From Stentor roeselii (lineage: Eukaryota > Ciliophora > Heterotrichea > Heterotrichida > Stentoridae), in assembly GCA_006503475.1 (NCBI GenBank), contig RSEH01000013.1, forward strand, positions 124,001 through 188,000: a DNA stretch of 64,000 nucleotides, read 5' to 3'. Numbering within the stretch: position 1 is the stretch's first letter; each line of letters starts with the position of its first letter. The position numbers and the translations under genes are program-made. The notes beneath the pieces are model-generated. The model had not been told where the DNA came from, made no database searches, and worked only from the letters and a program-made list of their open reading frames with translations. Shown here one piece after another: positions 1 through 64,000 of the stretch.

Positions 1-274
1 AAGGTCGCCCGTTGTACCAGCCTTTTAGTCTTTTCCAGGCAACTTTTCGTAAACAGACCAAGTCACTTTGAAAGGACTTGCGAAGAATGACTTTTGAGTT
101 GTCCAAGTCGCCTGGGTCGGGTCCTTCTTCTTCTGAGTAGAACCCGACATGTCGGGTCCAGTCCTGCCACCAGTTTTTATGAATAACGTAGCAGAACTGA
201 ATTGATTTGTCATAAACAGGGAAAGATAAAGGAGGAGATTCTCGAATTAAAGTCTTTTGTGTTCCTTTATCCAT
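1..274 (-). CDS. Ubiquitin-specific protease, N-terminal DUSP domain (partial)
   Basis: This is the 5' end of a minus-strand gene that runs off the left edge; the frame is open from the ATG at 274 to base 1 (about 91 residues). The peptide reads FCYVIHKNWWQDWTRHVGFY, then GPDPGDLDNSKVILR, then VAWKRLKGWYNGRP. That is the DUSP-domain layout found at the N-terminus of USP4/11/15-type deubiquitinases: a Trp-rich first strand, a GPxDN(S) turn, and an AW..L..WY end. A catalytic C19 peptidase domain would be expected further left but is not in the window. The start is preceded by ATTAACATA. It is divergent from the next gene, with 38 nt between ATGs. A different minus-strand frame (25-213) is open too but resembles nothing. 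The DUSP call is from family knowledge; protease activity is inferred. Confidence 0.75.
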   Translation of the reverse strand, partial: MDKGTQKTLIRESPPLSFPVYDKSIQFCYVIHKNWWQDWTRHVGFYSEEEGPDPGDLDNSKVILRKSFQSDLVCLRKVAWKRLKGWYNGRP

Positions 275-312
275 TATGTTAATATAATCTCACTGTTTAT
301 AATCTTCTATAA

Positions 313-1983
313 ATGGAAATGTCTGAAGGTCAGATGGATTTTCAACTGTGTTCTGTTAAATTAATTAGGGAAAATTTACAGGTTAAAGTTTTTCCTGTAT
401 TTGATGAGAGATATGTTGAGTTCTTTGCACTTGAACAGAAAATGACGAAGTTTCCTGAGGACTTTATAACTGACCTTGACCAGATTTTACTTCATTTCAC
501 GGGACTTTTAGTAAAGGTAAAGAAAATTGAAATAGAAAAAATTGAACCTCTTTGTCATCTTTTTACAGAAAAATTGCAGGAAATTGTTTTTGACTGTGGA
601 ATTAACAATGAAAATCTAGTCGCGAATTTAAAGTCAAAGTTTATTGATATGCATTCACTTTATGATAAAGAACATTCTTCAGTTTTGATTGAACTTCGCA
701 ATAGTTTGATTGAAAAATGCAGGATGCCTAAAGAGATTAAAAAGTTTTTCATTAAGAGAAAGACACTCGACGAGGCAAACTCGAGGTTTCAAGAAAGGGT
801 CCTTATGATGAAAACTCATAAAATCAAAGAAATTCAAACAATTTTTGAAAATGTTTATGAAGGGTTTATTGTTGACTCAAGTTATTTATCTCAGGAGTTT
901 TTGTCTTATGAGCAGATCATGAAAGAGAAGAAAATTTCAGTGTTTAACTGTTGGAAAAATGACATCAAAGACTACCTGAAGAACATCATCATGCAGAGAA
1001 GGTACTCTTGGATAGTTATCAGGGAGAACTTAGTAAAAAGTAACATCAGAAAAATCCCAAAGAACTATAAAATTAACTTTGGAACAATTGATGCACTTTT
1101 ATCATCAAATGGAATATTTGAGATCACTCAATGTCTTTCAGTTGAAGATGGAGTTTGTTTAACAGTCAGTCTAAAACCTGAGAACCCTCAAGCCAATCCT
1201 CAACAATTAACAACTGAAAAATCTTTGATACTTTTTTATGTAAAAAAGAAAAGAGAAGCTATTCATTATTTTTCAGAAGGTCCAGTTAAAATCGCTTCAG
1301 GTTCAGAAAAAAATCAACTAATCGTCCTGCACCAGTTCAGAAAAATCTTGAAATTGATTCAACGTAAAGGAAAATTTATTGAAACTGAAAAAATCGAACT
1401 ACAAATAGAAACTTATCTAGTTGTAAATGAAATCGCTTATATAAAATCAACAGATAAAATCGTTTTCACCACAAATGATAATGTCTTATTTATTATTTCT
1501 GATGGTGTTTTGATGAAGGTTTCAGATTCAGTTATTCATTGTTTAAGGTTTGATAGTCGGTTTAATTCTTTGGTGGTTGTTTATCAAGAGGAAGTAAAGA
1601 TTTTTGATGGTGATGTTAAGGAGTTGGTCAAGTTTGGATTGGAAAATGTTAGTGAACTTGGGATTTTTAATGAACAGAAGACGGATTTAAGCTGTTTTGG
1701 CATTTCTTTCACAGGAAACAAGATATTTATATGTAATTTACGTGAAAACTCTATTATTTATTATAAGATCAAGTGTGAGTCAAATATGTTCACAGCTCAA
1801 AACAGGAAAACAATTTATCAGACTATGATAGAAGATGCTGGAAATTTAAGTCCTACTATTAAGGATTGGTTTAGAAATACCCAGGGATTTGATAAAGTTG
1901 ATATTAGATCTGCATTAGATATATACCTTGTCAGTCTTGCGAAAATGAAACCTTCAATAGAAGAAGAAAGACCGAAAGAGTAA
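313..1983 (+). CDS. Hypothetical protein, helical N-terminus and beta-propeller-like C-terminus
   Basis: This is an intact 556-residue frame starting at ATG 313 (context TCTATAA-ATG) and ending TAA. I do not recognise a named family. Residues about 35-240 are charged and look helical, with coiled-coil spacing. From about residue 250 onward there are short alternating hydrophobic strands with repeated patterns such as 'KIVFTTNDNVLFIISDG' and 'FNSLVVVYQEEVKIFDGD', which resemble a degenerate beta-propeller. Ciliates have many proteins pairing a B-box/coil with a propeller, but no zinc-binding Cys/His cluster is visible here. No intron is apparent. It is divergent from the DUSP gene at the left edge and followed by a repeat-filled spacer. 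Confidence is high that it is a gene and low on its function. Confidence 0.8.
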   Translation: MEMSEGQMDFQLCSVKLIRENLQVKVFPVFDERYVEFFALEQKMTKFPEDFITDLDQILLHFTGLLVKVKKIEIEKIEPLCHLFTEKLQEIVFDCGINNENLVANLKSKFIDMHSLYDKEHSSVLIELRNSLIEKCRMPKEIKKFFIKRKTLDEANSRFQERVLMMKTHKIKEIQTIFENVYEGFIVDSSYLSQEFLSYEQIMKEKKISVFNCWKNDIKDYLKNIIMQRRYSWIVIRENLVKSNIRKIPKNYKINFGTIDALLSSNGIFEITQCLSVEDGVCLTVSLKPENPQANPQQLTTEKSLILFYVKKKREAIHYFSEGPVKIASGSEKNQLIVLHQFRKILKLIQRKGKFIETEKIELQIETYLVVNEIAYIKSTDKIVFTTNDNVLFIISDGVLMKVSDSVIHCLRFDSRFNSLVVVYQEEVKIFDGDVKELVKFGLENVSELGIFNEQKTDLSCFGISFTGNKIFICNLRENSIIYYKIKCESNMFTAQNRKTIYQTMIEDAGNLSPTIKDWFRNTQGFDKVDIRSALDIYLVSLAKMKPSIEEERPKE

Positions 1984-2039
1984 GGTTTATCATTAAATCT
2001 AAATTTCTTGAATTATAAGGTTTAGTTAATTATTTCATG

Positions 2040-2505
2040 ATTAATAATCTAAAATATATAACTATATTAAATACTACCTTATTAACTCTCTTTAATACTT
2101 CCTTATTAAATATCTTTAGTACTTTTTATGAAATACTTTAGTATTACTATTTGACTATCTTAGTTCTTCCTTATTAACTATCTTTAATACTTCCTTATTA
2201 TATATCTTTAATACTTTCTTATGAATTACCCTTTAATAACTTTATTAACTATCTTATACATCTTTAATACTTCCTTACTATATATCTTTAATACTTTCTT
2301 ATGAATTATCCTTAATAACTTTATAAACTATCTTATACATCTTTAATACTTCCTTATGAATTACCCTTTAAAAACTCTTATAATTACCTTATATATCTTT
2401 AATACTTCCATATGAATTACCCTTTAATAACTCTTCTAACTACCTTTAAACCTCTTATTATCTATCTTCAATACTTCCTTATTAACTATCTTTAATACTT
2501 CCTCC
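2040..2505. repeat. Degenerate tandem repeat spacer (1984-2506 non-coding)
   Basis: The gap between two convergent genes is filled with imperfect copies of a core close to ATCTTTAATACTTCCTTAT, seen about ten times. A higher-order unit of about 80 nt is visible: near-identical blocks start at about 2182, 2262 and 2341, each running through two cores and then GAATTAYCCTTTAATAACT. The repeat reaches to within a few bases of the stop codon at 2507, so the 3' UTR of the minus-strand gene probably contains it. I see no reading frame or RNA gene here. Confidence 0.75.
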
Positions 2506-2506
2506 T

Positions 2507-3601
2507 TCACTCAGAAGTTTTCAAAATCGCCTTTTCAAACTCTTTCGTCTTCTTAAAAAACTCTAAAAACTTCAAACAACCAGGCGACACCTCAGCCTGG
2601 GGCAAAGTCTTTAAAAACTCTTCAACAAGTCGATTTCCTTCCTCCAAGTCATCAACCTTACCCTGATTCTTCAAGAAACCGAAAAGTTTCTCTTGTGTTC
2701 TCTTATTCGCCCTTGACTCAAGCAAGAACTTCTCTGCTTTTGACTTGAAATTCAACTTTTCAAATAAAATTTTACAATTTTTGTTGATTTCTTGGAAATT
2801 TTGGATTTTTTCTTGCAAAAATTCTTGATTTTGAAGTTTTTTTGGAGTTTTTGATTTAAAACTAGGAGAAGAGTTAATTGATGATCGATAACTTGATGGG
2901 TTTAACTTCTGAGACTTCATAAATGAGGACCGAATTGGCGAAATTGAATGGAAATTTGAAGAATTTAAAAGAGGGCTTGGAGGGGTTTCAATTGGTTTTA
3001 TAAGATTTATGCATTCTGATGTGAAATAGAATAGGTCTTGAAAGGACTCAAGCTTGGAGAAGTTAACCAGTTTCATTGAAGCTTCGAGTTTTTTTAAGAT
3101 TTCTGGAGGATTTTTTAATGATTTGATTTTAGGTGGGATTTGTTTTAAGATACGCATGAAGTTTCCTGGGCTTTTTGTGTAGTCCTTAAATACCTTGATT
3201 ACTTGATACCTCATTAACTTACTAGATAAGAAATTTTTTCCCAGATCAACAAGACTAACAAGCTGCAAAATTGCAGTTAACAGCCAAACAGCATTATCAT
3301 CAATATGAACCAGTCCATATTCTGAGATTTTTTTAACAGTTAACGATTTGAAAATAGTGTTAAAAGCTCCAGGCATATCTTTAAAAGCAGCAAGTTTTTG
3401 TGAGTTGTTCAAAGAATTTTTACTACAAACAGAACTGGGTCTAGACTGATAATTCAGCACATTGACGTTAATATTGTTAGAAGACTGAGACCTCAGAATC
3501 CCTTCAGCTTCTTGATTAGCTACAATTCCTTCAGACTGGTTAAAAGGAGCCTTAGAATGAAGCTTGAAAAGGTTTTCAAGAAGTGCTTTTTTGACACTCA
3601 T
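2507..3601 (-). CDS. Hypothetical protein, helical
   Basis: This is an intact 364-residue frame, ATG at 3601 (context GTTATAAT-ATG), with no recognisable family. The N-terminal 80 residues are polar and Asn/Ser-rich. Residues about 85-190 alternate hydrophobic helices ('VWLLTAILQLVSLVDLG', 'YQVIKVFKDYTKSPGNFM'). Residues about 205-260 are Ser/Pro-rich and look disordered, and the tail is a charged helix. It is the last member of a tightly spaced minus-strand run, 51 nt after the coiled-coil gene's stop. Its 3' end runs directly into the tandem-repeat spacer. Confidence 0.75.
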   Translation of the reverse strand: MSVKKALLENLFKLHSKAPFNQSEGIVANQEAEGILRSQSSNNINVNVLNYQSRPSSVCSKNSLNNSQKLAAFKDMPGAFNTIFKSLTVKKISEYGLVHIDDNAVWLLTAILQLVSLVDLGKNFLSSKLMRYQVIKVFKDYTKSPGNFMRILKQIPPKIKSLKNPPEILKKLEASMKLVNFSKLESFQDLFYFTSECINLIKPIETPPSPLLNSSNFHSISPIRSSFMKSQKLNPSSYRSSINSSPSFKSKTPKKLQNQEFLQEKIQNFQEINKNCKILFEKLNFKSKAEKFLLESRANKRTQEKLFGFLKNQGKVDDLEEGNRLVEEFLKTLPQAEVSPGCLKFLEFFKKTKEFEKAILKTSE

Positions 3602-3652
3602 ATTATAACTAATTCAACATTAAACAAATCGTTGAAAACATGAAAAATTACT

Positions 3653-4399
3653 TTAAACTCCATCATTTTTCCTTCCAGGTTTCCTTCTTAAAAGACTAGA
3701 AGATTTTTTAGTTCTTTTAGTTTTATTCAGTTCCATTTTTCCATTCTTCTGCTCGAAACAAGGATTTACTCTTCCTTTTCCCCTATCTTCAAATTTTTCC
3801 TCATTTCTTCCGTTTTTTCCCGCAACAAAACTTTTAATCTTTCGAAAACTCTTCACTTTTTCTTCAATAACTCCAAAGTTCAAGTCTTGAGCCTTGACCT
3901 TTTCTTCAAGTCTCGCCATTCTCCCTTCAATATCTTCCAAATGACTCTCCCCAATTTTCCTAATCCTTTCTTCATACATCAAACTAACATTTTCCACTTC
4001 TTGCTTATGTTGAGTCCTCATTTTCAAGTTTTTTTCAGCAAGTTTTTCATTTTCAACTTTGAGTTCTCCTACTTTTCCTTCAAGACTTTTGATATAAGCA
4101 GCTTGTGCTGAAATTTTCAAGTTAAGTGCCTGGACTTCCTGAAAAAGTGCTCCAACATCAAAAGTCTTATCAGTAATTGACTGATTTTTCAATTTTTCTC
4201 CAATTTTTACACTTTCCGAGCCTTCTGACCTAAAAAGTACATTTTTCAGCTGCTCGTCAATAACCTTCTTTTTTTTGCAGTTCTTAGAAGTGAGTGCCCT
4301 TGATTCTTCCATCACAAGTTTCGACCTAAAAAGTGCAGATTCAACATCTTCTGAACTCGCAAGACTCGCAAGTCCAGGAAACTTGCATTTGAGGTCCAT
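3653..4399 (-). CDS. Coiled-coil protein
   Basis: This is a 248-residue frame. Residues about 85-185 are a continuous heptad-type coiled coil ('ISAQAAYIKSLEGKVGELK' and on); the C-terminal 50 residues are very basic (KKSSSLLRRKPGRK). No enzymatic motif is seen. The start codon at 4397-4399 directly abuts the TAA stop (4400-4402) of the DAHP synthase gene upstream, in the same reading frame with no nucleotide between. The alternative is that the next Met is used, or that readthrough gives a fusion. The sequence just before the ATG is TTAATTCATTAA, consistent with the A/T-rich start context elsewhere in the window. Confidence 0.75.
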   Translation of the reverse strand: MDLKCKFPGLASLASSEDVESALFRSKLVMEESRALTSKNCKKKKVIDEQLKNVLFRSEGSESVKIGEKLKNQSITDKTFDVGALFQEVQALNLKISAQAAYIKSLEGKVGELKVENEKLAEKNLKMRTQHKQEVENVSLMYEERIRKIGESHLEDIEGRMARLEEKVKAQDLNFGVIEEKVKSFRKIKSFVAGKNGRNEEKFEDRGKGRVNPCFEQKNGKMELNKTKRTKKSSSLLRRKPGRKNDGV

Positions 4400-5548
4400 T
4401 TAATGAATTAATTTCATTCTACTTCCAAGTTCTCTCAACAAGAAATGAGTCTGTTCAATGTTGAGTCTCGGGTCACACAAAGTTTCATATTTTTCTGGAA
4501 GTTGTGCTTCTTGCACAGTAAGACCAATACATTCAGTGACTTCTTTAAAAGCTGACTCTAAATGAACCCCAGCGAGAACAGCAGAGTTTTCAGTTAAGAC
4601 CTCGAAGACAGTCTGAACTTCAGTGACGAGTGTGTCGAGATTACGAGTTTTGAAGCCGTTGGCTGATTTGTAAGTATTCGCATGGACAGGGTCAACAACA
4701 AAGGCGACATTGAGAGACTCTTGCTTTACAGTCTGGACTATTCCTGGCAGTTGTGACCTGATGTTATTGACTCCCAGTCTTAAAATCAAGACTATCTTTC
4801 CCAGTTCATTACTCGGGTTGAGTTTTTTCACAATAGTCACCAAGTCCGGCAGACTTGCATTGGGGCCGACTTTGATGCCTAAAGGATTAGAAACGACTGA
4901 AAGCATCTCCACATGTCCACTGCCTACTTTTCTCGTCCTCTCACCCAGCCAAAGGAAGTGCCCAGAGACGTTCAATATTCCTTCTGAAGTCTCATGAGTC
5001 ATCGCGTCTTCGTATTTCACATGAAGGGCCTCGTGAGATGTGAAGACTTTTCCAGGAAGAGATGAAAGTTCTTTATACACTGCAGCTGTGCAGTGATAAC
5101 CTTGAGTCAGTCTTTCAGGGTCAGCTTTTCGATTGTCTGGAGAAATGTCGTTTATCAGGTCGCCTCGGTAACTGGGCACTTGGACTCCGTTTATCGTTTC
5201 GAATGGTTCTGACCTGGGCTTGCTGAACTGTCCTGCGATTCTAGCCACGAGAATCACTGGCTTCTCGAGGATTCCTTCTAGGAGTTCCTTATAGCCGTTA
5301 TAAACTCGTAATTTTTCTTGGATTGTTTCGGGAATGCAATCTGCGAAGGCCTCAGCGCAGTCACCGATTTGAAGGATGAAATGAGTTCCTGTAGATGCTT
5401 GAGTGATCAAGGACTTTAAAGCGTTTAGTTCTGAGAAATTGATGAATCCGGGTTGGGATTTTAAATGAGTTAGGACTTGGTCTAGGTGTTCCTGGTTGTC
5501 GTATTCTACTTGTTGGACACTTGGAAGCTGAAGCCAGGGCCTGTTCAT
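4400..5548 (-). CDS. Class II 3-deoxy-7-phosphoheptulonate (DAHP) synthase
   Basis: The enzyme joins phosphoenolpyruvate and erythrose-4-phosphate, the first step of the shikimate route to aromatic compounds. The 382-residue protein carries the class II (plant/bacterial) signature: QIGDCAEAF near residue 60 (metal-ligand Cys64), RIAGQFSKPRSEPFE, YRGDLIN, LGERTRKVGSGHVE, NPLGIKVGPNA, DPVHANT near 285 (metal His), GVHLES near 326 (Glu ligand) and CDPRLN near 356 (Asp ligand). All four expected metal ligands are present, so it looks active. It is shorter than plant enzymes and closer in length to compact bacterial ones. Start context is AATATAAAT-ATG. The gene sits 7 nt after the channel gene's stop and abuts the coiled-coil gene. 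It matches its neighbours in composition, so it is not a contaminating fragment; origin by transfer is possible but untested. Confidence 0.9.
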   Translation of the reverse strand: MNRPWLQLPSVQQVEYDNQEHLDQVLTHLKSQPGFINFSELNALKSLITQASTGTHFILQIGDCAEAFADCIPETIQEKLRVYNGYKELLEGILEKPVILVARIAGQFSKPRSEPFETINGVQVPSYRGDLINDISPDNRKADPERLTQGYHCTAAVYKELSSLPGKVFTSHEALHVKYEDAMTHETSEGILNVSGHFLWLGERTRKVGSGHVEMLSVVSNPLGIKVGPNASLPDLVTIVKKLNPSNELGKIVLILRLGVNNIRSQLPGIVQTVKQESLNVAFVVDPVHANTYKSANGFKTRNLDTLVTEVQTVFEVLTENSAVLAGVHLESAFKEVTECIGLTVQEAQLPEKYETLCDPRLNIEQTHFLLRELGSRMKLIH

Positions 5549-5555
5549 ATTTATA

Positions 5556-7571
5556 TTATTTCTTTATTTGTGGCAAGGGAGGGAGTGATTTTCTTGACTT
5601 CCTCAAACTATCTCCCAGATGTTTTCTCAAAGAAGAACTCGTTAAAATCTTCTCATATTCCTCAATCTTATCATGAATCCATCTTACTGTGTATTGAACC
5701 TCTTCATCCAAATAAGTCTGTTCATTAAGAGCCCTTTGCTGTGCAGTATTTTTTTTAAGTTTAGGCTCACCAGCTAGCTGATTAAAAGTTCTTTCTTTTC
5801 GCACTTCTACTTTTCCAAGAACATCAACCAATTCCTTCTTACATTTAATAATTCTCTTTTTCCTTTCAATAGCAAGATTTTTGATATCAATAGCAATAGC
5901 AGGGTACTTCTCCATCATATACTCAAACAAGTTTTTACTCATAGTCAGAAATTCAGAGTCCTTCTGAGCAGCGACACTGAACTCTCTTGGAGTATTTTCA
6001 ATAAGTTCAATTTCCCCAAAGTAACTTCCTTGAATCATGACCTTAAAGATCCTTTTCGTTTTTCCATAAATAAAGCAAACTCTTCCAGTTTTAATGAAAT
6101 ACATCTCATCAGCATATTGATGTTTTTCATATATCAAGTTTCTTTTCGCTATTTTTAGAAGGTTTAACATCGGAACAATGTCAGAGACGAAACTTTGATC
6201 TTTACTTACAAAAAAAGTGATGTTTTTTATCGCATTTTCGTACATCAAGGTAGCCATCTCGAATCTCAGCCCTTTTGAAAGCTTTTGAACGAGAGATACT
6301 CTTTCCTCGTCATTGAGACTTGTAGCTCTTAGTGCTTGTTTCACTTGGTTGCTTATTTCAATTGAAATCTTCTGAGGAAGTTTTGTTTCTTCTGCAAAGA
6401 TCTGGATAAGGCTTAGCTTTTCATTGATAAAAGCTTGTTTTTGGTCGAGAGATGATAGAACTGAGGATAAGTTTCCAACGACGAAGGAATAAAAACCGAT
6501 TCCGTAGACCATCCAGGTCATTGCGATAAGCTTTTCGATTACTGTTACTGGGAAAATGTCGCCGAAACCAACTGTTGTTAACACTGTGCAGATGAAGTAA
6601 AGGCTCGTTAGGTATAGGGTTGAATGGTCTTCGTCTTGAAGGTTCTTTCGGACTACCCAGGTGTCAGGCTCAAAGTTATCAATTTTACTTGAAAGAAACC
6701 AAATACAGGCAAAAAAATGAGTCATTAAAAGAACAGCGAATAAACCTCCCAGAAGTCGTGTTATTCCTTGATGTGTTTTCAAAAAACTAAAAGTATTTGT
6801 TTCTGCCAAGATTTTAAATATTTTTCCTATCTTTTTCGCTCTGACCACTCGTATTATCCTCAAAAGTCTAATAAATTTGATCGAACGATTACTTGGGTCC
6901 GAAGTTCCTGATTCCAACATGAAACTAAATGGAAGAATTGTGATAATATCAACAAGTAGCCATCCAAACAAATAATTCAAAAAAACTTTAAACCTAGACC
7001 TCACAATAACCTTGTCTTTATCATAATAAGAGCTATTCAAAGTAATAAGAATATCAACCAAAAACACACAATCAGCTAAAGTTTCAATAAAAAACCATCG
7101 ATTCCCAACCTGAACCTCTTCAAACGCCATGATCCAAGGCATCAAAGTAAAAGTATACAAAACAAACACAAAAACAACAAAACTCCAAAAAGTATGAATT
7201 TTTGAGTCAGGATGAAATAAATAATTTTCTTTACTTTTCACTTGAACGTCCTGGTACTTCTCAATCATCAAAACTTTTTCATGCATGATTTCTTTAAGAT
7301 TCGCTTTATAAGTGTTGTTTGCATCAAAAAGAACTGAACCTGTTCCATAAGTTCTGATCTCTTCAAGCATCTTGTGCCAAAGACGGAATCCTCGAAACCG
7401 GATAAGAGCCCTTCTGAAGATTTCAGAGTATTTCTTTGATGGAGGCGTGCAGGACAGGACGTAATTTCGTCTTCTTTGGGTCAATCCTTCTAAGTTAACA
7501 AAAGGTGAGTTTTCTGTTGCACGAGTTTTTTCAGGATCTTCTGGTTTTGATTCTAATTCTTTAGGATACAT
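5556..7571 (-). CDS. Voltage-gated cation (K+-type) channel with cyclic-nucleotide-binding domain
   Basis: The 671-residue protein has the layout of eukaryotic CNBD channels (HCN/EAG/plant KAT group). There are six membrane segments (S1 about 118-140). S4 has regularly spaced basic residues, 'IKFIRLLRIIRVVRAKK', about 229-246. The pore helix and selectivity filter are 'TVLTTVGFGD', about 331-336. A C-linker follows. The cyclic-nucleotide-binding fold is about 455-570, with phosphate-cassette-like 'SYFGEIELIENTPREFS'. The GFGD filter predicts potassium selectivity. Whether the cassette binds cAMP/cGMP is unclear, because the usual 'R-T/S-A' is 'REFS'. The tail is charged. Likely site is the plasma or ciliary membrane. 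ATG context is TAATAAACA-ATG. Confidence 0.92.
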   Translation of the reverse strand: MYPKELESKPEDPEKTRATENSPFVNLEGLTQRRRNYVLSCTPPSKKYSEIFRRALIRFRGFRLWHKMLEEIRTYGTGSVLFDANNTYKANLKEIMHEKVLMIEKYQDVQVKSKENYLFHPDSKIHTFWSFVVFVFVLYTFTLMPWIMAFEEVQVGNRWFFIETLADCVFLVDILITLNSSYYDKDKVIVRSRFKVFLNYLFGWLLVDIITILPFSFMLESGTSDPSNRSIKFIRLLRIIRVVRAKKIGKIFKILAETNTFSFLKTHQGITRLLGGLFAVLLMTHFFACIWFLSSKIDNFEPDTWVVRKNLQDEDHSTLYLTSLYFICTVLTTVGFGDIFPVTVIEKLIAMTWMVYGIGFYSFVVGNLSSVLSSLDQKQAFINEKLSLIQIFAEETKLPQKISIEISNQVKQALRATSLNDEERVSLVQKLSKGLRFEMATLMYENAIKNITFFVSKDQSFVSDIVPMLNLLKIAKRNLIYEKHQYADEMYFIKTGRVCFIYGKTKRIFKVMIQGSYFGEIELIENTPREFSVAAQKDSEFLTMSKNLFEYMMEKYPAIAIDIKNLAIERKKRIIKCKKELVDVLGKVEVRKERTFNQLAGEPKLKKNTAQQRALNEQTYLDEEVQYTVRWIHDKIEEYEKILTSSSLRKHLGDSLRKSRKSLPPLPQIKK

Positions 7572-7890
7572 TGTTTATTAGACTTGACTGTCAGAAATAG
7601 AAAAAAGAGAAGAATGGGTTTGATCGATCGATTTTGAGGTATGAGAAAAGTTTGACTATGTCACTTACTGAAAAAGCACTCTCGACGATTTTATAGAATA
7701 AAGAAGAAAACTGAGTTATTTAACCGCAAAATCTGTTGAAGTTTATTCAAAAATTCTTATTTTAACAACAACAGACCTGAAATCACTTCACTGTTGTCTT
7801 AAACGACGTATTCCCAACCCTTTCAAAAACTCAAGATTTTTCACTTATTGCAAACTTCTAAAGTATTTATCTAAACTTATATAAACCATA
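7572..7890. promoter_or_regulatory. Divergent intergenic region (319 nt)
   Basis: This is the spacer between the start codons of the channel gene (minus) and the small plus-strand gene at 7891. It is AT-rich and holds ATATAAACCATA just before the plus ATG. It must contain both promoters. No reading frame, repeat or RNA is apparent. Confidence 0.5.
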
Positions 7891-8442
7891 ATGGATCTCA
7901 AAGTGACAGTAATTCGACCGAAATTCACTCAAAAGTCAGAGTCAAGTCCTTATTCCGCTGCCCAGTCACCCCGAATCAAGACTCACAAGCATTCAACTTC
8001 AGTCCAGTGCTCAAATATTTCAACTAACACTTCCAGTCAGCAGCTTTCTTTAAATCTGCAGGTCGAGATCAGTCCAACGATCTTTGAAAAGCAAGAACTC
8101 AGCTCTTCAAGGAAAAAAATCAACTTGGCACCTCTTTCGTCGAATCAAGCCAGAAGAGAAAGGTCGATGATGATTGGAAAAAACGTCACACTTCAGAACT
8201 TGATTGATAAATTTTTAGATAAAACTACTGAAAAAAAAGCAAAAGATTTCAAATGCAGGTCTTTTGATGGGAAAAAATATCATGAAAACGCGGAACTTGA
8301 ACAAAGTATTGAACAGTTTTGTAAAGATGAAATTAAGGCCTATCGTTTCAATTTGAAAAAGAATCTTAAAATTGAGAAAATTAGGATGTCGAATTATAGA
8401 AGGTATCGTATGAGGAACTTGATGATGATGAATGGGTTGTAA
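7891..8442 (+). CDS. Hypothetical basic protein
   Basis: This is a 183-residue frame with no recognised domain. The first 100 residues are Ser/Thr/Gln-rich and look disordered ('SPYSAAQSPRIKTHKHSTS'). The C-terminal 80 residues are Lys/Arg-rich and helical, ending 'RMSNYRRYRMRNLMMMNGL'. The stop at 8442 is 73 nt from the stop of the convergent coiled-coil gene. An antisense frame over the 3' half (8215-8499) has no supporting features. The start is chosen because ATATAAACCATA immediately precedes it. Confidence 0.65.
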   Translation: MDLKVTVIRPKFTQKSESSPYSAAQSPRIKTHKHSTSVQCSNISTNTSSQQLSLNLQVEISPTIFEKQELSSSRKKINLAPLSSNQARRERSMMIGKNVTLQNLIDKFLDKTTEKKAKDFKCRSFDGKKYHENAELEQSIEQFCKDEIKAYRFNLKKNLKIEKIRMSNYRRYRMRNLMMMNGL

Positions 8443-8515
8443 TAAAGCTAAATTTTTATTAAGTATTATAGAACAGCTTTCATTAAATGATAAGTTCAAA
8501 TATTAATAGTTGAAC

Positions 8516-9811
8516 TTAAATATCTTCAGTATTATTTACTATCTTCAATGATTTAGGATTGAGATTCAAATAATGTGGCAACCTTCTTACATTGATATCA
8601 GTGTTGACACTTTCAGTGGCTTCAAAGTTGTTATTTTTGATTTCATTTATAAGAGTATCCAGTTTGTTCTTGCATTCTTTAAAACAGTCAATCAAATTAT
8701 CAGGAGTGATTTCCTTGATTTTTTTTAAAAGGTCAAGTTGATACATAAGTCTAGAAAGACTACTGATAGCCGTATTAACGACACAATCAAGTTTTTCAAT
8801 ATAATCCTCAAAGTTCTCTAAATAAAACATCCTCTGTTTAAATGTCTCTTCCTTCATCTGTATCTCTTTATTGCTCTGCAAGTTGCTAAGAGCTTTAAAC
8901 TTAAGTTCTTCAAGTTCTTTTCCAACATTTTTGCGATCATCATTCAATTTTTCAATCTGCTGCAAGGCCTGATTGACAGAATCCTTAAGTCTTGCTTTAT
9001 TTTCCCTAAGATAGACATAATGCGGGTACATATCATTGACACTAACAATATTAGTGATTTTCTGTATTTCCAAAAACTTTTCTTCTTGTTTCATGACATG
9101 AGTTTCGATATCTTTGAGTTCTTCCATCATTTTTTCATCACTTTTCAGCTTCGAAAGGTCAGATTCAAGTTTTAGTAATTTTTTTGCTTCAATTGTATGA
9201 AGTTCAAGTAGGACATTTTTTTCTTGTTCTTTTTTGATGCAGTACCTGAACTTTTTCTTATCGACTAAAAATTTGATCTCTGCTTTGAGTTTGTCTTCTT
9301 TTTCTTTTTTTAACTGCTCTAAGATGAGCTGGTCCTGTTTGAGTTCTTTTTCAAATTGTTTGATGTTATCATTTTCCTTCTGAATGATTTTGTAATGTTT
9401 TTCCAGTTCTGAAACGACTAAGTTTATCTCTTTTCTCTTGTTGCGAATAGGTTCTGACATCTTCACTAAACTTTTCTTTCTACTTACAATCATATTTTCA
9501 AGATTTTCCTGGTAAATCAGTTTTTCCCTCAATTTTTCAACCATCTTTTCATACTCCTGGCCTTTTTCCTCCAGGTAATCCTGCTGTCCAGTGAAATCAT
9601 CACATTGCGAAACAAGAATTCTCAATTGTTCCTCAAGTTGCTCCAGTTGTTCTTCTTTCGAAAGGTTTTCATGTCGAATTTTATTAAAAACTCTTTTTTT
9701 CCCTAAAACTGACTGTTCAAAAATTTTGATTTCATCTTTGACATGTTCCGAATTTTCTAAAGTTTGAATAGTTTTCATGATTGAATTTGAAGACTTTGCA
9801 GCTTTTTCCAT
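8516..9811 (-). CDS. Long coiled-coil protein
   Basis: This is a 431-residue frame that is almost entirely charged coiled coil (about residues 15-390), for example 'EEQLEQLEEQLRILVSQ'. There are no catalytic motifs, membrane segments or signal peptide. A structural or ciliary/cytoskeletal role would be typical, but the sequence does not show which. It starts 15 nt after the stop of the small gene at 9827-10111, in the same direction, a tight run. Confidence 0.8.
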   Translation of the reverse strand: MEKAAKSSNSIMKTIQTLENSEHVKDEIKIFEQSVLGKKRVFNKIRHENLSKEEQLEQLEEQLRILVSQCDDFTGQQDYLEEKGQEYEKMVEKLREKLIYQENLENMIVSRKKSLVKMSEPIRNKRKEINLVVSELEKHYKIIQKENDNIKQFEKELKQDQLILEQLKKEKEDKLKAEIKFLVDKKKFRYCIKKEQEKNVLLELHTIEAKKLLKLESDLSKLKSDEKMMEELKDIETHVMKQEEKFLEIQKITNIVSVNDMYPHYVYLRENKARLKDSVNQALQQIEKLNDDRKNVGKELEELKFKALSNLQSNKEIQMKEETFKQRMFYLENFEDYIEKLDCVVNTAISSLSRLMYQLDLLKKIKEITPDNLIDCFKECKNKLDTLINEIKNNNFEATESVNTDINVRRLPHYLNLNPKSLKIVNNTEDI

Positions 9812-9826
9812 ATCTCTTATTAGAAG

Positions 9827-10111
9827 TTACTCGTTAAATTGCTGGTCTACTCTTTTTTTTATCCCGTCGATTATCGCTGTTGACAGACTTGACCGTGACA
9901 TGTTGCCTGATTTTTCCTTACGCTTTAAAAAGTTGCTGAATGAGCTTTTTGGACGTGTTGGTTCGATGGGCAAGATGGCAGAGGCGTTTGGCTTAAGAGT
10001 GGAAATCGTTGTGTTCAGTCTGATTTTGGGCAAGCGGTTTAGAGAAGACTTTTCCAGGAGGTTCACTTCAGTGTGGATGAAAACACTGGCTTCTGGCTTG
10101 TCTTGAATCAT
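9827..10111 (-). CDS. Small hypothetical protein (94 residues)
   Basis: The frame runs from ATG at 10111 to TAA at 9827. It is basic and Ser-rich, from MIQDKPEASVFIHTEVNLLE to KKRVDQQFNE, with no known domain. The frame stays open further upstream, but ATG 10111 is preferred: TTTATAATCAAA directly precedes it, and the upstream part would overlap the coding start of the B-box/Kelch gene. It is divergent from that gene with only 12 nt between start codons, and 15 nt from the coiled-coil gene downstream. Position between two solid genes in the window's usual tight spacing supports it; nothing else does. Confidence 0.55.
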   Translation of the reverse strand: MIQDKPEASVFIHTEVNLLEKSSLNRLPKIRLNTTISTLKPNASAILPIEPTRPKSSFSNFLKRKEKSGNMSRSSLSTAIIDGIKKRVDQQFNE

Positions 10112-10123
10112 TTTGATTATAAA
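10112..10123. promoter_or_regulatory. 12-nt bidirectional intergenic segment
   Basis: The two divergent start codons are separated only by tttgattataaa. Read toward the plus gene it gives GATTATAAA-ATG; read toward the minus gene it gives TTTATAATCAAA-ATG. Both directions therefore present a TATAA-like string against the start codon. Confidence 0.5.
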
Positions 10124-11260
10124 ATGGGAAAAAGCAAGTTCTGTGACTTGTGTTGTGAAGGTCTTCGATTGTTTTATTGCTCCTGTGAACAAATATTTAT
10201 TTGCCAGAATTGTAAAGAGAAGCATGAAAATCATGTGATTTTCGAGGCTGAAATGAAAGAAGTTGACTTTAGCATTTTGTCTGAGAGAACGATTAATGAA
10301 GATGTTGTCAAACATTTAGAAAAACTTTTAAATATTGTTGTTGAGTTTAAACAGCGACTTGAAAATGCAGACCCAGAAAATCCTCCGAAAGAATTATTGA
10401 ATATTAAGATTACTTACACTTATTTACGAGAATTTTTGAATGTGCTTTTTAGAAATCAATCTCTTGATTCTTTAGTTTATCTTCCTGATAGAGAAAATAA
10501 TATTTACTGTTTTAACATTAGAACCAGGGAGACATCAGATACAAATATTACTATTGATGGAAATATCAAAGGACCTTTTTGGGTGTTAGAATGGAAAAAT
10601 TTTTTAGTGATTTTAGGAGGAATACGAGGAAATTCTATCAGTGATAAGATTTATCTTGCTGAAAAAACTAGTGGAGATGTTACTACTTTTTCTTCTTTAC
10701 CCAGTGGGTTAAGTGGAGGATTCACTCCTGTTATTTATGAGGATTTTCTGTATATTATTGGAGGAAGGGTCAAAAAAGGGATGAAAAAAATTCCAACGAA
10801 GGAAGTTCTTGTTTTAAATTTGAATACTGGAAGATTTGAAATGAGTTTGAAAATGTGCAATGAAAGAACAGAGGTTTCAGCTTGTGTTGCGAATAATATT
10901 CTTTTTGTTATATCGCCTGATTGTCCTGGTACTATTGAAATGAAGAACTTGGGGGATAATAGCGACTTTTCTAACTATGAAACGAATGATGAGGTCTTAA
11001 AAGGAGCGGCTTGTCTTTACAGTTATCAAAATGTATTGTTTTTGTTTAAGGACTACAAAATTTTTAAATGTAGAGATATAGAAAATTTGGAATTTGAAGT
11101 GGAAACTGTAGTCGAAGAGATTTTAGATAGTGAGGGTTCTGAGAAATGGAATAATATTAGACCACCTTATGTTGATAACAATTTTACTGCTTTCTTTAAT
11201 GAAAGATTGTTTTTTTTGTTCAATCAAAGGAATGATGTAGAGACTTTTTCTTATCGTTAG
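10124..11260 (+). CDS. B-box zinc finger and Kelch-repeat protein
   Basis: The 378-residue protein begins MGKSKFCDLCCEGLRLFYC. The Cys/His spacing CxxC...CxC...CxxC...HxxxH (residues about 7-38) is a B-box-type zinc site. After a helical linker, residues about 130-370 form Kelch-like propeller blades with 'FLVILGGIRGNS' and 'FLYIIGGRVKKG', the Gly-Gly blade signature. B-box/coil/propeller proteins are a large family in ciliates and usually act as scaffolds or ligase adaptors; no RING is present, so ligase activity is not implied. The start at 10124 is preferred over an in-frame ATG 51 nt upstream, because GATTATAAA directly precedes it and the zinc site begins at once. Confidence 0.8.
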   Translation: MGKSKFCDLCCEGLRLFYCSCEQIFICQNCKEKHENHVIFEAEMKEVDFSILSERTINEDVVKHLEKLLNIVVEFKQRLENADPENPPKELLNIKITYTYLREFLNVLFRNQSLDSLVYLPDRENNIYCFNIRTRETSDTNITIDGNIKGPFWVLEWKNFLVILGGIRGNSISDKIYLAEKTSGDVTTFSSLPSGLSGGFTPVIYEDFLYIIGGRVKKGMKKIPTKEVLVLNLNTGRFEMSLKMCNERTEVSACVANNILFVISPDCPGTIEMKNLGDNSDFSNYETNDEVLKGAACLYSYQNVLFLFKDYKIFKCRDIENLEFEVETVVEEILDSEGSEKWNNIRPPYVDNNFTAFFNERLFFLFNQRNDVETFSYR

Positions 11261-11540
11261 GTTAGATTTAATCAATTTATTAGTAATGGATTTAATTATA
11301 ATTATCTTGATGTGATGTTTTAGGTATTTTAAGCTCACATTAAAGAATTTGTAATAATGTTATAATCTAAATAAACTTTATTCTTAAGGGATAAGTCTTT
11401 TATAATTTTAAGCTCCTTCTTTACACAAATAGTTAATCTTAATATATCTGAATATTTTAAAATGATAACATCACTCTAATCTTTTCTAAATTTCTAAAAA
11501 TCATATCATTTAAAACTTACATCAGTTCTTTAAAATAAAG

Positions 11541-14500
11541 ATGACAGAATTGATCCAAGGTCTCTGTGATTGTCTGATTGCTTTCAGCATTACTACCTAT
11601 ACCTGCCAATCATCTTCCTATTACTTACTCTTCTCATTGTTCCTTCATTCAAGCAAGATGTTTTTAAAAATCCAGAAGCCCATCTGTTATCTTTTTCTGA
11701 TGATCCCAAGCAGCGCATTATTCCTTTTGAAGCTTTCACTATTATTGACAGGGTATCAAAGTGAAATAACCGACTGGGTGATATCAAGTTCCGAGTCCTG
11801 GCATTCAATGCTTCCAGATATATTAGTCTTGTTTTGTTCATCAGGAGGTTTAATATCATCTCAATTTTCTCTTCCCTTGCCTACCTTTTCCTATTCAGAC
11901 TCAATCATCATAAGTGTAATGATGATCTACAGTGGTTTGGCCTTGTCTTCAATGGGCTTTGTCATGCTTTTAACCTCTCTTTCCATGATAGTTTTAAAGC
12001 AGGTCTTCAGACAGTCAGACATTCCTTATATTTACTCCTTCGGGTTTTCTTTGTCTTACTTAGAAGTTCTGACGCCTTTTTTGCAGTTCACGCTTGGGCA
12101 GTCTGAACGATTTGACATCTTTGAAAATCCAGAATATCATGATCTGGTCAGATGCCTTTTAATACTGATTTATGTGCTCTGTGGAATGAACTTAACTGAA
12201 AAAAAGATAGATTTCCCTGAAGCTCGTCAAAAACTACTGAAAGATGAAGATAACGAGATGAGTTTCTTTGAAAAGGTTAGAATTTTAGTGATTTATATTC
12301 TTACAGTAAGCCTTCTTTGGGGCTGGATCATGAAATTTCAAGGACTTGAGAGACTTGTGTACATGTTCTGGATTTTTTACTCAATCATGGAAAAAAACAA
12401 TGAAAAAATTCATAAAATTTCTAAGTTTTTACTTATCCCAAGTCTAGCCCTGGCGCAGCCTGTTTATTATATTTTGGCTCTTGGAAAAAACGATTCAGAA
12501 AATGAAATTATTAAAAACTTCTTCTTCATGGCAATGACTCAATGTTGTGTTTCCATCTGGACTCACTGCAGTAGTTCAATGACTGCTGAAAGTGACGTCT
12601 GGAGCTCAATTCATGGAGTTTATTTGACTTGGATATTGAAAAAGTTTTACATCATTTCTTTGATTGTTCTTTTCTTGGTGGGACTTTCAGATATCAATAT
12701 TTTATACACTGGACTCATGGCTTTTTGCATTTGGTTCATGTTGGACCCTGCAGCTTTGAAAAAATACTGGAAAATACTGCTTTTATATGAAATGCTTATT
12801 TTGATGGTTAGAGGACTTTGGATTTTTCTTTTACCTTTCATACCGAAATTTCAAACGGCTTCGAAAATTATTGGACTTCCGACTAATTATGACTTGAGTA
12901 TTTATGATTACCTCTTGTGGATTCTGCTTTTGACTACAAGTATACAGCAAGTCGCAAGTCAAATAGAATTAGAAAAAAATGAACAAATATCGAAATTTTT
13001 AGGGATTTTGGATTCTATTTATAATTTGGTTTCTCAGTTTGAGGTCTGGGTCATGTATTTTTTGCTGCTGATAATTCAAACCCTTGGAGTCGTGAATTAC
13101 TTAAATTCTATAAGACTAGTAATAACACTACTGGTGATTTTCAAGCACCTATCAAACATCCGACAGAAAATAATTCTCAACTATACAGGAGTTTACCATT
13201 TGTTAGTAGTCCTCGAGGTATACTCAGGACTACTTCTCGCAATTCGATACGTTTACCAGTTCTTAAAATTCATTCCTTCCGCAGACCATCTCGAATTTCC
13301 CAACATCGGTTTCCAAATCTACGAAGTAAAAGAACTTTATCAAAGCACTGCCACTGACTGCATTTTACTTATCGCTTCAGTCTTCGCTTCAAGAAACTGC
13401 AAAAGACTTTCTGAGTACTGTGATGTAACTGGTAAGAAAATCAAGTACAAGATCTTCAAGAAGTACTTTTCAAATCCTTTTATTTACATTGTCTTGATTT
13501 CCGCTTTTGTTAATGCGACTTTAGGGCAGGTCTCAGTGATGATGATGATAAATGTTGTTGCGATTTGTGTTTATCAGATAATCACTGCAAGTTATTTCGT
13601 TAATCATTCGAAAGGTGTTCTGGAAAGGAGTAAATTAATCGAATGGGAAAAAAGAGCTCTTTTGTGGAGGTTTTTATTTGTTTCAACGATTTTTTCAATT
13701 TTTTTGTCGTATTTCGCTTTTTTGGTGAATAGGTCTTATTTGGAGGACTGGGTGTTGAATGGCTTGGAGTTCTTATTGAAAAATTTAGGGTTTTCTAAGG
13801 ACTTTAGCAGTGTTTTAGATGAGGCTAAGTTCAATCTCACTTTTTTGCTTTTGTTAGTCGTTGAAAGGCATTGTTTGCAGTATAATATGCCCTCGACTCA
13901 GAAAAAACCTGAAAAAGTGCCGAATAAGGAAGCTTTTAAAAAGTTTATTAACTTTATACGAGTGTTAAACTTACTCAAGTCTATTTTTGAAGCACTTATA
14001 CCTGTGTTCTTTTTAATGATTGCTTTTTATAGATTGGATTTTATTGCGTTTTTGTATGTTAGCTTGATTTTTATTAGCTTTTGCACTCGCGAACTGATTC
14101 ATCCGAAGTTTTTGTTTGTTTCGGCGAGTGTTTTAACTGTTATTGGCTACTTTTTTGCGTGTTCGAAGTATTTCTTGGTGTATTTTCAGTTTTACTATCA
14201 GAAAGAATTTGTTATCTTGAGTGATTGGCTCATCACCTACATCAGCCTGCTAAACCTATCAACAACAGAATCCCAGCTAATCCTATACGAGCTCCTAACA
14301 GAGTTATTCATGTTAGTCTACTTTTACTACCTAAGCTACCGTGAAAAGCAATTGCTAGAAATCGAAGAAAAATACAAACTTTTCTCATCAAACCTTCAAG
14401 ACACCTTCGATGACGACCGACGAAATTCCAGTTGGAAGTCAAATTTAAAAAACCTTTTAATCCACACGAAAAAAGGTTTTTACCTTGTCTCCCGTTACCT

Positions 14501-17500
14501 TCTAGTCGGAATCGCTCTTCTATTCATAACCCAGAGCATCGGTCTTCTTTCAACCTTTTACTACATCTTCCTATTGATCTTCATCTTGAAAGAAATAAGC
14601 ATCTACCTGAACAAAAACATTACATCTTACATAAAACTCGTTACTTTCTTCCTCAGATTTCTAATCTTTGACCTGACCTTGCAAATCTTCATTCAAATCC
14701 CGCTTTCCTTATACTCTGACCAATCTCTTGAAAAATGGTGCAAATGTATCGGCCTTGTTAAACTCACTGGAGCCAGTTCTGAAGTTTCTTCTAACTTGAC
14801 AACTATTTTATTTAAAATTTACACTTTTTTAGTCGTTTTGATGCTTCAGAGAATGATGAAAAGCAAGGACTATGAAGAGTTTCTTTGCAAGTTTTTTAGG
14901 GAATTTGAGGAAAAATCGAAGAAGATTTCTGAAGAAATGACTGAACATTTTAATAATGAAAGGATTAAAATGAATAAGTTTTATGCTGAGTCTAATCAGA
15001 GGTTTGAAGGTGAGTTGAAGAAAATTGAAGTGAATATTGAGACATGGAAGAAGAATTTTCAGACTCACTTTAAAAGAGGGATGAACAAAGGAGATAGGAC
15101 TTATACGAACATCACTATGAAAAATGAGGAGGTGGATGAAGAAAAGACTGTAAGAAAAAATGCTGGGTTTAAATCAAAGTTCAATTCTTTCTTGGTTTCT
15201 TTTGTGGACCCTTATTTATTCAAAAATTTTATAAAGAAAATCACTGTCATTAACTATTCATTCGATGCAGCTCCAAGAAAAAACCCAAGATTTTCTATTA
15301 CAAGAAGAGCATCAAGAAGAAATACAGATAAAAACTTATTTCCTCGATCATCTGTTGTTTCATTTGAAAGAAGGTCAAGACAGCTTGAAGTTCTTCAAGA
15401 AAAAATAGAAAATTCTGATGATTCTTCTAGTTCAGATGATTCTAGTTCATCAAGTTCAGACACCGGTTCAAATCTTTCAGTGCAGTCAGTGAAAGAGATA
15501 AAGTTTCAAGACAGTATCGAGAAAGAAGAGATAGAATATGACATCAAGTTTCAAGACTACTTTTTACTCTTCATCTACTCCTTAGCAAGTAACACAGAGT
15601 CGATAGTTTATCTGACTTTTTTTATAAACAACTGGATGTACTGCAGTCTTGAGTCACTTGTTTTCCCTTTGTCAGCCCTCAGTTATGGAATGATTTTATA
15701 CCCAAGACCACCTTCGAAGTACTTTAGAGTAATGCTTTATTACACTGAATTCGTATTTTTTATCAAACTCATGGTGCAGTTGGAAGTTTGGAGTATCGCT
15801 TTTGGTTATGAATTCTTAAAAGACTTTAAAGATCCTTTTAAAGTCGGATTCAACTTGGCGAAGAATACTCACAGTGGCTCTTTGTTTAACTATATCTTCT
15901 GGGATGTTATCGTGATTGTTGCTCTACTTTTGCATAATTTCTATTTGATCAAAGTTGGCTTCTGGAGCTGCACTGAAACTGAAATCGAGAGTTTAAATGA
16001 AGCAAAAGAACGACTTGGTCTTAAGTCAAGACAAACTTTCAAGAAAGAAGTGAAAAAACAGTCCTTAATTGAAAACCTCTTGCCAAGCAGCAAAGAGGAA
16101 AAGCCAGGTAGAGACTTTTACTTCATCGCAATAACAGCGCAAATGGTCATTCTAGTTTACATTTTCTGTTTTTTCACTCAGATGGACGGAAACTCGCAAG
16201 ACATCTCTCAAGCCATCAGAGCCAACCAGTTCCAAGGCCGAATGATTGTAGTTCTATTGATCCAGATGTCATTAATCATCATCGAGAGGTACTTTTATGT
16301 AAGTCGAACTTCACAGGCACTGACTGAAGCTCAAAAAACAAAAGAATCAATCACGAATTCAACTCCAGTAGCAAGATATCGAAGCTCTACAGCTTATGGA
16401 ACTGAAATTTCTTCAAGACTTCCAAGGCCTGGGTCTGGAATTATCACTTTTAACTTTAAGGAGACTTTGATTCAGAATGAAAAAAGCAAGTCAGGTGTTA
16501 GGTTCCCTCCATTGTTGAGGATTATTGTTTTTTTGTCGTTGCTTTTTGCTGTTCATTTGATTGTGTTTTTTTACCTTCCTTTCAATGGAAATTTTTCAAG
16601 TAATGGAGAGATTTATTGTAGAGAGAAGGAATCTCGTTGTAATGATTTTGAAAAAAATTCGTATATTCAGGGGTTTTATGTGTTGTACTTGGTTTATCTG
16701 ATTATCACAGCCATGCAGATTAAGTATAGTCTTCCCAGTTTCTCGAAAGTGACTTTTCCTTTGATGAGGGATCCAGGGGCTTCGAATTATTATTTGTTTC
16801 TTGCTTATCGATCCGCTCCTTTTTTGTTTGAAATAAGGACCTTGATGGACTGGACCTTCTCCAACACTGCCCTCACGATTTTTCAATGGTTTAAGTTTGA
16901 AGACATATACGCTCAGTTATTTATAAACGAATGCTACCAAAAATCAATGAACTTCAAAGCTCACGGTGAAAAAATCGCTCGAAAACAGAAGTTTTTCATG
17001 GGTGTTTGCGGTTTATTCATTATTCTCGTGATTATCTTTATCCCATTGCTTGTCTTCAGCAGTATAAACCCAGTAAATGAATCAAACCCAGTTTATTCCG
17101 CAAGTATCAACTTAGACTTGGCGTTAAAAGACAGAAGATTCGAGTTGTACTCAGTGAAATCATCAGAAAAAATAGAAGAAGTACATCGAGACGCATGGGA
17201 AGACCTGTACAAGTTCAACGAAATTCACCAGTTGAGTTCTTCTGATCAGCCTCACATGCAGAAGGTCACAATGCCTGTCGATTCTGACCAGGTCTGGCTC
17301 ATCACACCTCCTAACAAGAAAAAACTCTGTCAAATGATTCAAGATTCTAAAAACGAGACAGCCCAAGCTGGACTTTTAATGAGATACTCGTTTTTCCGAC
17401 GCTTTCCAGTCACGAAAACTGAAGTCACTTTGACTGTCAACAAAATGATTGAGAAAAGCACACTAATTGACTTCGAAGAAGTGATTTGTCTTGGTAAAAA

Positions 17501-18023
17501 CTCTTCAATACTTGTTCCCAAGGTTTTCGATGACTTGATTCGACTTCCAAGTAGTGGAGATGAAATATACCCGATCATTATTCAAGATGAAAGGTTTTCA
17601 AGTGACTTGTTTTTGACTTTAGACGTGGAAGAAGGTTTAAGATGGTGGAAGTTGAGTACTTTGAATCATTTCGGTAAGACTGAAGGTGTCAGTTTTTTTA
17701 CAGTTTCAGATTCTTACAGCTTTGTCACTCTTAACTTCTCGATTCTGACTTTTTATATCTCTGTTGTTTACTTTGTAGGAACACTGATCAAGTATGTCAC
17801 GAAAGGGTCTGGAAGGAATGTGGTCATGACTGATATGAAAAATACTAAAGACTTGCAGGTTTTGTGTGAAGGAATTTATATCAGTCGCATGATTGGGAAG
17901 TTAAAGGAAGAAGAAGAACTTTATTTTGAATTATTGGACATTTTAAGGTCTCCGGAGATCACGAAGATGATTACTGGAAGTTCTTCTATTAAGCAAGAGG
18001 AAAATGATAAGAAAAATAGGTAG
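11541..18023 (+). CDS. PIEZO: Piezo-type mechanosensitive cation channel, copy A
   Basis: The 2160-residue protein has dozens of hydrophobic segments, the size and layout of a Piezo trimer subunit. Diagnostic C-terminal features are in order. The anchor is 'APFLFEIRTLMDWTFSNTA' near residue 1760, the Piezo PFEW-type motif, followed by 'FKFEDIYAQLFI'. The outer helix is near 1815-1830. The extracellular cap is about 1840-2055, with 'VWLITPPNKKKLCQM'. The inner pore helix is 'FSILTFYISVVYFVGTLIKY' near 2060-2085. The cytosolic end has 'LYFELLDILRSPEITKMI'. An acidic Ser/Asp-rich loop lies near 1293-1315. Piezo channels open under membrane tension and pass cations including calcium, which fits a contractile touch-sensitive ciliate. 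No intron is seen. From about 15,490 to the stop the DNA is nearly identical to copy B; the 5' half is clearly diverged. The start AATAAAG-ATG matches copy B. Confidence 0.93.
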   Translation: MTELIQGLCDCLIAFSITTYTCQSSSYYLLFSLFLHSSKMFLKIQKPICYLFLMIPSSALFLLKLSLLLTGYQSEITDWVISSSESWHSMLPDILVLFCSSGGLISSQFSLPLPTFSYSDSIIISVMMIYSGLALSSMGFVMLLTSLSMIVLKQVFRQSDIPYIYSFGFSLSYLEVLTPFLQFTLGQSERFDIFENPEYHDLVRCLLILIYVLCGMNLTEKKIDFPEARQKLLKDEDNEMSFFEKVRILVIYILTVSLLWGWIMKFQGLERLVYMFWIFYSIMEKNNEKIHKISKFLLIPSLALAQPVYYILALGKNDSENEIIKNFFFMAMTQCCVSIWTHCSSSMTAESDVWSSIHGVYLTWILKKFYIISLIVLFLVGLSDINILYTGLMAFCIWFMLDPAALKKYWKILLLYEMLILMVRGLWIFLLPFIPKFQTASKIIGLPTNYDLSIYDYLLWILLLTTSIQQVASQIELEKNEQISKFLGILDSIYNLVSQFEVWVMYFLLLIIQTLGVVNYLNSIRLVITLLVIFKHLSNIRQKIILNYTGVYHLLVVLEVYSGLLLAIRYVYQFLKFIPSADHLEFPNIGFQIYEVKELYQSTATDCILLIASVFASRNCKRLSEYCDVTGKKIKYKIFKKYFSNPFIYIVLISAFVNATLGQVSVMMMINVVAICVYQIITASYFVNHSKGVLERSKLIEWEKRALLWRFLFVSTIFSIFLSYFAFLVNRSYLEDWVLNGLEFLLKNLGFSKDFSSVLDEAKFNLTFLLLLVVERHCLQYNMPSTQKKPEKVPNKEAFKKFINFIRVLNLLKSIFEALIPVFFLMIAFYRLDFIAFLYVSLIFISFCTRELIHPKFLFVSASVLTVIGYFFACSKYFLVYFQFYYQKEFVILSDWLITYISLLNLSTTESQLILYELLTELFMLVYFYYLSYREKQLLEIEEKYKLFSSNLQDTFDDDRRNSSWKSNLKNLLIHTKKGFYLVSRYLLVGIALLFITQSIGLLSTFYYIFLLIFILKEISIYLNKNITSYIKLVTFFLRFLIFDLTLQIFIQIPLSLYSDQSLEKWCKCIGLVKLTGASSEVSSNLTTILFKIYTFLVVLMLQRMMKSKDYEEFLCKFFREFEEKSKKISEEMTEHFNNERIKMNKFYAESNQRFEGELKKIEVNIETWKKNFQTHFKRGMNKGDRTYTNITMKNEEVDEEKTVRKNAGFKSKFNSFLVSFVDPYLFKNFIKKITVINYSFDAAPRKNPRFSITRRASRRNTDKNLFPRSSVVSFERRSRQLEVLQEKIENSDDSSSSDDSSSSSSDTGSNLSVQSVKEIKFQDSIEKEEIEYDIKFQDYFLLFIYSLASNTESIVYLTFFINNWMYCSLESLVFPLSALSYGMILYPRPPSKYFRVMLYYTEFVFFIKLMVQLEVWSIAFGYEFLKDFKDPFKVGFNLAKNTHSGSLFNYIFWDVIVIVALLLHNFYLIKVGFWSCTETEIESLNEAKERLGLKSRQTFKKEVKKQSLIENLLPSSKEEKPGRDFYFIAITAQMVILVYIFCFFTQMDGNSQDISQAIRANQFQGRMIVVLLIQMSLIIIERYFYVSRTSQALTEAQKTKESITNSTPVARYRSSTAYGTEISSRLPRPGSGIITFNFKETLIQNEKSKSGVRFPPLLRIIVFLSLLFAVHLIVFFYLPFNGNFSSNGEIYCREKESRCNDFEKNSYIQGFYVLYLVYLIITAMQIKYSLPSFSKVTFPLMRDPGASNYYLFLAYRSAPFLFEIRTLMDWTFSNTALTIFQWFKFEDIYAQLFINECYQKSMNFKAHGEKIARKQKFFMGVCGLFIILVIIFIPLLVFSSINPVNESNPVYSASINLDLALKDRRFELYSVKSSEKIEEVHRDAWEDLYKFNEIHQLSSSDQPHMQKVTMPVDSDQVWLITPPNKKKLCQMIQDSKNETAQAGLLMRYSFFRRFPVTKTEVTLTVNKMIEKSTLIDFEEVICLGKNSSILVPKVFDDLIRLPSSGDEIYPIIIQDERFSSDLFLTLDVEEGLRWWKLSTLNHFGKTEGVSFFTVSDSYSFVTLNFSILTFYISVVYFVGTLIKYVTKGSGRNVVMTDMKNTKDLQVLCEGIYISRMIGKLKEEEELYFELLDILRSPEITKMITGSSSIKQEENDKKNR

Positions 18024-19306
18024 AAGTTTAGCTAAAGGTTGATTGATTAATTTTTTCATATTTTTTTAGAGTAGTAGAAGTGATATATCATTGATTCTTG
18101 CTTTAATTATCGATTTTTATTTCAAGGGTATTTGATAATTCAATAGAATATATCATGTTAAAACTTCTAAGTTCGAACCATGCGATATCATACTTTTAAA
18201 CAAGAAATTACATCTCGTTCTTAAATATTTGTAGAGTTATATCTAATTATTCAAGCTACTTAAAAACTATTTAGTGGATGTTTCCTTGTTAAATAAAATT
18301 TCAAAGTTATATTGTGAATTTTCATTTGGGCTAAGGCATGATTATGATTTTTTCTGAGTTTAGATCTTGCAATAAATATTATTCTTTTATTTTTATTAGA
18401 TATACACTTGTAAGGGATGGTGTTCGTTTTTAACTATTTCATGTGCCAATATGATTTGATTAATCTTATCTTTTAATTTTTTTTGCGTTTTATATTTTCT
18501 TCTAGTTATTTTCGTGTTTGAACTTGATTGAAATCTTTATACATTCACATTATAGCATAGTTAGGAGTAGTTTATCAAAAAATCATGTCTCTGTATTATC
18601 TATAACATATATATAATAGTGTTTTTCCAAATATGAGATGAATTAATACTTAAAAGGGGTATTATCTTCAAACTTCAGAATGTATTGTTTTGGTAAATAC
18701 ATGTAAAGTTTGAAAAAGAAATAATGCTGCAAGATATTAAAGATTTGTGGAATTTAAGATATAGAGTTATCACAGGATCCCTGATGTTGATGATGATAAT
18801 GATGTTGATGATGAATGATGTTGATGATGAATTTACTACTTAATAAAATGAAAATATGCTGTGTATAATAAGCATGAGATTTATAGATAGTTTTATTCTT
18901 ATTGTTAAAAAAACTCATTATAAGATTAAACGCAGTTTCTTACTTATAATTTTATCTGTTTTCTCTTCTTCTTCATGAGGTGTTTTCAGACTAAAAATTT
19001 ATTTTCAAGCTGAGAAATTACTATATCATCTGCCATAATATTTTAACTTTATCATTATTTGAAGTTCGTCACGAATGTCCTATGAAAAACTCAAGCTTGA
19101 AATAGTAAATGAAACTTTCCCTACTTTAAATCATTCTAATAACATCAAATGAAACTTTACTTAACTTGAACTCATTCTAATAGAAATTTGAAAATTCAAA
19201 CCTTAAACTCACTCTTATGAGACTTTCTTTAAAGTTTTGTCTATTTAAGAAAGTTTAAATTCAAAATTAAGATAGTATAAAAACTTCTGAAATATCTACA
19301 ATAAAG
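18024..19306. other. Intergenic region between the Piezo copies (1283 nt)
   Basis: The DNA is AT-rich with no frame I can support. The first 30 nt after the stop still resemble the sequence after copy B's stop, so the homology passes the coding end slightly. An impure GATGTT/GATGAT microsatellite lies at about 18782-18832. Around 19105-19225 a short motif like AATGAAACTTT...CATTCTAATA recurs three times. The last 60 nt hold the presumed promoter of copy B. Confidence 0.6.
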
Positions 19307-22300
19307 ATGAAAGTATTGATCCAAGGTATCTGTGATAGCATGATCGCATTTAGCATCGCCACCTTTGCCTGCCAATCATCATCAATATACTTACTAGCTT
19401 CCCTAGTGCTTCAATCAAGTAAAATTCTCTCAAGAGTGCACAAGCCCAGCTGCTATACCTTCTTGATGGTGACGAGTTTCATATTGTTTTCAATGAAGAT
19501 AGTTCTAGCTGTATCAGGGTACCAAAGCTTAGTAACCGACTGGGTAATGACGAGTTTTGAGTCCTGGAATTCACTTTTGCCTGACCTTTTAGTCCTAATA
19601 TTTTCATTGGTCGGTTTAATTTCATCACAAATTCCATTACCATTAATAACCTTCCCGTACTTTGAAATTATCATCATTGGTGGGATTATGGTTTACAGTA
19701 CCTTGACCCTTTCAATAATTGGTTTAGTGATGTATGTAGTAGCGTTGGCTACTATAATTGCAAAGCAGGTCTTTAGATGCTCAGATGTTTCTTGGATCTT
19801 CTCTTGTGGGTTCACTTTATCCTATTTAGAAATACTATCGCCTTACTTTCAATTCATTTTAACTCAGTCTGGACCTTCTAATATCTTCGAAAATCCAGGC
19901 TTTAATAGTCTCGTAAAATTTCCTTTGTTACTTATTCATGTCATGTGTGGAATGAGCATGGTTGAAAATAAAATTTATTTACCAGAGGGCCGTGAGCACC
20001 TATTACCAAAAGCAGATAAAAAACTGAGTCTTTTCAAAATATTTAAAATTTTAGGGTTTTATTCTCTGACAGTGAGCTTGTTATGGGGCTGGATCATGAA
20101 ATTTCAAGGACTTGAACGATTTGTTTATATGTTTTGGATCTTTTACTCAATCATGGAAAAAAACTATTCAAAAATTTATCAAATTTCAAGATATTTGCTT
20201 ATCCCAAGTTTAGCTTTGGCTCAATCAATTTATTACTTTTTGGCCTTGGTGGAAAATGATTCGCGATCTGAAATGATTGAAAAGTTTGGCTTTATGGCAG
20301 TGACTCAGTTTTTTGTGTCTGTTTGGACTGATTGCTGTGGTTCGATGACTGATCAAAGTAATGTCTGGAGATCGATTCATGGAGTTTATTTGACTTGGAT
20401 TGCGAAAAGGTTTTATATCATTTCTTTGATTGTATTGTTTTTGGTTGGCCTTTCAGATATCAATATTTTGTGCACTGGACTCATGGCCTTTTGCATCTGG
20501 TTCATGCTAGACCCGACTGGGTTAAAAAAGTATTGGAAAATACTTCTTTTATATGAAATGTTTATTCTTTTTATTAGAGTAATTTGGGTTTTTCTATTGC
20601 CGTTTGTGTCAAATTTTCAAATGGCTTCGAAAATCATTGGGCTTCCAACTAATGATGAATTTACCATTTATGATTACCTTTTGTGGCTTTTACTCTTAAC
20701 AACAAGTATACAACAAGTTGCAAGCAATATTGAATTAGAAACAGATGAAAAAATATCGAAATTTCTGCATGCTCTGGATTCTGTTTATAACTTTGTCTCT
20801 CATTTTGAGATCTGGGTGATATACTCTTTGCTAATGATAATTCAAACACTAGGAGTAGTGAACTACTTAAATTCAATAAGATTCGGTATAACCTTAATTG
20901 TGATTTTTAAGCATCTATCAAACCTTCGACAAAAAATTCTTCTTAATTATCTCGGAGTCTATAATATATTAGTCATCCTCGAAGTCTACTCAGGCTTACT
21001 TCTTGCAATTCGATACGTTTATCAATTCTTAAAGTTCATTCCTTCTGCAGAGCACCTCGAATTTCCCAGTATCGGTTTACAGATCTATGATTTCAAAGAA
21101 TTTTATCAAAGTACTGCAGCAGATTGCATCTTGTTTATCGCTTCTGTATTTGCTTCAAGGAACTGCAAAAGACTATCAGAATACTGTGATGTGAGTGGAA
21201 AGAAAATCAAATATAAATTCTTTAAGAAGTACTTCTCTAACCCCTTTGTTTATGTTGTGATGATTTTCGCATTCTTTAATGCAACTTTAGGATTGGTTTC
21301 TGTAGTGATGATGATCAATTTAGTAACAATAAGTGCTTATCAGATAAGCAGTGCAAGTTATTTCAATGATTATTCAAAAGGTGTTATTGAAAGAAGTAAA
21401 GTTACTGAATGGGAAAAAAGAGCTACTTTGTGGAAGATTTTGTTTTTCTCAACGATTTCTTCTCTTTTTTTGTGTTATTTTACGTTTTTGGTGAACGGGT
21501 CGTATATGGAATCTTGGCTGTTAAATATTTTGGAGTTTTTACTGAAGAATTTAGGATTTTCAAAAGATTTCAGCAGTATGCTTGATCAGGCTAAGTTAAA
21601 CTTCGTTTTCCTGCTTTTATTAATTATTGAAAGACATTGTTTGCAGTTTAATATGCCATCTACTTATAAAAAACCAGAAAAAATTCCAATTAAAGAAGAA
21701 TATAAAAGGTTTATAAATTTCATTCGAGTTTTGAACCTTTTTAAATCGATATTTGAAGCACTTATCCCTGCGTTCTTTTTGATGATTGCTTTCTATAGAT
21801 TGGATTTCATTGCTTATTTGTATGTAAGCTTGATTTTTATCAGCTTTTGCACTCGCGACTTGATTCATACTAAGTTTCTATTCATTTCGATGAATATTTT
21901 AACTGTCGGTCAGTACTTTTTTATAAGTTCAAAGAATTTCTTATCACTTTTTAAGGATTATTACGAGAAAGAATTTACTGTTATAAGTAATTGGCTCAGT
22001 GATTACATAAACCCTTCAAATCTCAGAACAACAGAATCCAACCTCCTCCTATACGAGCTGCAATTCGAGATATTCATTCTAATTTACTTCCACTATCTTA
22101 GCTACCGTGAGAAGCATCTTCTCGAAACTGAATCAAAATACCTAAAGCTCTCATCAAACCTTCAAGATACAATCGATGAAGGCCACCGTAATTCAAATTG
22201 GAAATCAAATCTAAAAAGTTTTTTAATCCACTCAAAAAAAAGTTTTTATCTAATCTCTCGATACCTTTTAGTAGGTGTAGCCCTTCTCTTCATCACCCAA

Positions 22301-25300
22301 AGCATCGGTCTCCTTTCTACCTTTTACTACATCTTCCTGCTGATTTTCATATCAAAAGAAATCAGCATCTACCTCAACAAAAGCATAGCATCTTATTTAA
22401 ACCTCGTCACTTTCTTCATCAGGTTCTTGACACTTGACCTTACCTTACAAATTTTCATTCAAATCCCGCTTTCCTTATACTCTGACCCTTCTCTTGAAAA
22501 ATGGTGCAAATGTATCGGCCTTGTTAAAATAACTGGCTCTAGTCCTGAGGTTTCTTTGAATTTTACAGCGATTTTATTTAAAATTTACACTTTTTTAGTT
22601 GTTTTAATGCTTCAAAGAATGATGAAAAGTAGAGATTATGAAGAGTTTCTTTATAAGTTTTTTAGAGAATTTGAGGAAAAATCGAAGAAGATTTCTGAAG
22701 AAATGACTGAACATTTTAATAATGAACGGATTAAAATGAATAAGTTTTATGCTGAGTCTAATCAAAGATTTGAAGGCGAGTTGAAGAAAATTGAGGCAAA
22801 TATTCAGACTTGGAAGAAAAGATATCAAACTTACTTTAAACGTGGGGTTAATCAAGGAGATAAGACTTTAATGAACATGACCATAAGACATGATGAAGCA
22901 GATGAAAATAAAAGCACAGGAAAAATAATTGGGTTTAAATCAAAGTTCAATTCTTTCTTGGTTTCATTTGTGGACCCTTATTTATTCAAGAATTTTATAA
23001 AGAAAATAACTGTTGTTAACTATTCTTTTGATTCTGGAACAAATAAATATACTCGGCCTTCAAGAGCCAAAAGAAATACAACGAAATTGTCTGATAAGAG
23101 TTTATATACTAAGCCATTAACTGCTTCATTTGCAAGAAAGTCGCATAGACTTATTGTTCTTCATGAAAAACCAGAGGATTCTGAATTGTCTGCATCTTCA
23201 GACACTTCGAATTCAGATGATTCAAGTTCTAATCTTTCAGTGAAGTCAGTGAAAGAGATAAAGTTCCAAGACAGTATCGAGAAAGAAGAGATAGAATACG
23301 ACATCAAGTTTCAAGACTATTTTTTACTCTTCATCTACTCCTTAGCAAGTAATACAGAGTCGATAGTTTATCTGACTTTTTTCATAAACAACTGGATGTA
23401 CTGCAGTCTTGAGTCACTTGTTTTCCCTTTGTCAGCCCTCAGTTATGGAATGATTTTATACCCAAGACCACCTTCGAAGTACTTCAGAGTCATGCTTTAT
23501 TACACTGAATTCGTATTTTTTATCAAACTCATGGTTCAGTTGGAAGTCTGGAGTATCGCTTTCGGTTATGAATTCTTAAAAGACTTTAAAGACCCTTTTA
23601 AAGTCGGATTCAACTTGGCGAAGAACACTCACAGTGGCTCTTTGTTTAACTATATCCTCTGGGATGTTATAGTGATTGTTGTTCTACTTTTGCATAATTT
23701 CTATTTGATCAAAGTCGGCTTCTGGAGCTGCACTGAAACTGAAATCGAGAGTTTAAATGAAGCAAAAGAACGACTTGGTCTTAAGTCAAGACAAACTTTC
23801 AAGAAAGAAGTGAAAAAACAGTCCTTAATTGAAAACCTCTTGCCAAGCAGCAAAGAGGAAAAGCCAGGTAGAGACTTTTACTTCATCGCAATAACAGCGC
23901 AAATGGTCATTCTAGTTTACATTTTCTGTTTTTTCACTCAGATGGACGGAAACTCGCAAGACATCTCTCAAGCCATCAGAGCCAACCAGTTCCAAGGCCG
24001 AATGATTGTAGTTCTATTGATCCAGATGTCATTAATCATCATCGAGAGGTACTTTTATGTAAGTCGAACTTCACAGGCACTGACTGAAGCTCAAAAAACA
24101 AAAGAATCAATCACGAATTCAACTCCAGTAGCAAGATATCGAAGCTCTACAGCTTATGGAACTGAAATTTCTTCAAGACTTCCAAGGCCTGGGTCTGGAA
24201 TTATCACTTTTAACTTTAAGGAGACTTTGATTCAGAATGAAAAAAGCAAGTCAGGTGTTAGGTTCCCTCCATTGTTGAGGATTATTGTTTTTTTGTCGTT
24301 GCTTTTTGCTGTTCATTTGATTGTGTTTTTTTACCTTCCTTTCAATGGAAATTTTTCAAGTAATGGAGAGATTTATTGTAGAGAGAAGGAATCTCGTTGT
24401 AATGATTTTGAAAAAAATTCGTATATTCAGGGGTTTTATGTGTTGTACTTGGTTTATCTGATTATCACAGCCATGCAGATTAAGTATAGTCTTCCCAGTT
24501 TCTCGAAAGTGACTTTTCCTTTGATGAGGGATCCAGGGGCTTCGAATTATTATTTGTTTCTTGCTTATCGATCCGCTCCTTTTTTGTTTGAAATAAGGAC
24601 CTTGATGGACTGGACCTTCTCCAACACTGCCCTCACGATTTTTCAATGGTTTAAGTTTGAAGACATATACGCTCAGTTATTTATAAACGAATGCTACCAA
24701 AAATCAATGAACTTCAAAGCTCACGGTGAAAAAATCGCTCGAAAACAGAAGTTTTTCATGGGTGTTTGCGGTTTATTCATTATTCTCGTGATTATCTTTA
24801 TCCCATTGCTTGTCTTCAGCAGTATAAACCCAGTAAATGAATCAAACCCAGTTTATTCCGCAAGTATCAACTTAGACTTGGCGTTAAAAGACAGAAGATT
24901 CGAGTTGTACTCAGTGAAATCATCAGAAAAAATAGAAGAAGTACATCGAGACGCATGGGAAGACCTGTACAAGTTCAACGAAATTCACCAGTTGAGTTCT
25001 TCTGATCAGCCTCACATGCAGAAGGTCACAATGCCTGTCGATTCTGACCAGGTCTGGCTCATCACACCTCCTAACAAGAAAAAACTCTGTCAAATGATTC
25101 AAGATTCTAAAAACGAGACAGCCCAAGCTGGACTTTTAATGAGATACTCGTTTTTCCGACGCTTTCCAGTCACGAAAACTGAAGTCACTTTGACTGTCAA
25201 CAAAATGATTGAGAAAAGCACACTAATTGACTTCGAAGAAGTGATTTGTCTTGGTAAAAACTCTTCAATACTTGTTCCCAAGGTTTTCGATGACTTGATT

Positions 25301-25783
25301 CGACTTCCAAGCAGTGGAGATGAAATATACCCGATCATCATTCAAGATGAAAGGTTTTCAAGTGACTTGTTTTTGACTTTAGACGTGGAAGAAGGTTTAA
25401 GATGGTGGAAGTTGAGTACTTTGAATCATTTCGGTAAGACTGAAGGTGTCAGTTTTTTTACAGTTTCAGATTCTTACAGCTTTGTCACTCTTAACTTCTC
25501 GATTCTGACTTTTTATATCTCTGTTGTTTACTTTGTAGGAACACTGATCAAGTATGTCACGAAAGGGTCTGGAAGGAATGTGGTCATGACTGATATGAAA
25601 AATACTAAAGACTTGCAGGTTTTGTGTGAAGGAATTTATATCAGTCGCATGATTGGAAATTTAAAGGAAGAAGAAGAACTTTATTTTGAATTGTTGGACA
25701 TTTTAAGGTCTCCGGAGATCACGAAGATGATTACTGGAAGTTCTTCTATTAAACAAGAGGAAATCGATAAGAAATATAGGTAA
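19307..25783 (+). CDS. PIEZO: Piezo-type mechanosensitive cation channel, copy B
   Basis: The 2158-residue protein is collinear with copy A over its whole length, with the same 'LWGWIMKFQGLER' and 'SLIVLFLVGLSDIN' blade segments. The N-terminal 1300 residues (blades) show many substitutions. From residue about 1312 onward (beam/anchor/cap/pore) it differs from copy A by only a handful of residues. The acidic loop is shorter (SASSDTSNSDDSSSNLS). It is intact, with start context ACAATAAAG-ATG. Both copies are complete, so each subunit could form homotrimers. Mixed trimers are conceivable because the trimerising C-terminal module is the same; that is inference. Confidence 0.93.
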   Translation: MKVLIQGICDSMIAFSIATFACQSSSIYLLASLVLQSSKILSRVHKPSCYTFLMVTSFILFSMKIVLAVSGYQSLVTDWVMTSFESWNSLLPDLLVLIFSLVGLISSQIPLPLITFPYFEIIIIGGIMVYSTLTLSIIGLVMYVVALATIIAKQVFRCSDVSWIFSCGFTLSYLEILSPYFQFILTQSGPSNIFENPGFNSLVKFPLLLIHVMCGMSMVENKIYLPEGREHLLPKADKKLSLFKIFKILGFYSLTVSLLWGWIMKFQGLERFVYMFWIFYSIMEKNYSKIYQISRYLLIPSLALAQSIYYFLALVENDSRSEMIEKFGFMAVTQFFVSVWTDCCGSMTDQSNVWRSIHGVYLTWIAKRFYIISLIVLFLVGLSDINILCTGLMAFCIWFMLDPTGLKKYWKILLLYEMFILFIRVIWVFLLPFVSNFQMASKIIGLPTNDEFTIYDYLLWLLLLTTSIQQVASNIELETDEKISKFLHALDSVYNFVSHFEIWVIYSLLMIIQTLGVVNYLNSIRFGITLIVIFKHLSNLRQKILLNYLGVYNILVILEVYSGLLLAIRYVYQFLKFIPSAEHLEFPSIGLQIYDFKEFYQSTAADCILFIASVFASRNCKRLSEYCDVSGKKIKYKFFKKYFSNPFVYVVMIFAFFNATLGLVSVVMMINLVTISAYQISSASYFNDYSKGVIERSKVTEWEKRATLWKILFFSTISSLFLCYFTFLVNGSYMESWLLNILEFLLKNLGFSKDFSSMLDQAKLNFVFLLLLIIERHCLQFNMPSTYKKPEKIPIKEEYKRFINFIRVLNLFKSIFEALIPAFFLMIAFYRLDFIAYLYVSLIFISFCTRDLIHTKFLFISMNILTVGQYFFISSKNFLSLFKDYYEKEFTVISNWLSDYINPSNLRTTESNLLLYELQFEIFILIYFHYLSYREKHLLETESKYLKLSSNLQDTIDEGHRNSNWKSNLKSFLIHSKKSFYLISRYLLVGVALLFITQSIGLLSTFYYIFLLIFISKEISIYLNKSIASYLNLVTFFIRFLTLDLTLQIFIQIPLSLYSDPSLEKWCKCIGLVKITGSSPEVSLNFTAILFKIYTFLVVLMLQRMMKSRDYEEFLYKFFREFEEKSKKISEEMTEHFNNERIKMNKFYAESNQRFEGELKKIEANIQTWKKRYQTYFKRGVNQGDKTLMNMTIRHDEADENKSTGKIIGFKSKFNSFLVSFVDPYLFKNFIKKITVVNYSFDSGTNKYTRPSRAKRNTTKLSDKSLYTKPLTASFARKSHRLIVLHEKPEDSELSASSDTSNSDDSSSNLSVKSVKEIKFQDSIEKEEIEYDIKFQDYFLLFIYSLASNTESIVYLTFFINNWMYCSLESLVFPLSALSYGMILYPRPPSKYFRVMLYYTEFVFFIKLMVQLEVWSIAFGYEFLKDFKDPFKVGFNLAKNTHSGSLFNYILWDVIVIVVLLLHNFYLIKVGFWSCTETEIESLNEAKERLGLKSRQTFKKEVKKQSLIENLLPSSKEEKPGRDFYFIAITAQMVILVYIFCFFTQMDGNSQDISQAIRANQFQGRMIVVLLIQMSLIIIERYFYVSRTSQALTEAQKTKESITNSTPVARYRSSTAYGTEISSRLPRPGSGIITFNFKETLIQNEKSKSGVRFPPLLRIIVFLSLLFAVHLIVFFYLPFNGNFSSNGEIYCREKESRCNDFEKNSYIQGFYVLYLVYLIITAMQIKYSLPSFSKVTFPLMRDPGASNYYLFLAYRSAPFLFEIRTLMDWTFSNTALTIFQWFKFEDIYAQLFINECYQKSMNFKAHGEKIARKQKFFMGVCGLFIILVIIFIPLLVFSSINPVNESNPVYSASINLDLALKDRRFELYSVKSSEKIEEVHRDAWEDLYKFNEIHQLSSSDQPHMQKVTMPVDSDQVWLITPPNKKKLCQMIQDSKNETAQAGLLMRYSFFRRFPVTKTEVTLTVNKMIEKSTLIDFEEVICLGKNSSILVPKVFDDLIRLPSSGDEIYPIIIQDERFSSDLFLTLDVEEGLRWWKLSTLNHFGKTEGVSFFTVSDSYSFVTLNFSILTFYISVVYFVGTLIKYVTKGSGRNVVMTDMKNTKDLQVLCEGIYISRMIGNLKEEEELYFELLDILRSPEITKMITGSSSIKQEEIDKKYR

Positions 25784-26131
25784 AGTTTAGATTAAGGTTT
25801 GATTGAGTATTTGCTTTGTTCATTAGTTGAATTTTTGTTTTGTATTCAGAGTCATTATTGGGAAATAAATTGATCATAAAGGAGTAAAGTCTTATCTTGA
25901 ATACCTTGGATATAAACATCAAAAATCCAATAACCTATTAAAAACAATCAAAATATATCCCAAATTTAACTATAAAATCAAAAGAACATCTCAAAAAATT
26001 CAAAAAAAAAACAAACTTAAACCCAATCCATTCAATTCTCCAAAAACTTCACCAAAACCCAAACCCTCAACAAAAAAACCCAACTCAAAAACCCCTTCCA
26101 ATAAAAATCCAAATCCAAGCTAATTTAATCC
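25784..26131. promoter_or_regulatory. Intergenic region upstream of the SAM/zinc-finger gene (348 nt)
   Basis: The distal half is ordinary AT-rich DNA. About 25975-26115 is almost free of G on the plus strand (runs of A and C, e.g. CCAAAAACTTCACCAAAACC), just before the ATG at 26132. The same A/C-rich, G-poor leader, on the coding strand, precedes several other genes in the window. There is no frame or RNA. Confidence 0.5.
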
Positions 26132-27274
26132 ATGAAATACTCTAAAGCAGGTATCCTAAAAAAAAAAGTCGGCCCAGCCAGTGAAATCTTACAAGAAGAA
26201 GCCAAAAGAATGGAAGAAAGACTATCCGAACTAAAAGACTTCATGCTTAAAGAGCGAGAAAAGCGCGACACAGCTCCTCGAATGAAAGACGGGAGCAAAT
26301 GGCGATCATCAGCGACATCCAAGCCAATAGCAGGCTACGCCGACTTTGTCCTATCAAAAAAGCCGAAACTTTCACAGAAACCAAAACCTTCCCAAGAAGA
26401 CCTGAAAAATTTTTTATTGTCATGCGGGCTTGAAAAGTATTTAAAACTCTTCAAAGACCAAGGAATCGAAGACCTTGAAATCTTGCAAGAAGTGACTGAA
26501 ACTCACTTGCAAGACATGGGAATCCCCATCGGCCATCGTTTAAAGCTACTAAAAAAGTTAAAAGAAGCAAAAGAACCTAAGTCACAAGAACCCCTTCCAG
26601 AGACTCTTCAAGGAAAAAACTCTTCTAAAGATCTTGGAATTCAACTTGAAGAGCCTTTTGAACCTCTTCAAGACCTGGAACATGTTGAAATGTTTAGAGA
26701 GGCCCTGGAAAGCTTTTCCAAGTCAGGATCAGCGACGAAACTTAAGGCAAGAGCTAAAGCTGCAGAAGACCCTCCGAAAAAAGTAAGGTTTTTAGAACCG
26801 GTCACTGAAGAAATGCTTCCGAAACATGTGAAAGGACTTGTTCAGGAAGACTCGTGGGCTTCAAGGGACTTGAAAGTCACAGACACTTTTGAAGAAAGCT
26901 CAGCAACTTCAGGACCTGTCATAATCAAAGAAAAAAGAAGCTGCTGGAATTGTTATAAGATTTTTGAAGCTTCTTCTGTTGTTTTCAGCTTGAATAAGCA
27001 GTTTTGTGGAAATGGATGCTGTGAAAAGTATCAGAAAAGTCGAATGGTTTCTTGTGTCTGTGGAAATAAATTTTTTAAGGACTCTGGAGTTATTGAAGCC
27101 GCTCAGTGGGTCTGTAGCAATGAATGTGCACAGAAAGTCTTGAAGGAAGTTCAGGAAAATGAAGAAAATTTGAAAAATTTGGAGGAAATGTCTGAAAATG
27201 AGGAATTTGAGGATGAAGATGAGAATGAGCATATTTTTATTGATCCTGCTACTGGTGACCAGATTGTTAGATAA
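26132..27274 (+). CDS. SAM-domain protein with C-terminal zinc-finger-like Cys cluster
   Basis: The 380-residue protein has a charged N-terminal helix (residues 15-50). A SAM domain lies about 88-150 ('LKNFLLSCGLEKYLKLF', 'ETHLQDMGIPIGHRLKLL'). Near 270-335 a Cys-rich module, CWNCYKIF...FCGNGCCEKY...CVCGNKFF...WVCSNECAQK, resembles an FCS/MYM-type zinc finger. The C-terminus is very acidic. SAM domains mediate oligomerisation. FCS fingers plus SAM occur in Polycomb-type proteins, but order and context differ, so no chromatin role is claimed. The gene ends 5 nt before the next start codon. Confidence 0.75.
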   Translation: MKYSKAGILKKKVGPASEILQEEAKRMEERLSELKDFMLKEREKRDTAPRMKDGSKWRSSATSKPIAGYADFVLSKKPKLSQKPKPSQEDLKNFLLSCGLEKYLKLFKDQGIEDLEILQEVTETHLQDMGIPIGHRLKLLKKLKEAKEPKSQEPLPETLQGKNSSKDLGIQLEEPFEPLQDLEHVEMFREALESFSKSGSATKLKARAKAAEDPPKKVRFLEPVTEEMLPKHVKGLVQEDSWASRDLKVTDTFEESSATSGPVIIKEKRSCWNCYKIFEASSVVFSLNKQFCGNGCCEKYQKSRMVSCVCGNKFFKDSGVIEAAQWVCSNECAQKVLKEVQENEENLKNLEEMSENEEFEDEDENEHIFIDPATGDQIVR

Positions 27275-27279
27275 TAAAA

Positions 27280-28305
27280 ATGAGTTTAGAGAATTTCATT
27301 GATATTCGATTTGGGGATCCGGTGATTTCATTGAGTTTGAATCATTATGGACTGATTTATGGAAGCTCTATTGGCAGGATATTGTTTTATACTTTTCATG
27401 TGCAGCAGGAAAAAGTGATTTGTGAGTTTAGCGAAGAGTGTATCAGAGGCTGCTTCGTCTCAAAGGACAACGATATTTACGTGGCTGTTGGCGACCGTTA
27501 CTGCTTATCTCTAAGCAGCCCCACATCAGACAAGAAGCAAGTAAATCACGATTTTCAACACATAGATGAAATCTGCCTCTCCACACAAGTCCTCATGAAA
27601 GGCTCTCTAGTTTGCATAGTTCAGTTAAGTGAAAACAGCACAGAAGGCATAATTTTAACAGACATCTCCAAGAAAGTCACTAAAAAGTTCCCTCTTCTCC
27701 CATTCAAGCCAAACACTGTCCCTTACGACTTCGACGGAAACCGCTTACTTTGGATGGAATGGGAAGGAAAGGTCAGAAACTTCAAATTTTACGACTTTGA
27801 ACTAACAGATGTTAAAAATTTTGCAGTTTTTCATCGAAATTACGGACAAATCGGATTTTGCAAGCTTGTTGATGACTTTTTAGTATTTGTTAAAGATTTT
27901 CGCAGTATTCTCGCAGTTTCTATTCAAAATGCACATGAAAGAATAATAGCAAGGCATCAGTCTGATATAGTTGCGCTTAACTGGTTCAGGTTTAAAGAGA
28001 AAAAGACTGGAAATGATGATCAACATGTTCAGGGAAAAGCTGGTGAAGAGAAAATTGCGTTGATTTCAGTTGATTATAATTGTAATATCAAGATTTGGAG
28101 CTTTGAACAGTGTCTTTATTCGGTGAATATCACGGAGTTCAATGAGTTGACTGATGAGTATCGGCAGGAGTTTTATTTTACGATGGGTTATCCTTATTTT
28201 GTAGTTGCTTCTGGACATCGCATCGCTGTTTCAACTGATTTAGGCGTTTTAGTGATCAATGTGCCATATTTCTCTCAGATTTCAGTGATTTCTGAAGATT
28301 TTTAA
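27280..28305 (+). CDS. WD40/beta-propeller-like protein
   Basis: The 341-residue protein is built of alternating short strands throughout. Segments such as 'EKIALISVDYNCNIKIWSFE' and 'ISLSLNHYGLIYGSSIGRIL' have the strand spacing of WD40 blades, though canonical GH...WD pairs are worn. A seven-bladed propeller is likely; partners are unknown. Only AAAAA-type sequence (5 nt) separates it from the upstream gene's stop, and its stop is 26 nt from the convergent F-box gene's stop. Confidence 0.65.
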   Translation: MSLENFIDIRFGDPVISLSLNHYGLIYGSSIGRILFYTFHVQQEKVICEFSEECIRGCFVSKDNDIYVAVGDRYCLSLSSPTSDKKQVNHDFQHIDEICLSTQVLMKGSLVCIVQLSENSTEGIILTDISKKVTKKFPLLPFKPNTVPYDFDGNRLLWMEWEGKVRNFKFYDFELTDVKNFAVFHRNYGQIGFCKLVDDFLVFVKDFRSILAVSIQNAHERIIARHQSDIVALNWFRFKEKKTGNDDQHVQGKAGEEKIALISVDYNCNIKIWSFEQCLYSVNITEFNELTDEYRQEFYFTMGYPYFVVASGHRIAVSTDLGVLVINVPYFSQISVISEDF

Positions 28306-28331
28306 CAATTTATTATCCAAATTTAACCTAT

Positions 28332-29441
28332 CTAAATTTCTTTACCCAAATTAATAATGTTTCCAAAGGGAATAACATACTTGCAGTCAATATTAATTCC
28401 GTCATTTAAGTCCTCCCTGTTATCCTCAGCACAGAGCAATTTAACATAAACATACTTTCCACAAAACCTATTCTGCAAGTCAATCCTAATCTTCGAGCAA
28501 GCCCTAAACTTAACCCACACAACAGGTTTTACATTAAACTCAGCAGAAGGTGAAAATTCGCAGTACTCAACAGTTTGTCTAATCGAGACATATTCAACAC
28601 TAGGCAAGTCCTCTTTATTAACAATTCCTTTCAACTTCTTATAACTTCTGCATCCATCATAAAGTTTAAAAGCAGGGTCATTGACATCAACAAAATTTTC
28701 AGAAATAAAAACCATTAAAGTCTTCACAGGACAAGTATAGGCCCCTGCTCTGTTCACCTTGAGTCCTTTCAAAACAGCAAAAAAACCTGAATCATCAGAA
28801 TGTTTTATGCTGATTTTATGCATGAGCATCAACTCATTATCCTGAAATCTTTTCACATCATGAAAGGAAAGTTCAGGGATTTCTTTTTCATTTTCGATTT
28901 TTTCCTTGAGTTCAGGTTTTTGTGAATAAAAATTAAAGAATTTCAAAGCTTTGTCTAAGGAAATCAGGGTAAAAACATCGATTTGCTCTTCTTTTGAGTA
29001 CTTTTCGAGTATTGACCATACGTCTTCTGCGGATTTGAAGTAACTTCGAGGGTCGCAGAGGCTGTCGAGAAGCACTCCGACCGCAACGCAGCCGTTGGAG
29101 TCTTCATGGGCGCAGTAGGCTTCTCCGTCTTCTCGGAAGAGGTTTTCGCACCAGAATTCCATCTCGTTTTCATCGACTCCTCCACTTGTAGCGAATCCGA
29201 AGAATTCTAATTTGTTTGCAGGCTTCGCTATTATCGTTTCTAGAATTGACTTTGCTTGCTTCAGGCTTATTACTGGGAAGAAACTTAGCTCGAGCTTTCT
29301 TTTTACTAGTTGTCTGCACAGGTAAAATGATTGGGTTGTTTCGAGGAAGGACTTGCTTAGAGAACCCAGGATTAGGAAGATTTCTTTGAAGGATAGGAAT
29401 TCACAGATATTAATGAAGATCGCTCCTGGGAGATTTTCCAT
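28332..29441 (-). CDS. F-box protein
   Basis: The 369-residue protein begins MENLPGAIFINICEFLSFKE and continues IFLILGSLSKSFLE. That matches the F-box core (LP.E....I..FL....L..L..VSK.F), the Skp1-binding element of SCF ubiquitin ligases. Residues about 150-365 are a mixed domain with FBXL-independent repeats of strands ('YVSIRQTVEYCEFSP', 'NRFCGKYVYVKLLCAEDN') that may be an all-beta substrate-binding domain; I do not recognise it. Acting as a substrate receptor is inferred from the F-box only. ATG context is CCAATATTA-ATG. Confidence 0.75.
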   Translation of the reverse strand: MENLPGAIFINICEFLSFKEIFLILGSLSKSFLETTQSFYLCRQLVKRKLELSFFPVISLKQAKSILETIIAKPANKLEFFGFATSGGVDENEMEFWCENLFREDGEAYCAHEDSNGCVAVGVLLDSLCDPRSYFKSAEDVWSILEKYSKEEQIDVFTLISLDKALKFFNFYSQKPELKEKIENEKEIPELSFHDVKRFQDNELMLMHKISIKHSDDSGFFAVLKGLKVNRAGAYTCPVKTLMVFISENFVDVNDPAFKLYDGCRSYKKLKGIVNKEDLPSVEYVSIRQTVEYCEFSPSAEFNVKPVVWVKFRACSKIRIDLQNRFCGKYVYVKLLCAEDNREDLNDGINIDCKYVIPFGNIINLGKEI

Positions 29442-31540
29442 TAATATTGGGTGTATTTTTTGGAGATATGATGGTGGTTGAGAAGAGGTTTTTAGGATTT
29501 TGAAGGGTTTAATGGCAGGATTGTGGTTGAAAGGGTTTTTTAAGTTTTTTAGTGAAATTAGAACGATTTAATCGTTCTTTATATTTCATACTGAGATCGA
29601 AGATATTTATGATGATCAAATCGAGAAATATACGGAGAAAAATAAAAGAGATAGGAAACACTTATTGAAGACTTTAGGTTTGATTTAAAATATTTTTCGA
29701 TATACATATTTATCAGCACATAATTTTATTTAATACCTTTTCATAATCTTAAGATCTATTTAGATATTAAATAGCTTAGAAAGAGACTGAAATATAATCA
29801 AATTGAAAATAACCTAATTTAAAAGCCTATTCTAAAGTATTGTTGCTTTTATTATTATTTGGATCTAATCATGTTTAACAGATTTGGCTAAAAATTAATT
29901 TATGGAAAATTATTGTTCTTTTCTAACCTAAAATCAATAATATAATTTAAGATTGGCATAATGATTGATATCTCATATCCTTGAATATACATAGATATAT
30001 TATATGAAAATGAATTAATCTTTAAAGGACATTGTTTTTCGAGGTAAACTTGATGTGAAAAAAATGACTGTAAATTTTAACAATAAGATAATTGAAACTT
30101 TTTCAAAGTCAAGGTAAACCTATGATAATTAATGTGACTATTATAATTTTTAAAAAGTTAAGATATCAGAGAAAATTAATATCTAAGCAAAAGAGCTACA
30201 CAAATGGGTGTTAAAAATATTTTTAAGAATATGAAGTAGTTTTATGAATTAGTTAGTTTTCATAAAATATCAGATTATTTTTTGGTCAGAATTCCTCATT
30301 TCTTGTCAGATAAAAATACACAATCTCTAAATCAAAAATTTTTGGATTAATTAGAGTCATAATCTTTGTTATCTATAATCCAGTTCATTACAGATTCATC
30401 TAAAGAATATTATTTTAATTTTACACCTAAAACGATTTAAATTTGAAATCTATATAAAATCAGCAATCACTATTACTTTATATTTCAAGTCAATAAATCC
30501 GTTCTTTAATAATAATAAATTCTTGAATTTTCAGATATAAGGTTTTTTCTATGAGAATTTTGTAAACTTAAGTTTCATTATTTAAGAACTTCGCATGCTG
30601 ATAGTCTTCATTTCAATCAAACCTTTAAATAAGTATTTATCATGTATTTGAAATTAAAGGTTTATTTAGGTAATAATAACTTTAGGATAGATTCTTAATC
30701 TAAACTATTTATTTTATCTTTGGAATAATTTTCATCTATCGATAAATTATAAAGATATATCATAGAATATATGATTATTTTTGGTCAGAATATACATTTC
30801 TTAACACATAAAAAGCACTGCAGAACTTTAAATACTCATTTTTATGGAATTATCAAAGTCCTATAATCAACCCATTCATTTATATTTTTTTATAAATCTA
30901 ATAGAATATATGATTTTTTTTCAGTCTGAATGCCTCACTTCTTATCCAATAAAAAATATTGTAGATCTTAATATCTTAAATTTATGGATTATGGAAGCTA
31001 TACATATTCTTGTGAGCTATAACTACTCCATCCTAAATATGATAAAGACTAATTAGAATTTATTATTTATTAAACTACATCTCTGATTATATTAAATTCT
31101 ATTATAGCCTCATTCATATAAAAATTATAATTTAATAGCTTAATTTTAATGTAATTTTGATGATTTATTAATTGTAATTTTGAGATGTTGTAAAATGTAT
31201 AAAATGACCTAATATGTAGATCTTACATATGGTTTATTTAGTGTGATATTAAAAAAGAGTGAATAATTTATCATTTATTTTTATTCCTTTTGATAAAACA
31301 GAATAGGTATATTCAAAAGAGAAAAATTTATGTTCATTGATATCAACAATGCATCTAATATAAATTTATTCAAATGCTTTTATAATCATAAAACATTTCC
31401 TATTATTTAAAATCTCTTCATTCATTACATTTGTTGATAATCATCATTCTAAATACTATTGAAAATATTTCTAATCTTCATTCTAGTGAAAACAAAGTAG
31501 CTTTATTGACTATCCTACTAATAATTATGAGTTATTTTGA
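29442..31540. other. Long AT-rich intergenic region (2.1 kb)
   Basis: This is the upstream region of the F-box gene on the left and the 3' flank of the tetraspan gene on the right. The first 120 nt are G/T-rich on the plus strand, i.e. A/C-rich on the F-box coding strand. The rest is AT-rich with frequent stops. A 70-codon frame at 30844-31056 lies inside a degenerate repeat and is not supported. I see no tRNA or other RNA. Confidence 0.6.
30257..31010. repeat. Three degenerate copies of a ~100-130 nt element
   Basis: Similar blocks start near 30257, 30758 and 30898. Each begins like ATAGAATATATGATTATTTT, continues with TGGTCAGAAT or TCAGTCTGAAT, then CCTCATTTCTT, then ATAAAAA, and ends near a TTTATGGATTA-like string. 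Copies are diverged, the second and third nearly adjacent. There are no coding capacity, terminal inverted repeats or tail typical of a transposon. Confidence 0.5.
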
Positions 31541-32581
31541 TCAATGTTTTTCTTCACTTTTCACATTAATATTCTCACTGAATCCAGGATTATAGGAAGG
31601 ATTGTTTTGATATTCATTAAACCCATGAGGAATTCCAGGATTATACCCTTGTGGTGCATTCCCCATTTGTGGATAAACAGGCTGAGGATATCCAGGTTGT
31701 GGATAAGGAGCAAACTGCGGGTTGACCATCGGCTGAGGAAAACCCCCTTGCTGGTTATAATTCACCCCCTGTGGATACATGACCGGCTGTGGATACATGA
31801 CAGGCTGTTGAAACCCAACAGGATGCGGCATAGGATTAAAATTCTGCGCAGGCAGTCCCATAAGCTGCACATTTCCCACAATCACAGGACCAGCTTGGAT
31901 GTGACCTTGAGCTTTATCCATTTGCTTAATATAAAGCCTCATGTGCAGGGCACGAGCGACACAAGTATAAAAAATCACAGAAAAAAAATGTATTATCATT
32001 ATCGCAATCGCCAGCTTAGGACCTGAAGACATGCACACCGACTGATTAGTCAAGGAACAGTTTGATAACGATGAAGATGTCCTGCTAAACCAAAAAATTG
32101 TCCCGAATAAGTCAGCTATCATTGAAATCGTCCCGAATAAAACGTTCACACATCTCCAACGGGAATTGTGTTTTAAGCAAAACATTGTACATGACCAGAT
32201 GATTATTGTTGAAATTGATATCAGGTCTAAGATTAACTTTGCTGTTCCTGCCATTGCAAGGCCTTCCATTATGGTACATATTGAATCTTCATCAGATGTA
32301 GAGTAGTAATCTAAAGAATCACAGTTTTTATCATGGAATTTTTTGTAAGTGATTTTTGATTCGCAGCCGTCATTGCAGGTAAGCACTCCTCCTTTAAATG
32401 AGTTTGCATCAAATGTTTTTTCCCCTGAATCGAAAGAGTATTCTCCATTGAAGTCAACATATACCCAGTCAGGAGTTGCGAGTTCTGCTATTATCAGAAT
32501 AATTAAGATAATCTGTATAGCAAAGTAAACCTTAATGCAAGTTTTTGCCTTCACATTGCAGATTTTAGCATCTCCAAGCAT
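31541..32581 (-). CDS. Tetraspan membrane protein with Pro/Gln-rich cytosolic tail
   Basis: The 346-residue protein has four hydrophobic segments at about 18-35, 115-135, 145-168 and 190-212. The first is followed by 'LATPDWVYVDF' and a Cys-containing extracellular loop (two Cys pairs at about 69-93). This is the layout of claudin/PMP22-type four-pass proteins, of which ciliates have their own set. From residue about 245 the tail repeats YPQP/QPVMYPQ/NPQFAPYPQP units and looks disordered, ending in a charged EEKH. Plasma-membrane location is likely; function is not readable. ATG context is TTAATAAAAG-ATG. Confidence 0.7.
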   Translation of the reverse strand: MLGDAKICNVKAKTCIKVYFAIQIILIILIIAELATPDWVYVDFNGEYSFDSGEKTFDANSFKGGVLTCNDGCESKITYKKFHDKNCDSLDYYSTSDEDSICTIMEGLAMAGTAKLILDLISISTIIIWSCTMFCLKHNSRWRCVNVLFGTISMIADLFGTIFWFSRTSSSLSNCSLTNQSVCMSSGPKLAIAIMIIHFFSVIFYTCVARALHMRLYIKQMDKAQGHIQAGPVIVGNVQLMGLPAQNFNPMPHPVGFQQPVMYPQPVMYPQGVNYNQQGGFPQPMVNPQFAPYPQPGYPQPVYPQMGNAPQGYNPGIPHGFNEYQNNPSYNPGFSENINVKSEEKH

Positions 32582-34042
32582 CTTTTATTAAGTAACTGAA
32601 TACAATTATTTCACATGATCAGAACTCAAATTCAAAGAAAGAGATAATTAGTATTTTTACATCAAAGCATCGAAAAATGAATTATTGGATGATTTGACTA
32701 CTCATATTATGTCTAAATCGATTATACTGCCACTGAATCTGATTTGTTTTATTAGTTGTAAATTTGATGATTGTTTTTTTAAGATAAGCACTGTCATCCT
32801 ACTTCCAGAGCTATATAGATTAGAATTTAAAAATTAATAAAAATATTGAATATCGAAGATATTTCTCAAAGAAGCTCTACAATTGAATACACTTGAATAT
32901 ATATGAATTTAAACCCGAAAAATTTTGATCTGTTTTGCTAAATACTTTATCGGATCGAAAATATCTATATATCCTTTATTTAATGTTATTAAAATCTAAA
33001 ATATTGGAGTCTAGCTGAAAATTTTGATATTTAAGACTAATCAAAGGCAACAATAATATAAAAACTTAGAGGAATTGTTTAATATTGATAATCAATTATT
33101 AAAAATAATTTTCCTGTTAAAATTATAGATAATTAAATTTACGATAGTCTTACTTTAAATAATTATTCAAATAATAATTTTTTTAAGAAAATAAAAGTTT
33201 CCTTATTTTAAAATTGTTTAGCGTTATTATTTAATTTCAAAATTTTAAAAATATATATTTACCCTAAGCTATTTTTTTATTGATAATTCGGGAATATAAT
33301 AAAAGTAAGTAAAATTCTAGGATTTAATAAAATTTAAATTTCTATCAAAGCAAATTGAATAAATTTAGAATAATATAAATTAAATTATTTATTTTATATT
33401 AAAATTGTATAAATTTAAAAAATTTATTATACTGATGAAAAAGGCGAAATTAAATATAATAAGCCATATTATCCCTTGCAAATAAATTCTTAAAAATAAA
33501 TTTATAAAATTTAAAAAAAATAACTTACACCATAATTCTCATACTTATGAATAAATTATTCTTAATTTAATTTATAATAAATATAAAATATATGCTTTTT
33601 TTTCTGACAAGATTTTACATAAAATTTTAAATTTTCTGTAAAACTTGAAATAGCAATAGGCATTTGAAAATAGGAATGAATTATCAATAGATGAACAACG
33701 AACTCCTCAGAAATACCTTAATCTAAGAATTTAATAATTAAAACCTAATTCCTCAATCATTTTTTTCAGTATCAATGAAAATTTTATGAATATTAAAGAC
33801 TCTTATCATTTACCGTTCCTTCCAAGACACTAATCTATGATCTCAGTGTAAAAATTTTCCCAAAATCAAAAAATATTAATTTTTTTAAATGAAAATCTCT
33901 GAATCCATTATTATCTAAAAAAATCCAAGTAGTTCCTGAATGCAAACTTATTTATTAAAGAGCCATACAAACCAAATCTAACTAATAAAAATAAACTCCC
34001 TTCAAATTTCCCAAATTAATCCAATTACTCTAAATACCTTTA
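32582..34042. other. Very AT-rich intergenic region (1.46 kb)
   Basis: This lies upstream of the tetraspan gene and downstream of the USP-fold gene. It is dominated by TTTAAAATTT-type sequence with long A/T runs between about 33,050 and 33,700, probably the AT-richest stretch in the window. I see no frame, no clear repeat unit and no RNA gene. Confidence 0.55.
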
Positions 34043-37000
34043 TTAACTACTAAACCTGGCTTCTTTCGGCCCTCCAGCCATAGTTTTCGGTTTCCTGCAT
34101 CCCTTGCACAAGAAAAACAAGCTTTTATTAGAAGTGGCACATCCAGCACAGACCCAGTCATCTTCCTCCTTCTTATCACTGAAGGAATACAACCTTCTAA
34201 CCGCTTCATCCCTTCCTTCACTATCCTTAAGATCCTTGTCACTGTTCCTCGTCTCCTCAGCCCTTCCGCGATTATGCTGAAGGCTTTTGACCTTATAAAA
34301 CTGGTCCCAGTTGATAAGTCTGCATTCAGCGCATTCATAACTCGCTCCTGAGACCTTTTTTGAGCACTTAGCACAGTTCCACTCAGAAAGAGAAGAGTCA
34401 TCTGCTCGTTTTTCACTGTCTCTGGGCTTGAAGGCCTCTTCTTTCCTGGAAAAAGATTCTGGGTCCCTTCCTAATTTTCCCTCAGCGGGAGACTCGATAC
34501 GATAAGCCCTGGATTTCGAGTCGTCCGCCTTAGAAAAGTCCTCAGCTTCCAAAAACTTATACTTCTGGGCAACTTCTGCACTATCAAAAGACTTAACCTG
34601 CCGAATAGAACTTTTTTCCCTTGAATCCGATTCATTCGAAGGGTTCAGATCCTGAGCTCTTAATTCACTTCTAAAATTTTCCTCAACTCTTGTCCTCTGA
34701 TCTTCCCTCATCTTCGAAGCAGATTCTTGAGCTTCAATTCTAAATCTTAAATTTTCAAATTCCTCATTATTTTCCTCCCTTCTAAACTTATCAAATTCTC
34801 CCCTTGCCTTCTGATCAAAGTAATTATCAGTTCGATACTTAAGCCATGGAGACTCTTCTTTTTTCAAATCACTATTTTTTTCCTCAGGTCTAAAAAGAAC
34901 CTCTTGTTTTTCTTCCTTTTGTCTCAAGCGAAGGTCTTCATTTCGAACTCGTGAATTTTCTTGTGCGTCAAACTTCGGCTTCGAAGAGTTTTCTTGAGAA
35001 TCAAGCCGAAAACGCATGTTTTCGAAATCTTCCAACTTTTCTTCTCGTCTGAACTTTTCAAGCAGGTCGGATTTTGACTTGGGTTCGAAGTAGTCCTCGG
35101 ATCGAAGCTTGAAACGTGAAGGGTCGTCTTTTGAGGAGTCGCTTGGCTTTTCTTCTGATTTTAAAGTGTTTATTTCAGATCTTTCTTCTCGAAGACGGTA
35201 TCTGGATGGGTCGAAAGTGTCTTGCTGAGGAGGCCTTCGGTGGAAACTGTCACTTTCTTCGCTACGCTCAGGTTTTATATCTCGAAGTCCATCGAATTCA
35301 TCGTTTTTTGCTCGAAATCGGAAGTTTTCGAGTCCTTTTTCATCAGATTTGTCTAAAAACTTCTTTCTTTCGTTTTCCATGGACTCTCTCCATTTCTTTA
35401 TTTCTTCATTTCGAAAGCCTTCAGTTTTCCAGCTCTCATTAGAGAAGTTTTCCTCATTTTTTTCTACAAATCTATTTCTTTCATTTTCCAGTGATTCTTT
35501 CCATTTTCCTGGTTCTTCACTTCGAAAAGGTTCAACTTTTCGTCCTTCATTCGTGATTTTTTCATCATTTCTCTCTAAAAGTCTTTTTCTTTCATTTTCC
35601 AGAGACTCCCTCCATTTACCAACATCATCCTTTCTCCCGACATCGACTTTCCAAGTTTCATTTTCCTCTTTAAACCTATTTCTAGCTTTCCAGTCATTTC
35701 CTTCACTTTCTTCATTCACGCCGCGACCCTTAAAGGCATCAAATGTTTTATCCTCATTTCTATCTAAAATCCTTCTTCTTTCATTTTCAATTGAATCTTT
35801 CCATCTGCCCTGATCATCTTTTCTGAACTGATCGATTTTCCAGTTTTCAGTTTCATCTTTTTCCAGATCTTTTTTAGGTTCTTTGTATTTTTCAAGAAGA
35901 CTTTCAAAGTGTTTGCTGTTCTTAGAAAGACTTTCATCAGGGTCTCTTCTCGGAGCAAGGTCCTCGCGGTTGAAGTTTTCAAAGCTGGGCCTGTATCTTT
36001 CCTTCTGAGCACTGTCAAAACCTCTGTTTTTTTCAAACATTTGCAGGTCGTCCCTGTTGATGCCTTCTCCTCGATCATCATCTTCCCTGTTCCTAAATTC
36101 ATTATTTGAAAATCCTTCTCTTTTGAACTCATTACTCAAAAAACCTTCTCTTTTAAACTCATTATTGAAACTTTCCCTTTTAAACTCATTATTCACATAA
36201 CTTTCTCTTTTAAATTCGTTTTTTCCTTCGTCTTTCGGAACATTGAAGTTTCTTTCACGGAAGTAAGGAGAAGGGTTCTGCTTTTCCTGATCCTTCGGCG
36301 AAAAGTGACTGAACCGGTCAGGTCTTTGAGGAGTGTAGTTCAGTTTCGCAAGAGACTCTTCTTGTCGGGAAAAAGACCTGACAGGTTGGCTTTCTTTAGG
36401 AGTGCCCAGGTAGATTCTTTCCATTTCTTCTCCTCGTTCCCAGCTTCTGAAGGAATCGTCTTTGTTTCGAGGGGAGACTTGTTCACTTTTCTTTAGACTT
36501 GGCCTTGTCTCGTCTTTTGGACGATTTTGACGGACATCGGCTTTCATTTCGCTGAAGTCGTATTTTTTGTGAAGAGGAGTCGTTGATTTTCGTGACTGGT
36601 CTTCTGATTCGAACACTTCGCTGCGATTGTCTCGAGACTCGCTTGAGGTCTTGCCTAAGGAGGGCTTTAAGGGAGGCTTTTCTAAGGATTTGGAATCGTC
36701 TTTGGAACGTTCGGTGTTACGGGATTTTTGCTTTATTAGACTGTCTTGCTTCTTGCTGAACTTTAGAAGGTTTTCGTAGTCGAGACTTGTTATGAAGTTC
36801 GCTGTTGATTTGTACCCGTCGACTCGGTGATAGGCCAACAATGCCGGATACCTATTCCCAGAAACCAAAAACCAAGCAATTTTAACCCAAGAAACCGGTT
36901 CCTTATCAATAAACTTATCAAAGAACTTCCACTGATCATTGACCTTGCAGACACTCATATAATAACACCCAGTACAATTCACAATTCCCGCGACTTCCAT

Positions 37001-37534
37001 GAACCCCTGTGCCTGCAAATTTCCCGGAATGCACTTAACGACCTTCGTAACGTTTTCCATGGTGACTTCGACATCCCAGACCAGTTCGAAAACCGCGACT
37101 TTTGCCTTTTTCGATGAAATTTCTTTTTCAAAGACTTCCTGAGGACGTCCAGTGTGGCTTAGCAGTTTGCTGACTGACACGAAAGCCAAAACAAAAGAAT
37201 AGTCAGGGACTTCTGAGGAAAAATCTTCAACAAAAGTCGAAAGCACCTGAAAAGGCGTCAAGTCTTGCTTCAAGGCAGGCGGCAAGTAACTGAAAAAAGA
37301 TGCGAAAGGGTCTGGAGAGGTTTTAAACGATTGAGCGAGTTTCTAATTAGGATTTACTTTTACTTTAAATGAAAGTTTTATGCTGTGCGGGTCTGATGAT
37401 TGAAGCGCTTTTGAGAAGGAATCGATTGATAAGAGAACTTCTAGACTGCTTGTTATTGAGGAGTAGTCAAAGTGCTCAGTGATTGGATAGGAATATGACT
37501 GACTTTGCTCTTTTGAGTACTTTTGAATGTCCAT
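34043..37534 (-). CDS. USP-fold-like protein with charged repeats and two RanBP2-type zinc fingers
   Basis: The 1158-residue protein comes from two exons joined across a 15-nt intron (37343-37357). Exon 1 is MDIQKYSKEQ to SFKVK; exon 2 continues KLAQSFKTSPDP. Residues about 55-265 resemble a C19 (USP) fold: 'GCYYMSVCKVNDQWKFFDKF' then 'RYPALLAYHRV' match the C-terminal GHY...W..FDD...AYLLFY strands. The catalytic His position is Cys and no Cys-box is visible, so it would be inactive. The middle 600 residues are disordered, with repeats NEFKRE(S/G) (five copies) and KW(R/K)ESxENER (four). Two zinc fingers near the end, 'WNCAKCSKKVSGASYECAEC' and 'WVCAGCATSNKSLFFLCKGC', are RanBP2-type. Start context is CAATATAA-ATG. 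The intron is certain; the USP-like call is moderate. Confidence 0.75.
37343..37357 (-). other. 15-nt intron
   Basis: GTAAATCCTAATTAG. Retaining it gives an in-frame TAG; removing it joins two long frames without shift. A at position 10 is the likely branch point. Confidence 0.88.
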
Positions 37535-38098
37535 TTATATTGAAATTGTGAGAAGAGGTGAATTCTGGGGAGTTTGAGAAATTTTTAGGGAGTTTGAGGG
37601 GTTTTTGGAAAATTTTGAGCGGTTTTTGAGGGAAAGGGTTGATAAGGCGTTTTTTTGCTGAAATTTGGATTTTTTTATTCAGTGGGATGGAAAATTTCAG
37701 GTGAGTAATTTAGAGTTATTTAGGCCTTAGAAGTGTTATAATTGATATTAGTTTAAAAAGTGGATGATTTTAGAAGTTGGGGTTGAAAACTTAGAAAAAC
37801 TGAAAATTTTTAGAGATTTTTAAATCAGAAAGAAATTTTGAATAGAATTTGAAGATAATCGATAATCCAGATTGAGATTCTATAAGACTGTTTTATAACA
37901 AGGTATGAGACTTACTTTGAAAGCTGATTTAAACCTACTTTAAGCTAAAGAGCATCATTAAGAATTCCAAGTTAAAAAAAATTCAACTTGAATAATACAA
38001 TCAACCCAGCATTAAAAATAATTTTCCCTCTCATCCAAAAATCTGTCAAAGTTTTAAAATGTTAATTCACTTGCTCAATATAATCAAAACTAACATAA
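37535..38098. promoter_or_regulatory. Divergent intergenic region (564 nt)
   Basis: This lies between the start codons of the USP-fold gene (minus) and the TFIP11-like gene (plus). The left 150 nt are G/T-rich on the plus strand (GGGGAGTTTGAG, GAGGGGTTTTTGG), i.e. A/C-rich and G-poor on the minus gene's coding strand. The right 150 nt are A/C-rich on the plus strand, before the plus ATG. The composition is thus mirror-symmetric about the middle. There are no frames or RNA. Confidence 0.5.
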
Positions 38099-39514
38099 AT
38101 GGATTCTGATTTCATTCCATTTGATAGCGATGAAGACCTTCCCACGAAACGTCACCATCAATCAAAAGAAGATCAGATATACGGAATCTTCTACAACAAA
38201 TCCCCTCATCATGAAGAGCGTCCATCAAAGAATCCAAAAAAATCCAACCTAAACGAGTCAGAACTGACTCAAACATACGGCAAAGGTTTATCCCTTCTTC
38301 AAAAGCACGGGTACAAAGTAGGAGACGGTCTCGGAAAGAACTCTCAAGGAACAACTGAAATAATCGACGTAAAAATCCGAAAGAAAAACGAAGGCTTAAG
38401 CTACTCAAAGCCAGAGTCAAACCCTGACCTCCAACCAGAAAAAAATCCATTAAAACCGAAAAGACCGAAAAAATCCGACCCTTCAATCGCCAAAGACTTT
38501 TCTTTCCAATCCCAAACAATCTCAAAAGCAGCTTTTTACGAAGACACCCTTATTTCACTTGACTACGAAGAAAAACAAATCGAAAGAACCCTCTTAGAAC
38601 TAAATTTAAAATCTCAAGAAATTCATGAATTTCTAGAAATCATTGAAAAATCTAATGAAAACTTAGAAGAACTTGTAAAAGTTTTCAAAGAAGTGAAAAA
38701 ATTTTCAGTTTTTCATGATTTTTTTATTTATGAAGGGTTTTTAGTCCCGATGTTTCGAGATTTTTTCTTTGAAAAGTGGAAAGATTGGGATTTTGGTCTA
38801 AATCAACTCCTAGGTTTTGACCTTTTTCAATCTTGGATCACAATTGGCTCAGCTGTAGATGTGGCGGATATCTGGGAAAAAGCAGTTAACACCTTTTTCA
38901 CAATAAACTGGCAAGCAAAACTAGAACTCGGTGAAAATATCGACGGTCTTGAAAAGTGGAAACAATTTATTCCAAGTGAAAATTTTGAAGTAGTTTGTAA
39001 GACTATTGTTGGAAAATTAGGAAGAGAAATCGAGAACTGGAACTTGTTTGTTGAAAATGTCGCTATTCACACCTGGGTGCTTCCTTGGATCTGTCTTTTA
39101 GATCTAGGGTCGATTTACCCGAGGATTATTTCGAAGTTCGAGTTGGCTCTTGATAAGTGGCAGGCGAAGGACCGCTCTGCTAAACTTTTGTTAAAACCAT
39201 GGAAAGTCGTTTTGAGTCAGTTTTGGGATGATTTCGTCGTTTTGCATGTTTTGCCTAAATTGCTGCTTTTTTTGCAGGAATTTGAAATTCCTCAGGATTT
39301 TTCGAAGACTAAATCGATTAAATGTGTCGTTGAATGGGTTGGCTTAATACCTATTGAACATATTCGAGATGGGTTTAGAAATATTTTTTATCCGAAGTGG
39401 AGAAAAGTTCTTAATGGACTTTTGGAAAGTTCTTTGGATATGGAAAAGGTTTTTGAATGGGTTAAATATTGGCAGAAGAAAGTACCTGAACAAATTTTGA
39501 AAATAGAGATTTAA
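38099..39514 (+). CDS. TFIP11: TFIP11/Ntr1-like G-patch splicing factor
   Basis: The 471-residue protein has an acidic N-terminus (DSDFIPFDSDED). A G-patch lies at about 59-102: 'YGKGLSLLQKHGYKVGDGLG' then 'KNSQGTTEIIDVKIRKKNEG'. This is the TFIP11-type sequence (GA.LLQKMGY..G.GLGKN.QG...PI..K.RK). Residues about 140-470 correspond to the helical GCFC/TFIP11 domain, with 'FFEKWKDWDFGLNQLLGF' and 'FYPKWRKVLNGLLESS' near the end. In other eukaryotes TFIP11/Ntr1 recruits and activates the DHX15/Prp43 helicase to take apart the spliceosome after splicing. It is much shorter than the animal protein (about 840 residues), missing the C-terminal part. ATG context is CTAACATAA-ATG. It is convergent with the next gene. 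Confidence 0.82.
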   Translation: MDSDFIPFDSDEDLPTKRHHQSKEDQIYGIFYNKSPHHEERPSKNPKKSNLNESELTQTYGKGLSLLQKHGYKVGDGLGKNSQGTTEIIDVKIRKKNEGLSYSKPESNPDLQPEKNPLKPKRPKKSDPSIAKDFSFQSQTISKAAFYEDTLISLDYEEKQIERTLLELNLKSQEIHEFLEIIEKSNENLEELVKVFKEVKKFSVFHDFFIYEGFLVPMFRDFFFEKWKDWDFGLNQLLGFDLFQSWITIGSAVDVADIWEKAVNTFFTINWQAKLELGENIDGLEKWKQFIPSENFEVVCKTIVGKLGREIENWNLFVENVAIHTWVLPWICLLDLGSIYPRIISKFELALDKWQAKDRSAKLLLKPWKVVLSQFWDDFVVLHVLPKLLLFLQEFEIPQDFSKTKSIKCVVEWVGLIPIEHIRDGFRNIFYPKWRKVLNGLLESSLDMEKVFEWVKYWQKKVPEQILKIEI

Positions 39515-39632
39515 GATTGTTGTTTTAATTTAAGATGGTTATTGGAATATTGTTGGTGGAATGTTTTGGTAGATTCGGGGTGATTATAGGGTTTGTCAGG
39601 ATACTTGAAATGATTTAAACTGGTTTAAGTTT

Positions 39633-39651
39633 GTGATAAATTTATTATCAC
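39633..39651. terminator. Small stem-loop in convergent 3' spacer
   Basis: GTGATAA-ATTTA-TTATCAC is a perfect 7-bp stem with a 5-nt loop in the 269-nt gap between convergent genes. It is flanked by two near copies of ATTTAAACTGGTTTAAG (about 39613 and 39681). A role in 3'-end formation is only a guess. Confidence 0.25.
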
Positions 39652-39783
39652 GTTCTTAATTTAACTGCGAATTTGAATATTGATTTAAACTGGTTAAGTT
39701 TAAATCATTTTCTCTAAAATTAAATCCTCCCAAACCCAAACAAAACCAATTCCTCAAGTCTAAATATTCCTAGTTTCTATTAA

Positions 39784-40434
39784 CTAATGAATCGATAGCC
39801 AATGATCATGATGAGGTGCGTTAAGATCCAACACAAGCGGGTTTTCTTGTTCCCATTCTCCATGCCACTGAACAGGTCTAGGTTTGAATTTATTGTAATT
39901 CACACACAAAAACCTTGCAAGTACATCAGCATTATATTCATAACCCGCAGGAGTCCTATAAGCAGGTTTATTGAACATATACCAGTCCTCATGTTCCATG
40001 CGATAATCCGGATTTCTGGTAAGAGTCCTAGTTGTGACTTGTCTGAACATCAAGTCAAAGTTTTTGAGCTCATTCATCTCATCGTCATTCATAATAGCTG
40101 TATAATGAACCCTTCCCCTACAAAAGTCAACTCCCATAATAAATGACAAAACTCGAGCAGAAGGGTTTGTAAAAGGTAATTTCCTTACAACAAAGATAAG
40201 GATGGCTAATCTCGTCCAAAATCCTTGAAAACCTGGCAATTCTCTGAATATTGTCGAGTTCCTTACTGGGCGTTTGAATCGGTCCCACCATGGAATGCTG
40301 TCGATTTCTTCTCTTCTGTTGAAATACTCTTTGTACTTATCCCCGAATCCTCGGGTAAAGACTTGACGCTTGTCTTCTTCTTTAGGTTCTTCAACCTTGG
40401 CTGCTTCTTCTTTTGGCTTTGACCCGAAGACCAT
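39784..40434 (-). CDS. Hypothetical protein with one membrane segment
   Basis: The 216-residue protein has a charged Lys/Glu-rich N-terminus (KPKEEAAKVEEPKEEDK). An aromatic stretch 'SIPWWDRFKRPV' comes next, then one hydrophobic segment about residues 73-90 ('FWTRLAILIFVVRKLPF'). A soluble C-terminal 120 residues is rich in Trp, His and Tyr and ends NAPHHDHWLSIH. It resembles lineage-specific respiratory-complex or inner-membrane subunits of ciliates in style, but I cannot match it to one. ATG context is CTTTATAAAA-ATG. Start codons of this and the plus gene at 40508 are 73 nt apart. Confidence 0.75.
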   Translation of the reverse strand: MVFGSKPKEEAAKVEEPKEEDKRQVFTRGFGDKYKEYFNRREEIDSIPWWDRFKRPVRNSTIFRELPGFQGFWTRLAILIFVVRKLPFTNPSARVLSFIMGVDFCRGRVHYTAIMNDDEMNELKNFDLMFRQVTTRTLTRNPDYRMEHEDWYMFNKPAYRTPAGYEYNADVLARFLCVNYNKFKPRPVQWHGEWEQENPLVLDLNAPHHDHWLSIH

Positions 40435-40507
40435 TTTTATAAAGGATCAATTTTGAGCAATCGTTGAAGGGTTAGAAATATTTGAATGATTAGGGATTAT
40501 AATTCTA

Positions 40508-41107
40508 ATGTCTTATTTTGATTATCGCAGAGACCCTATACTTCAAGTTAATGTGCAGGTTGCACAGCCGAAACCATGCAAATCTGCGGTACCTTCGTAT
40601 ATGAAAATTACAAATTGGCTTGAAAACAAGCCAAAAGGTATCGGAAGAGGGCAGTTTTTCAGTCAAGCTGAAGGGTCATTCAGGGTCGGCAAAGAACAAG
40701 TCAGTTCCTTCAAGCCCACCAAAAAGGTGTACCCGGTGATCCCTCCTTATTCATACGAAAAGCCTGAAGGAACAAAAAAAATAATGGTGCCTCCAGGAAG
40801 AGATCCTATTTTAAACCCTGATAACGACTCAAAAATCACTGGAAAAAGAATAAAAAACACCGCTTTTGTCACCTCAGGTCATGGAAGACATGAACAATCT
40901 TTAAGTTCTAGTGGAAAGAATGATAACTAGTAAGAAATAAGCAGTTTGAAAAGAAATACAAGCAATGTTTTTAATGAAAAATGTTATGTGGAAAATGCTT
41001 CTCAGAGAAAGAGAATGCCGGAAAGACCTTCGAGCACTGGAGACTTGCTGAGATATGAGTTTGCTCTGCCTTTTAGAGAGGATAAAATTACTAGAAAAAT
41101 TGTTTGA
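40508..41107 (+). CDS. Hypothetical two-exon protein, possible cilia-associated protein
   Basis: A 15-nt intron at 40930-40944 joins exon 1 (40508-40929) to exon 2 (40945-41107), giving 194 residues. Without splicing the frame stops at TAG one base into the intron. Exon 2 reads YLKRNTSNVF...RRPSSTGDLL-like (actual 'MPERPSSTGDLLRYEFALPF') and ends RKIV. The protein is basic and rich in Pro/Gly loops ('KPKGIGRGQFFSQAEGSFRV', 'FVTSGHGRHEQS') with no globular domain. It has the look of small microtubule-inner or flagella-associated proteins, but that is impression only. The stop codon lies inside the first copy of a tandem repeat that duplicates the gene's 3' end. Confidence 0.7.
40930..40944 (+). 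other. 15-nt intron
   Basis: GTAAGAAATAAGCAG. The 5' junction splits a codon (ta|t). Removal opens 54 further codons downstream. The acceptor is CAG rather than the more common TAG; A at position 10 is conserved. Confidence 0.75.
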
Positions 41108-41350
41108 TTAATCATAATTTAGAGATTATTATATTGAGGATTAAAAGCAGGTTTGATTATTTTGGTAGAGGTTACTAAATTTATTAGAAAAATTCTTTAG
41201 AGATTATTATATTGAGGATTAAAAGTAGGTATGATTATTTTGGTAGAGGTTAATAAAATTACTAGAAAAATTGTTTGATTAATCATATTTTAGAGATTAT
41301 TATATTGGAATTAAAAAAAGGTTTATAATTTTGGTAGAGGTTAATAATAA
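41085..41350. repeat. Three tandem copies of a 76-96 nt unit including a gene's 3' end
   Basis: Copies lie at about 41085-41180, 41180-41255 and 41256-41350. They share TTAGAGATTATTATATTG, then GATTAAAA, then TTTGGTAGAGGTTA. Copies 1 and 3 also share actagaaaaattgtttga, the last codons and stop of the preceding gene; copy 2 lacks about 20 nt there. The remaining stretch to 41615 is AT-rich with nothing visible. Confidence 0.8.
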
Positions 41351-41615
41351 TCAAATTTTCTATCATCTAAGAATAAGTATGAAAGTTGTTGAAAATAAAA
41401 GTTTATCTTTTATTTAAGGGATTTTCTATGATTATAAAGTAATTTAGTTTCAATAGTGAAAATAATTTCTAAAGTTTAGATAATCGAAGTTAAATTGCTA
41501 GTAATTGAGATTTGATATTATTGTAAAAATTGCCTACAATTACAAAGTGATTTTGTTAGAATAAGACTACTAAACACTTCTATTCTATATCTATTAAATA
41601 TAAAAATTTCAATTT

Positions 41616-43514
41616 TTAAGCTGTACTTCTGGTAGAATTCGCTATTTTAATTAATCCCCTCTGAACCACTTCAATTTCCTTCTTATTAAAATCTGAGTAT
41701 TTCTTACTTTTAAACTCTTTATCAGTCAAAACATCTTCAAGTTTTTTCTTGATATCATCACTTGTTTTCTTCTTCTTCTCTCTTTCAAATATCAAATAAA
41801 GAACAGTCATCAGCTTCAAAACAAGAACCCTTCCAAAACTATCTCTATTCTCTTTAATAATCGGCCAAAGAATCTGCACATAAGCATCATAAGCATCTTT
41901 AGGATCAAGAAACCTTAAAATACTTTTAAAGCTCAAATAAATATTCATCTGTAAATTTTCATCATGTGTGAAAGCCTTCTCCACAAGTTCCTGCATAATT
42001 TTAAAAGAATTTTCTTGTTGCCCATAAAATCTCTGTAAAATCCACAAAGAATAATATTCCCGAGCACTTTCTCCCAAAATAGAAAAAGTCTGAGTGATCA
42101 ATCTAGTATTTTTATAAAGGACAAGTTTTGCAAGCATTTTAGCGACAAGTATTAAATACCCGTTTTCCTTGCAATGTAATACAAAACAAGCATGAATCAC
42201 ATCATTCATCGACGATACATTGACCCCTAAACTAGGAAGTTTACTTGGGCAGTTGGCAAACCAGACATCTTCCACTCGACTGACAAAAAAATTTCGAATA
42301 GCTTTTAAAAATTCCAAGTCCCAGGAGTTTTTTCTGATTAAATCCTTAACAACGCCGTACAAAAGAGCTAATGCATCAAAAGCAGTGAAAATATAAACAA
42401 GTTGCATCATTTCACTGATAAGAAAAGAAGCAGCAGTACTTGCATCAAGAGTTTTAAAGTCCTGAGAAACAAGATAAACATTGTTATAGTTGAAATCATA
42501 GCAAGTCTGATAAAGTCTTTTTATCAAGTCGAAATTTTCCTTTATTTTCTGCCCTATGGGTGTTAATTGACTCAAGGTTATTGTTGTCGGGGTCATTTGA
42601 ATAGGGTTGGCCTTGAATGTCTTGTAAGTTGGTTCAAAAGCAGGTTCCAAGGTGTACCGGGTGTTATAAGCAGGCTTGCATCTTTTAGAAGTCGCTGGTT
42701 TAACACCCTGGACTGACTGTCCAACACCTGCTTGGTTGAAAAGTCCTGGATTCACTGAAACGTGTCTTCCTCCATCTTTATCTGAAAGATTTTCAGGTTT
42801 TTTTGAAATCAGAGAGAAAAGTTCAAGGTCTTCTGGAGAATCTTTAATGGTGCTGGTTGATAATCGGATCGTTTCCATCACTTTTTGAACTGAGTTCTTT
42901 TTACCCCTGGTCATCGGCTTTTCAATGATTTTTTTAGTTTTAGTTTCAGAGATTTCTCCTTCTTCTGACTCAGAATAAGCTTTTAACTTTTTCACAGATT
43001 CTGAAAGGTTTAATGGGTTTGATGGCCCTGGACTTCGAGAACTGGAAGGACCTGGTGGAACCTGACGTTTCTGGGGAAGGACAGGTGGTGAATTTTCGAT
43101 GATCACAGGGACTTTTGAAGGTGGATTTTCATGGATCACAGGGACTTTTGAAGGTGACTTCACAGCTCTAGTAACTTTTTTATCAGTCTTTATGGCTTTT
43201 GTTTGTATTTTAGGAACTTCCACATCTTCAGAACTTGACTGTTTTTTATTTTGTTTCAACTTGACCTGACTTTTTATTTCTTGATTCCTTTGAATTTCTA
43301 TTTGAGGTCCGAGTTCATCAGAAAGTTTTGTGTTAGTTGTCAAGTTTTTCATGTGAGGCACAGTTAAAGACTCAGAAGTTTTACTTTTAAATAACTTGAG
43401 TTTAAGTTTTTTGCATTTGCTTCGATAATGATCAAGTTCTTTAATAACGATGTAAAGTTCTTTTTCCAGTGTCTGGACCCTGGATTTAAGTACTTTTGAC
43501 TCGTTTTCTTCCAT
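41616..43514 (-). CDS. Hypothetical protein, coiled-coil N-terminus and helical C-terminal domain
   Basis: The 632-residue protein starts at ATG 43514 (MEENESKVLKSRVQTLEKEL). A longer frame to 43643 is open, but it would run into the divergent gene, and ATG 43514 carries CTTATAAAC directly upstream. Residues 1-45 are coiled coil. Residues about 50-330 are disordered and Lys/Ser/Pro-rich ('PSKVPVIHENPPSKVPVIIE' is an internal duplication). Residues about 330-625 are an all-helical repeat-like domain ('ILQRFYGQQENSFKIMQELV', 'YDAYVQILWPIIKENR') of armadillo/HEAT appearance. I do not recognise a family. Confidence 0.75.
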   Translation of the reverse strand: MEENESKVLKSRVQTLEKELYIVIKELDHYRSKCKKLKLKLFKSKTSESLTVPHMKNLTTNTKLSDELGPQIEIQRNQEIKSQVKLKQNKKQSSSEDVEVPKIQTKAIKTDKKVTRAVKSPSKVPVIHENPPSKVPVIIENSPPVLPQKRQVPPGPSSSRSPGPSNPLNLSESVKKLKAYSESEEGEISETKTKKIIEKPMTRGKKNSVQKVMETIRLSTSTIKDSPEDLELFSLISKKPENLSDKDGGRHVSVNPGLFNQAGVGQSVQGVKPATSKRCKPAYNTRYTLEPAFEPTYKTFKANPIQMTPTTITLSQLTPIGQKIKENFDLIKRLYQTCYDFNYNNVYLVSQDFKTLDASTAASFLISEMMQLVYIFTAFDALALLYGVVKDLIRKNSWDLEFLKAIRNFFVSRVEDVWFANCPSKLPSLGVNVSSMNDVIHACFVLHCKENGYLILVAKMLAKLVLYKNTRLITQTFSILGESAREYYSLWILQRFYGQQENSFKIMQELVEKAFTHDENLQMNIYLSFKSILRFLDPKDAYDAYVQILWPIIKENRDSFGRVLVLKLMTVLYLIFEREKKKKTSDDIKKKLEDVLTDKEFKSKKYSDFNKKEIEVVQRGLIKIANSTRSTA

Positions 43515-43530
43515 GTTTATAAGGACGTAA
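43515..43530. promoter_or_regulatory. 16-nt bidirectional intergenic segment
   Basis: gtttataaggacgtaa is all that separates the start codons of two divergent genes. It gives CTTATAAAC-ATG on the minus side and GGACGTAA-ATG on the plus side. Both genes are independently supported beyond the start region. Confidence 0.55.
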
Positions 43531-44268
43531 ATGGACTTCGCCCTATACGATGTGGAAGTGAAAGGCTTGTCTCGAGACAGTGAATCAGTCTGCGCATGCA
43601 TAATAGTCTCAGGAGTGATTTCAAAGCGAAACCGCTTCTGCACGACTTACTCAGTAGGCGACCAAGTGGTCCTCTTCGCTGCAGAGTCAAGTGTGGAACT
43701 TCAAGAAGAAGAAGACTCTCTCATAGTTCAAGTAAGTGAAAGTTTCATCATTCCTAAAACAAACGACGTGAATCATGAAGCTTTCGTCATCCAACTACGA
43801 AATATTTTCAGAACTTTAAATGCGCTGCATTATTCTCTATCAGTTCTCTCTGGAGAAAGCATTTTCATCTTGCACCCTCCTGATGTGACTCCAATGCAAA
43901 TCTCAGCACTTCTTGGACTTACTGTTTTTTACTACTCTAAAGAAGACCTCAAGTCAAAAACTGTGAAACTTGCAAGTTTTCCTGAACATCTTCTGAGTGA
44001 AACAGGAGGACTGGGTGTTAATCACGTACTCGACTTTTCTACTTCACATTCATCTTCAGTGAAAAAAGCAGTTCTTGACTGTTTATCAATTCGAGGAAAA
44101 TGGGCTTTAAAAAATACTGAGTTTCAACTCGACCCTCCAGAAACTTCGATTTTATTCTTGAAAAACGCGTCGATTTCTTTTTTTAATGAAAACTCTTGGC
44201 CTTATAACGGAATTGAACAAGCGAAATTTTTACATCTTTTAAACAATGCGATGAAGTACGTGAAATAA
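43531..44268 (+). CDS. CRYZL1: CRYZL1-like quinone-oxidoreductase-family protein, degenerate
   Basis: The 245-residue protein is recognisable at its C-terminal half as the crystallin-zeta-like 1 (MDR superfamily) family. 'LSETGGLGVNHVLDFS' is followed by 'FQLDPPETSILFLKNASISF' and 'NGIEQAKFLHLLNNAMKYV', which parallel the human protein closely. The N-terminal GroES-like part is shortened. The Rossmann Gly motif that binds NADPH is gone ('ESIFILHPPDVTPMQ' in its place), and the protein ends about 100 residues early. It is therefore likely a non-catalytic scaffold protein. The gene following on the same strand starts 11 nt after the stop. Confidence 0.75.
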   Translation: MDFALYDVEVKGLSRDSESVCACIIVSGVISKRNRFCTTYSVGDQVVLFAAESSVELQEEEDSLIVQVSESFIIPKTNDVNHEAFVIQLRNIFRTLNALHYSLSVLSGESIFILHPPDVTPMQISALLGLTVFYYSKEDLKSKTVKLASFPEHLLSETGGLGVNHVLDFSTSHSSSVKKAVLDCLSIRGKWALKNTEFQLDPPETSILFLKNASISFFNENSWPYNGIEQAKFLHLLNNAMKYVK

Positions 44269-44279
44269 TTATTTAATTT

Positions 44280-45428
44280 ATGAGGATTTTTGGAGGGTTT
44301 CTGGTTCTTTGTTTTGCTAACTTTGAAGTCTATCAAGAGTCTTTTCAGCTTGTTAAGTCTTCAGCTGATCATAAGTTTGAAGTGCATAAAGAAGTGAATT
44401 CAGAGAGTTGTTTAGTTGTCATGAAAATCGGCTCGGTGCCTTACTTTGAATACGACAAGAATGAAGACTCTTGGAATATCTCTGCAACTTTTTTTGATTC
44501 AGTCAGCTGGATTCGCGGGTCTGAAGTTTTGAAGGTTGAAATTCCTGGAACGATTTCAGGAAGGGCTTATTTGGGACTGTATTCAACTAAGGATATTCCT
44601 TACTTTAAAGTGGAAAATAGTGAAAAGTCTAAAACTTCTTGTCTTTTTCCTTGCAAAAATCAAGGAGTATGTCAAAAAGGAAAGTGTCATTGTAAGGATA
44701 ACTATGGAGGGACTGACTGTTCTATTTACTTCGTTGAACTAGAAAGTGACAAGAAAGAAGAATTTTCAATCTCGAGTCTTAAGTGGAAGTTCTTTCAGAT
44801 ATCATCAAATTCAGACCTGTACTTAAAATTTAAAAGCAAATCAGAGAAATCTTTACGTCTTTACATTGAAAAAAAACACAATTCTGCCCTTCCCACAATG
44901 CTTGACTCGAAAGAGTTCACCACATCAAGCTCATTATCAAAAACTTTCACCGACTCATCAAATGACTTGCGTTTTTCTTTGTACTGCATGAAGTCCTCAG
45001 GGTCTTGTTCAGGAAGTTTAAAAATTTCAAGTATTTCTTATGAAAGTTACTTGTGGGTTATTATTTTTTCAGTCATTGTCGGAATTTTCTTTGTTGGAGC
45101 TGTTCCTTTAGTCTTGATTTACTGTAAAAAACATGGAAAAGGCCAAATCAAAGCCATTCAAATCACCAAGGAACAACTGGAAAAAATGTTTCCTTGTGAG
45201 GATTGGGATGGGGAGACTACTGAGGTTTGCTCGATTTGTTTGGATGAACTGAAAAGTAAAATATGCAGGGTTCTTAGCTGTGGCCATCCTTTTCATGTGG
45301 AATGTATTGATGAGTGGGCTGAAAGCAACTTGGACTGTCCCGTCTGCAAGCAGAATATTATCGAAGAGTATTTTGAGAAAAAGCATAAGGATAAGGGAAA
45401 AGAAGTCCTGCTGACTGAAAACGTTTAA
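44280..45428 (+). CDS. Single-pass membrane RING-H2 ubiquitin ligase with EGF-like domain
   Basis: The 382-residue protein begins with a hydrophobic signal sequence, MRIFGGFLVLCFANF. The extracellular part carries an EGF-like module at about 120-148 (SCLFPCKNQGVCQKGKCHCK then DNYGGTDCS). One membrane helix spans about 257-281 ('YLWVIIFSVIVGIFFVGAVP'). A cytosolic RING-H2 finger at about 316-358 has CSICLDELKSK, then CGHPFHVECIDEW, then CPVC; all eight zinc ligands are present. The PA-TM-RING-like layout predicts an endomembrane or surface E3 ligase; here the lumenal domain is EGF-type plus a beta-rich N-terminal part. Confidence 0.9.
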   Translation: MRIFGGFLVLCFANFEVYQESFQLVKSSADHKFEVHKEVNSESCLVVMKIGSVPYFEYDKNEDSWNISATFFDSVSWIRGSEVLKVEIPGTISGRAYLGLYSTKDIPYFKVENSEKSKTSCLFPCKNQGVCQKGKCHCKDNYGGTDCSIYFVELESDKKEEFSISSLKWKFFQISSNSDLYLKFKSKSEKSLRLYIEKKHNSALPTMLDSKEFTTSSSLSKTFTDSSNDLRFSLYCMKSSGSCSGSLKISSISYESYLWVIIFSVIVGIFFVGAVPLVLIYCKKHGKGQIKAIQITKEQLEKMFPCEDWDGETTEVCSICLDELKSKICRVLSCGHPFHVECIDEWAESNLDCPVCKQNIIEEYFEKKHKDKGKEVLLTENV

Positions 45429-45493
45429 ATTGTTTTTATTAATTCAAAAATTTGTTTTCAAGAGTTTATATTAAATCAAGAGTTTATATTAAT

Positions 45494-47299
45494 TCAAGTG
45501 TTCCGCTCAATAAACCTCGAAACCTCAGCAATTTCCTTCTTTCTTCTAAAAAACTTTGAAAAACTTGCAGGTCTTTTCATCTTTTTCTCCTCTGACGGTT
45601 TCAACGACTTCAACTTGAAATTCCCAATACTCTGACTAAATCTAAACTTTTTCACATCAACCACCGAAGAGTTTTTTTGAAGTTTTTTCAGTCCTTCCTG
45701 TGACTTTTTCATATATTTCTTGAAGCAGTCTTCACAAACATCAACAGTTTTATCAAAGTTGCATTTAATCAAATTCTGCAAATCATTTTCCGCTTCTTTC
45801 AAAGAAGTCGAAAGTATTTTAAAGACTTTCGGGCCCGAGTGCGATTCAGAAATATTTAAAGTATCAAGACTATCATCCATGGTTTCCTTAAACCTGCAGA
45901 ATCTTCCAGGGCACCTGAAGATATTTTTCGCTTCAGAGACAGGAACTGGAACAGCAGCGAATTTTTTTTTAGTGAAACTTTTCACATCAATAAAGAAAAA
46001 ATTTCCTGAAAAGTCTTCACAAAAGTCAACAACAGCTGATTCGATAAACTCATTAGACCTTGCGAAAAACCTGCAGTTTAAAGCTTTTTTCAGTGAAAGA
46101 ACTGACTTTTCAATGGAATCACTGTCAAAAGGTTGAGAAATCGACGTGGTTGTAAACCTTTCTTGATCAGAAGTATCAATTAAAAAAATGGTTTTCAGTT
46201 TGTAAATCAAAAAATTACTGAAAACGTTTTCTTCTGCCAAAGAATTGAAAAATTTGGAAGGTGTTGAAGATTCTAGTTCTTTGAATAGAGTTTGAAGAGA
46301 GTCCTCGATAAACATGCAGGATTGCCAGATTTCCTCGAAGTACCTGTCGAGTTCGTTGAGTTGATTTGTGTTGACTCGTTGTCTTCTCATTATCGGGTTC
46401 GAATGTCTAGTCTCTACTTTTTTCTTCCGTGGCAAGTGAATGATTTTTTCATTAAAAGCCGTAGTGTCCATTTCAATCATGTTTAAAGCGAAGTTCTTCT
46501 CTTCCAGGTACATCTTTCCTCGATCAAGTACTTCAAATTCATCCATTTCCTCAAGGATGCTGTTAACTTCATGAGAAACCTGCTGATGTCTCTTGTTTAA
46601 GACACTTTCTGAAGGATTTTCTAGAATCGTTGCAATTTTTCTTATTTTTAAAGACTTTTTAACCTGCAAAGGCTTCGGGTCTTGTTTTCTGTCGAATCTT
46701 GTCTTGCTGCAGAGGCTGAAGTAACTGAAATTATTTTCTGAGTAAAAAACTCTGATTTTAAAAGCCTTATTTCCTTTAGGCACGATGAATCTTTGTAAAA
46801 TCGCTCCTGTTTTCATCCCGTTGTTGATTTCGAATAAGAACTCAGAGGCTTTCATGATGATTCGAGCACTTCCTGTGATCGTTGACTTTACTATTGCCAA
46901 AGGAGTAGGAAAAGGCTTTTTACTTGCTTGTCGGTGATACTCGAAAATCTTGTAAATCGTTTCAAAATGACTGAATTTCAAACCTGTCTTCATCTTCAAC
47001 AGTCCTTCAGCATCAGTGTAAAAAAAGACAGGAGTGTTGAACCCGTATCCAAAAACAAGAGTTTCAGGAAATCGAACTGTGACTTTTTGCCCATGAATCA
47101 ACTTCGACAATATCAAAAACTGGTCTCGACTCATTGAAAGTCCAGCTACACTTGGAGGGTCTTCAAACGAAATCGATTTAAAAAGTCCTTCTTCTTGTTG
47201 TTTTAATATCTCAAAAACCGGTTTAGGTTTCGAAAACCAAACTCTTTTATTATCTCCTTTAAAACTTTGACTAAAACTCCTGAAATTATTACTTTCCAT
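45494..47299 (-). CDS. Hypothetical protein
   Basis: The 601-residue frame is intact, with no recognised family. Residues about 40-215 are strand-rich ('DQFLILSKLIHGQKVTVRFP', 'NFSYFSLCSKTRFDRK'). Residues about 240-350 are charged helices, and 350-540 a mixed region with 'FIDVKSFTKKKFAAVPVP' and 'RFCRFKETMDD'. The basic tail ends 'FSKFFRRKKEIAEVSRFIER'. Two near CxxC pairs (LIKC..., 'VDVCEDCFKKY') may bind metal but are isolated. It starts 10 nt after the helicase gene's stop on the same strand. Confidence 0.75.
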   Translation of the reverse strand: MESNNFRSFSQSFKGDNKRVWFSKPKPVFEILKQQEEGLFKSISFEDPPSVAGLSMSRDQFLILSKLIHGQKVTVRFPETLVFGYGFNTPVFFYTDAEGLLKMKTGLKFSHFETIYKIFEYHRQASKKPFPTPLAIVKSTITGSARIIMKASEFLFEINNGMKTGAILQRFIVPKGNKAFKIRVFYSENNFSYFSLCSKTRFDRKQDPKPLQVKKSLKIRKIATILENPSESVLNKRHQQVSHEVNSILEEMDEFEVLDRGKMYLEEKNFALNMIEMDTTAFNEKIIHLPRKKKVETRHSNPIMRRQRVNTNQLNELDRYFEEIWQSCMFIEDSLQTLFKELESSTPSKFFNSLAEENVFSNFLIYKLKTIFLIDTSDQERFTTTSISQPFDSDSIEKSVLSLKKALNCRFFARSNEFIESAVVDFCEDFSGNFFFIDVKSFTKKKFAAVPVPVSEAKNIFRCPGRFCRFKETMDDSLDTLNISESHSGPKVFKILSTSLKEAENDLQNLIKCNFDKTVDVCEDCFKKYMKKSQEGLKKLQKNSSVVDVKKFRFSQSIGNFKLKSLKPSEEKKMKRPASFSKFFRRKKEIAEVSRFIERNT

Positions 47300-47309
47300 A
47301 ATGAATTAT

Positions 47310-48739
<1,430 letters not shown>

Positions 48740-48749
48740 TTATGGGGGC

Positions 48750-50147
48750 TTAAGTAATTAAAGAAAATAAACCTGTTGATGAGTTAGGGTCGGCTTTTAA
48801 GTCAATTATGACTTTGACCAGGTCCTCTGAGACCAGTTGCACGAGTCTTTCAGTGACGGGCTAATTGAGGATTACTGTGCTGTAGTCCATTGCTGGGCTC
48901 GTGTTTACTTCTAACAGCCAAACTGACAGGTCGGTCGATACCATCAGGTCCAAGCCGAGCAGTTCAAACGAGTTCTTCCGACTCAACTTGCCCGGAGTTC
49001 GCAAAACTGCCTTTATTATTAAAACAATCTTCGGAAAAAGGTCTAAAGTCCACACATCTCTTCCAAATTCATTTTCAAGAAAACACTGAAAGTCCTCGAT
49101 CGACCACATCGAAGAACCTTTCAAAAAACTTTCAGATTCCTTTGAAATGCTGTTGTTTGTCAGATGTCGGAAGTTGTTTGAAAGCTCGTTGAATGAAAAG
49201 TCTTCAGCTGCGAAGCGTAAGTAACACTTTTTGTAGACCCAGACTTGCAGAGGGTCCATGTTCGTGATGAGCACCCATTGACGGATGTCGAATTTTCTGT
49301 TGTTTACCAGGAGCGGGTTTTCGATGTACTTCTGAGCCACCCAGTAGTTCGGCTCTTCGACGTATTTTAAAATGTCTTCAAGGCGGTTAAATAAAATAAT
49401 GTCTCTTCCTCTTGATTTTCGACCTGGTTTAATTATCCAAATGTTTTGAAAACCGTTTAAGTCATCTTGAGGGTCTAGTTTTTTCAGACTTTCAAGTAAA
49501 TTTCGCACCTTTTCTAATATCGTTGTAAGAGGGTCACTTGAAAGGGAAGGGTTTGATTCACAAGTTCCTGTTAAAACTTCCCAGTCTTGCTCTCGAACTA
49601 AAGATATCTTCAAGTCTTTCGAACCCCAGGCGACTACTCGACTGACAATCTCAATCGCGGCGTTTATTTTAAAGAGGTCCTGTTCCAACCCAATCATAAA
49701 CTTTTTCAGCATGGAAACCGCGAAAAGGACTTTAAAGTGAACCTGAAACATTTGAAGGCTCTTGCCTTCCATTTGGAAACATCTGGGGAAATAATGATTG
49801 TGAGGCAAAAAAGAAGGACTCAACTTTTTAGTGATGTTGAAGGAAAGGTTCCATTTCGCTGATAATTCGAAGTTTCGAGGAAAGTGGTTCAAAGTTTGCC
49901 AGTCTTTCAGATTTTCAGGGATTCTCGCCTTTCGAGAGTATTTCAAGTCGAAAAAAACGCTGTTGTCGTCTTTGTTTTGAACCCACCCGCGAGATGTTAG
50001 CGCTTTTGAGATGTCTGGGTAGTTCCAGTCGCAGATAAAAACTTTTGAGTCCTCGTTTTGAAGGAAATCTTTTTTCCATTTCAAGTAGAGGGTGTAACTG
50101 GGTGAGTTCTTCTGGGAATCTTCTTTGGGTATAAGGCTTTCTTGCAT
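48750..50147 (-). CDS. Tubulin-tyrosine-ligase-like protein, TTLL3/8 (glycylase) type
   Basis: The spliced protein is 460 residues: exon 1 50147-48876 and exon 2 48860-48750. The TTL ATP-grasp core includes 'WIIKPGRKSRGRDIILFNR', 'WVAQKYIENPLL', 'RKFDIRQWVLI', 'YLRFAAEDFSF', 'HLTNNSI' and 'WLLEVNTSPAM'. Sequence after splicing, STPVTERLVQLVSEDLVKVI, continues the family's conserved C-terminal helix. The closest match in memory is TTLL3/TTLL8, which add glycine to tubulin in cilia, in keeping with a ciliate. Initiase versus elongase activity is not decided. Unspliced, the protein would end at VILN and lose this helix. It is 10 nt from the helicase start. Confidence 0.88.
48861..48875 (-). other. 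15-nt intron
   Basis: GTAATCCTCAATTAG. Retaining it ends the protein at YSTVILN; removing it gives YSTPVTERLV, which fits the family. Confidence 0.92.
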
Positions 50148-51120
50148 TTTAGAAAATTTTGGAGATTGTGGAATTTGGATATGGAAATTTTTAGGATTGT
50201 GTTTTTTTATAGTGGGTGAATTAGCGTGTTTTTAGGGTTTTTTAGTGTTTAAGAGTGGATTTTAAAGGTTTTTATAGGTTTAGGGTTTTAGAGATTGGAA
50301 TTTTTAGATCTTTTTGAAGCGAAACTCAAGAATAATGAAAAGATGAAAATATTTAAGTAGGCACTAAATCTATCTGCATGAACCTAAATTGATTTTCCAC
50401 ATAACTATCTGAAATTTATTTAAGTTGATCTTAAGTTGATCATTATAAGTAATGTAGAATAAATTTTCGTAAAACTGAAATTCAAATTATTTGGAAATGA
50501 ATTTATCATGAGGAAGAAAACTACAAAAATAATTAATAATCAGTAAAAACCTTTCTTTAATTCCCAAAATATATTACTGAGAAAAAAAAAATTTTCATTA
50601 CTTAAGTGATTGAGGTGATATCGATAAGATTATTCGAAATTAAACCTTTCTTTCACTATATTAGAAAAACTCTGAATACTGTTAAGCACAGGTTTTTTTT
50701 TTCAATCTAATCCTAATTGATTTCACAAAAAAGAAAATTTCAAAAACCCTCTTCTTTCAGACCTTGAAAACGTCTTACTTTTAGTCAAATTCTATTTTTC
50801 AAGTAAATACAAATCGTATCTTTTTATATTTGAAATCTAGGAACTCTGAATTCTTAATTACTTCTTGAATAATTCTCCATCTCTCGGAAGTTCTTAAGGA
50901 AAAAGAATTATTTGTTTTAACTAAATAGCCATTTTCATTTTTACCATCAATTTTTAAGTTAAAATCCAGTGAGAAATCGTTCCAATTTTTTGACCTCGTA
51001 AAAACTTGAAATTTTCACTAAGATTAATCGTTTTTCGATCAATCTTATTTCCTCTATAATTAAAAACACTGTTATTCTGAATCATTGATGAAAAGTATTA
51101 AGCAACAATGGCGATAAAAA
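50148..51120. other. Divergent intergenic region (973 nt)
   Basis: The left 180 nt, just upstream of the tubulin-ligase gene, are G/T-rich on the plus strand (TTTTTAGGGTTTTTTAGTG) and therefore A/C-rich on its coding strand. The rest is plain AT-rich DNA with no convincing frame, repeat or RNA. GGCGATAAAAA precedes the plus-strand zinc-finger ATG. Confidence 0.5.
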
Positions 51121-51465
51121 ATGAAAGAAGTATCTGAGTTCAAGGTCAGTTTATACTGTTGCATGTTAAACAACTGCAACAAGAGCTACAGCACCAAATT
51201 CAATTTAAAGAGACACGTGGAAATATTTCATTTGAAGCAAAAGAAACACTATTGCGGAGAATGCGATCGATTTTTTGTAAGTCAACAAAACCTCAGAGAA
51301 CATTCGTTCATACACAGTGGACTTAAACCTTATAAATGCCCTTATTGTGAAGAATGCTTTAGACAAATCAGCCAGTTAGCTATTCACAGAAGAAATCATG
51401 AAATGAATTATTTACCGAAAGAATTCGGCTTTGAAACTGGAAACGAATCTAAGTCAAACTGCTAA
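51121..51465 (+). CDS. Small C2H2 zinc-finger protein
   Basis: The 114-residue protein is essentially three C2H2 fingers in a row. Finger 1 (CCMLNNCNKSYSTKFNLKRH...H) is near residues 13-37. Finger 2 (CGECDRFFVSQQNLREHSFIH) is near 46-66. Finger 3 (CPYCEECFRQISQLAIHRRNH) is near 74-94. The last two are joined by the canonical SGLKPYK linker. A sequence-specific DNA- or RNA-binding role is likely. C2H2 genes are relatively few in ciliates. There is no activation or membrane region, and the tail is short. Confidence 0.88.
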   Translation: MKEVSEFKVSLYCCMLNNCNKSYSTKFNLKRHVEIFHLKQKKHYCGECDRFFVSQQNLREHSFIHSGLKPYKCPYCEECFRQISQLAIHRRNHEMNYLPKEFGFETGNESKSNC

Positions 51466-51636
51466 ATTTTCTTCTAATCGCAGTTGAGACTTGCAATAAC
51501 ATTATTAAAAAAACATTCTCATAAATCCAACTCCTCTACTCATCTAAATACCAACTCAATTAAGAAGTCCAAATACCAAAACAATAAATCCTTAAAAAAT
51601 CATCTCAAATGATCAAAAATCATTCTACCTTAATTA

Positions 51637-52659
51637 TTACAAATATTCAAAAACTTCCCTTAAAACCAAACCAGGAATTTTAGAATAAATGGAACTTGAA
51701 AATTTTCTAACAAATAAAAAAGCCCTAACCTTATGCCAAGTGAGGTATTTTTCAATAATCCTCTGACATCCCGGTTTCAGTCTCATTTTGCCAGCCCTTT
51801 CTACTTCTTCATAATGAATAAGTTTAAATTTAAGACATTCTTGAATTAAATCAGCGCGATTCCAAATATTAGCAACAAAAATAATGTTGCCAAAGATTTC
51901 ATCCTTGCAATACTTAACAATAAGTTCAGAAGAAACATGAAGTTTGAGTAAAATAACCAATTTTACTGTTTTAGTATTTCTTATTTTTTCTAAAATACTT
52001 TCAATAAGGTCAGTCTTCTCCTTGCAGTTAGTTAAAACAGCATTTAAAAATTCAAAACTGGCTAAATCAGAAGTTTGAAGCTGATTAATCAACAACAAAC
52101 AAGCTTCTTTTAAGTCATTTTCTAATGCGAATTGTAGACACTTGAAAAATGTAGCTTTTTGTGCACAAGCGCCGCTGATCAGCTGTTGAAACACTTCAGT
52201 ATTGCAGGAGTCCATCGCGATTTGAATGGAATTCTTGCCTTGATGGTTCTTAGACAAGAAGTTGACAGGATAGTTCTTTAAAATTTCGATTATTTCATGT
52301 TGTTTATGCAAACATGACAGTGCAAGTGGAGAGTTTCCTTCGAAGTCTTTTGATTTTAAGCTCTTTATGCAGGAATTAAGAAGAGACTTTAATCCTGATA
52401 CATTTCCGTACTTGCAAGCAACGTGAATAGGAAGTTTACGATTTTTTTCAGAGGGTTTCAGTGACAAGGATTTAAGCTTTTTTACTAAAGTTTCGATTTG
52501 CTCTGAGTTGAACACGTATTTCATTGCCAGGTGCAGAAGAGTCTTTCGTGATTTCCCGAATTTCATATCTTTGAAACGCAGCAGGTTGGATATTGAAGAG
52601 TCTTCTGAAATTTTCAACTCTTCGAAGAAATCCTGGGTAGACTTCGAGATGGTTCCCAT
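51637..52659 (-). CDS. Ankyrin-repeat protein
   Basis: The 340-residue protein has several ankyrin repeats: 'KTLLHLAMKYV' near 40, 'RKLPIHVACKYGNVSGLKSL' near 75, 'NSPLALSCLHKQHEIIEIL' near 108 and 'KNSIQIAMDSCNTEVFQQL' near 143, then worn helical repeats to about 300. The end 'IPGLVLREVFEYL' resembles a SOCS-box-like C-terminus, though too short to be sure. Protein-protein binding is the expected role. ATG context is CCATTATAA-ATG. A possible 16-nt intron overlaps its stop codon (see rejected items). Confidence 0.8.
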   Translation of the reverse strand: MGTISKSTQDFFEELKISEDSSISNLLRFKDMKFGKSRKTLLHLAMKYVFNSEQIETLVKKLKSLSLKPSEKNRKLPIHVACKYGNVSGLKSLLNSCIKSLKSKDFEGNSPLALSCLHKQHEIIEILKNYPVNFLSKNHQGKNSIQIAMDSCNTEVFQQLISGACAQKATFFKCLQFALENDLKEACLLLINQLQTSDLASFEFLNAVLTNCKEKTDLIESILEKIRNTKTVKLVILLKLHVSSELIVKYCKDEIFGNIIFVANIWNRADLIQECLKFKLIHYEEVERAGKMRLKPGCQRIIEKYLTWHKVRAFLFVRKFSSSIYSKIPGLVLREVFEYL

Positions 52660-52983
52660 TTATAATGGTGGAGGTTGAAGTGAGGATTTAACTGTTTTTA
52701 ATAGGTTGGTGAGAAGGATTTTAGGATCTTTTAATTTAGGGAGAGTAATTGGAGAAGTTCGGAAAAATAACTAAAATGTCTTCGCAATTTAAGTCGTGAA
52801 AATAGATAAAAGTTGGGAGACTTGGGGTTTCAGCTAGTCTTGATTTTAAATCGCTAATGAATCTGGAATCGATAAATAACTAAAAACCATTTACATTAAA
52901 AATCAACTTTCACTAAATATTAAAATTGCCTTAGAACCTTCATATAATCTATATTCAAACCACTATATACTTAAAAAACCTCT
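52660..52983. promoter_or_regulatory. Intergenic region between two minus-strand genes (324 nt)
   Basis: The left 130 nt, upstream of the ankyrin gene, are G/T-rich on the plus strand and so G-poor on its coding strand. The remainder is AT-rich. No other feature is seen. Confidence 0.45.
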
Positions 52984-54156
52984 TCAAACATCAGGAAAAT
53001 ATTTCTTAAACACAATCGAAGTCAGCAGTCCTCCATCATACGAGAAAGAGTTGCTCATAACATATCTGTAATCCCCTTCTTCAGCTTTCGACGAAACATA
53101 CATCACACTTTCAACACTAGGTACAGTTAAATTCTGAATAGGAGGTATAATCTGTTTATCTAAAATCAAGCAGCTAACAGCACTTTGAACACTTCCAGAA
53201 GCACTAAGCAAGTGTCCAATATTTCCTTTATGTGAAGTGACTCCTCCATCAAGGTCTTCAATAAATTTCGCTTCATGATCATCAAAAAGTTTATACCCAC
53301 TCGCATCACAATTAAAGACCTCAACCTCATCTTTTCCAATTCCAGCTTTTTTCAAAGCAAGGTCCATAGTCGCAAAGACAGCATCTTGCATATCCTCATT
53401 TTTCCCTTCACTTCTAAAGCCAAATCCAACAACTTCACAATAAATCTTCGCTTTTCTTCTAATAGCGTGTTGCAATTCCTCTAAAACCAAGCATCCAGCT
53501 CCATTTCCATAAACAAATCCATCTCGAGCCAAGTCAAAAGGTCTTCCTGCATCGAAATTTTCCTTCCTTGACAAGAACCCAGCTTTATAAAAAGACATCA
53601 TCACTCCAGGGTCTACTTCGAATTCAGCAGCGCCAGCAAGTGCAACGTCAAGTCCACAACAACGAATTAGTTTAGCTGCTTCGATCACGGCAGCTTGTCC
53701 AGTGGCGAATCCGGCTGAAATAGAAGAAGTGAATCCAGAAAGGTTCAAATCTTTGGAAATCTCGGAAATTGCTGAACTTGTTGAGACTTGGAATGGAAAA
53801 TCTGGAACTTTTGGGTTTATTGGGGTTGTTTTGTGATTTGAGTGAAAGGATCGAATGTAGTTGAAGGAGGATTTGTCGGTGCCGAACAATAGACCTACTT
53901 TTATGTCTTTTTTCAGTCCAAGGCCTGCATCTTCAAAGGCTTGTCTTGCTGAAACCCTTGCCAGATCTTTATAAGACTTAAAGTCATTCTGCAGAATTCC
54001 TGCGTATTTTATTGGAAAGTCTTCAAATTCTTGAAATTTTTCCCCTTTCAACTCAGTAATTCCACTAAGTCCATTGCAAAGACCTTCAAAAGTACAAGCA
54101 GCGTTATTTCCAACAGGAGTGATCATAGACAGTCCAGTAACAACAACCCTCCTCAT
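52984..54156 (-). CDS. Beta-ketoacyl-ACP synthase-like protein (FabF/KAS II fold) lacking catalytic residues
   Basis: The 390-residue protein is full length for KAS II and clearly of that family: RRVVVTGLSMITPVGNN at the start, 'RPFDLARDGFVYGNGAGCLV' and 'GHLLSASGSVQSAVSCLI'. The active site is changed. The Cys of the usual STAC(A/T)G nucleophile loop is Phe here ('SISAGFATG', near 143-151). The first catalytic His (NAHGTST) is Asp ('NCDASGYKLF', near 283). The second His and preceding Lys ('HKGNIGHLL') remain. It therefore should not condense acyl chains; like polyketide chain-length factors it may be a structural partner of an active synthase. Location could be mitochondrial, but no targeting peptide is evident. 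ATG context is CTTATAA-ATG. Confidence 0.88.
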   Translation of the reverse strand: MRRVVVTGLSMITPVGNNAACTFEGLCNGLSGITELKGEKFQEFEDFPIKYAGILQNDFKSYKDLARVSARQAFEDAGLGLKKDIKVGLLFGTDKSSFNYIRSFHSNHKTTPINPKVPDFPFQVSTSSAISEISKDLNLSGFTSSISAGFATGQAAVIEAAKLIRCCGLDVALAGAAEFEVDPGVMMSFYKAGFLSRKENFDAGRPFDLARDGFVYGNGAGCLVLEELQHAIRRKAKIYCEVVGFGFRSEGKNEDMQDAVFATMDLALKKAGIGKDEVEVFNCDASGYKLFDDHEAKFIEDLDGGVTSHKGNIGHLLSASGSVQSAVSCLILDKQIIPPIQNLTVPSVESVMYVSSKAEEGDYRYVMSNSFSYDGGLLTSIVFKKYFPDV

Positions 54157-54178
54157 TTATAAGAGCTATTCTAACTAC

Positions 54179-54847
54179 TTAAGCCAGGTAAAGATCCTGA
54201 TCAATCACAAAGTTCGAGTCATCAATTTTGAATTTTTTCATCATAGCCTCGAATAACTCAGGGTTGACGACTTTTCCATTACCTGGAAGAGTAAGTCTTC
54301 GATTTGAGTAAGTATAGAAAAAGTCAGTCCACTTTTTCGAATTGAACTTGACATCATTACTAAGACTTTCACTGCTGTTCAGATTAGGATTGTTCAATAT
54401 TTCCAAGGACTCAGGCCCACATGTGACGAAAGTCGTGAATCCAGAAACTCCAGTAAGCTCAAGTTTCCAATGCCCACCTCGAATATACCAGATCTTGTCA
54501 ATAGTATACCGCAAGTTGTTCAGGTAGTAAAGATGTGGCAAGAACGCTACGTACAGCGCTGCTAATGAAAAAAAGTTCACTGGAATCACTCCAACAAGCA
54601 TCTGCCAGACCACCACTGGAGAGCTCCATGTTCCAAGAGACCAGGGCAATGGGAAAAAGACTTTGAACTTCGGCAGGTTATCTGCTGAGTACACTAATGT
54701 CTCGAATTTCGTGTTGAAGATAAGTTGTTGCAATGGCTTGTAGGTACTTATAGGCTTTATCAAGGGGTCCACATCTTTTGGAACTTCTGGAGTAGTTAAT
54801 ATCCCTGGTAAGGTGTAGCTCATACATCTGGCTCCGAGCTTTAACAT
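54179..54847 (-). CDS. Probable organellar membrane protein, two membrane segments
   Basis: The 222-residue protein has a basic, Arg/Ser-containing start (MLKLGARCMSYTLPG) that could target mitochondria. A hydrophobic hairpin about 95-130 ('VVVWQMLVGVIPVNFFSLA', 'LYVAFLPHLYYLN') is followed by a soluble C-terminus with 'YIRGGHWKLELTGVSG'. Hairpin plus C-terminal strand domain recalls TMEM70/TMEM186/TMEM223-type respiratory assembly factors, but the similarity is slight. It sits 22 nt upstream of the ketosynthase-like gene on the same strand. ATG context is CAATAAA-ATG. Confidence 0.7.
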   Translation of the reverse strand: MLKLGARCMSYTLPGILTTPEVPKDVDPLIKPISTYKPLQQLIFNTKFETLVYSADNLPKFKVFFPLPWSLGTWSSPVVVWQMLVGVIPVNFFSLAALYVAFLPHLYYLNNLRYTIDKIWYIRGGHWKLELTGVSGFTTFVTCGPESLEILNNPNLNSSESLSNDVKFNSKKWTDFFYTYSNRRLTLPGNGKVVNPELFEAMMKKFKIDDSNFVIDQDLYLA

Positions 54848-54894
54848 TTTATTGTTGAGGATAGAATTGTTTTAAGATTTTTTGGGATTTTGGA

Positions 54895-56985
54895 TTAAAT
54901 CAGAAAGTTTAGAAGTTGATGGAGAAAGGATTTTTTCTTGTAGATCCAAGATTTTGATTCTTGTTTTGTTTTAAATTTGGATTTTAAGTCAAGGGTTTTG
55001 GTGTCGTAAATGCAGATTCCTTCGTAATAAGCTGCGGAGATTAGGAATTTCTTGCTTTTTGTCAGGTATAATCTTTGGATTTGCTTTTCATGGTTTTTTA
55101 ATTGGTGGATTTTTTGGTCTTTTTCGATGTCGATGATGTCAATGAAGTACTCTGTTATATAAGCCACTGCGCATTTTTGATCGGCGAAGAAAATCATTGC
55201 ACTTGCAACTTTTCTTATTGATTCAAGTTTCTTTTTCTTGGATTTTAAAGATAAATCCCAAAGAACCGTCTGGGAATAGCCATTGTTGTCAGAATGTGAA
55301 ATCCCTAGTTTTCCGTCAAATGAAAAACACACACAAACGACTATTGACGAGTGGAAGTTGAGTTGATAAGAAATTTTACTGTCTTCTAACTTCCAATAAA
55401 ACAGATTTGAACTTTCACTGTCATATCCTGTTAGAATCCATTTGCTATCTTGCGAAATAGCAATAGTTGATACATTTCCGATTTTATTTGTAAAAGTTTC
55501 TATATCATTTTTCTGAAAAGTACTCCAGACAATGCATTTATTATCACTTGCAAAAATAATGAATTGATTATTATTTGAAATAATTTCTAGATTGGGAGTA
55601 AAAGGTTTATATTGTCTCATAAATGATATATTTCGAATGGAAGATTCAAGTACAGTCATTATTAGGTTATCTTTAGCCAAAGCATCTTTTTTTTGATATG
55701 CCAAAAGTTGGATGATTTTATCTGCACTTTGATTAAAGGGTTTCAAGGAATTTGATTTGATATCACCATGAATAAGTTTATTTCCTTTTGTGCATATTAA
55801 AATTTTAAATTCATCGACTGAAAATTTGAGATGTTTAATATTTTCATTTTGTAAACCAATTCTAGATCTTATTTCTCCTACATCAAAGTCATAAATTAGA
55901 ATGAATTGATTCGTTAAAAAAGCTAACTTTGTTTCTGAAGGATTCAAGTCGAAGATTCCTTCGTTTTTATATTCAAGCATTATTCTTTTGTTGAGTTTTC
56001 CGAAGTCATATGAATAGAACCCGATAGTTTTACAGGATGTGATTAAAATTTCTCGTTTTAGGCTTAAAAGGGCAAAACTGATCATTTTTTCTTCTTTAGA
56101 TTCTCCAATTTTTAGTAAACTGCCTCGTTTTTTATTTTTCCAAAGGATTATTTTATGTTTTCCCGCTGTGATACAATTATAGCTGTTTCCGATAAAGCGA
56201 GTGAAGAAAACACTTTCATGGTGTGAGTCATTTGTTTGCATCAAGATGCCAGATTCAAAATCCCAAATTTTGAAAACATAATCACAACCACCAGAGATCA
56301 TCTGTTCATAATCGCTTGTAAAGGCTAGGCTAATTACGACACCCAAGTGACCAATATATATCTGCTTGAGTTCTACAGACTCCAAATCAAAAGCTCTAAT
56401 ACTTGTATCAGAAGAGCCAACAACAAGAAAATTATTTCCTTTAAAATTTTCTACAATTCCAGCACAATAAGCTTTCGAGTAATGCTTTGCAAGAAATTCA
56501 GTTTTTTCAATCTTAAACGAATTATTAAAGTCGTACCTAAAGATCGGATCCATATTCATATAAAACTCAAGTATTTTATCTTTGACTTCCTTAAGTTTTT
56601 TGAAAGTTGAAAGCATTTCAAAGTTAATAACATGATTTCTTGTATCATTATCCGATAGTTTGAAAGAATTCTTTAAAAGTTGAGTATAAAACAATTGGAA
56701 TTTAATGAAAGGCTCGAGAACATTCAAGGCTCGTTGTTGAATGATTTTAATCAGTTGATTCGAGTGATTCAAGATATTTTCCTTCATTTTTTGGACTTTT
56801 TTCAGTTTGCCTTCAATAATTTTTTTAAATTTTTGTAGTAACAGAGAATCATCTAAAAGTTCTATCCTTTTAAAGTCATGACGTGGATATGCACTTAAAT
56901 GTTCTTGAAAATGGTTAAAGCAAAGAGAAAGATTATGCATCTCACACCTTATATACTGTTTATCTTTGCATTCAGGGCAGTTCAT
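54895..56985 (-). CDS. B-box-like zinc finger and WD40-repeat protein
   Basis: The 696-residue protein starts MNCPECKDKQYIRCEMH and continues CFNHFQEH...RHDF, a B-box2-type Cys/His site (residues 3-38). A helical coil spans about 45-150. From about 170 to 690 there are WD40 repeats, e.g. 'FLVVGSSDTSIRAFDLESVE', 'GHLGVVISLAFTSDYEQ' and 'ISGGCDYVFKIWDFESG', enough for two propellers. It is similar in plan to the B-box/Kelch gene at 10124. A scaffold role is likely; no RING is present. It is divergent from the gene at 57106, with 120 nt between starts. Confidence 0.85.
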   Translation of the reverse strand: MNCPECKDKQYIRCEMHNLSLCFNHFQEHLSAYPRHDFKRIELLDDSLLLQKFKKIIEGKLKKVQKMKENILNHSNQLIKIIQQRALNVLEPFIKFQLFYTQLLKNSFKLSDNDTRNHVINFEMLSTFKKLKEVKDKILEFYMNMDPIFRYDFNNSFKIEKTEFLAKHYSKAYCAGIVENFKGNNFLVVGSSDTSIRAFDLESVELKQIYIGHLGVVISLAFTSDYEQMISGGCDYVFKIWDFESGILMQTNDSHHESVFFTRFIGNSYNCITAGKHKIILWKNKKRGSLLKIGESKEEKMISFALLSLKREILITSCKTIGFYSYDFGKLNKRIMLEYKNEGIFDLNPSETKLAFLTNQFILIYDFDVGEIRSRIGLQNENIKHLKFSVDEFKILICTKGNKLIHGDIKSNSLKPFNQSADKIIQLLAYQKKDALAKDNLIMTVLESSIRNISFMRQYKPFTPNLEIISNNNQFIIFASDNKCIVWSTFQKNDIETFTNKIGNVSTIAISQDSKWILTGYDSESSNLFYWKLEDSKISYQLNFHSSIVVCVCFSFDGKLGISHSDNNGYSQTVLWDLSLKSKKKKLESIRKVASAMIFFADQKCAVAYITEYFIDIIDIEKDQKIHQLKNHEKQIQRLYLTKSKKFLISAAYYEGICIYDTKTLDLKSKFKTKQESKSWIYKKKSFLHQLLNFLI

Positions 56986-57105
56986 TAATAATGTAGAAAT
57001 TCCAAATAAATTGAAAAATCAAAATTGAAAACTTTAATTAATAAACCTTTTAACACCCTAACACCCACTCTCCTCCAACAATCTCTAATTAACCCAACCG
57101 GATAA

Positions 57106-58395
57106 ATGGAAGAGTACTCTTTTTCCTGGATCCTTCGAACAGTATCAAGCCGTCAATACCTCCTACCCTTTCTGCCAACATACATAACATCAGACCCGAA
57201 AAACATCATATATCTTTCAAATAAAGACAACAAACTCTCGATAACTCACACAAATTTTAAATCCTTTCGCGAGCTGTTCACCAAACTTTTATCAGACTTT
57301 CAATACAAGCTGAAGTTTTACTCATCTGACATCATCATCTGCTACGCGATAACGAAAACTGAGAGACTTCGACTTAAAGAGTCTGATTTGAGGGAAAATG
57401 CGGAGATTTTAGCTAAGTCTTCTTGTTTGTTCGTCCAACCTGCCAGGCCTAGAGCGAATGACTATGAAGTTTATTATATTTTGAGACTTGAATATACCAG
57501 GTCAAGCTACGTCAGCAACTTTTACAAACAAATCAACTACGAAAAAAATAAGTTTTATGATAATCGAGTTTTTGAAGCCACTTGTGATATTGCTAATATT
57601 CTTATGAGTGTTGTGGAAAATCAGACTAAGAAGAGGGTTATGATTATTGAGATTGAGTTCTTGGAAGATATTGATAGGAATATCTGGGTTAGCTTTATTA
57701 GAGATTTGAAAGTCGCTGAACCTGCACTTTGTATTTATTATTTGATTAGGACTACGAATGACTTGAAAACTATTCCTATCAAATCGCCGAGTACTACGAA
57801 GTTTAGCAAATTGGCCAAGGGTCAACACGTGACTGAGAAAAAAGGTCATTCAAAGCCTCCAATCGACTATACCTTCTGCAAAGGAAGAATAAGAAACAAG
57901 AAAAGTGACCTAAACCTCGACATCAGCATAAAACCTCCAGAAAATCCAAGACAAGAAGAGCCAGGCAGTCCCCTTCCATCATCCCAAATGCTATTAAAAT
58001 CCTTATCAATAAGAAAAAGTGGAATAATAAAAGCAAGTACTCCTCAATCCCGTAGTCCTCCCCACATAGAAGCGATGAGAGCTCGAGCTCTTCACGATGA
58101 ACTAATGAAATCTCCTGAGTTAAAAACGAAATTTCGACTTTATGGACTTGTTGGAGTTCTTGGAATTGAACTGCAAAGATCACATCGTCGGTCGTTAAGT
58201 GACTCTGAGTTCCGAGCCGACTACGAAAAAGCTGTCAAGACTGACAATAGATTTGAAACTATTAAAAAAACTGGAAAAATTACTTCTTCTGGATCCAGTC
58301 CCAAGACTTCAAGACCCAGGAGTCGACTGGTGCTGAGATATTCATCCCCAAAGACGCCAAGGCAATCAAGTCCTAAATTTCTTCATTTTTCTTGA
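57106..58395 (+). CDS. Hypothetical protein with disordered C-terminus
   Basis: The 429-residue frame is intact and ends in TGA, a clear case of TGA used as stop. Residues 1-220 look globular with strands and helices ('DIIICYAITKTERLRLKESD', 'RVMIIEIEFLEDIDRNIWV'). Residues 225-429 are Ser/Pro/Arg-rich with SSPKTSRPRSR and 'YSSPKTPRQSSPKF' motifs. Those tails often carry proline-directed kinase sites; that is inference. I do not recognise a family. The upstream 60 nt are strikingly G-poor (ACACCCTAACACCCACTC), then CCGGATAA-ATG. Confidence 0.75.
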   Translation: MEEYSFSWILRTVSSRQYLLPFLPTYITSDPKNIIYLSNKDNKLSITHTNFKSFRELFTKLLSDFQYKLKFYSSDIIICYAITKTERLRLKESDLRENAEILAKSSCLFVQPARPRANDYEVYYILRLEYTRSSYVSNFYKQINYEKNKFYDNRVFEATCDIANILMSVVENQTKKRVMIIEIEFLEDIDRNIWVSFIRDLKVAEPALCIYYLIRTTNDLKTIPIKSPSTTKFSKLAKGQHVTEKKGHSKPPIDYTFCKGRIRNKKSDLNLDISIKPPENPRQEEPGSPLPSSQMLLKSLSIRKSGIIKASTPQSRSPPHIEAMRARALHDELMKSPELKTKFRLYGLVGVLGIELQRSHRRSLSDSEFRADYEKAVKTDNRFETIKKTGKITSSGSSPKTSRPRSRLVLRYSSPKTPRQSSPKFLHFS

Positions 58396-58469
58396 GTGAC
58401 TTTAAGTTTAACTACTTCAAAAATAAAAAATGACTTAAGATCAGCATAATCACTATAAAAACCATATCC

Positions 58470-59675
58470 TTAGCTTAAAAGATAATGAAAGTCAGCTATC
58501 GGTCCACAAGTAGTATCGCATCGATTAGTCTGATGATTCTGAGAAAAACTCGTGTTAAAAAACTTCCAAGTGACCTGAGCTTCAACCACACTATCACAGT
58601 CAACACACTTATAAGTATGCGACCCATCAATAACAAAGTAAACAGTATATTTAGTCTCACTCTTAATAGCAATAGGGTCATCAATCTGAATAAAATGAAC
58701 ACTGTCATCCGGGTTAAACTTAATCGTGATGGGCGCAGAGCTTCTATATAAAGCTGGAGAATTACTCGAGTTTCCTCTAAGAACCTGAAACTCTTTCACA
58801 ATAATCTGTCCTCCAGGTTTATAAGGTCCACAAATTCCAACTCCAATCAACTCAATATCATGAGAAACAGAAAAACTCAACGCATCAATCCTATTACCAG
58901 TATACCTCCATTTCAACGCTCTAGTAATCTTAGTCCTTCTAATATTCATCTCTGCCTGACTTTTCAAAGAAACCCTGATATTCGGCCTGATAAGTTTTGG
59001 TATCACTTCAGAATCAACTGAAATCTGTAATTTCGACTCATTAATATTATCAAAAGGTCGAAAATCCTGTCTCATTTTAGTCAACCTCTGAATTTGCTGA
59101 ATTTTCATCAATACAGGTGCATCACTTTTAAGACTTTCAGCGATAATTCTACAGTTTTCCATTTCAACACTGAGTGTTTCAGTGAGTATCTGGTGTTCTT
59201 CTTCAGCTTTAATCCTATTTTTCTCATAAGTTCGAACCAGTTCTTCCATCATCTCACTTTCTCGTTCATTAATGATGGATTTAGTCTGAGTGAATGATGT
59301 TATAAGTGACTCATCACTAAGTGCTTTAACTTCTCGTGAATAATGAGGAGCGTCAAATGCCGATATGCTTCTTCCAAGGCGAATATGGTTGATAAGGTTA
59401 AGCCAGATGCACATGTCTTTATCAGACTCGACAGTCATGAAGTACTCCGCATCTGCCACGACCTTGAAACAAAAGTCTCTATCGAACTCGAGGGTGGAAG
59501 CCACGGCTTCACTCACATCAGCTAAAGTCAAAAACATTGTCGAGTTCTGACCCAAGTCCTTCGTCTTGTAAGTGGACAAAGACGTTTCTCTTAAAACAAG
59601 CCACCGCTTTCTCCATTGTTTCAAATAAGCTGAGCGTTTGTGCACCCAGCCAGCTTTCACGATCCTTTCTTCCAT
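58470..59675 (-). CDS. PH-domain and PHR-domain protein
   Basis: The 401-residue protein has a PH domain at about 6-100 (VKAGWVHKRSAYLKQWRKRW then LVLRETSLSTYKT, ending CIWLNLINHIRL), which suggests phosphoinositide or protein binding. A coiled coil spans about 120-190. A PHR-type beta-sandwich at about 255-400 has 'DALSFSVSHDIELIGVGICG', 'KSETKYTVYFVIDGSHTYKC' and 'VTWKFFNTSFSQN'. PHR domains occur in the PAM/Highwire ligases and BTBD proteins; pairing with PH is unusual. The start lies only 5 nt from the start of the divergent PP2C-like gene, and cannot move far because the PH fold begins at residue 6. Confidence 0.85.
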   Translation of the reverse strand: MEERIVKAGWVHKRSAYLKQWRKRWLVLRETSLSTYKTKDLGQNSTMFLTLADVSEAVASTLEFDRDFCFKVVADAEYFMTVESDKDMCIWLNLINHIRLGRSISAFDAPHYSREVKALSDESLITSFTQTKSIINERESEMMEELVRTYEKNRIKAEEEHQILTETLSVEMENCRIIAESLKSDAPVLMKIQQIQRLTKMRQDFRPFDNINESKLQISVDSEVIPKLIRPNIRVSLKSQAEMNIRRTKITRALKWRYTGNRIDALSFSVSHDIELIGVGICGPYKPGGQIIVKEFQVLRGNSSNSPALYRSSAPITIKFNPDDSVHFIQIDDPIAIKSETKYTVYFVIDGSHTYKCVDCDSVVEAQVTWKFFNTSFSQNHQTNRCDTTCGPIADFHYLLS

Positions 59676-59680
59676 ATATA
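59676..59680. promoter_or_regulatory. 5-nt bidirectional spacer (atata)
   Basis: The start codons of the PH-PHR gene (minus) and the PP2C-like gene (plus) are separated by atata only: CAT-atata-ATG. Any core promoter must reach into coding sequence on both sides. Confidence 0.5.
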
Positions 59681-60844
59681 ATGAGTGACTTTAAAATAAT
59701 TGCAAGACAAACCAGGGACCGAGCAAGACTTGAAAGTCTTCCAAAGTTGAGAAAGTCCTACTCGCCGATGACTACTGCGAAAAGTAGTCCAAAGTCGATT
59801 TCGCCTCAACCGACTGAGATGAAAAAATCGATGAGTTCTGAGAAATTACCTGAACTTGGATCTTCTAACACCCGGAAGAAACAGTCGAAGATAAGTCAAG
59901 GGAAGTGCTCGATTAACTCTTGTGGAATTGTCAAGGCTTATGCGGCGAACTCATTTCGTGGAAGTCATCACAATGAAGACCGAGTCAGCATTATCATCAA
60001 CATCCAGTCCCCTGCAAACATCGGACCTGAATCTTGGCCGAAAAGTTCTTTTTTCGCGTTATTTGATGGACATAGTGGGAAAGAATGTGCGAATTACTTG
60101 AAAAAACAACTTTATTCCAGGATTTTTCAAGATAAAAATTATCCTTTTCATCCTCAAAAGGCGATTAAGTCAGCTTTTCATGCTATTGATAAAGAGTTTC
60201 TAGCTTTAGCAAAAGAAATTGGAGACTTTTCAGGATCTTGTGCGATTCTTGCACTTATTATTGGAGATAAATGTTATGTTGCTAATACTGGAGACTCTCG
60301 AGCGATACTTTCTTTGAATGGAGGAAAATCATTTACTGTTGTTAACACTGAGCATAAACCAACGATTTCTGCTGAACATGAAAGAATCCTCGCTGCAGGT
60401 GGAAGTGTTTTTAATGAATACATGCAGGATGACCGAGGGGGAAACCTTTTTATTGGAGAAGTTTTAGTCATTCCTGGGAAACTCAAAGTTTCCAGGGCTT
60501 TTGGAGATCTTGATGCGAAAGATGAGGAATATGGAGGAAATTCTAAAGTTGTTATTTGTGAACCTGATGTCAGGTACTTAAAAATAAAAATTGAACATGA
60601 CTTCATCGCTTTGGCTTCTGCTCCGTTATTCGGGTTTGTCAGTGGAAGGGAAATCGTTGAGGTTGTTAACAAACATTTAATGGGAAATATTTTAGATTTT
60701 GGGAAATGCTTACTTGATGCTGTTAAAGAGATTTTAATTGAAGCTGATTCTAGGGGATGTGATAAAAATATGACTCTTATCGTTATTGCTTTTAAAGGCA
60801 TCAAAAAACTTGCACAAGAAGTCAGCAAGATTGAATTAGGTTAA
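59681..60844 (+). CDS. PP2C-type protein phosphatase-like, probable pseudophosphatase
   Basis: The protein is 387 residues from ATG 59681 (MSDFKIIARQ; context ATATATA-ATG). A longer frame from 59537 would overlap the PH-PHR gene's coding start and is not preferred. The PP2C motifs are mostly present: 'SHHNEDRVSI' (metal E-D), 'FFALFDGHSGKECA', 'GSCAILALIIGDKCYVANTG', DSRAIL and 'LKVSRAFGDLD'. The motif usually read as (A/C)(S/C)DG(L/I)(W/F)D is 'ASAPLFGFVS' (near 312), so a core metal-binding Asp is lost. The final DN(M)T site reads 'CDKNMT' with Lys for Asp. Serine/threonine phosphatase activity is therefore doubtful; a TAB1-like regulatory role is possible. The N-terminal 80 residues are Ser/Lys-rich and disordered. 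Confidence 0.85.
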   Translation: MSDFKIIARQTRDRARLESLPKLRKSYSPMTTAKSSPKSISPQPTEMKKSMSSEKLPELGSSNTRKKQSKISQGKCSINSCGIVKAYAANSFRGSHHNEDRVSIIINIQSPANIGPESWPKSSFFALFDGHSGKECANYLKKQLYSRIFQDKNYPFHPQKAIKSAFHAIDKEFLALAKEIGDFSGSCAILALIIGDKCYVANTGDSRAILSLNGGKSFTVVNTEHKPTISAEHERILAAGGSVFNEYMQDDRGGNLFIGEVLVIPGKLKVSRAFGDLDAKDEEYGGNSKVVICEPDVRYLKIKIEHDFIALASAPLFGFVSGREIVEVVNKHLMGNILDFGKCLLDAVKEILIEADSRGCDKNMTLIVIAFKGIKKLAQEVSKIELG

Positions 60845-61824
60845 ATCACTTTGGGTTTAGGCGTAACACGTAGTTCAAGACATTAATTTTCATATTTAAT
60901 TAATGAAGACACATAAAGGGCTCGATTCACTTTAAGTCAGTTGTATTAGTGAATGATCTTTGGATTTGGAGATTATTTGAAGAATGAAGGGATTTGGAAG
61001 GAAGAGTGTTTTGGATTCAAGAATGATAATTTCAATATTAAGAAACTGTCATTTGATGATGTGAGTTATAAGGGAAGATTGAGAGGATTGCTTGTGAATG
61101 TATAGAAAATGAATCAGGTTTAATTATATTCGAGTTGCATCGTCTCTCTTTTAGAAAATTCAGAAGAATAGAAAATTTTTCTATTGAATAAGGGACTTTC
61201 GTTAAGAATTTTAATGATTTCTTATATTTTGTTTGAAATTGATTTTATTATTAAACTTTAGTGATTCTGGTGATGTTAGCTTGGGCTGTTGACCTTGAAT
61301 TTTATAAGGATTAGAATTAAACTCTAAACATAAAAATTAAAGATTGCATTATTTCTCATGATCAAGAAAGAGAATTTATTAAAAAAACTTCGACTCATCC
61401 AATTAATACTTCTATAATCATTTGATAAAGGAAACTCTTAAAGTCTTGTAAATATCAGAAAATTAACCCTATTGAGAATCAATTTTTTCATAATTGTTTA
61501 AGTATTAAATTATTCTAATAGATAAACAGATTTCTAAAGATGACGATTTTATTACTTTAACACTCATTGAAATTAGTATGCTTCATTTCACTCTCAATTC
61601 ACTCGATATGAACCAACCCTAATAACCCTAACTCAACAATATCCTAAATTTTAAAATTTTTTAAACTTTCTCGATAATCCCATTAAAACTTCAAAATAAA
61701 AGTTCAAAAACTACCTCTTCCAAAAAGCCATAACCCAGGTAATGGCGTTTTAATTCTTCTATTAAACTCTATTAAAACCCTATAAGAATCAGTAATGACC
61801 CAATCCCAATAAATCCTTCTATCC
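60845..61824. other. Convergent intergenic region (980 nt)
   Basis: The sequence is AT-rich. The last 200 nt (about 61600-61800) are A/C-rich on the plus strand with single telomere-like CCCTAA strings at about 61617 and 61626. No frame of useful length, repeat array or RNA is seen. Confidence 0.5.
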
Positions 61825-62148
61825 TTAAATAATCTTAATTAAACATTCAGCTTCAGAATTTCCAGCTTTTCTGCTATGAACTGACTTATAACTAACGATT
61901 CTGTTTTTCTTTGAATTTTTCTTCAGTTTTTTCGAAGATTTCGGAGAATTTTCAAGTTTATGAGGAGTTTGCGTTGGAGTAGTCATCGCAGAATGAAGTT
62001 CTGAGTCTTTCATCAAGTTCAAGCAAGGAATCTTCAAAGAAACGCTTGAAAAGCTAGAGCGGCACCGTGATTTGTTGAAGATTTTAAGTTTAATCGCTTC
62101 TAATTTCTTGCTGGCGTCAGTTGGGACTCGAAGATTGACAGGGCACAT
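61825..62148 (-). CDS. Small hypothetical basic protein (107 residues)
   Basis: The frame from ATG 62148 (MCPVNLRVPTDASKKLEAIK) to 61825 is Lys/Ser-rich with no domain ('SPKSSKKLKKNSKKNR'). It is 63 nt after the ankyrin gene's stop on the same strand, consistent with local spacing. The start context (ATAATTTGTTC-ATG) is a poor match to the TATAA-type contexts, so the call is tentative. Confidence 0.45.
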   Translation of the reverse strand: MCPVNLRVPTDASKKLEAIKLKIFNKSRCRSSFSSVSLKIPCLNLMKDSELHSAMTTPTQTPHKLENSPKSSKKLKKNSKKNRIVSYKSVHSRKAGNSEAECLIKII

Positions 62149-62211
62149 GAACAAATTATTAATAACTCATTGAATTACCTTAAAGACTGTCATATTGGCA
62201 AAGGATTATTA

Positions 62212-63360
62212 TTAATCTTTTTCTGACCTCGACAGAAAACCTTTAAGAGTCTTCTTGACGTCAAAAGAAGGAACTTCAGTTAAAGAAAGTCTTTTCTTTG
62301 GCTTAAAAGAAAAATTTTGACTTTTTTCTTGACTTGCCCGGTAAAACGTTTTTTCGATGTAACTGCCGGCAAAGGCTTTCAACTCATTTAAACTCAATTC
62401 AAAGTTTCGATTAATTTCATTTTTCACAAGTTCTTCAATTTTTTCTTTCATATGTTTTTTTTCTTCAGTTTTCAAGTCGTTTTCAAAAACTTCAGGAGAA
62501 GGTCGGGCTTGTTTTAAGATTTTTTGGTTAAATTTCTGAAGATTTCCAAAAAAATCCCAAGTTTTTTCACGTGTTTTGTCAATAACGAATTTTCTGACCT
62601 GGTCAGCAGCACGGGTTTTTTCATCTTCTAAGACATTTACGAAGATTTGGTGTAATTTGCTGAAATCGTCTTTAGTTTGAAAGAACCTGTCACGAACCCT
62701 TTTGTCTATTTTTTCTTTCATGATTTTTCTGATGTTTAACGTGATTTCATTAGAACTTCTGGAATATCTAGGACTTGAAGCAGAAGAAGCCTGACTTCGA
62801 GGAGAACAAGAAAGACTAGGGTTATTTATTTTCCCTTTTTTTAAGTTTTTTTCTTTATTTTCTTTTTTTCTTTTCCGTGAGATGGCTTTTTTCAGAAGTT
62901 CCATCATTTCAGGTGTTCTTGCACGGTCCAGGGCCTGCTTCCCGAACTAAATTTCAGTTACTGAGTCAGTTTTTTCAAGATCACAGCCACGGTCGACTAG
63001 AATTTCAGCCATTTTCCTGTTGTTAGAATGTACCGCGATCATCAAAGGTGTCCAGCCTCTTTTATCAGCCAAATCAATGTCGGCTCCAAGTCTAATCAAA
63101 AGTTTAACCGCCTCTTCTTGTCCTGTCCAAGCAGCGAGAAAGAGAGGACTTTGCCGGGCCTACTGAGTAAATTTTACAGAGTTGCATGAATCGAGCTTAG
63201 CACCTGCCTGGACCAGACAAGATATTATCTGTAAAAAACCACTTTTCGCTGCTTTCATCAAAACTGTATCGTCATCTTCATCACGGATTTCCAGGTCTGA
63301 GTCTTTTGATAGTATTTTAGTTGATTCTAGGTCGTTTTTTAAAACTGCAGTGAAAAGCAT
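62212..63360 (-). CDS. Ankyrin-repeat protein with charged C-terminus, two mini-introns
   Basis: Three exons (63360-63178, 63159-62962, 62946-62212) give 371 residues. Ankyrin repeats run from residue 1 to about 150: 'DDTVLMKAAKSGFLQIISCL', then SARQSPLFLAAWTGQEEAV, then 'RGWTPLMIAVHSNNRKMAEI', then 'FGKQALDRARTPEMMELLKK'. After that the protein is a charged, Lys-rich coiled coil. The first intron must be 18 nt for ankyrin spacing to hold (GAKLDSCNSARQSPL matches the 15-residue GA-to-TPL span of the repeat). The second is a standard 15-mer. ATG context is CCATTATAA-ATG, divergent by 5 nt from the next gene. Confidence 0.85.
62947..62961 (-). other. 15-nt intron
   Basis: GTAACTGAAATTTAG. Retained, it stops the frame; removed, KTDS joins FGKQALDRA in the fourth ankyrin repeat. 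Confidence 0.9.
63160..63177 (-). other. 18-nt intron with tandem CAG/TAG acceptor
   Basis: GTAAAATTTACTCAGTAG. Splicing at the first acceptor (CAG, 15 nt) leaves an in-frame TAG; splicing at the second (TAG, 18 nt) restores the ankyrin repeat. Confidence 0.8.
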
Positions 63361-63365
63361 TTATA
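63361..63365. promoter_or_regulatory. 5-nt bidirectional spacer (ttata)
   Basis: CAT-ttata-ATG separates the ankyrin gene (minus) from the membrane-protein gene (plus). It is the second 5-nt case in the window and nearly the same string as the first (atata). Confidence 0.5.
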
Positions 63366-64000
63366 ATGGAAGAAAATTATGATCCTGGATTTTGGATCAC
63401 TTTTGTTGTTTTTAAAAAACTTTTGAGTTTTGTTGGGTTTTACTTTGCTGTCGTGTTTTTAGTGCTTTGGGATGTTTTTAGTGTTTCTATCGTGGTTCCT
63501 GTTTGCTTTGTTCTGGGGGTTAAGATGTTTTTGGTATTTCTCAATTGGAAAATTTGTCAGAATGTTAGGAGAAGTGAAAAAAATATTGTTATTGCTGAAG
63601 TTGTTGAGGTGTTTTTTTGGATTTTGATGATACCTGCTGCTATTTTTAAGGTTCAGTTGATTATCGCTGGGATACCTCTTTATTTACACACCTTGATTGC
63701 GACTTTAATTGAATATAAACATCCTGCTAGTTTTGTTATCATTTTGCATGTTATTCAAATTCTTTTGAATTGGGCTAAGTCTTTGACTTTTATTTGTCTT
63801 GCTTTGAGGGTGCAGAATATTATTTTTTGGGATTGGGTTTACTTGTTTTGGCCAGTGTGGTTAGTAATAGTTTTAACCCTTTTTACCTCAACTCTCTACA
63901 TCTTAGGACAATACGTCTTCCAACGACAATCAAGCCCAGGATCACGAGTCCCCCTCTATCTATTCTACCTAGTCTTAAGTTCCGGAATAGCCATCGGAAG
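63366..64000 (+). CDS. Polytopic membrane protein (partial, runs off the right edge)
   Basis: The frame is open from ATG 63366 (MEENYDPGFWITFVVF) to the end of the window, 211 residues without a stop. Four to six hydrophobic segments are clear, e.g. 'LLSFVGFYFAVVFLVLWDVF', 'VEVFFWILMIPAAIFKVQL', 'FVIILHVIQILLNWAKSLTF' and 'WLVIVLTLFTSTLYILGQYV'. The spacing of Trp/Asp ('VLWDVFS', 'IFWDWVYLFWPVWL') recalls the TMEM185-type family, but I would not assign it. Base composition switches sharply from G/T-rich to A/C-rich near 63870 inside the gene while the frame continues. Confidence 0.75.
   Translation, partial: MEENYDPGFWITFVVFKKLLSFVGFYFAVVFLVLWDVFSVSIVVPVCFVLGVKMFLVFLNWKICQNVRRSEKNIVIAEVVEVFFWILMIPAAIFKVQLIIAGIPLYLHTLIATLIEYKHPASFVIILHVIQILLNWAKSLTFICLALRVQNIIFWDWVYLFWPVWLVIVLTLFTSTLYILGQYVFQRQSSPGSRVPLYLFYLVLSSGIAIG

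Follow-up and report, generated by a model that had tools for sequence, protein, structure and literature searches.

The tandem Piezo genes

The window, the whole stretch of DNA analysed, consists of 64,000 nt of Stentor roeselii contig RSEH01000013.1 (positions 124,001 to 188,000). It carries two complete Piezo genes on the forward strand, arranged head to tail as a sequence-only reading of this DNA had described. Gene A (positions 11541–18023) is an uninterrupted open reading frame of 2160 aa, and gene B (19307–25783), its tandem copy, is an uninterrupted open reading frame of 2158 aa. An intergenic spacer of 1283 nt (18024–19306) lies between them. A and B form the sole homologous pair in the window at an E-value of 1e-8 among open reading frames of at least 120 aa.

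The Pfam families THU_Piezo1, Piezo_THU9_anchor, and Piezo_cap each score above the curated cut-off in both genes, and a profile built from five of the seven Piezo paralogues found matches the Piezo1/2 structures (best E-value = 1.2e-62). Piezo proteins are single chains of approximately 2000–2800 aa, and A and B, each one chain, fall within this range. A and B are Piezo-family proteins and putative trimeric, force-gated cation channels, as judged from these profiles and lengths. Six Piezo genes are reported in Paramecium (PMC8208649).

Stentor uses the standard code, and the long open reading frames are open under table 1. A telomere repeat, a permutation of CCCTAACA, is found at two of the four contig ends looked at. 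In Blepharisma, the same telomere repeat and introns of 15–16 nt are described, but UGA is read as Trp (PMC9942806). A search of gene A for a 15-nt GTA..TAG intron candidate yielded none, and the gene shows no internal stop.

A mosaic of diverged and homogenised segments

The blade-coding part of A (11541–14687; partner in B 19307–22453) shows 75.2% nt identity to B, with dN = 0.18 and dS = 1.15 (NG86). Silent divergence is near saturation over these first ~3.1 kb, where 290 of 708 degenerate codons for the same residue differ. The dN/dS ratio of the two blades is 0.15 by NG86 and 0.24 by YN00; the A–B pair, blades included, is under purifying selection. In the relative-rate test the blades show more changes on B with all five outgroups, chi-square exceeding 3.84 with only two of the five.

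The blade-coding part is followed by a low-divergence patch at 14688–15000 (partner 22454–22766), which from its position, its helix-like sequence, and general Piezo anatomy we take to be the probable beam helix. Here the nt identity is 91.1% and 12 of 90 degenerate codons differ. A patch of this kind was reached in 51 of 10,000 shuffles, which treat sites as exchangeable, so its statistical support is modest. Protein constraint may contribute to the low divergence, but the patch is likely a still older conversion. Thus the smaller patch that had been proposed upstream does exist, but it is situated at 14688–15000 rather than 14850–15030 and is of low divergence, not near-identical.

A fast-evolving serine/acidic loop (15001–15483) forms the 5′ edge of the homogenised block, a replacement difference lying at its last position, 15483. 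It also holds the sole upstream length difference in the codon alignment, 6 nt at 15438–15443, a count under which compensating gaps within the loop could be hidden. The copies are thus diverged upstream as had been noted, but the indels reported there reduce to this one length difference. Likewise, the constant offset of 7760 nt between the copies holds for the 3′ part only; upstream the offset is 7766 nt.

The homogenised block itself consists of three segments. The outer part (15484–15956; partner 23244–23716) contains 16 differences, all at 15506–15956, of which 14 are silent and two are replacements; 14 of 148 same-residue degenerate codons differ. The core (15957–17551; copy in B 23717–25311) is identical in A and B over all 1595 nt, 100% over positions 1–1595 at both places, and none of the 512 same-residue degenerate codons at 15957–17549 differ. 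The 3′ part (17552–18023; partner 25312–25783) has nine differences, seven of them within the last 127 nt, and five of 148 same-residue degenerate codons differ from 17550 to the stop. These counts bear out the sequence-only reading, which gave about 16 mostly silent differences up to 15956, none at 15957–17551, and a few thereafter. It had also proposed following dS along the alignment, and silent divergence proves to be non-uniform, near saturation in the blade and with 0 of 512 codons differing in the core.

Across 10,000 shuffles the longest run of identical degenerate codons is 65, as against the 512 observed. In an optimal partition of the alignment, the change points 14688 and 15957 appear with each of the three penalties tried, and 17550 appears only with the mildest. 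Silent differences are more frequent in the outer part than in the core (14/148 versus 0/512, Fisher p = 5e-10) and also in the 3′ part than in the core (5/148 versus 0/512, p = 5e-4). Because silent differences are unequal across the outer part, core, and tail, more than one conversion age is needed. Transitions make up 19 of the 25 differences left in the block but 504 of 948 in the blade, a bias that young divergence is expected to show.

The block begins approximately 30 residues before the THU_Piezo1 unit. It holds this unit, THU9, the anchor, cap, pore, and C-terminal domain. The earlier description of the shared block as anchor, cap, pore, and C-terminal module is therefore right in what it includes, but two blade units (THU_Piezo1 and THU9) belong to the block as well. 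The tract has diverged DNA at both ends, the blade and loop upstream and non-coding DNA downstream. At the stop codons the A–B identity drops from 98% to ~65% (30 of 46 columns), and approximately 45 nt further on, in the intergenic spacer, the DNA can no longer be aligned with that following B. Before the starts, weak similarity extends over ~30 nt (20 of 32 columns). Beyond these two short stretches the non-coding flanks show no A–B similarity.

The seven Piezo genes form 20 further pairs, not independent of each other, which serve as controls. In the block, the fraction of same-residue codons that are identical is 0.39–0.49 in these pairs versus 0.98 for A–B; in the blade it is 0.34–0.45 versus 0.63. 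Homogenisation like that of A–B is found in none of the 20. The block also contains a poorly conserved loop which is homogenised too: residues 1592–1650 of A match B at 59 of 59 positions and the other five Piezo proteins at 3–10 of 59, gaps counted as mismatches.

Probable gene conversion and the competing explanations

An old tandem duplication followed by at least two non-allelic gene conversion events of different age is very probably the history behind this sequence pattern. The recent gene conversion proposed by the sequence-only reading is upheld by silent sites that pass from near saturation to identity, by the diverged flanks, by the layered ages, and by the lack of any similar case in the 20 other pairs. 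A single Piezo gene would have been duplicated in tandem long ago, giving A and B. One or more older conversion events would then have covered the DNA from around position 15484 almost to the stop codon, followed by a recent event that made 15957–17551 identical; the probable beam helix likely underwent a still older conversion. The stretch in which the copies had stayed most alike, the conserved module running from the THU that precedes THU9 through to the C terminus, probably favoured conversion, which would have stopped at the fast-changing serine/acidic loop on one side and where coding homology ends on the other. We infer that the molecular step is repair-type copying with homology as its limit. 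As a result, a single cell would combine one pore module with two force-sensing blades that differ.

Recent duplication followed by fast evolution of the blade is ruled out, since silent sites and non-coding flanks have diverged too. Another candidate was conversion mediated by cDNA and biased to the 3′ end, an idea prompted by the missing introns and by the location of the block at the 3′ end of the genes. The intron distribution does not support it: 15-nt intron-like insertions with an in-frame TAA are present in only two of the seven Piezo genes, and the C519 gene and both C440 genes lack the 15-nt intron just as A does. As regards donor and recipient, third-position GC in the block (0.39–0.40) is nearer the A blade (0.370) than the B blade (0.315), and codon choice in the core tends towards that of A (log ratio 18), but the calibration placed only one of six held-out blade windows with the gene it came from.

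A possible, though unlikely, cause of the pattern is selection, under which pore conversion was retained because A and B subunits mix in trimers or have to gate in the same way, and blade conversion was purged because the sensor tasks differ. This concerns cause and is compatible with gene conversion. The block edge lies near a module boundary and the blades are under purifying selection, as such a cause would have it, and both theory and the human red/green opsin case allow islands of divergence to be held in converting duplicates (PMC3924837). However, the block edges also fall at the poorly conserved serine/acidic loop and where coding homology ends, and conversion limited by homology would give these edges as well. 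A simpler cause than selection for a shared pore is that the pore module, being more highly conserved, favoured conversion. Homology alone does not set the bounds, because homogenisation also reached a poorly conserved loop within the block. For co-expressed human PIEZO1 and PIEZO2, the source reports no sign of mixed channels, but PIEZO1 variants do assemble into mixed trimers (PMC6248943); a shared trimerising module thus permits mixing without proving it. It is rather improbable that repeated conversion under selection keeps two blades on a shared pore, with A and B mixing in trimers and the blade ratio tuning mechanosensitivity. The phrase "two blades on one pore" fits the outcome; that conversion targets the pore module, as the sequence-only reading had it, and that the channels mix are candidate readings.

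Improbable as well is unequal crossing-over or partial duplication that put the 3′ end of A behind the blade of B, with later loss of a third copy. It would equally produce two blades with one pore, and the tandem arrangement is in its favour, but at least two steps are required and the block has at least two ages. The near-identity that segmental duplication or unequal exchange would carry into the flanking non-coding DNA is absent after the stops, where identity is quickly lost. Simple unequal exchange, which had been offered beside gene conversion, is therefore less likely as the final state.

There is little chance that the pattern is an assembly or polishing artefact in which consensus building made the core identical or the genes are a chimera of alleles. 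Identical repeats are a classic site of such errors, but the contig passes through the 1595-nt exact repeat twice, with the 25 block differences on its two sides. Among the best six candidate matches to the core in the assembly, two are identical and full length and four are short at 65–70%, thus leaving no leftover variant copy. The blades differ by 25% in DNA, so A and B are not alleles, and telomere repeats are present at one end of contig C59.

Less probable still is a somatic origin, in which the core became uniform in the macronucleus of vegetatively growing cells, assortment then fixed this state, and the germline copies still differ. Macronuclei divide without mitosis, and the assembly looks macronuclear, with its telomere repeats and high gene density, but no feature of the data demands a somatic origin, and the outer layer, being older, must have taken evolutionary time to build up.

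A history without any conversion, in which very strong constraint holds the pore down to its silent sites or its mRNA, has practically no chance of being correct. In its favour, all 20 other paralogue pairs share the higher protein conservation of the block over the blade. Against it, each of these 20 pairs shows saturation at silent sites within the block, and the 59-residue loop is the same in A and B yet hardly matched in the other five genes.

Related systems and significance

Among the open-licence papers listed, no title or abstract opening deals with conversion in Piezo genes, although a paper on the evolution of sensory receptors (PMC11526382) contains both terms. Similar cases are described for other proteins. 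The human red and green opsins are also neighbouring paralogues of a sensory protein with a mosaic of homogenised and diverged segments. However, there a diverged peak stands in an otherwise similar pair, whereas in A/B the larger part (~3.9 of 6.5 kb) is diverged, with silent sites close to saturation, and homogenisation is confined to a single module (PMC3924837). Tigriopus GOT1p1/GOT1p2 likewise show a mosaic of high and low divergence under apparent ongoing conversion, but these encode an aspartate transaminase and were compared across populations, while A and B come from one genome (PMC3728101). Non-allelic conversion in ion-channel coding sequence, pore-loop regions included, is described for salamander Nav1.4 exons 26a/26b and Nav1.1–1.3; the cases described there involve copies of one terminal exon or limited paralogue tracts, and A/B involves 1.6–2.5 kb of two complete channel genes (PMC8476164).

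Chimeras of Piezo1 with Piezo2, and of Piezo1 with dPiezo in work cited within the same paper, indicate that swapped N- and C-terminal parts can yield working stretch-activated channels (PMC5966384). Those chimeras were made in the laboratory with junctions at mouse positions 1961, 2063, and 2456, whereas in A/B one 3′ module stands behind two blades by a natural process. Blade and pore have been studied as separable modules by means of chimeras, and evolution appears to have run a similar experiment and kept both products. The A/B pair would offer a natural test of the blade's own contribution. RNA-seq, probes, or RNAi aimed at the 3′ part would find A and B indistinguishable, and trees built from the conserved C-terminal domain would date the A/B duplication far too young.

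The tandem Piezo pair and its uneven divergence

Gene A (positions 11541–18023) and gene B (19307–25783), in tandem on the forward strand, are both Piezo genes. Both proteins score above the curated thresholds for three families, THU_Piezo1, Piezo_THU9_anchor and Piezo_cap, located in A at residues 1350–1475, 1658–1840 (best stretch) and 1888–2146, respectively. A profile built from five of the seven Piezo paralogues matches Piezo1 and Piezo2 structures; residues 1683–1810 of 8yez_A correspond to the THU_Piezo1 unit and 2029–2513 to the stretch from anchor to C-terminus, with 1954–2027 in between giving a weak match taken alone. The THU_Piezo1 unit directly precedes THU9 and corresponds to THU8 in the usual numbering.

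A–B divergence is sharply uneven along the genes. In the blade-encoding 5′ part (11541–14687) nucleotide identity is 75.2%, with dN 0.177 and dS 1.153 by NG86 (0.187 and 0.766 by YN00), and in the serine/acidic loop (15001–15470) dS is 0.82 (NG86) or 1.18 (YN00). The 3′ block, by NG86 only, shows dS of 0.174 in its mid part (15484–15954), 0 in its core (15957–17549) and 0.067 in its tail (17550–18020). Thus the homogenised 3′ part and diverged 5′ part claimed in the sequence-only reading are real, as the dS of blade and core attests. Degenerate codons, i.e. those with the same residue in A and B where a synonymous choice is possible, differ at 290 of 708 positions in 11550–14687, 14 of 148 in the mid part, 0 of 512 in the core and 5 of 148 in the tail. 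The longest identical run is 512 such codons, against 65 as the longest among 10,000 shuffles. Optimal partition places cuts at 14688 and 15957 under all three penalties and at 17550 under the mildest only. It merges 14688–15000, the loop and the mid part into a single segment (53/332); the 15484 edge is read off the list of differences and is not produced by the partition. The block starts at about residue 1315 of A, some 30 residues ahead of the THU_Piezo1 unit. It contains the anchor, cap, pore and C-terminal domain, as had been proposed, but not only those, since THU8 and THU9 also lie inside.

A smaller low-divergence patch, also suggested earlier, exists and is placed here at 14688–15000, where 12 of 90 degenerate codons differ versus 317 of 800 elsewhere before 15475. 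The lowest 60-codon window has 8 differences, reached in 51 of 10,000 shuffles. The 50-codon dS values of the patch (0.32, 0.44) are lower than those of other windows of 88–92% protein identity (0.56, 1.18, saturated), so protein constraint alone does not account for it. The patch lies directly ahead of the long loop preceding THU8 and displays a charged, helix-like sequence; from these features and general Piezo anatomy, it is probably the beam.

Origin, limits and age of the shared block

Searches of the assembly (44.4 Mb, 522 contigs; the window is 124001–188000 of 248,360 on contig C59) yield at least seven Piezo genes among the best candidates: A, B, two on C440, and those on C460, C519 and C70. 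Same-residue codon identity for A–B is 0.98 in the block and 0.63 in the blade; for the 20 other pairs, which are non-independent as every gene enters several, it is 0.39–0.49 and 0.34–0.45. Silent sites in these pairs are saturated in both parts. Residues 1592–1650 of A, inside the block, match B at 59/59 positions and the other five paralogues at 3–10/59, partly due to gaps, the loop being shorter in several of the five; thus a little-constrained stretch is homogenised too. Constraint as the cause of the identical block is rejected by the saturation of the same block in 20/20 other pairs and by this 59/59 match.

The C440 genes (L029 and L030; 2365 and 2465 aa) lie at ~49.6–67.4 kb, about 3.3 kb apart in opposite, divergent orientation; the DNA separating them holds an open frame of 278 aa. 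Homogenisation is not seen in this pair, with a codon identity of 0.48 in the block and protein identities of 25% (blade) and 40% (block). It is an old, non-homogenised pair.

An assembly artefact is an unlikely source of the identical core, because only two full-length core copies are found among the best candidates listed and A–B differences flank the core on both sides. At the 5′ bound, the loop is 69.9% identical and carries the sole A–B length difference (6 nt, 15438–15443). At the 3′ bound, the tail is 98% identical, whereas only 30/46 columns agree over the first 45 nt past the stops, a level matched by 1/300 shuffles, thus a remnant of homology; farther 3′, A–B similarity is no better than chance. 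Ahead of the starts there is weak likeness over the first ~30 nt only (20/32 columns, 3/300 shuffles). Longer matches of flank and spacer to the window are few and weak. The best spacer match is 10956–11045 (90 nt, 71%, E 0.002) and the upstream DNA matches 63524–63567 over a 49-nt stretch (E 3e-4), neither in the corresponding position. Segmental duplication or simple exchange could produce a shared 3′ part but would be expected to extend into the flank, whereas identity drops past the stops. A bounded tract within two otherwise diverged genes is the footprint of gene conversion. Hence, of the "gene conversion or unequal exchange" first offered, conversion is favoured and simple exchange is less likely; the original observation is confirmed, and so, in the main, is the way it was interpreted. 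Silent differences separate the mid part (p = 5e-10) and the tail (p = 5e-4) from the core, so parts of the block differ in age and at least two events are required. Partial conversion is an established process among duplicated genes, of which A–B is a large, clean case; no report of gene conversion in the Piezo family was found in the titles and abstract openings of the open-licence papers searched.

Genome setting and neighbouring features

A telomere-type repeat, (TTAGGGTG)n or its complement, is found at two of four contig ends inspected (end of C59, start of C70). It is a permutation of CCCTAACA, given as the Blepharisma repeat in PMC9942806. Long open reading frames stay open under the standard code; in Blepharisma, UGA is read as tryptophan (same source). 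An insertion of 15 nt, bounded by GT..AG and containing a TAA in frame, occupies the same codon position, in the THU9-like stretch, in two of seven Piezo genes, on C460 (L031) and C70 (L033), and is absent from the other five, A and B among them. These insertions resemble Blepharisma introns (15–16 bp), and represent either a gain in the C460/C70 ancestor or a loss in the other paralogues. Repeat, open frames and insertions together make a heterotrich of Stentor type the likely source.

On the reverse strand of the window, 5556–7571 encodes an ion channel (Ion_trans and cNMP_binding, a cyclic-nucleotide-binding domain), with about 4 kb separating it from A and B. Adjoining it is a shikimate-pathway enzyme, a class-II DAHP synthase (4400–5548, reverse strand; PF01474, E 7.5e-122), for which lateral transfer is a possibility. 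The 1080-aa open reading frame at 34043–37285 (reverse strand, listed from TTG) has a highly charged, repetitive middle (111-nt tandem repeat at 35337–35617), strong strand skew and cysteine-pair motifs close to its end; it gives nothing in Pfam at E 0.001. An AT-rich tandem array with units of 24–80 nt occupies 2059–2503, between two open reading frames.

Proposed likeness-dependent copying and the two blades

As tandem copies, A and B could serve as mutual repair templates, with copying likeliest where they remain similar. Protein identity in the 20 other pairs is 0.30–0.46 in the module from THU8 to the C-terminus versus 0.17–0.30 in the blade. Every conversion would reset the module and ease the next, with blade and loops drifting beyond reach. 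With such copying, selection on the module would not be needed to explain where the tract ends. A tract can nevertheless extend through a poorly conserved stretch, as the homogenised loop inside the block shows. Selection may be an added factor on top of likeness-limited conversion: the blades are under purifying selection (dN/dS 0.15 by NG86, 0.24 by YN00), and theory, as outlined in PMC3924837, allows selection to preserve a divergent island between duplicates that undergo conversion.

In laboratory chimeras, N- and C-terminal parts from different Piezos can function together, as summarised in PMC5966384. Mixed A/B trimers would be possible in principle, as PIEZO1 variants do mix in trimers, but mixed trimers of human PIEZO1 with PIEZO2 were not detected (PMC6248943). 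The interest of the A–B pair is that two blades are naturally joined to one pore.
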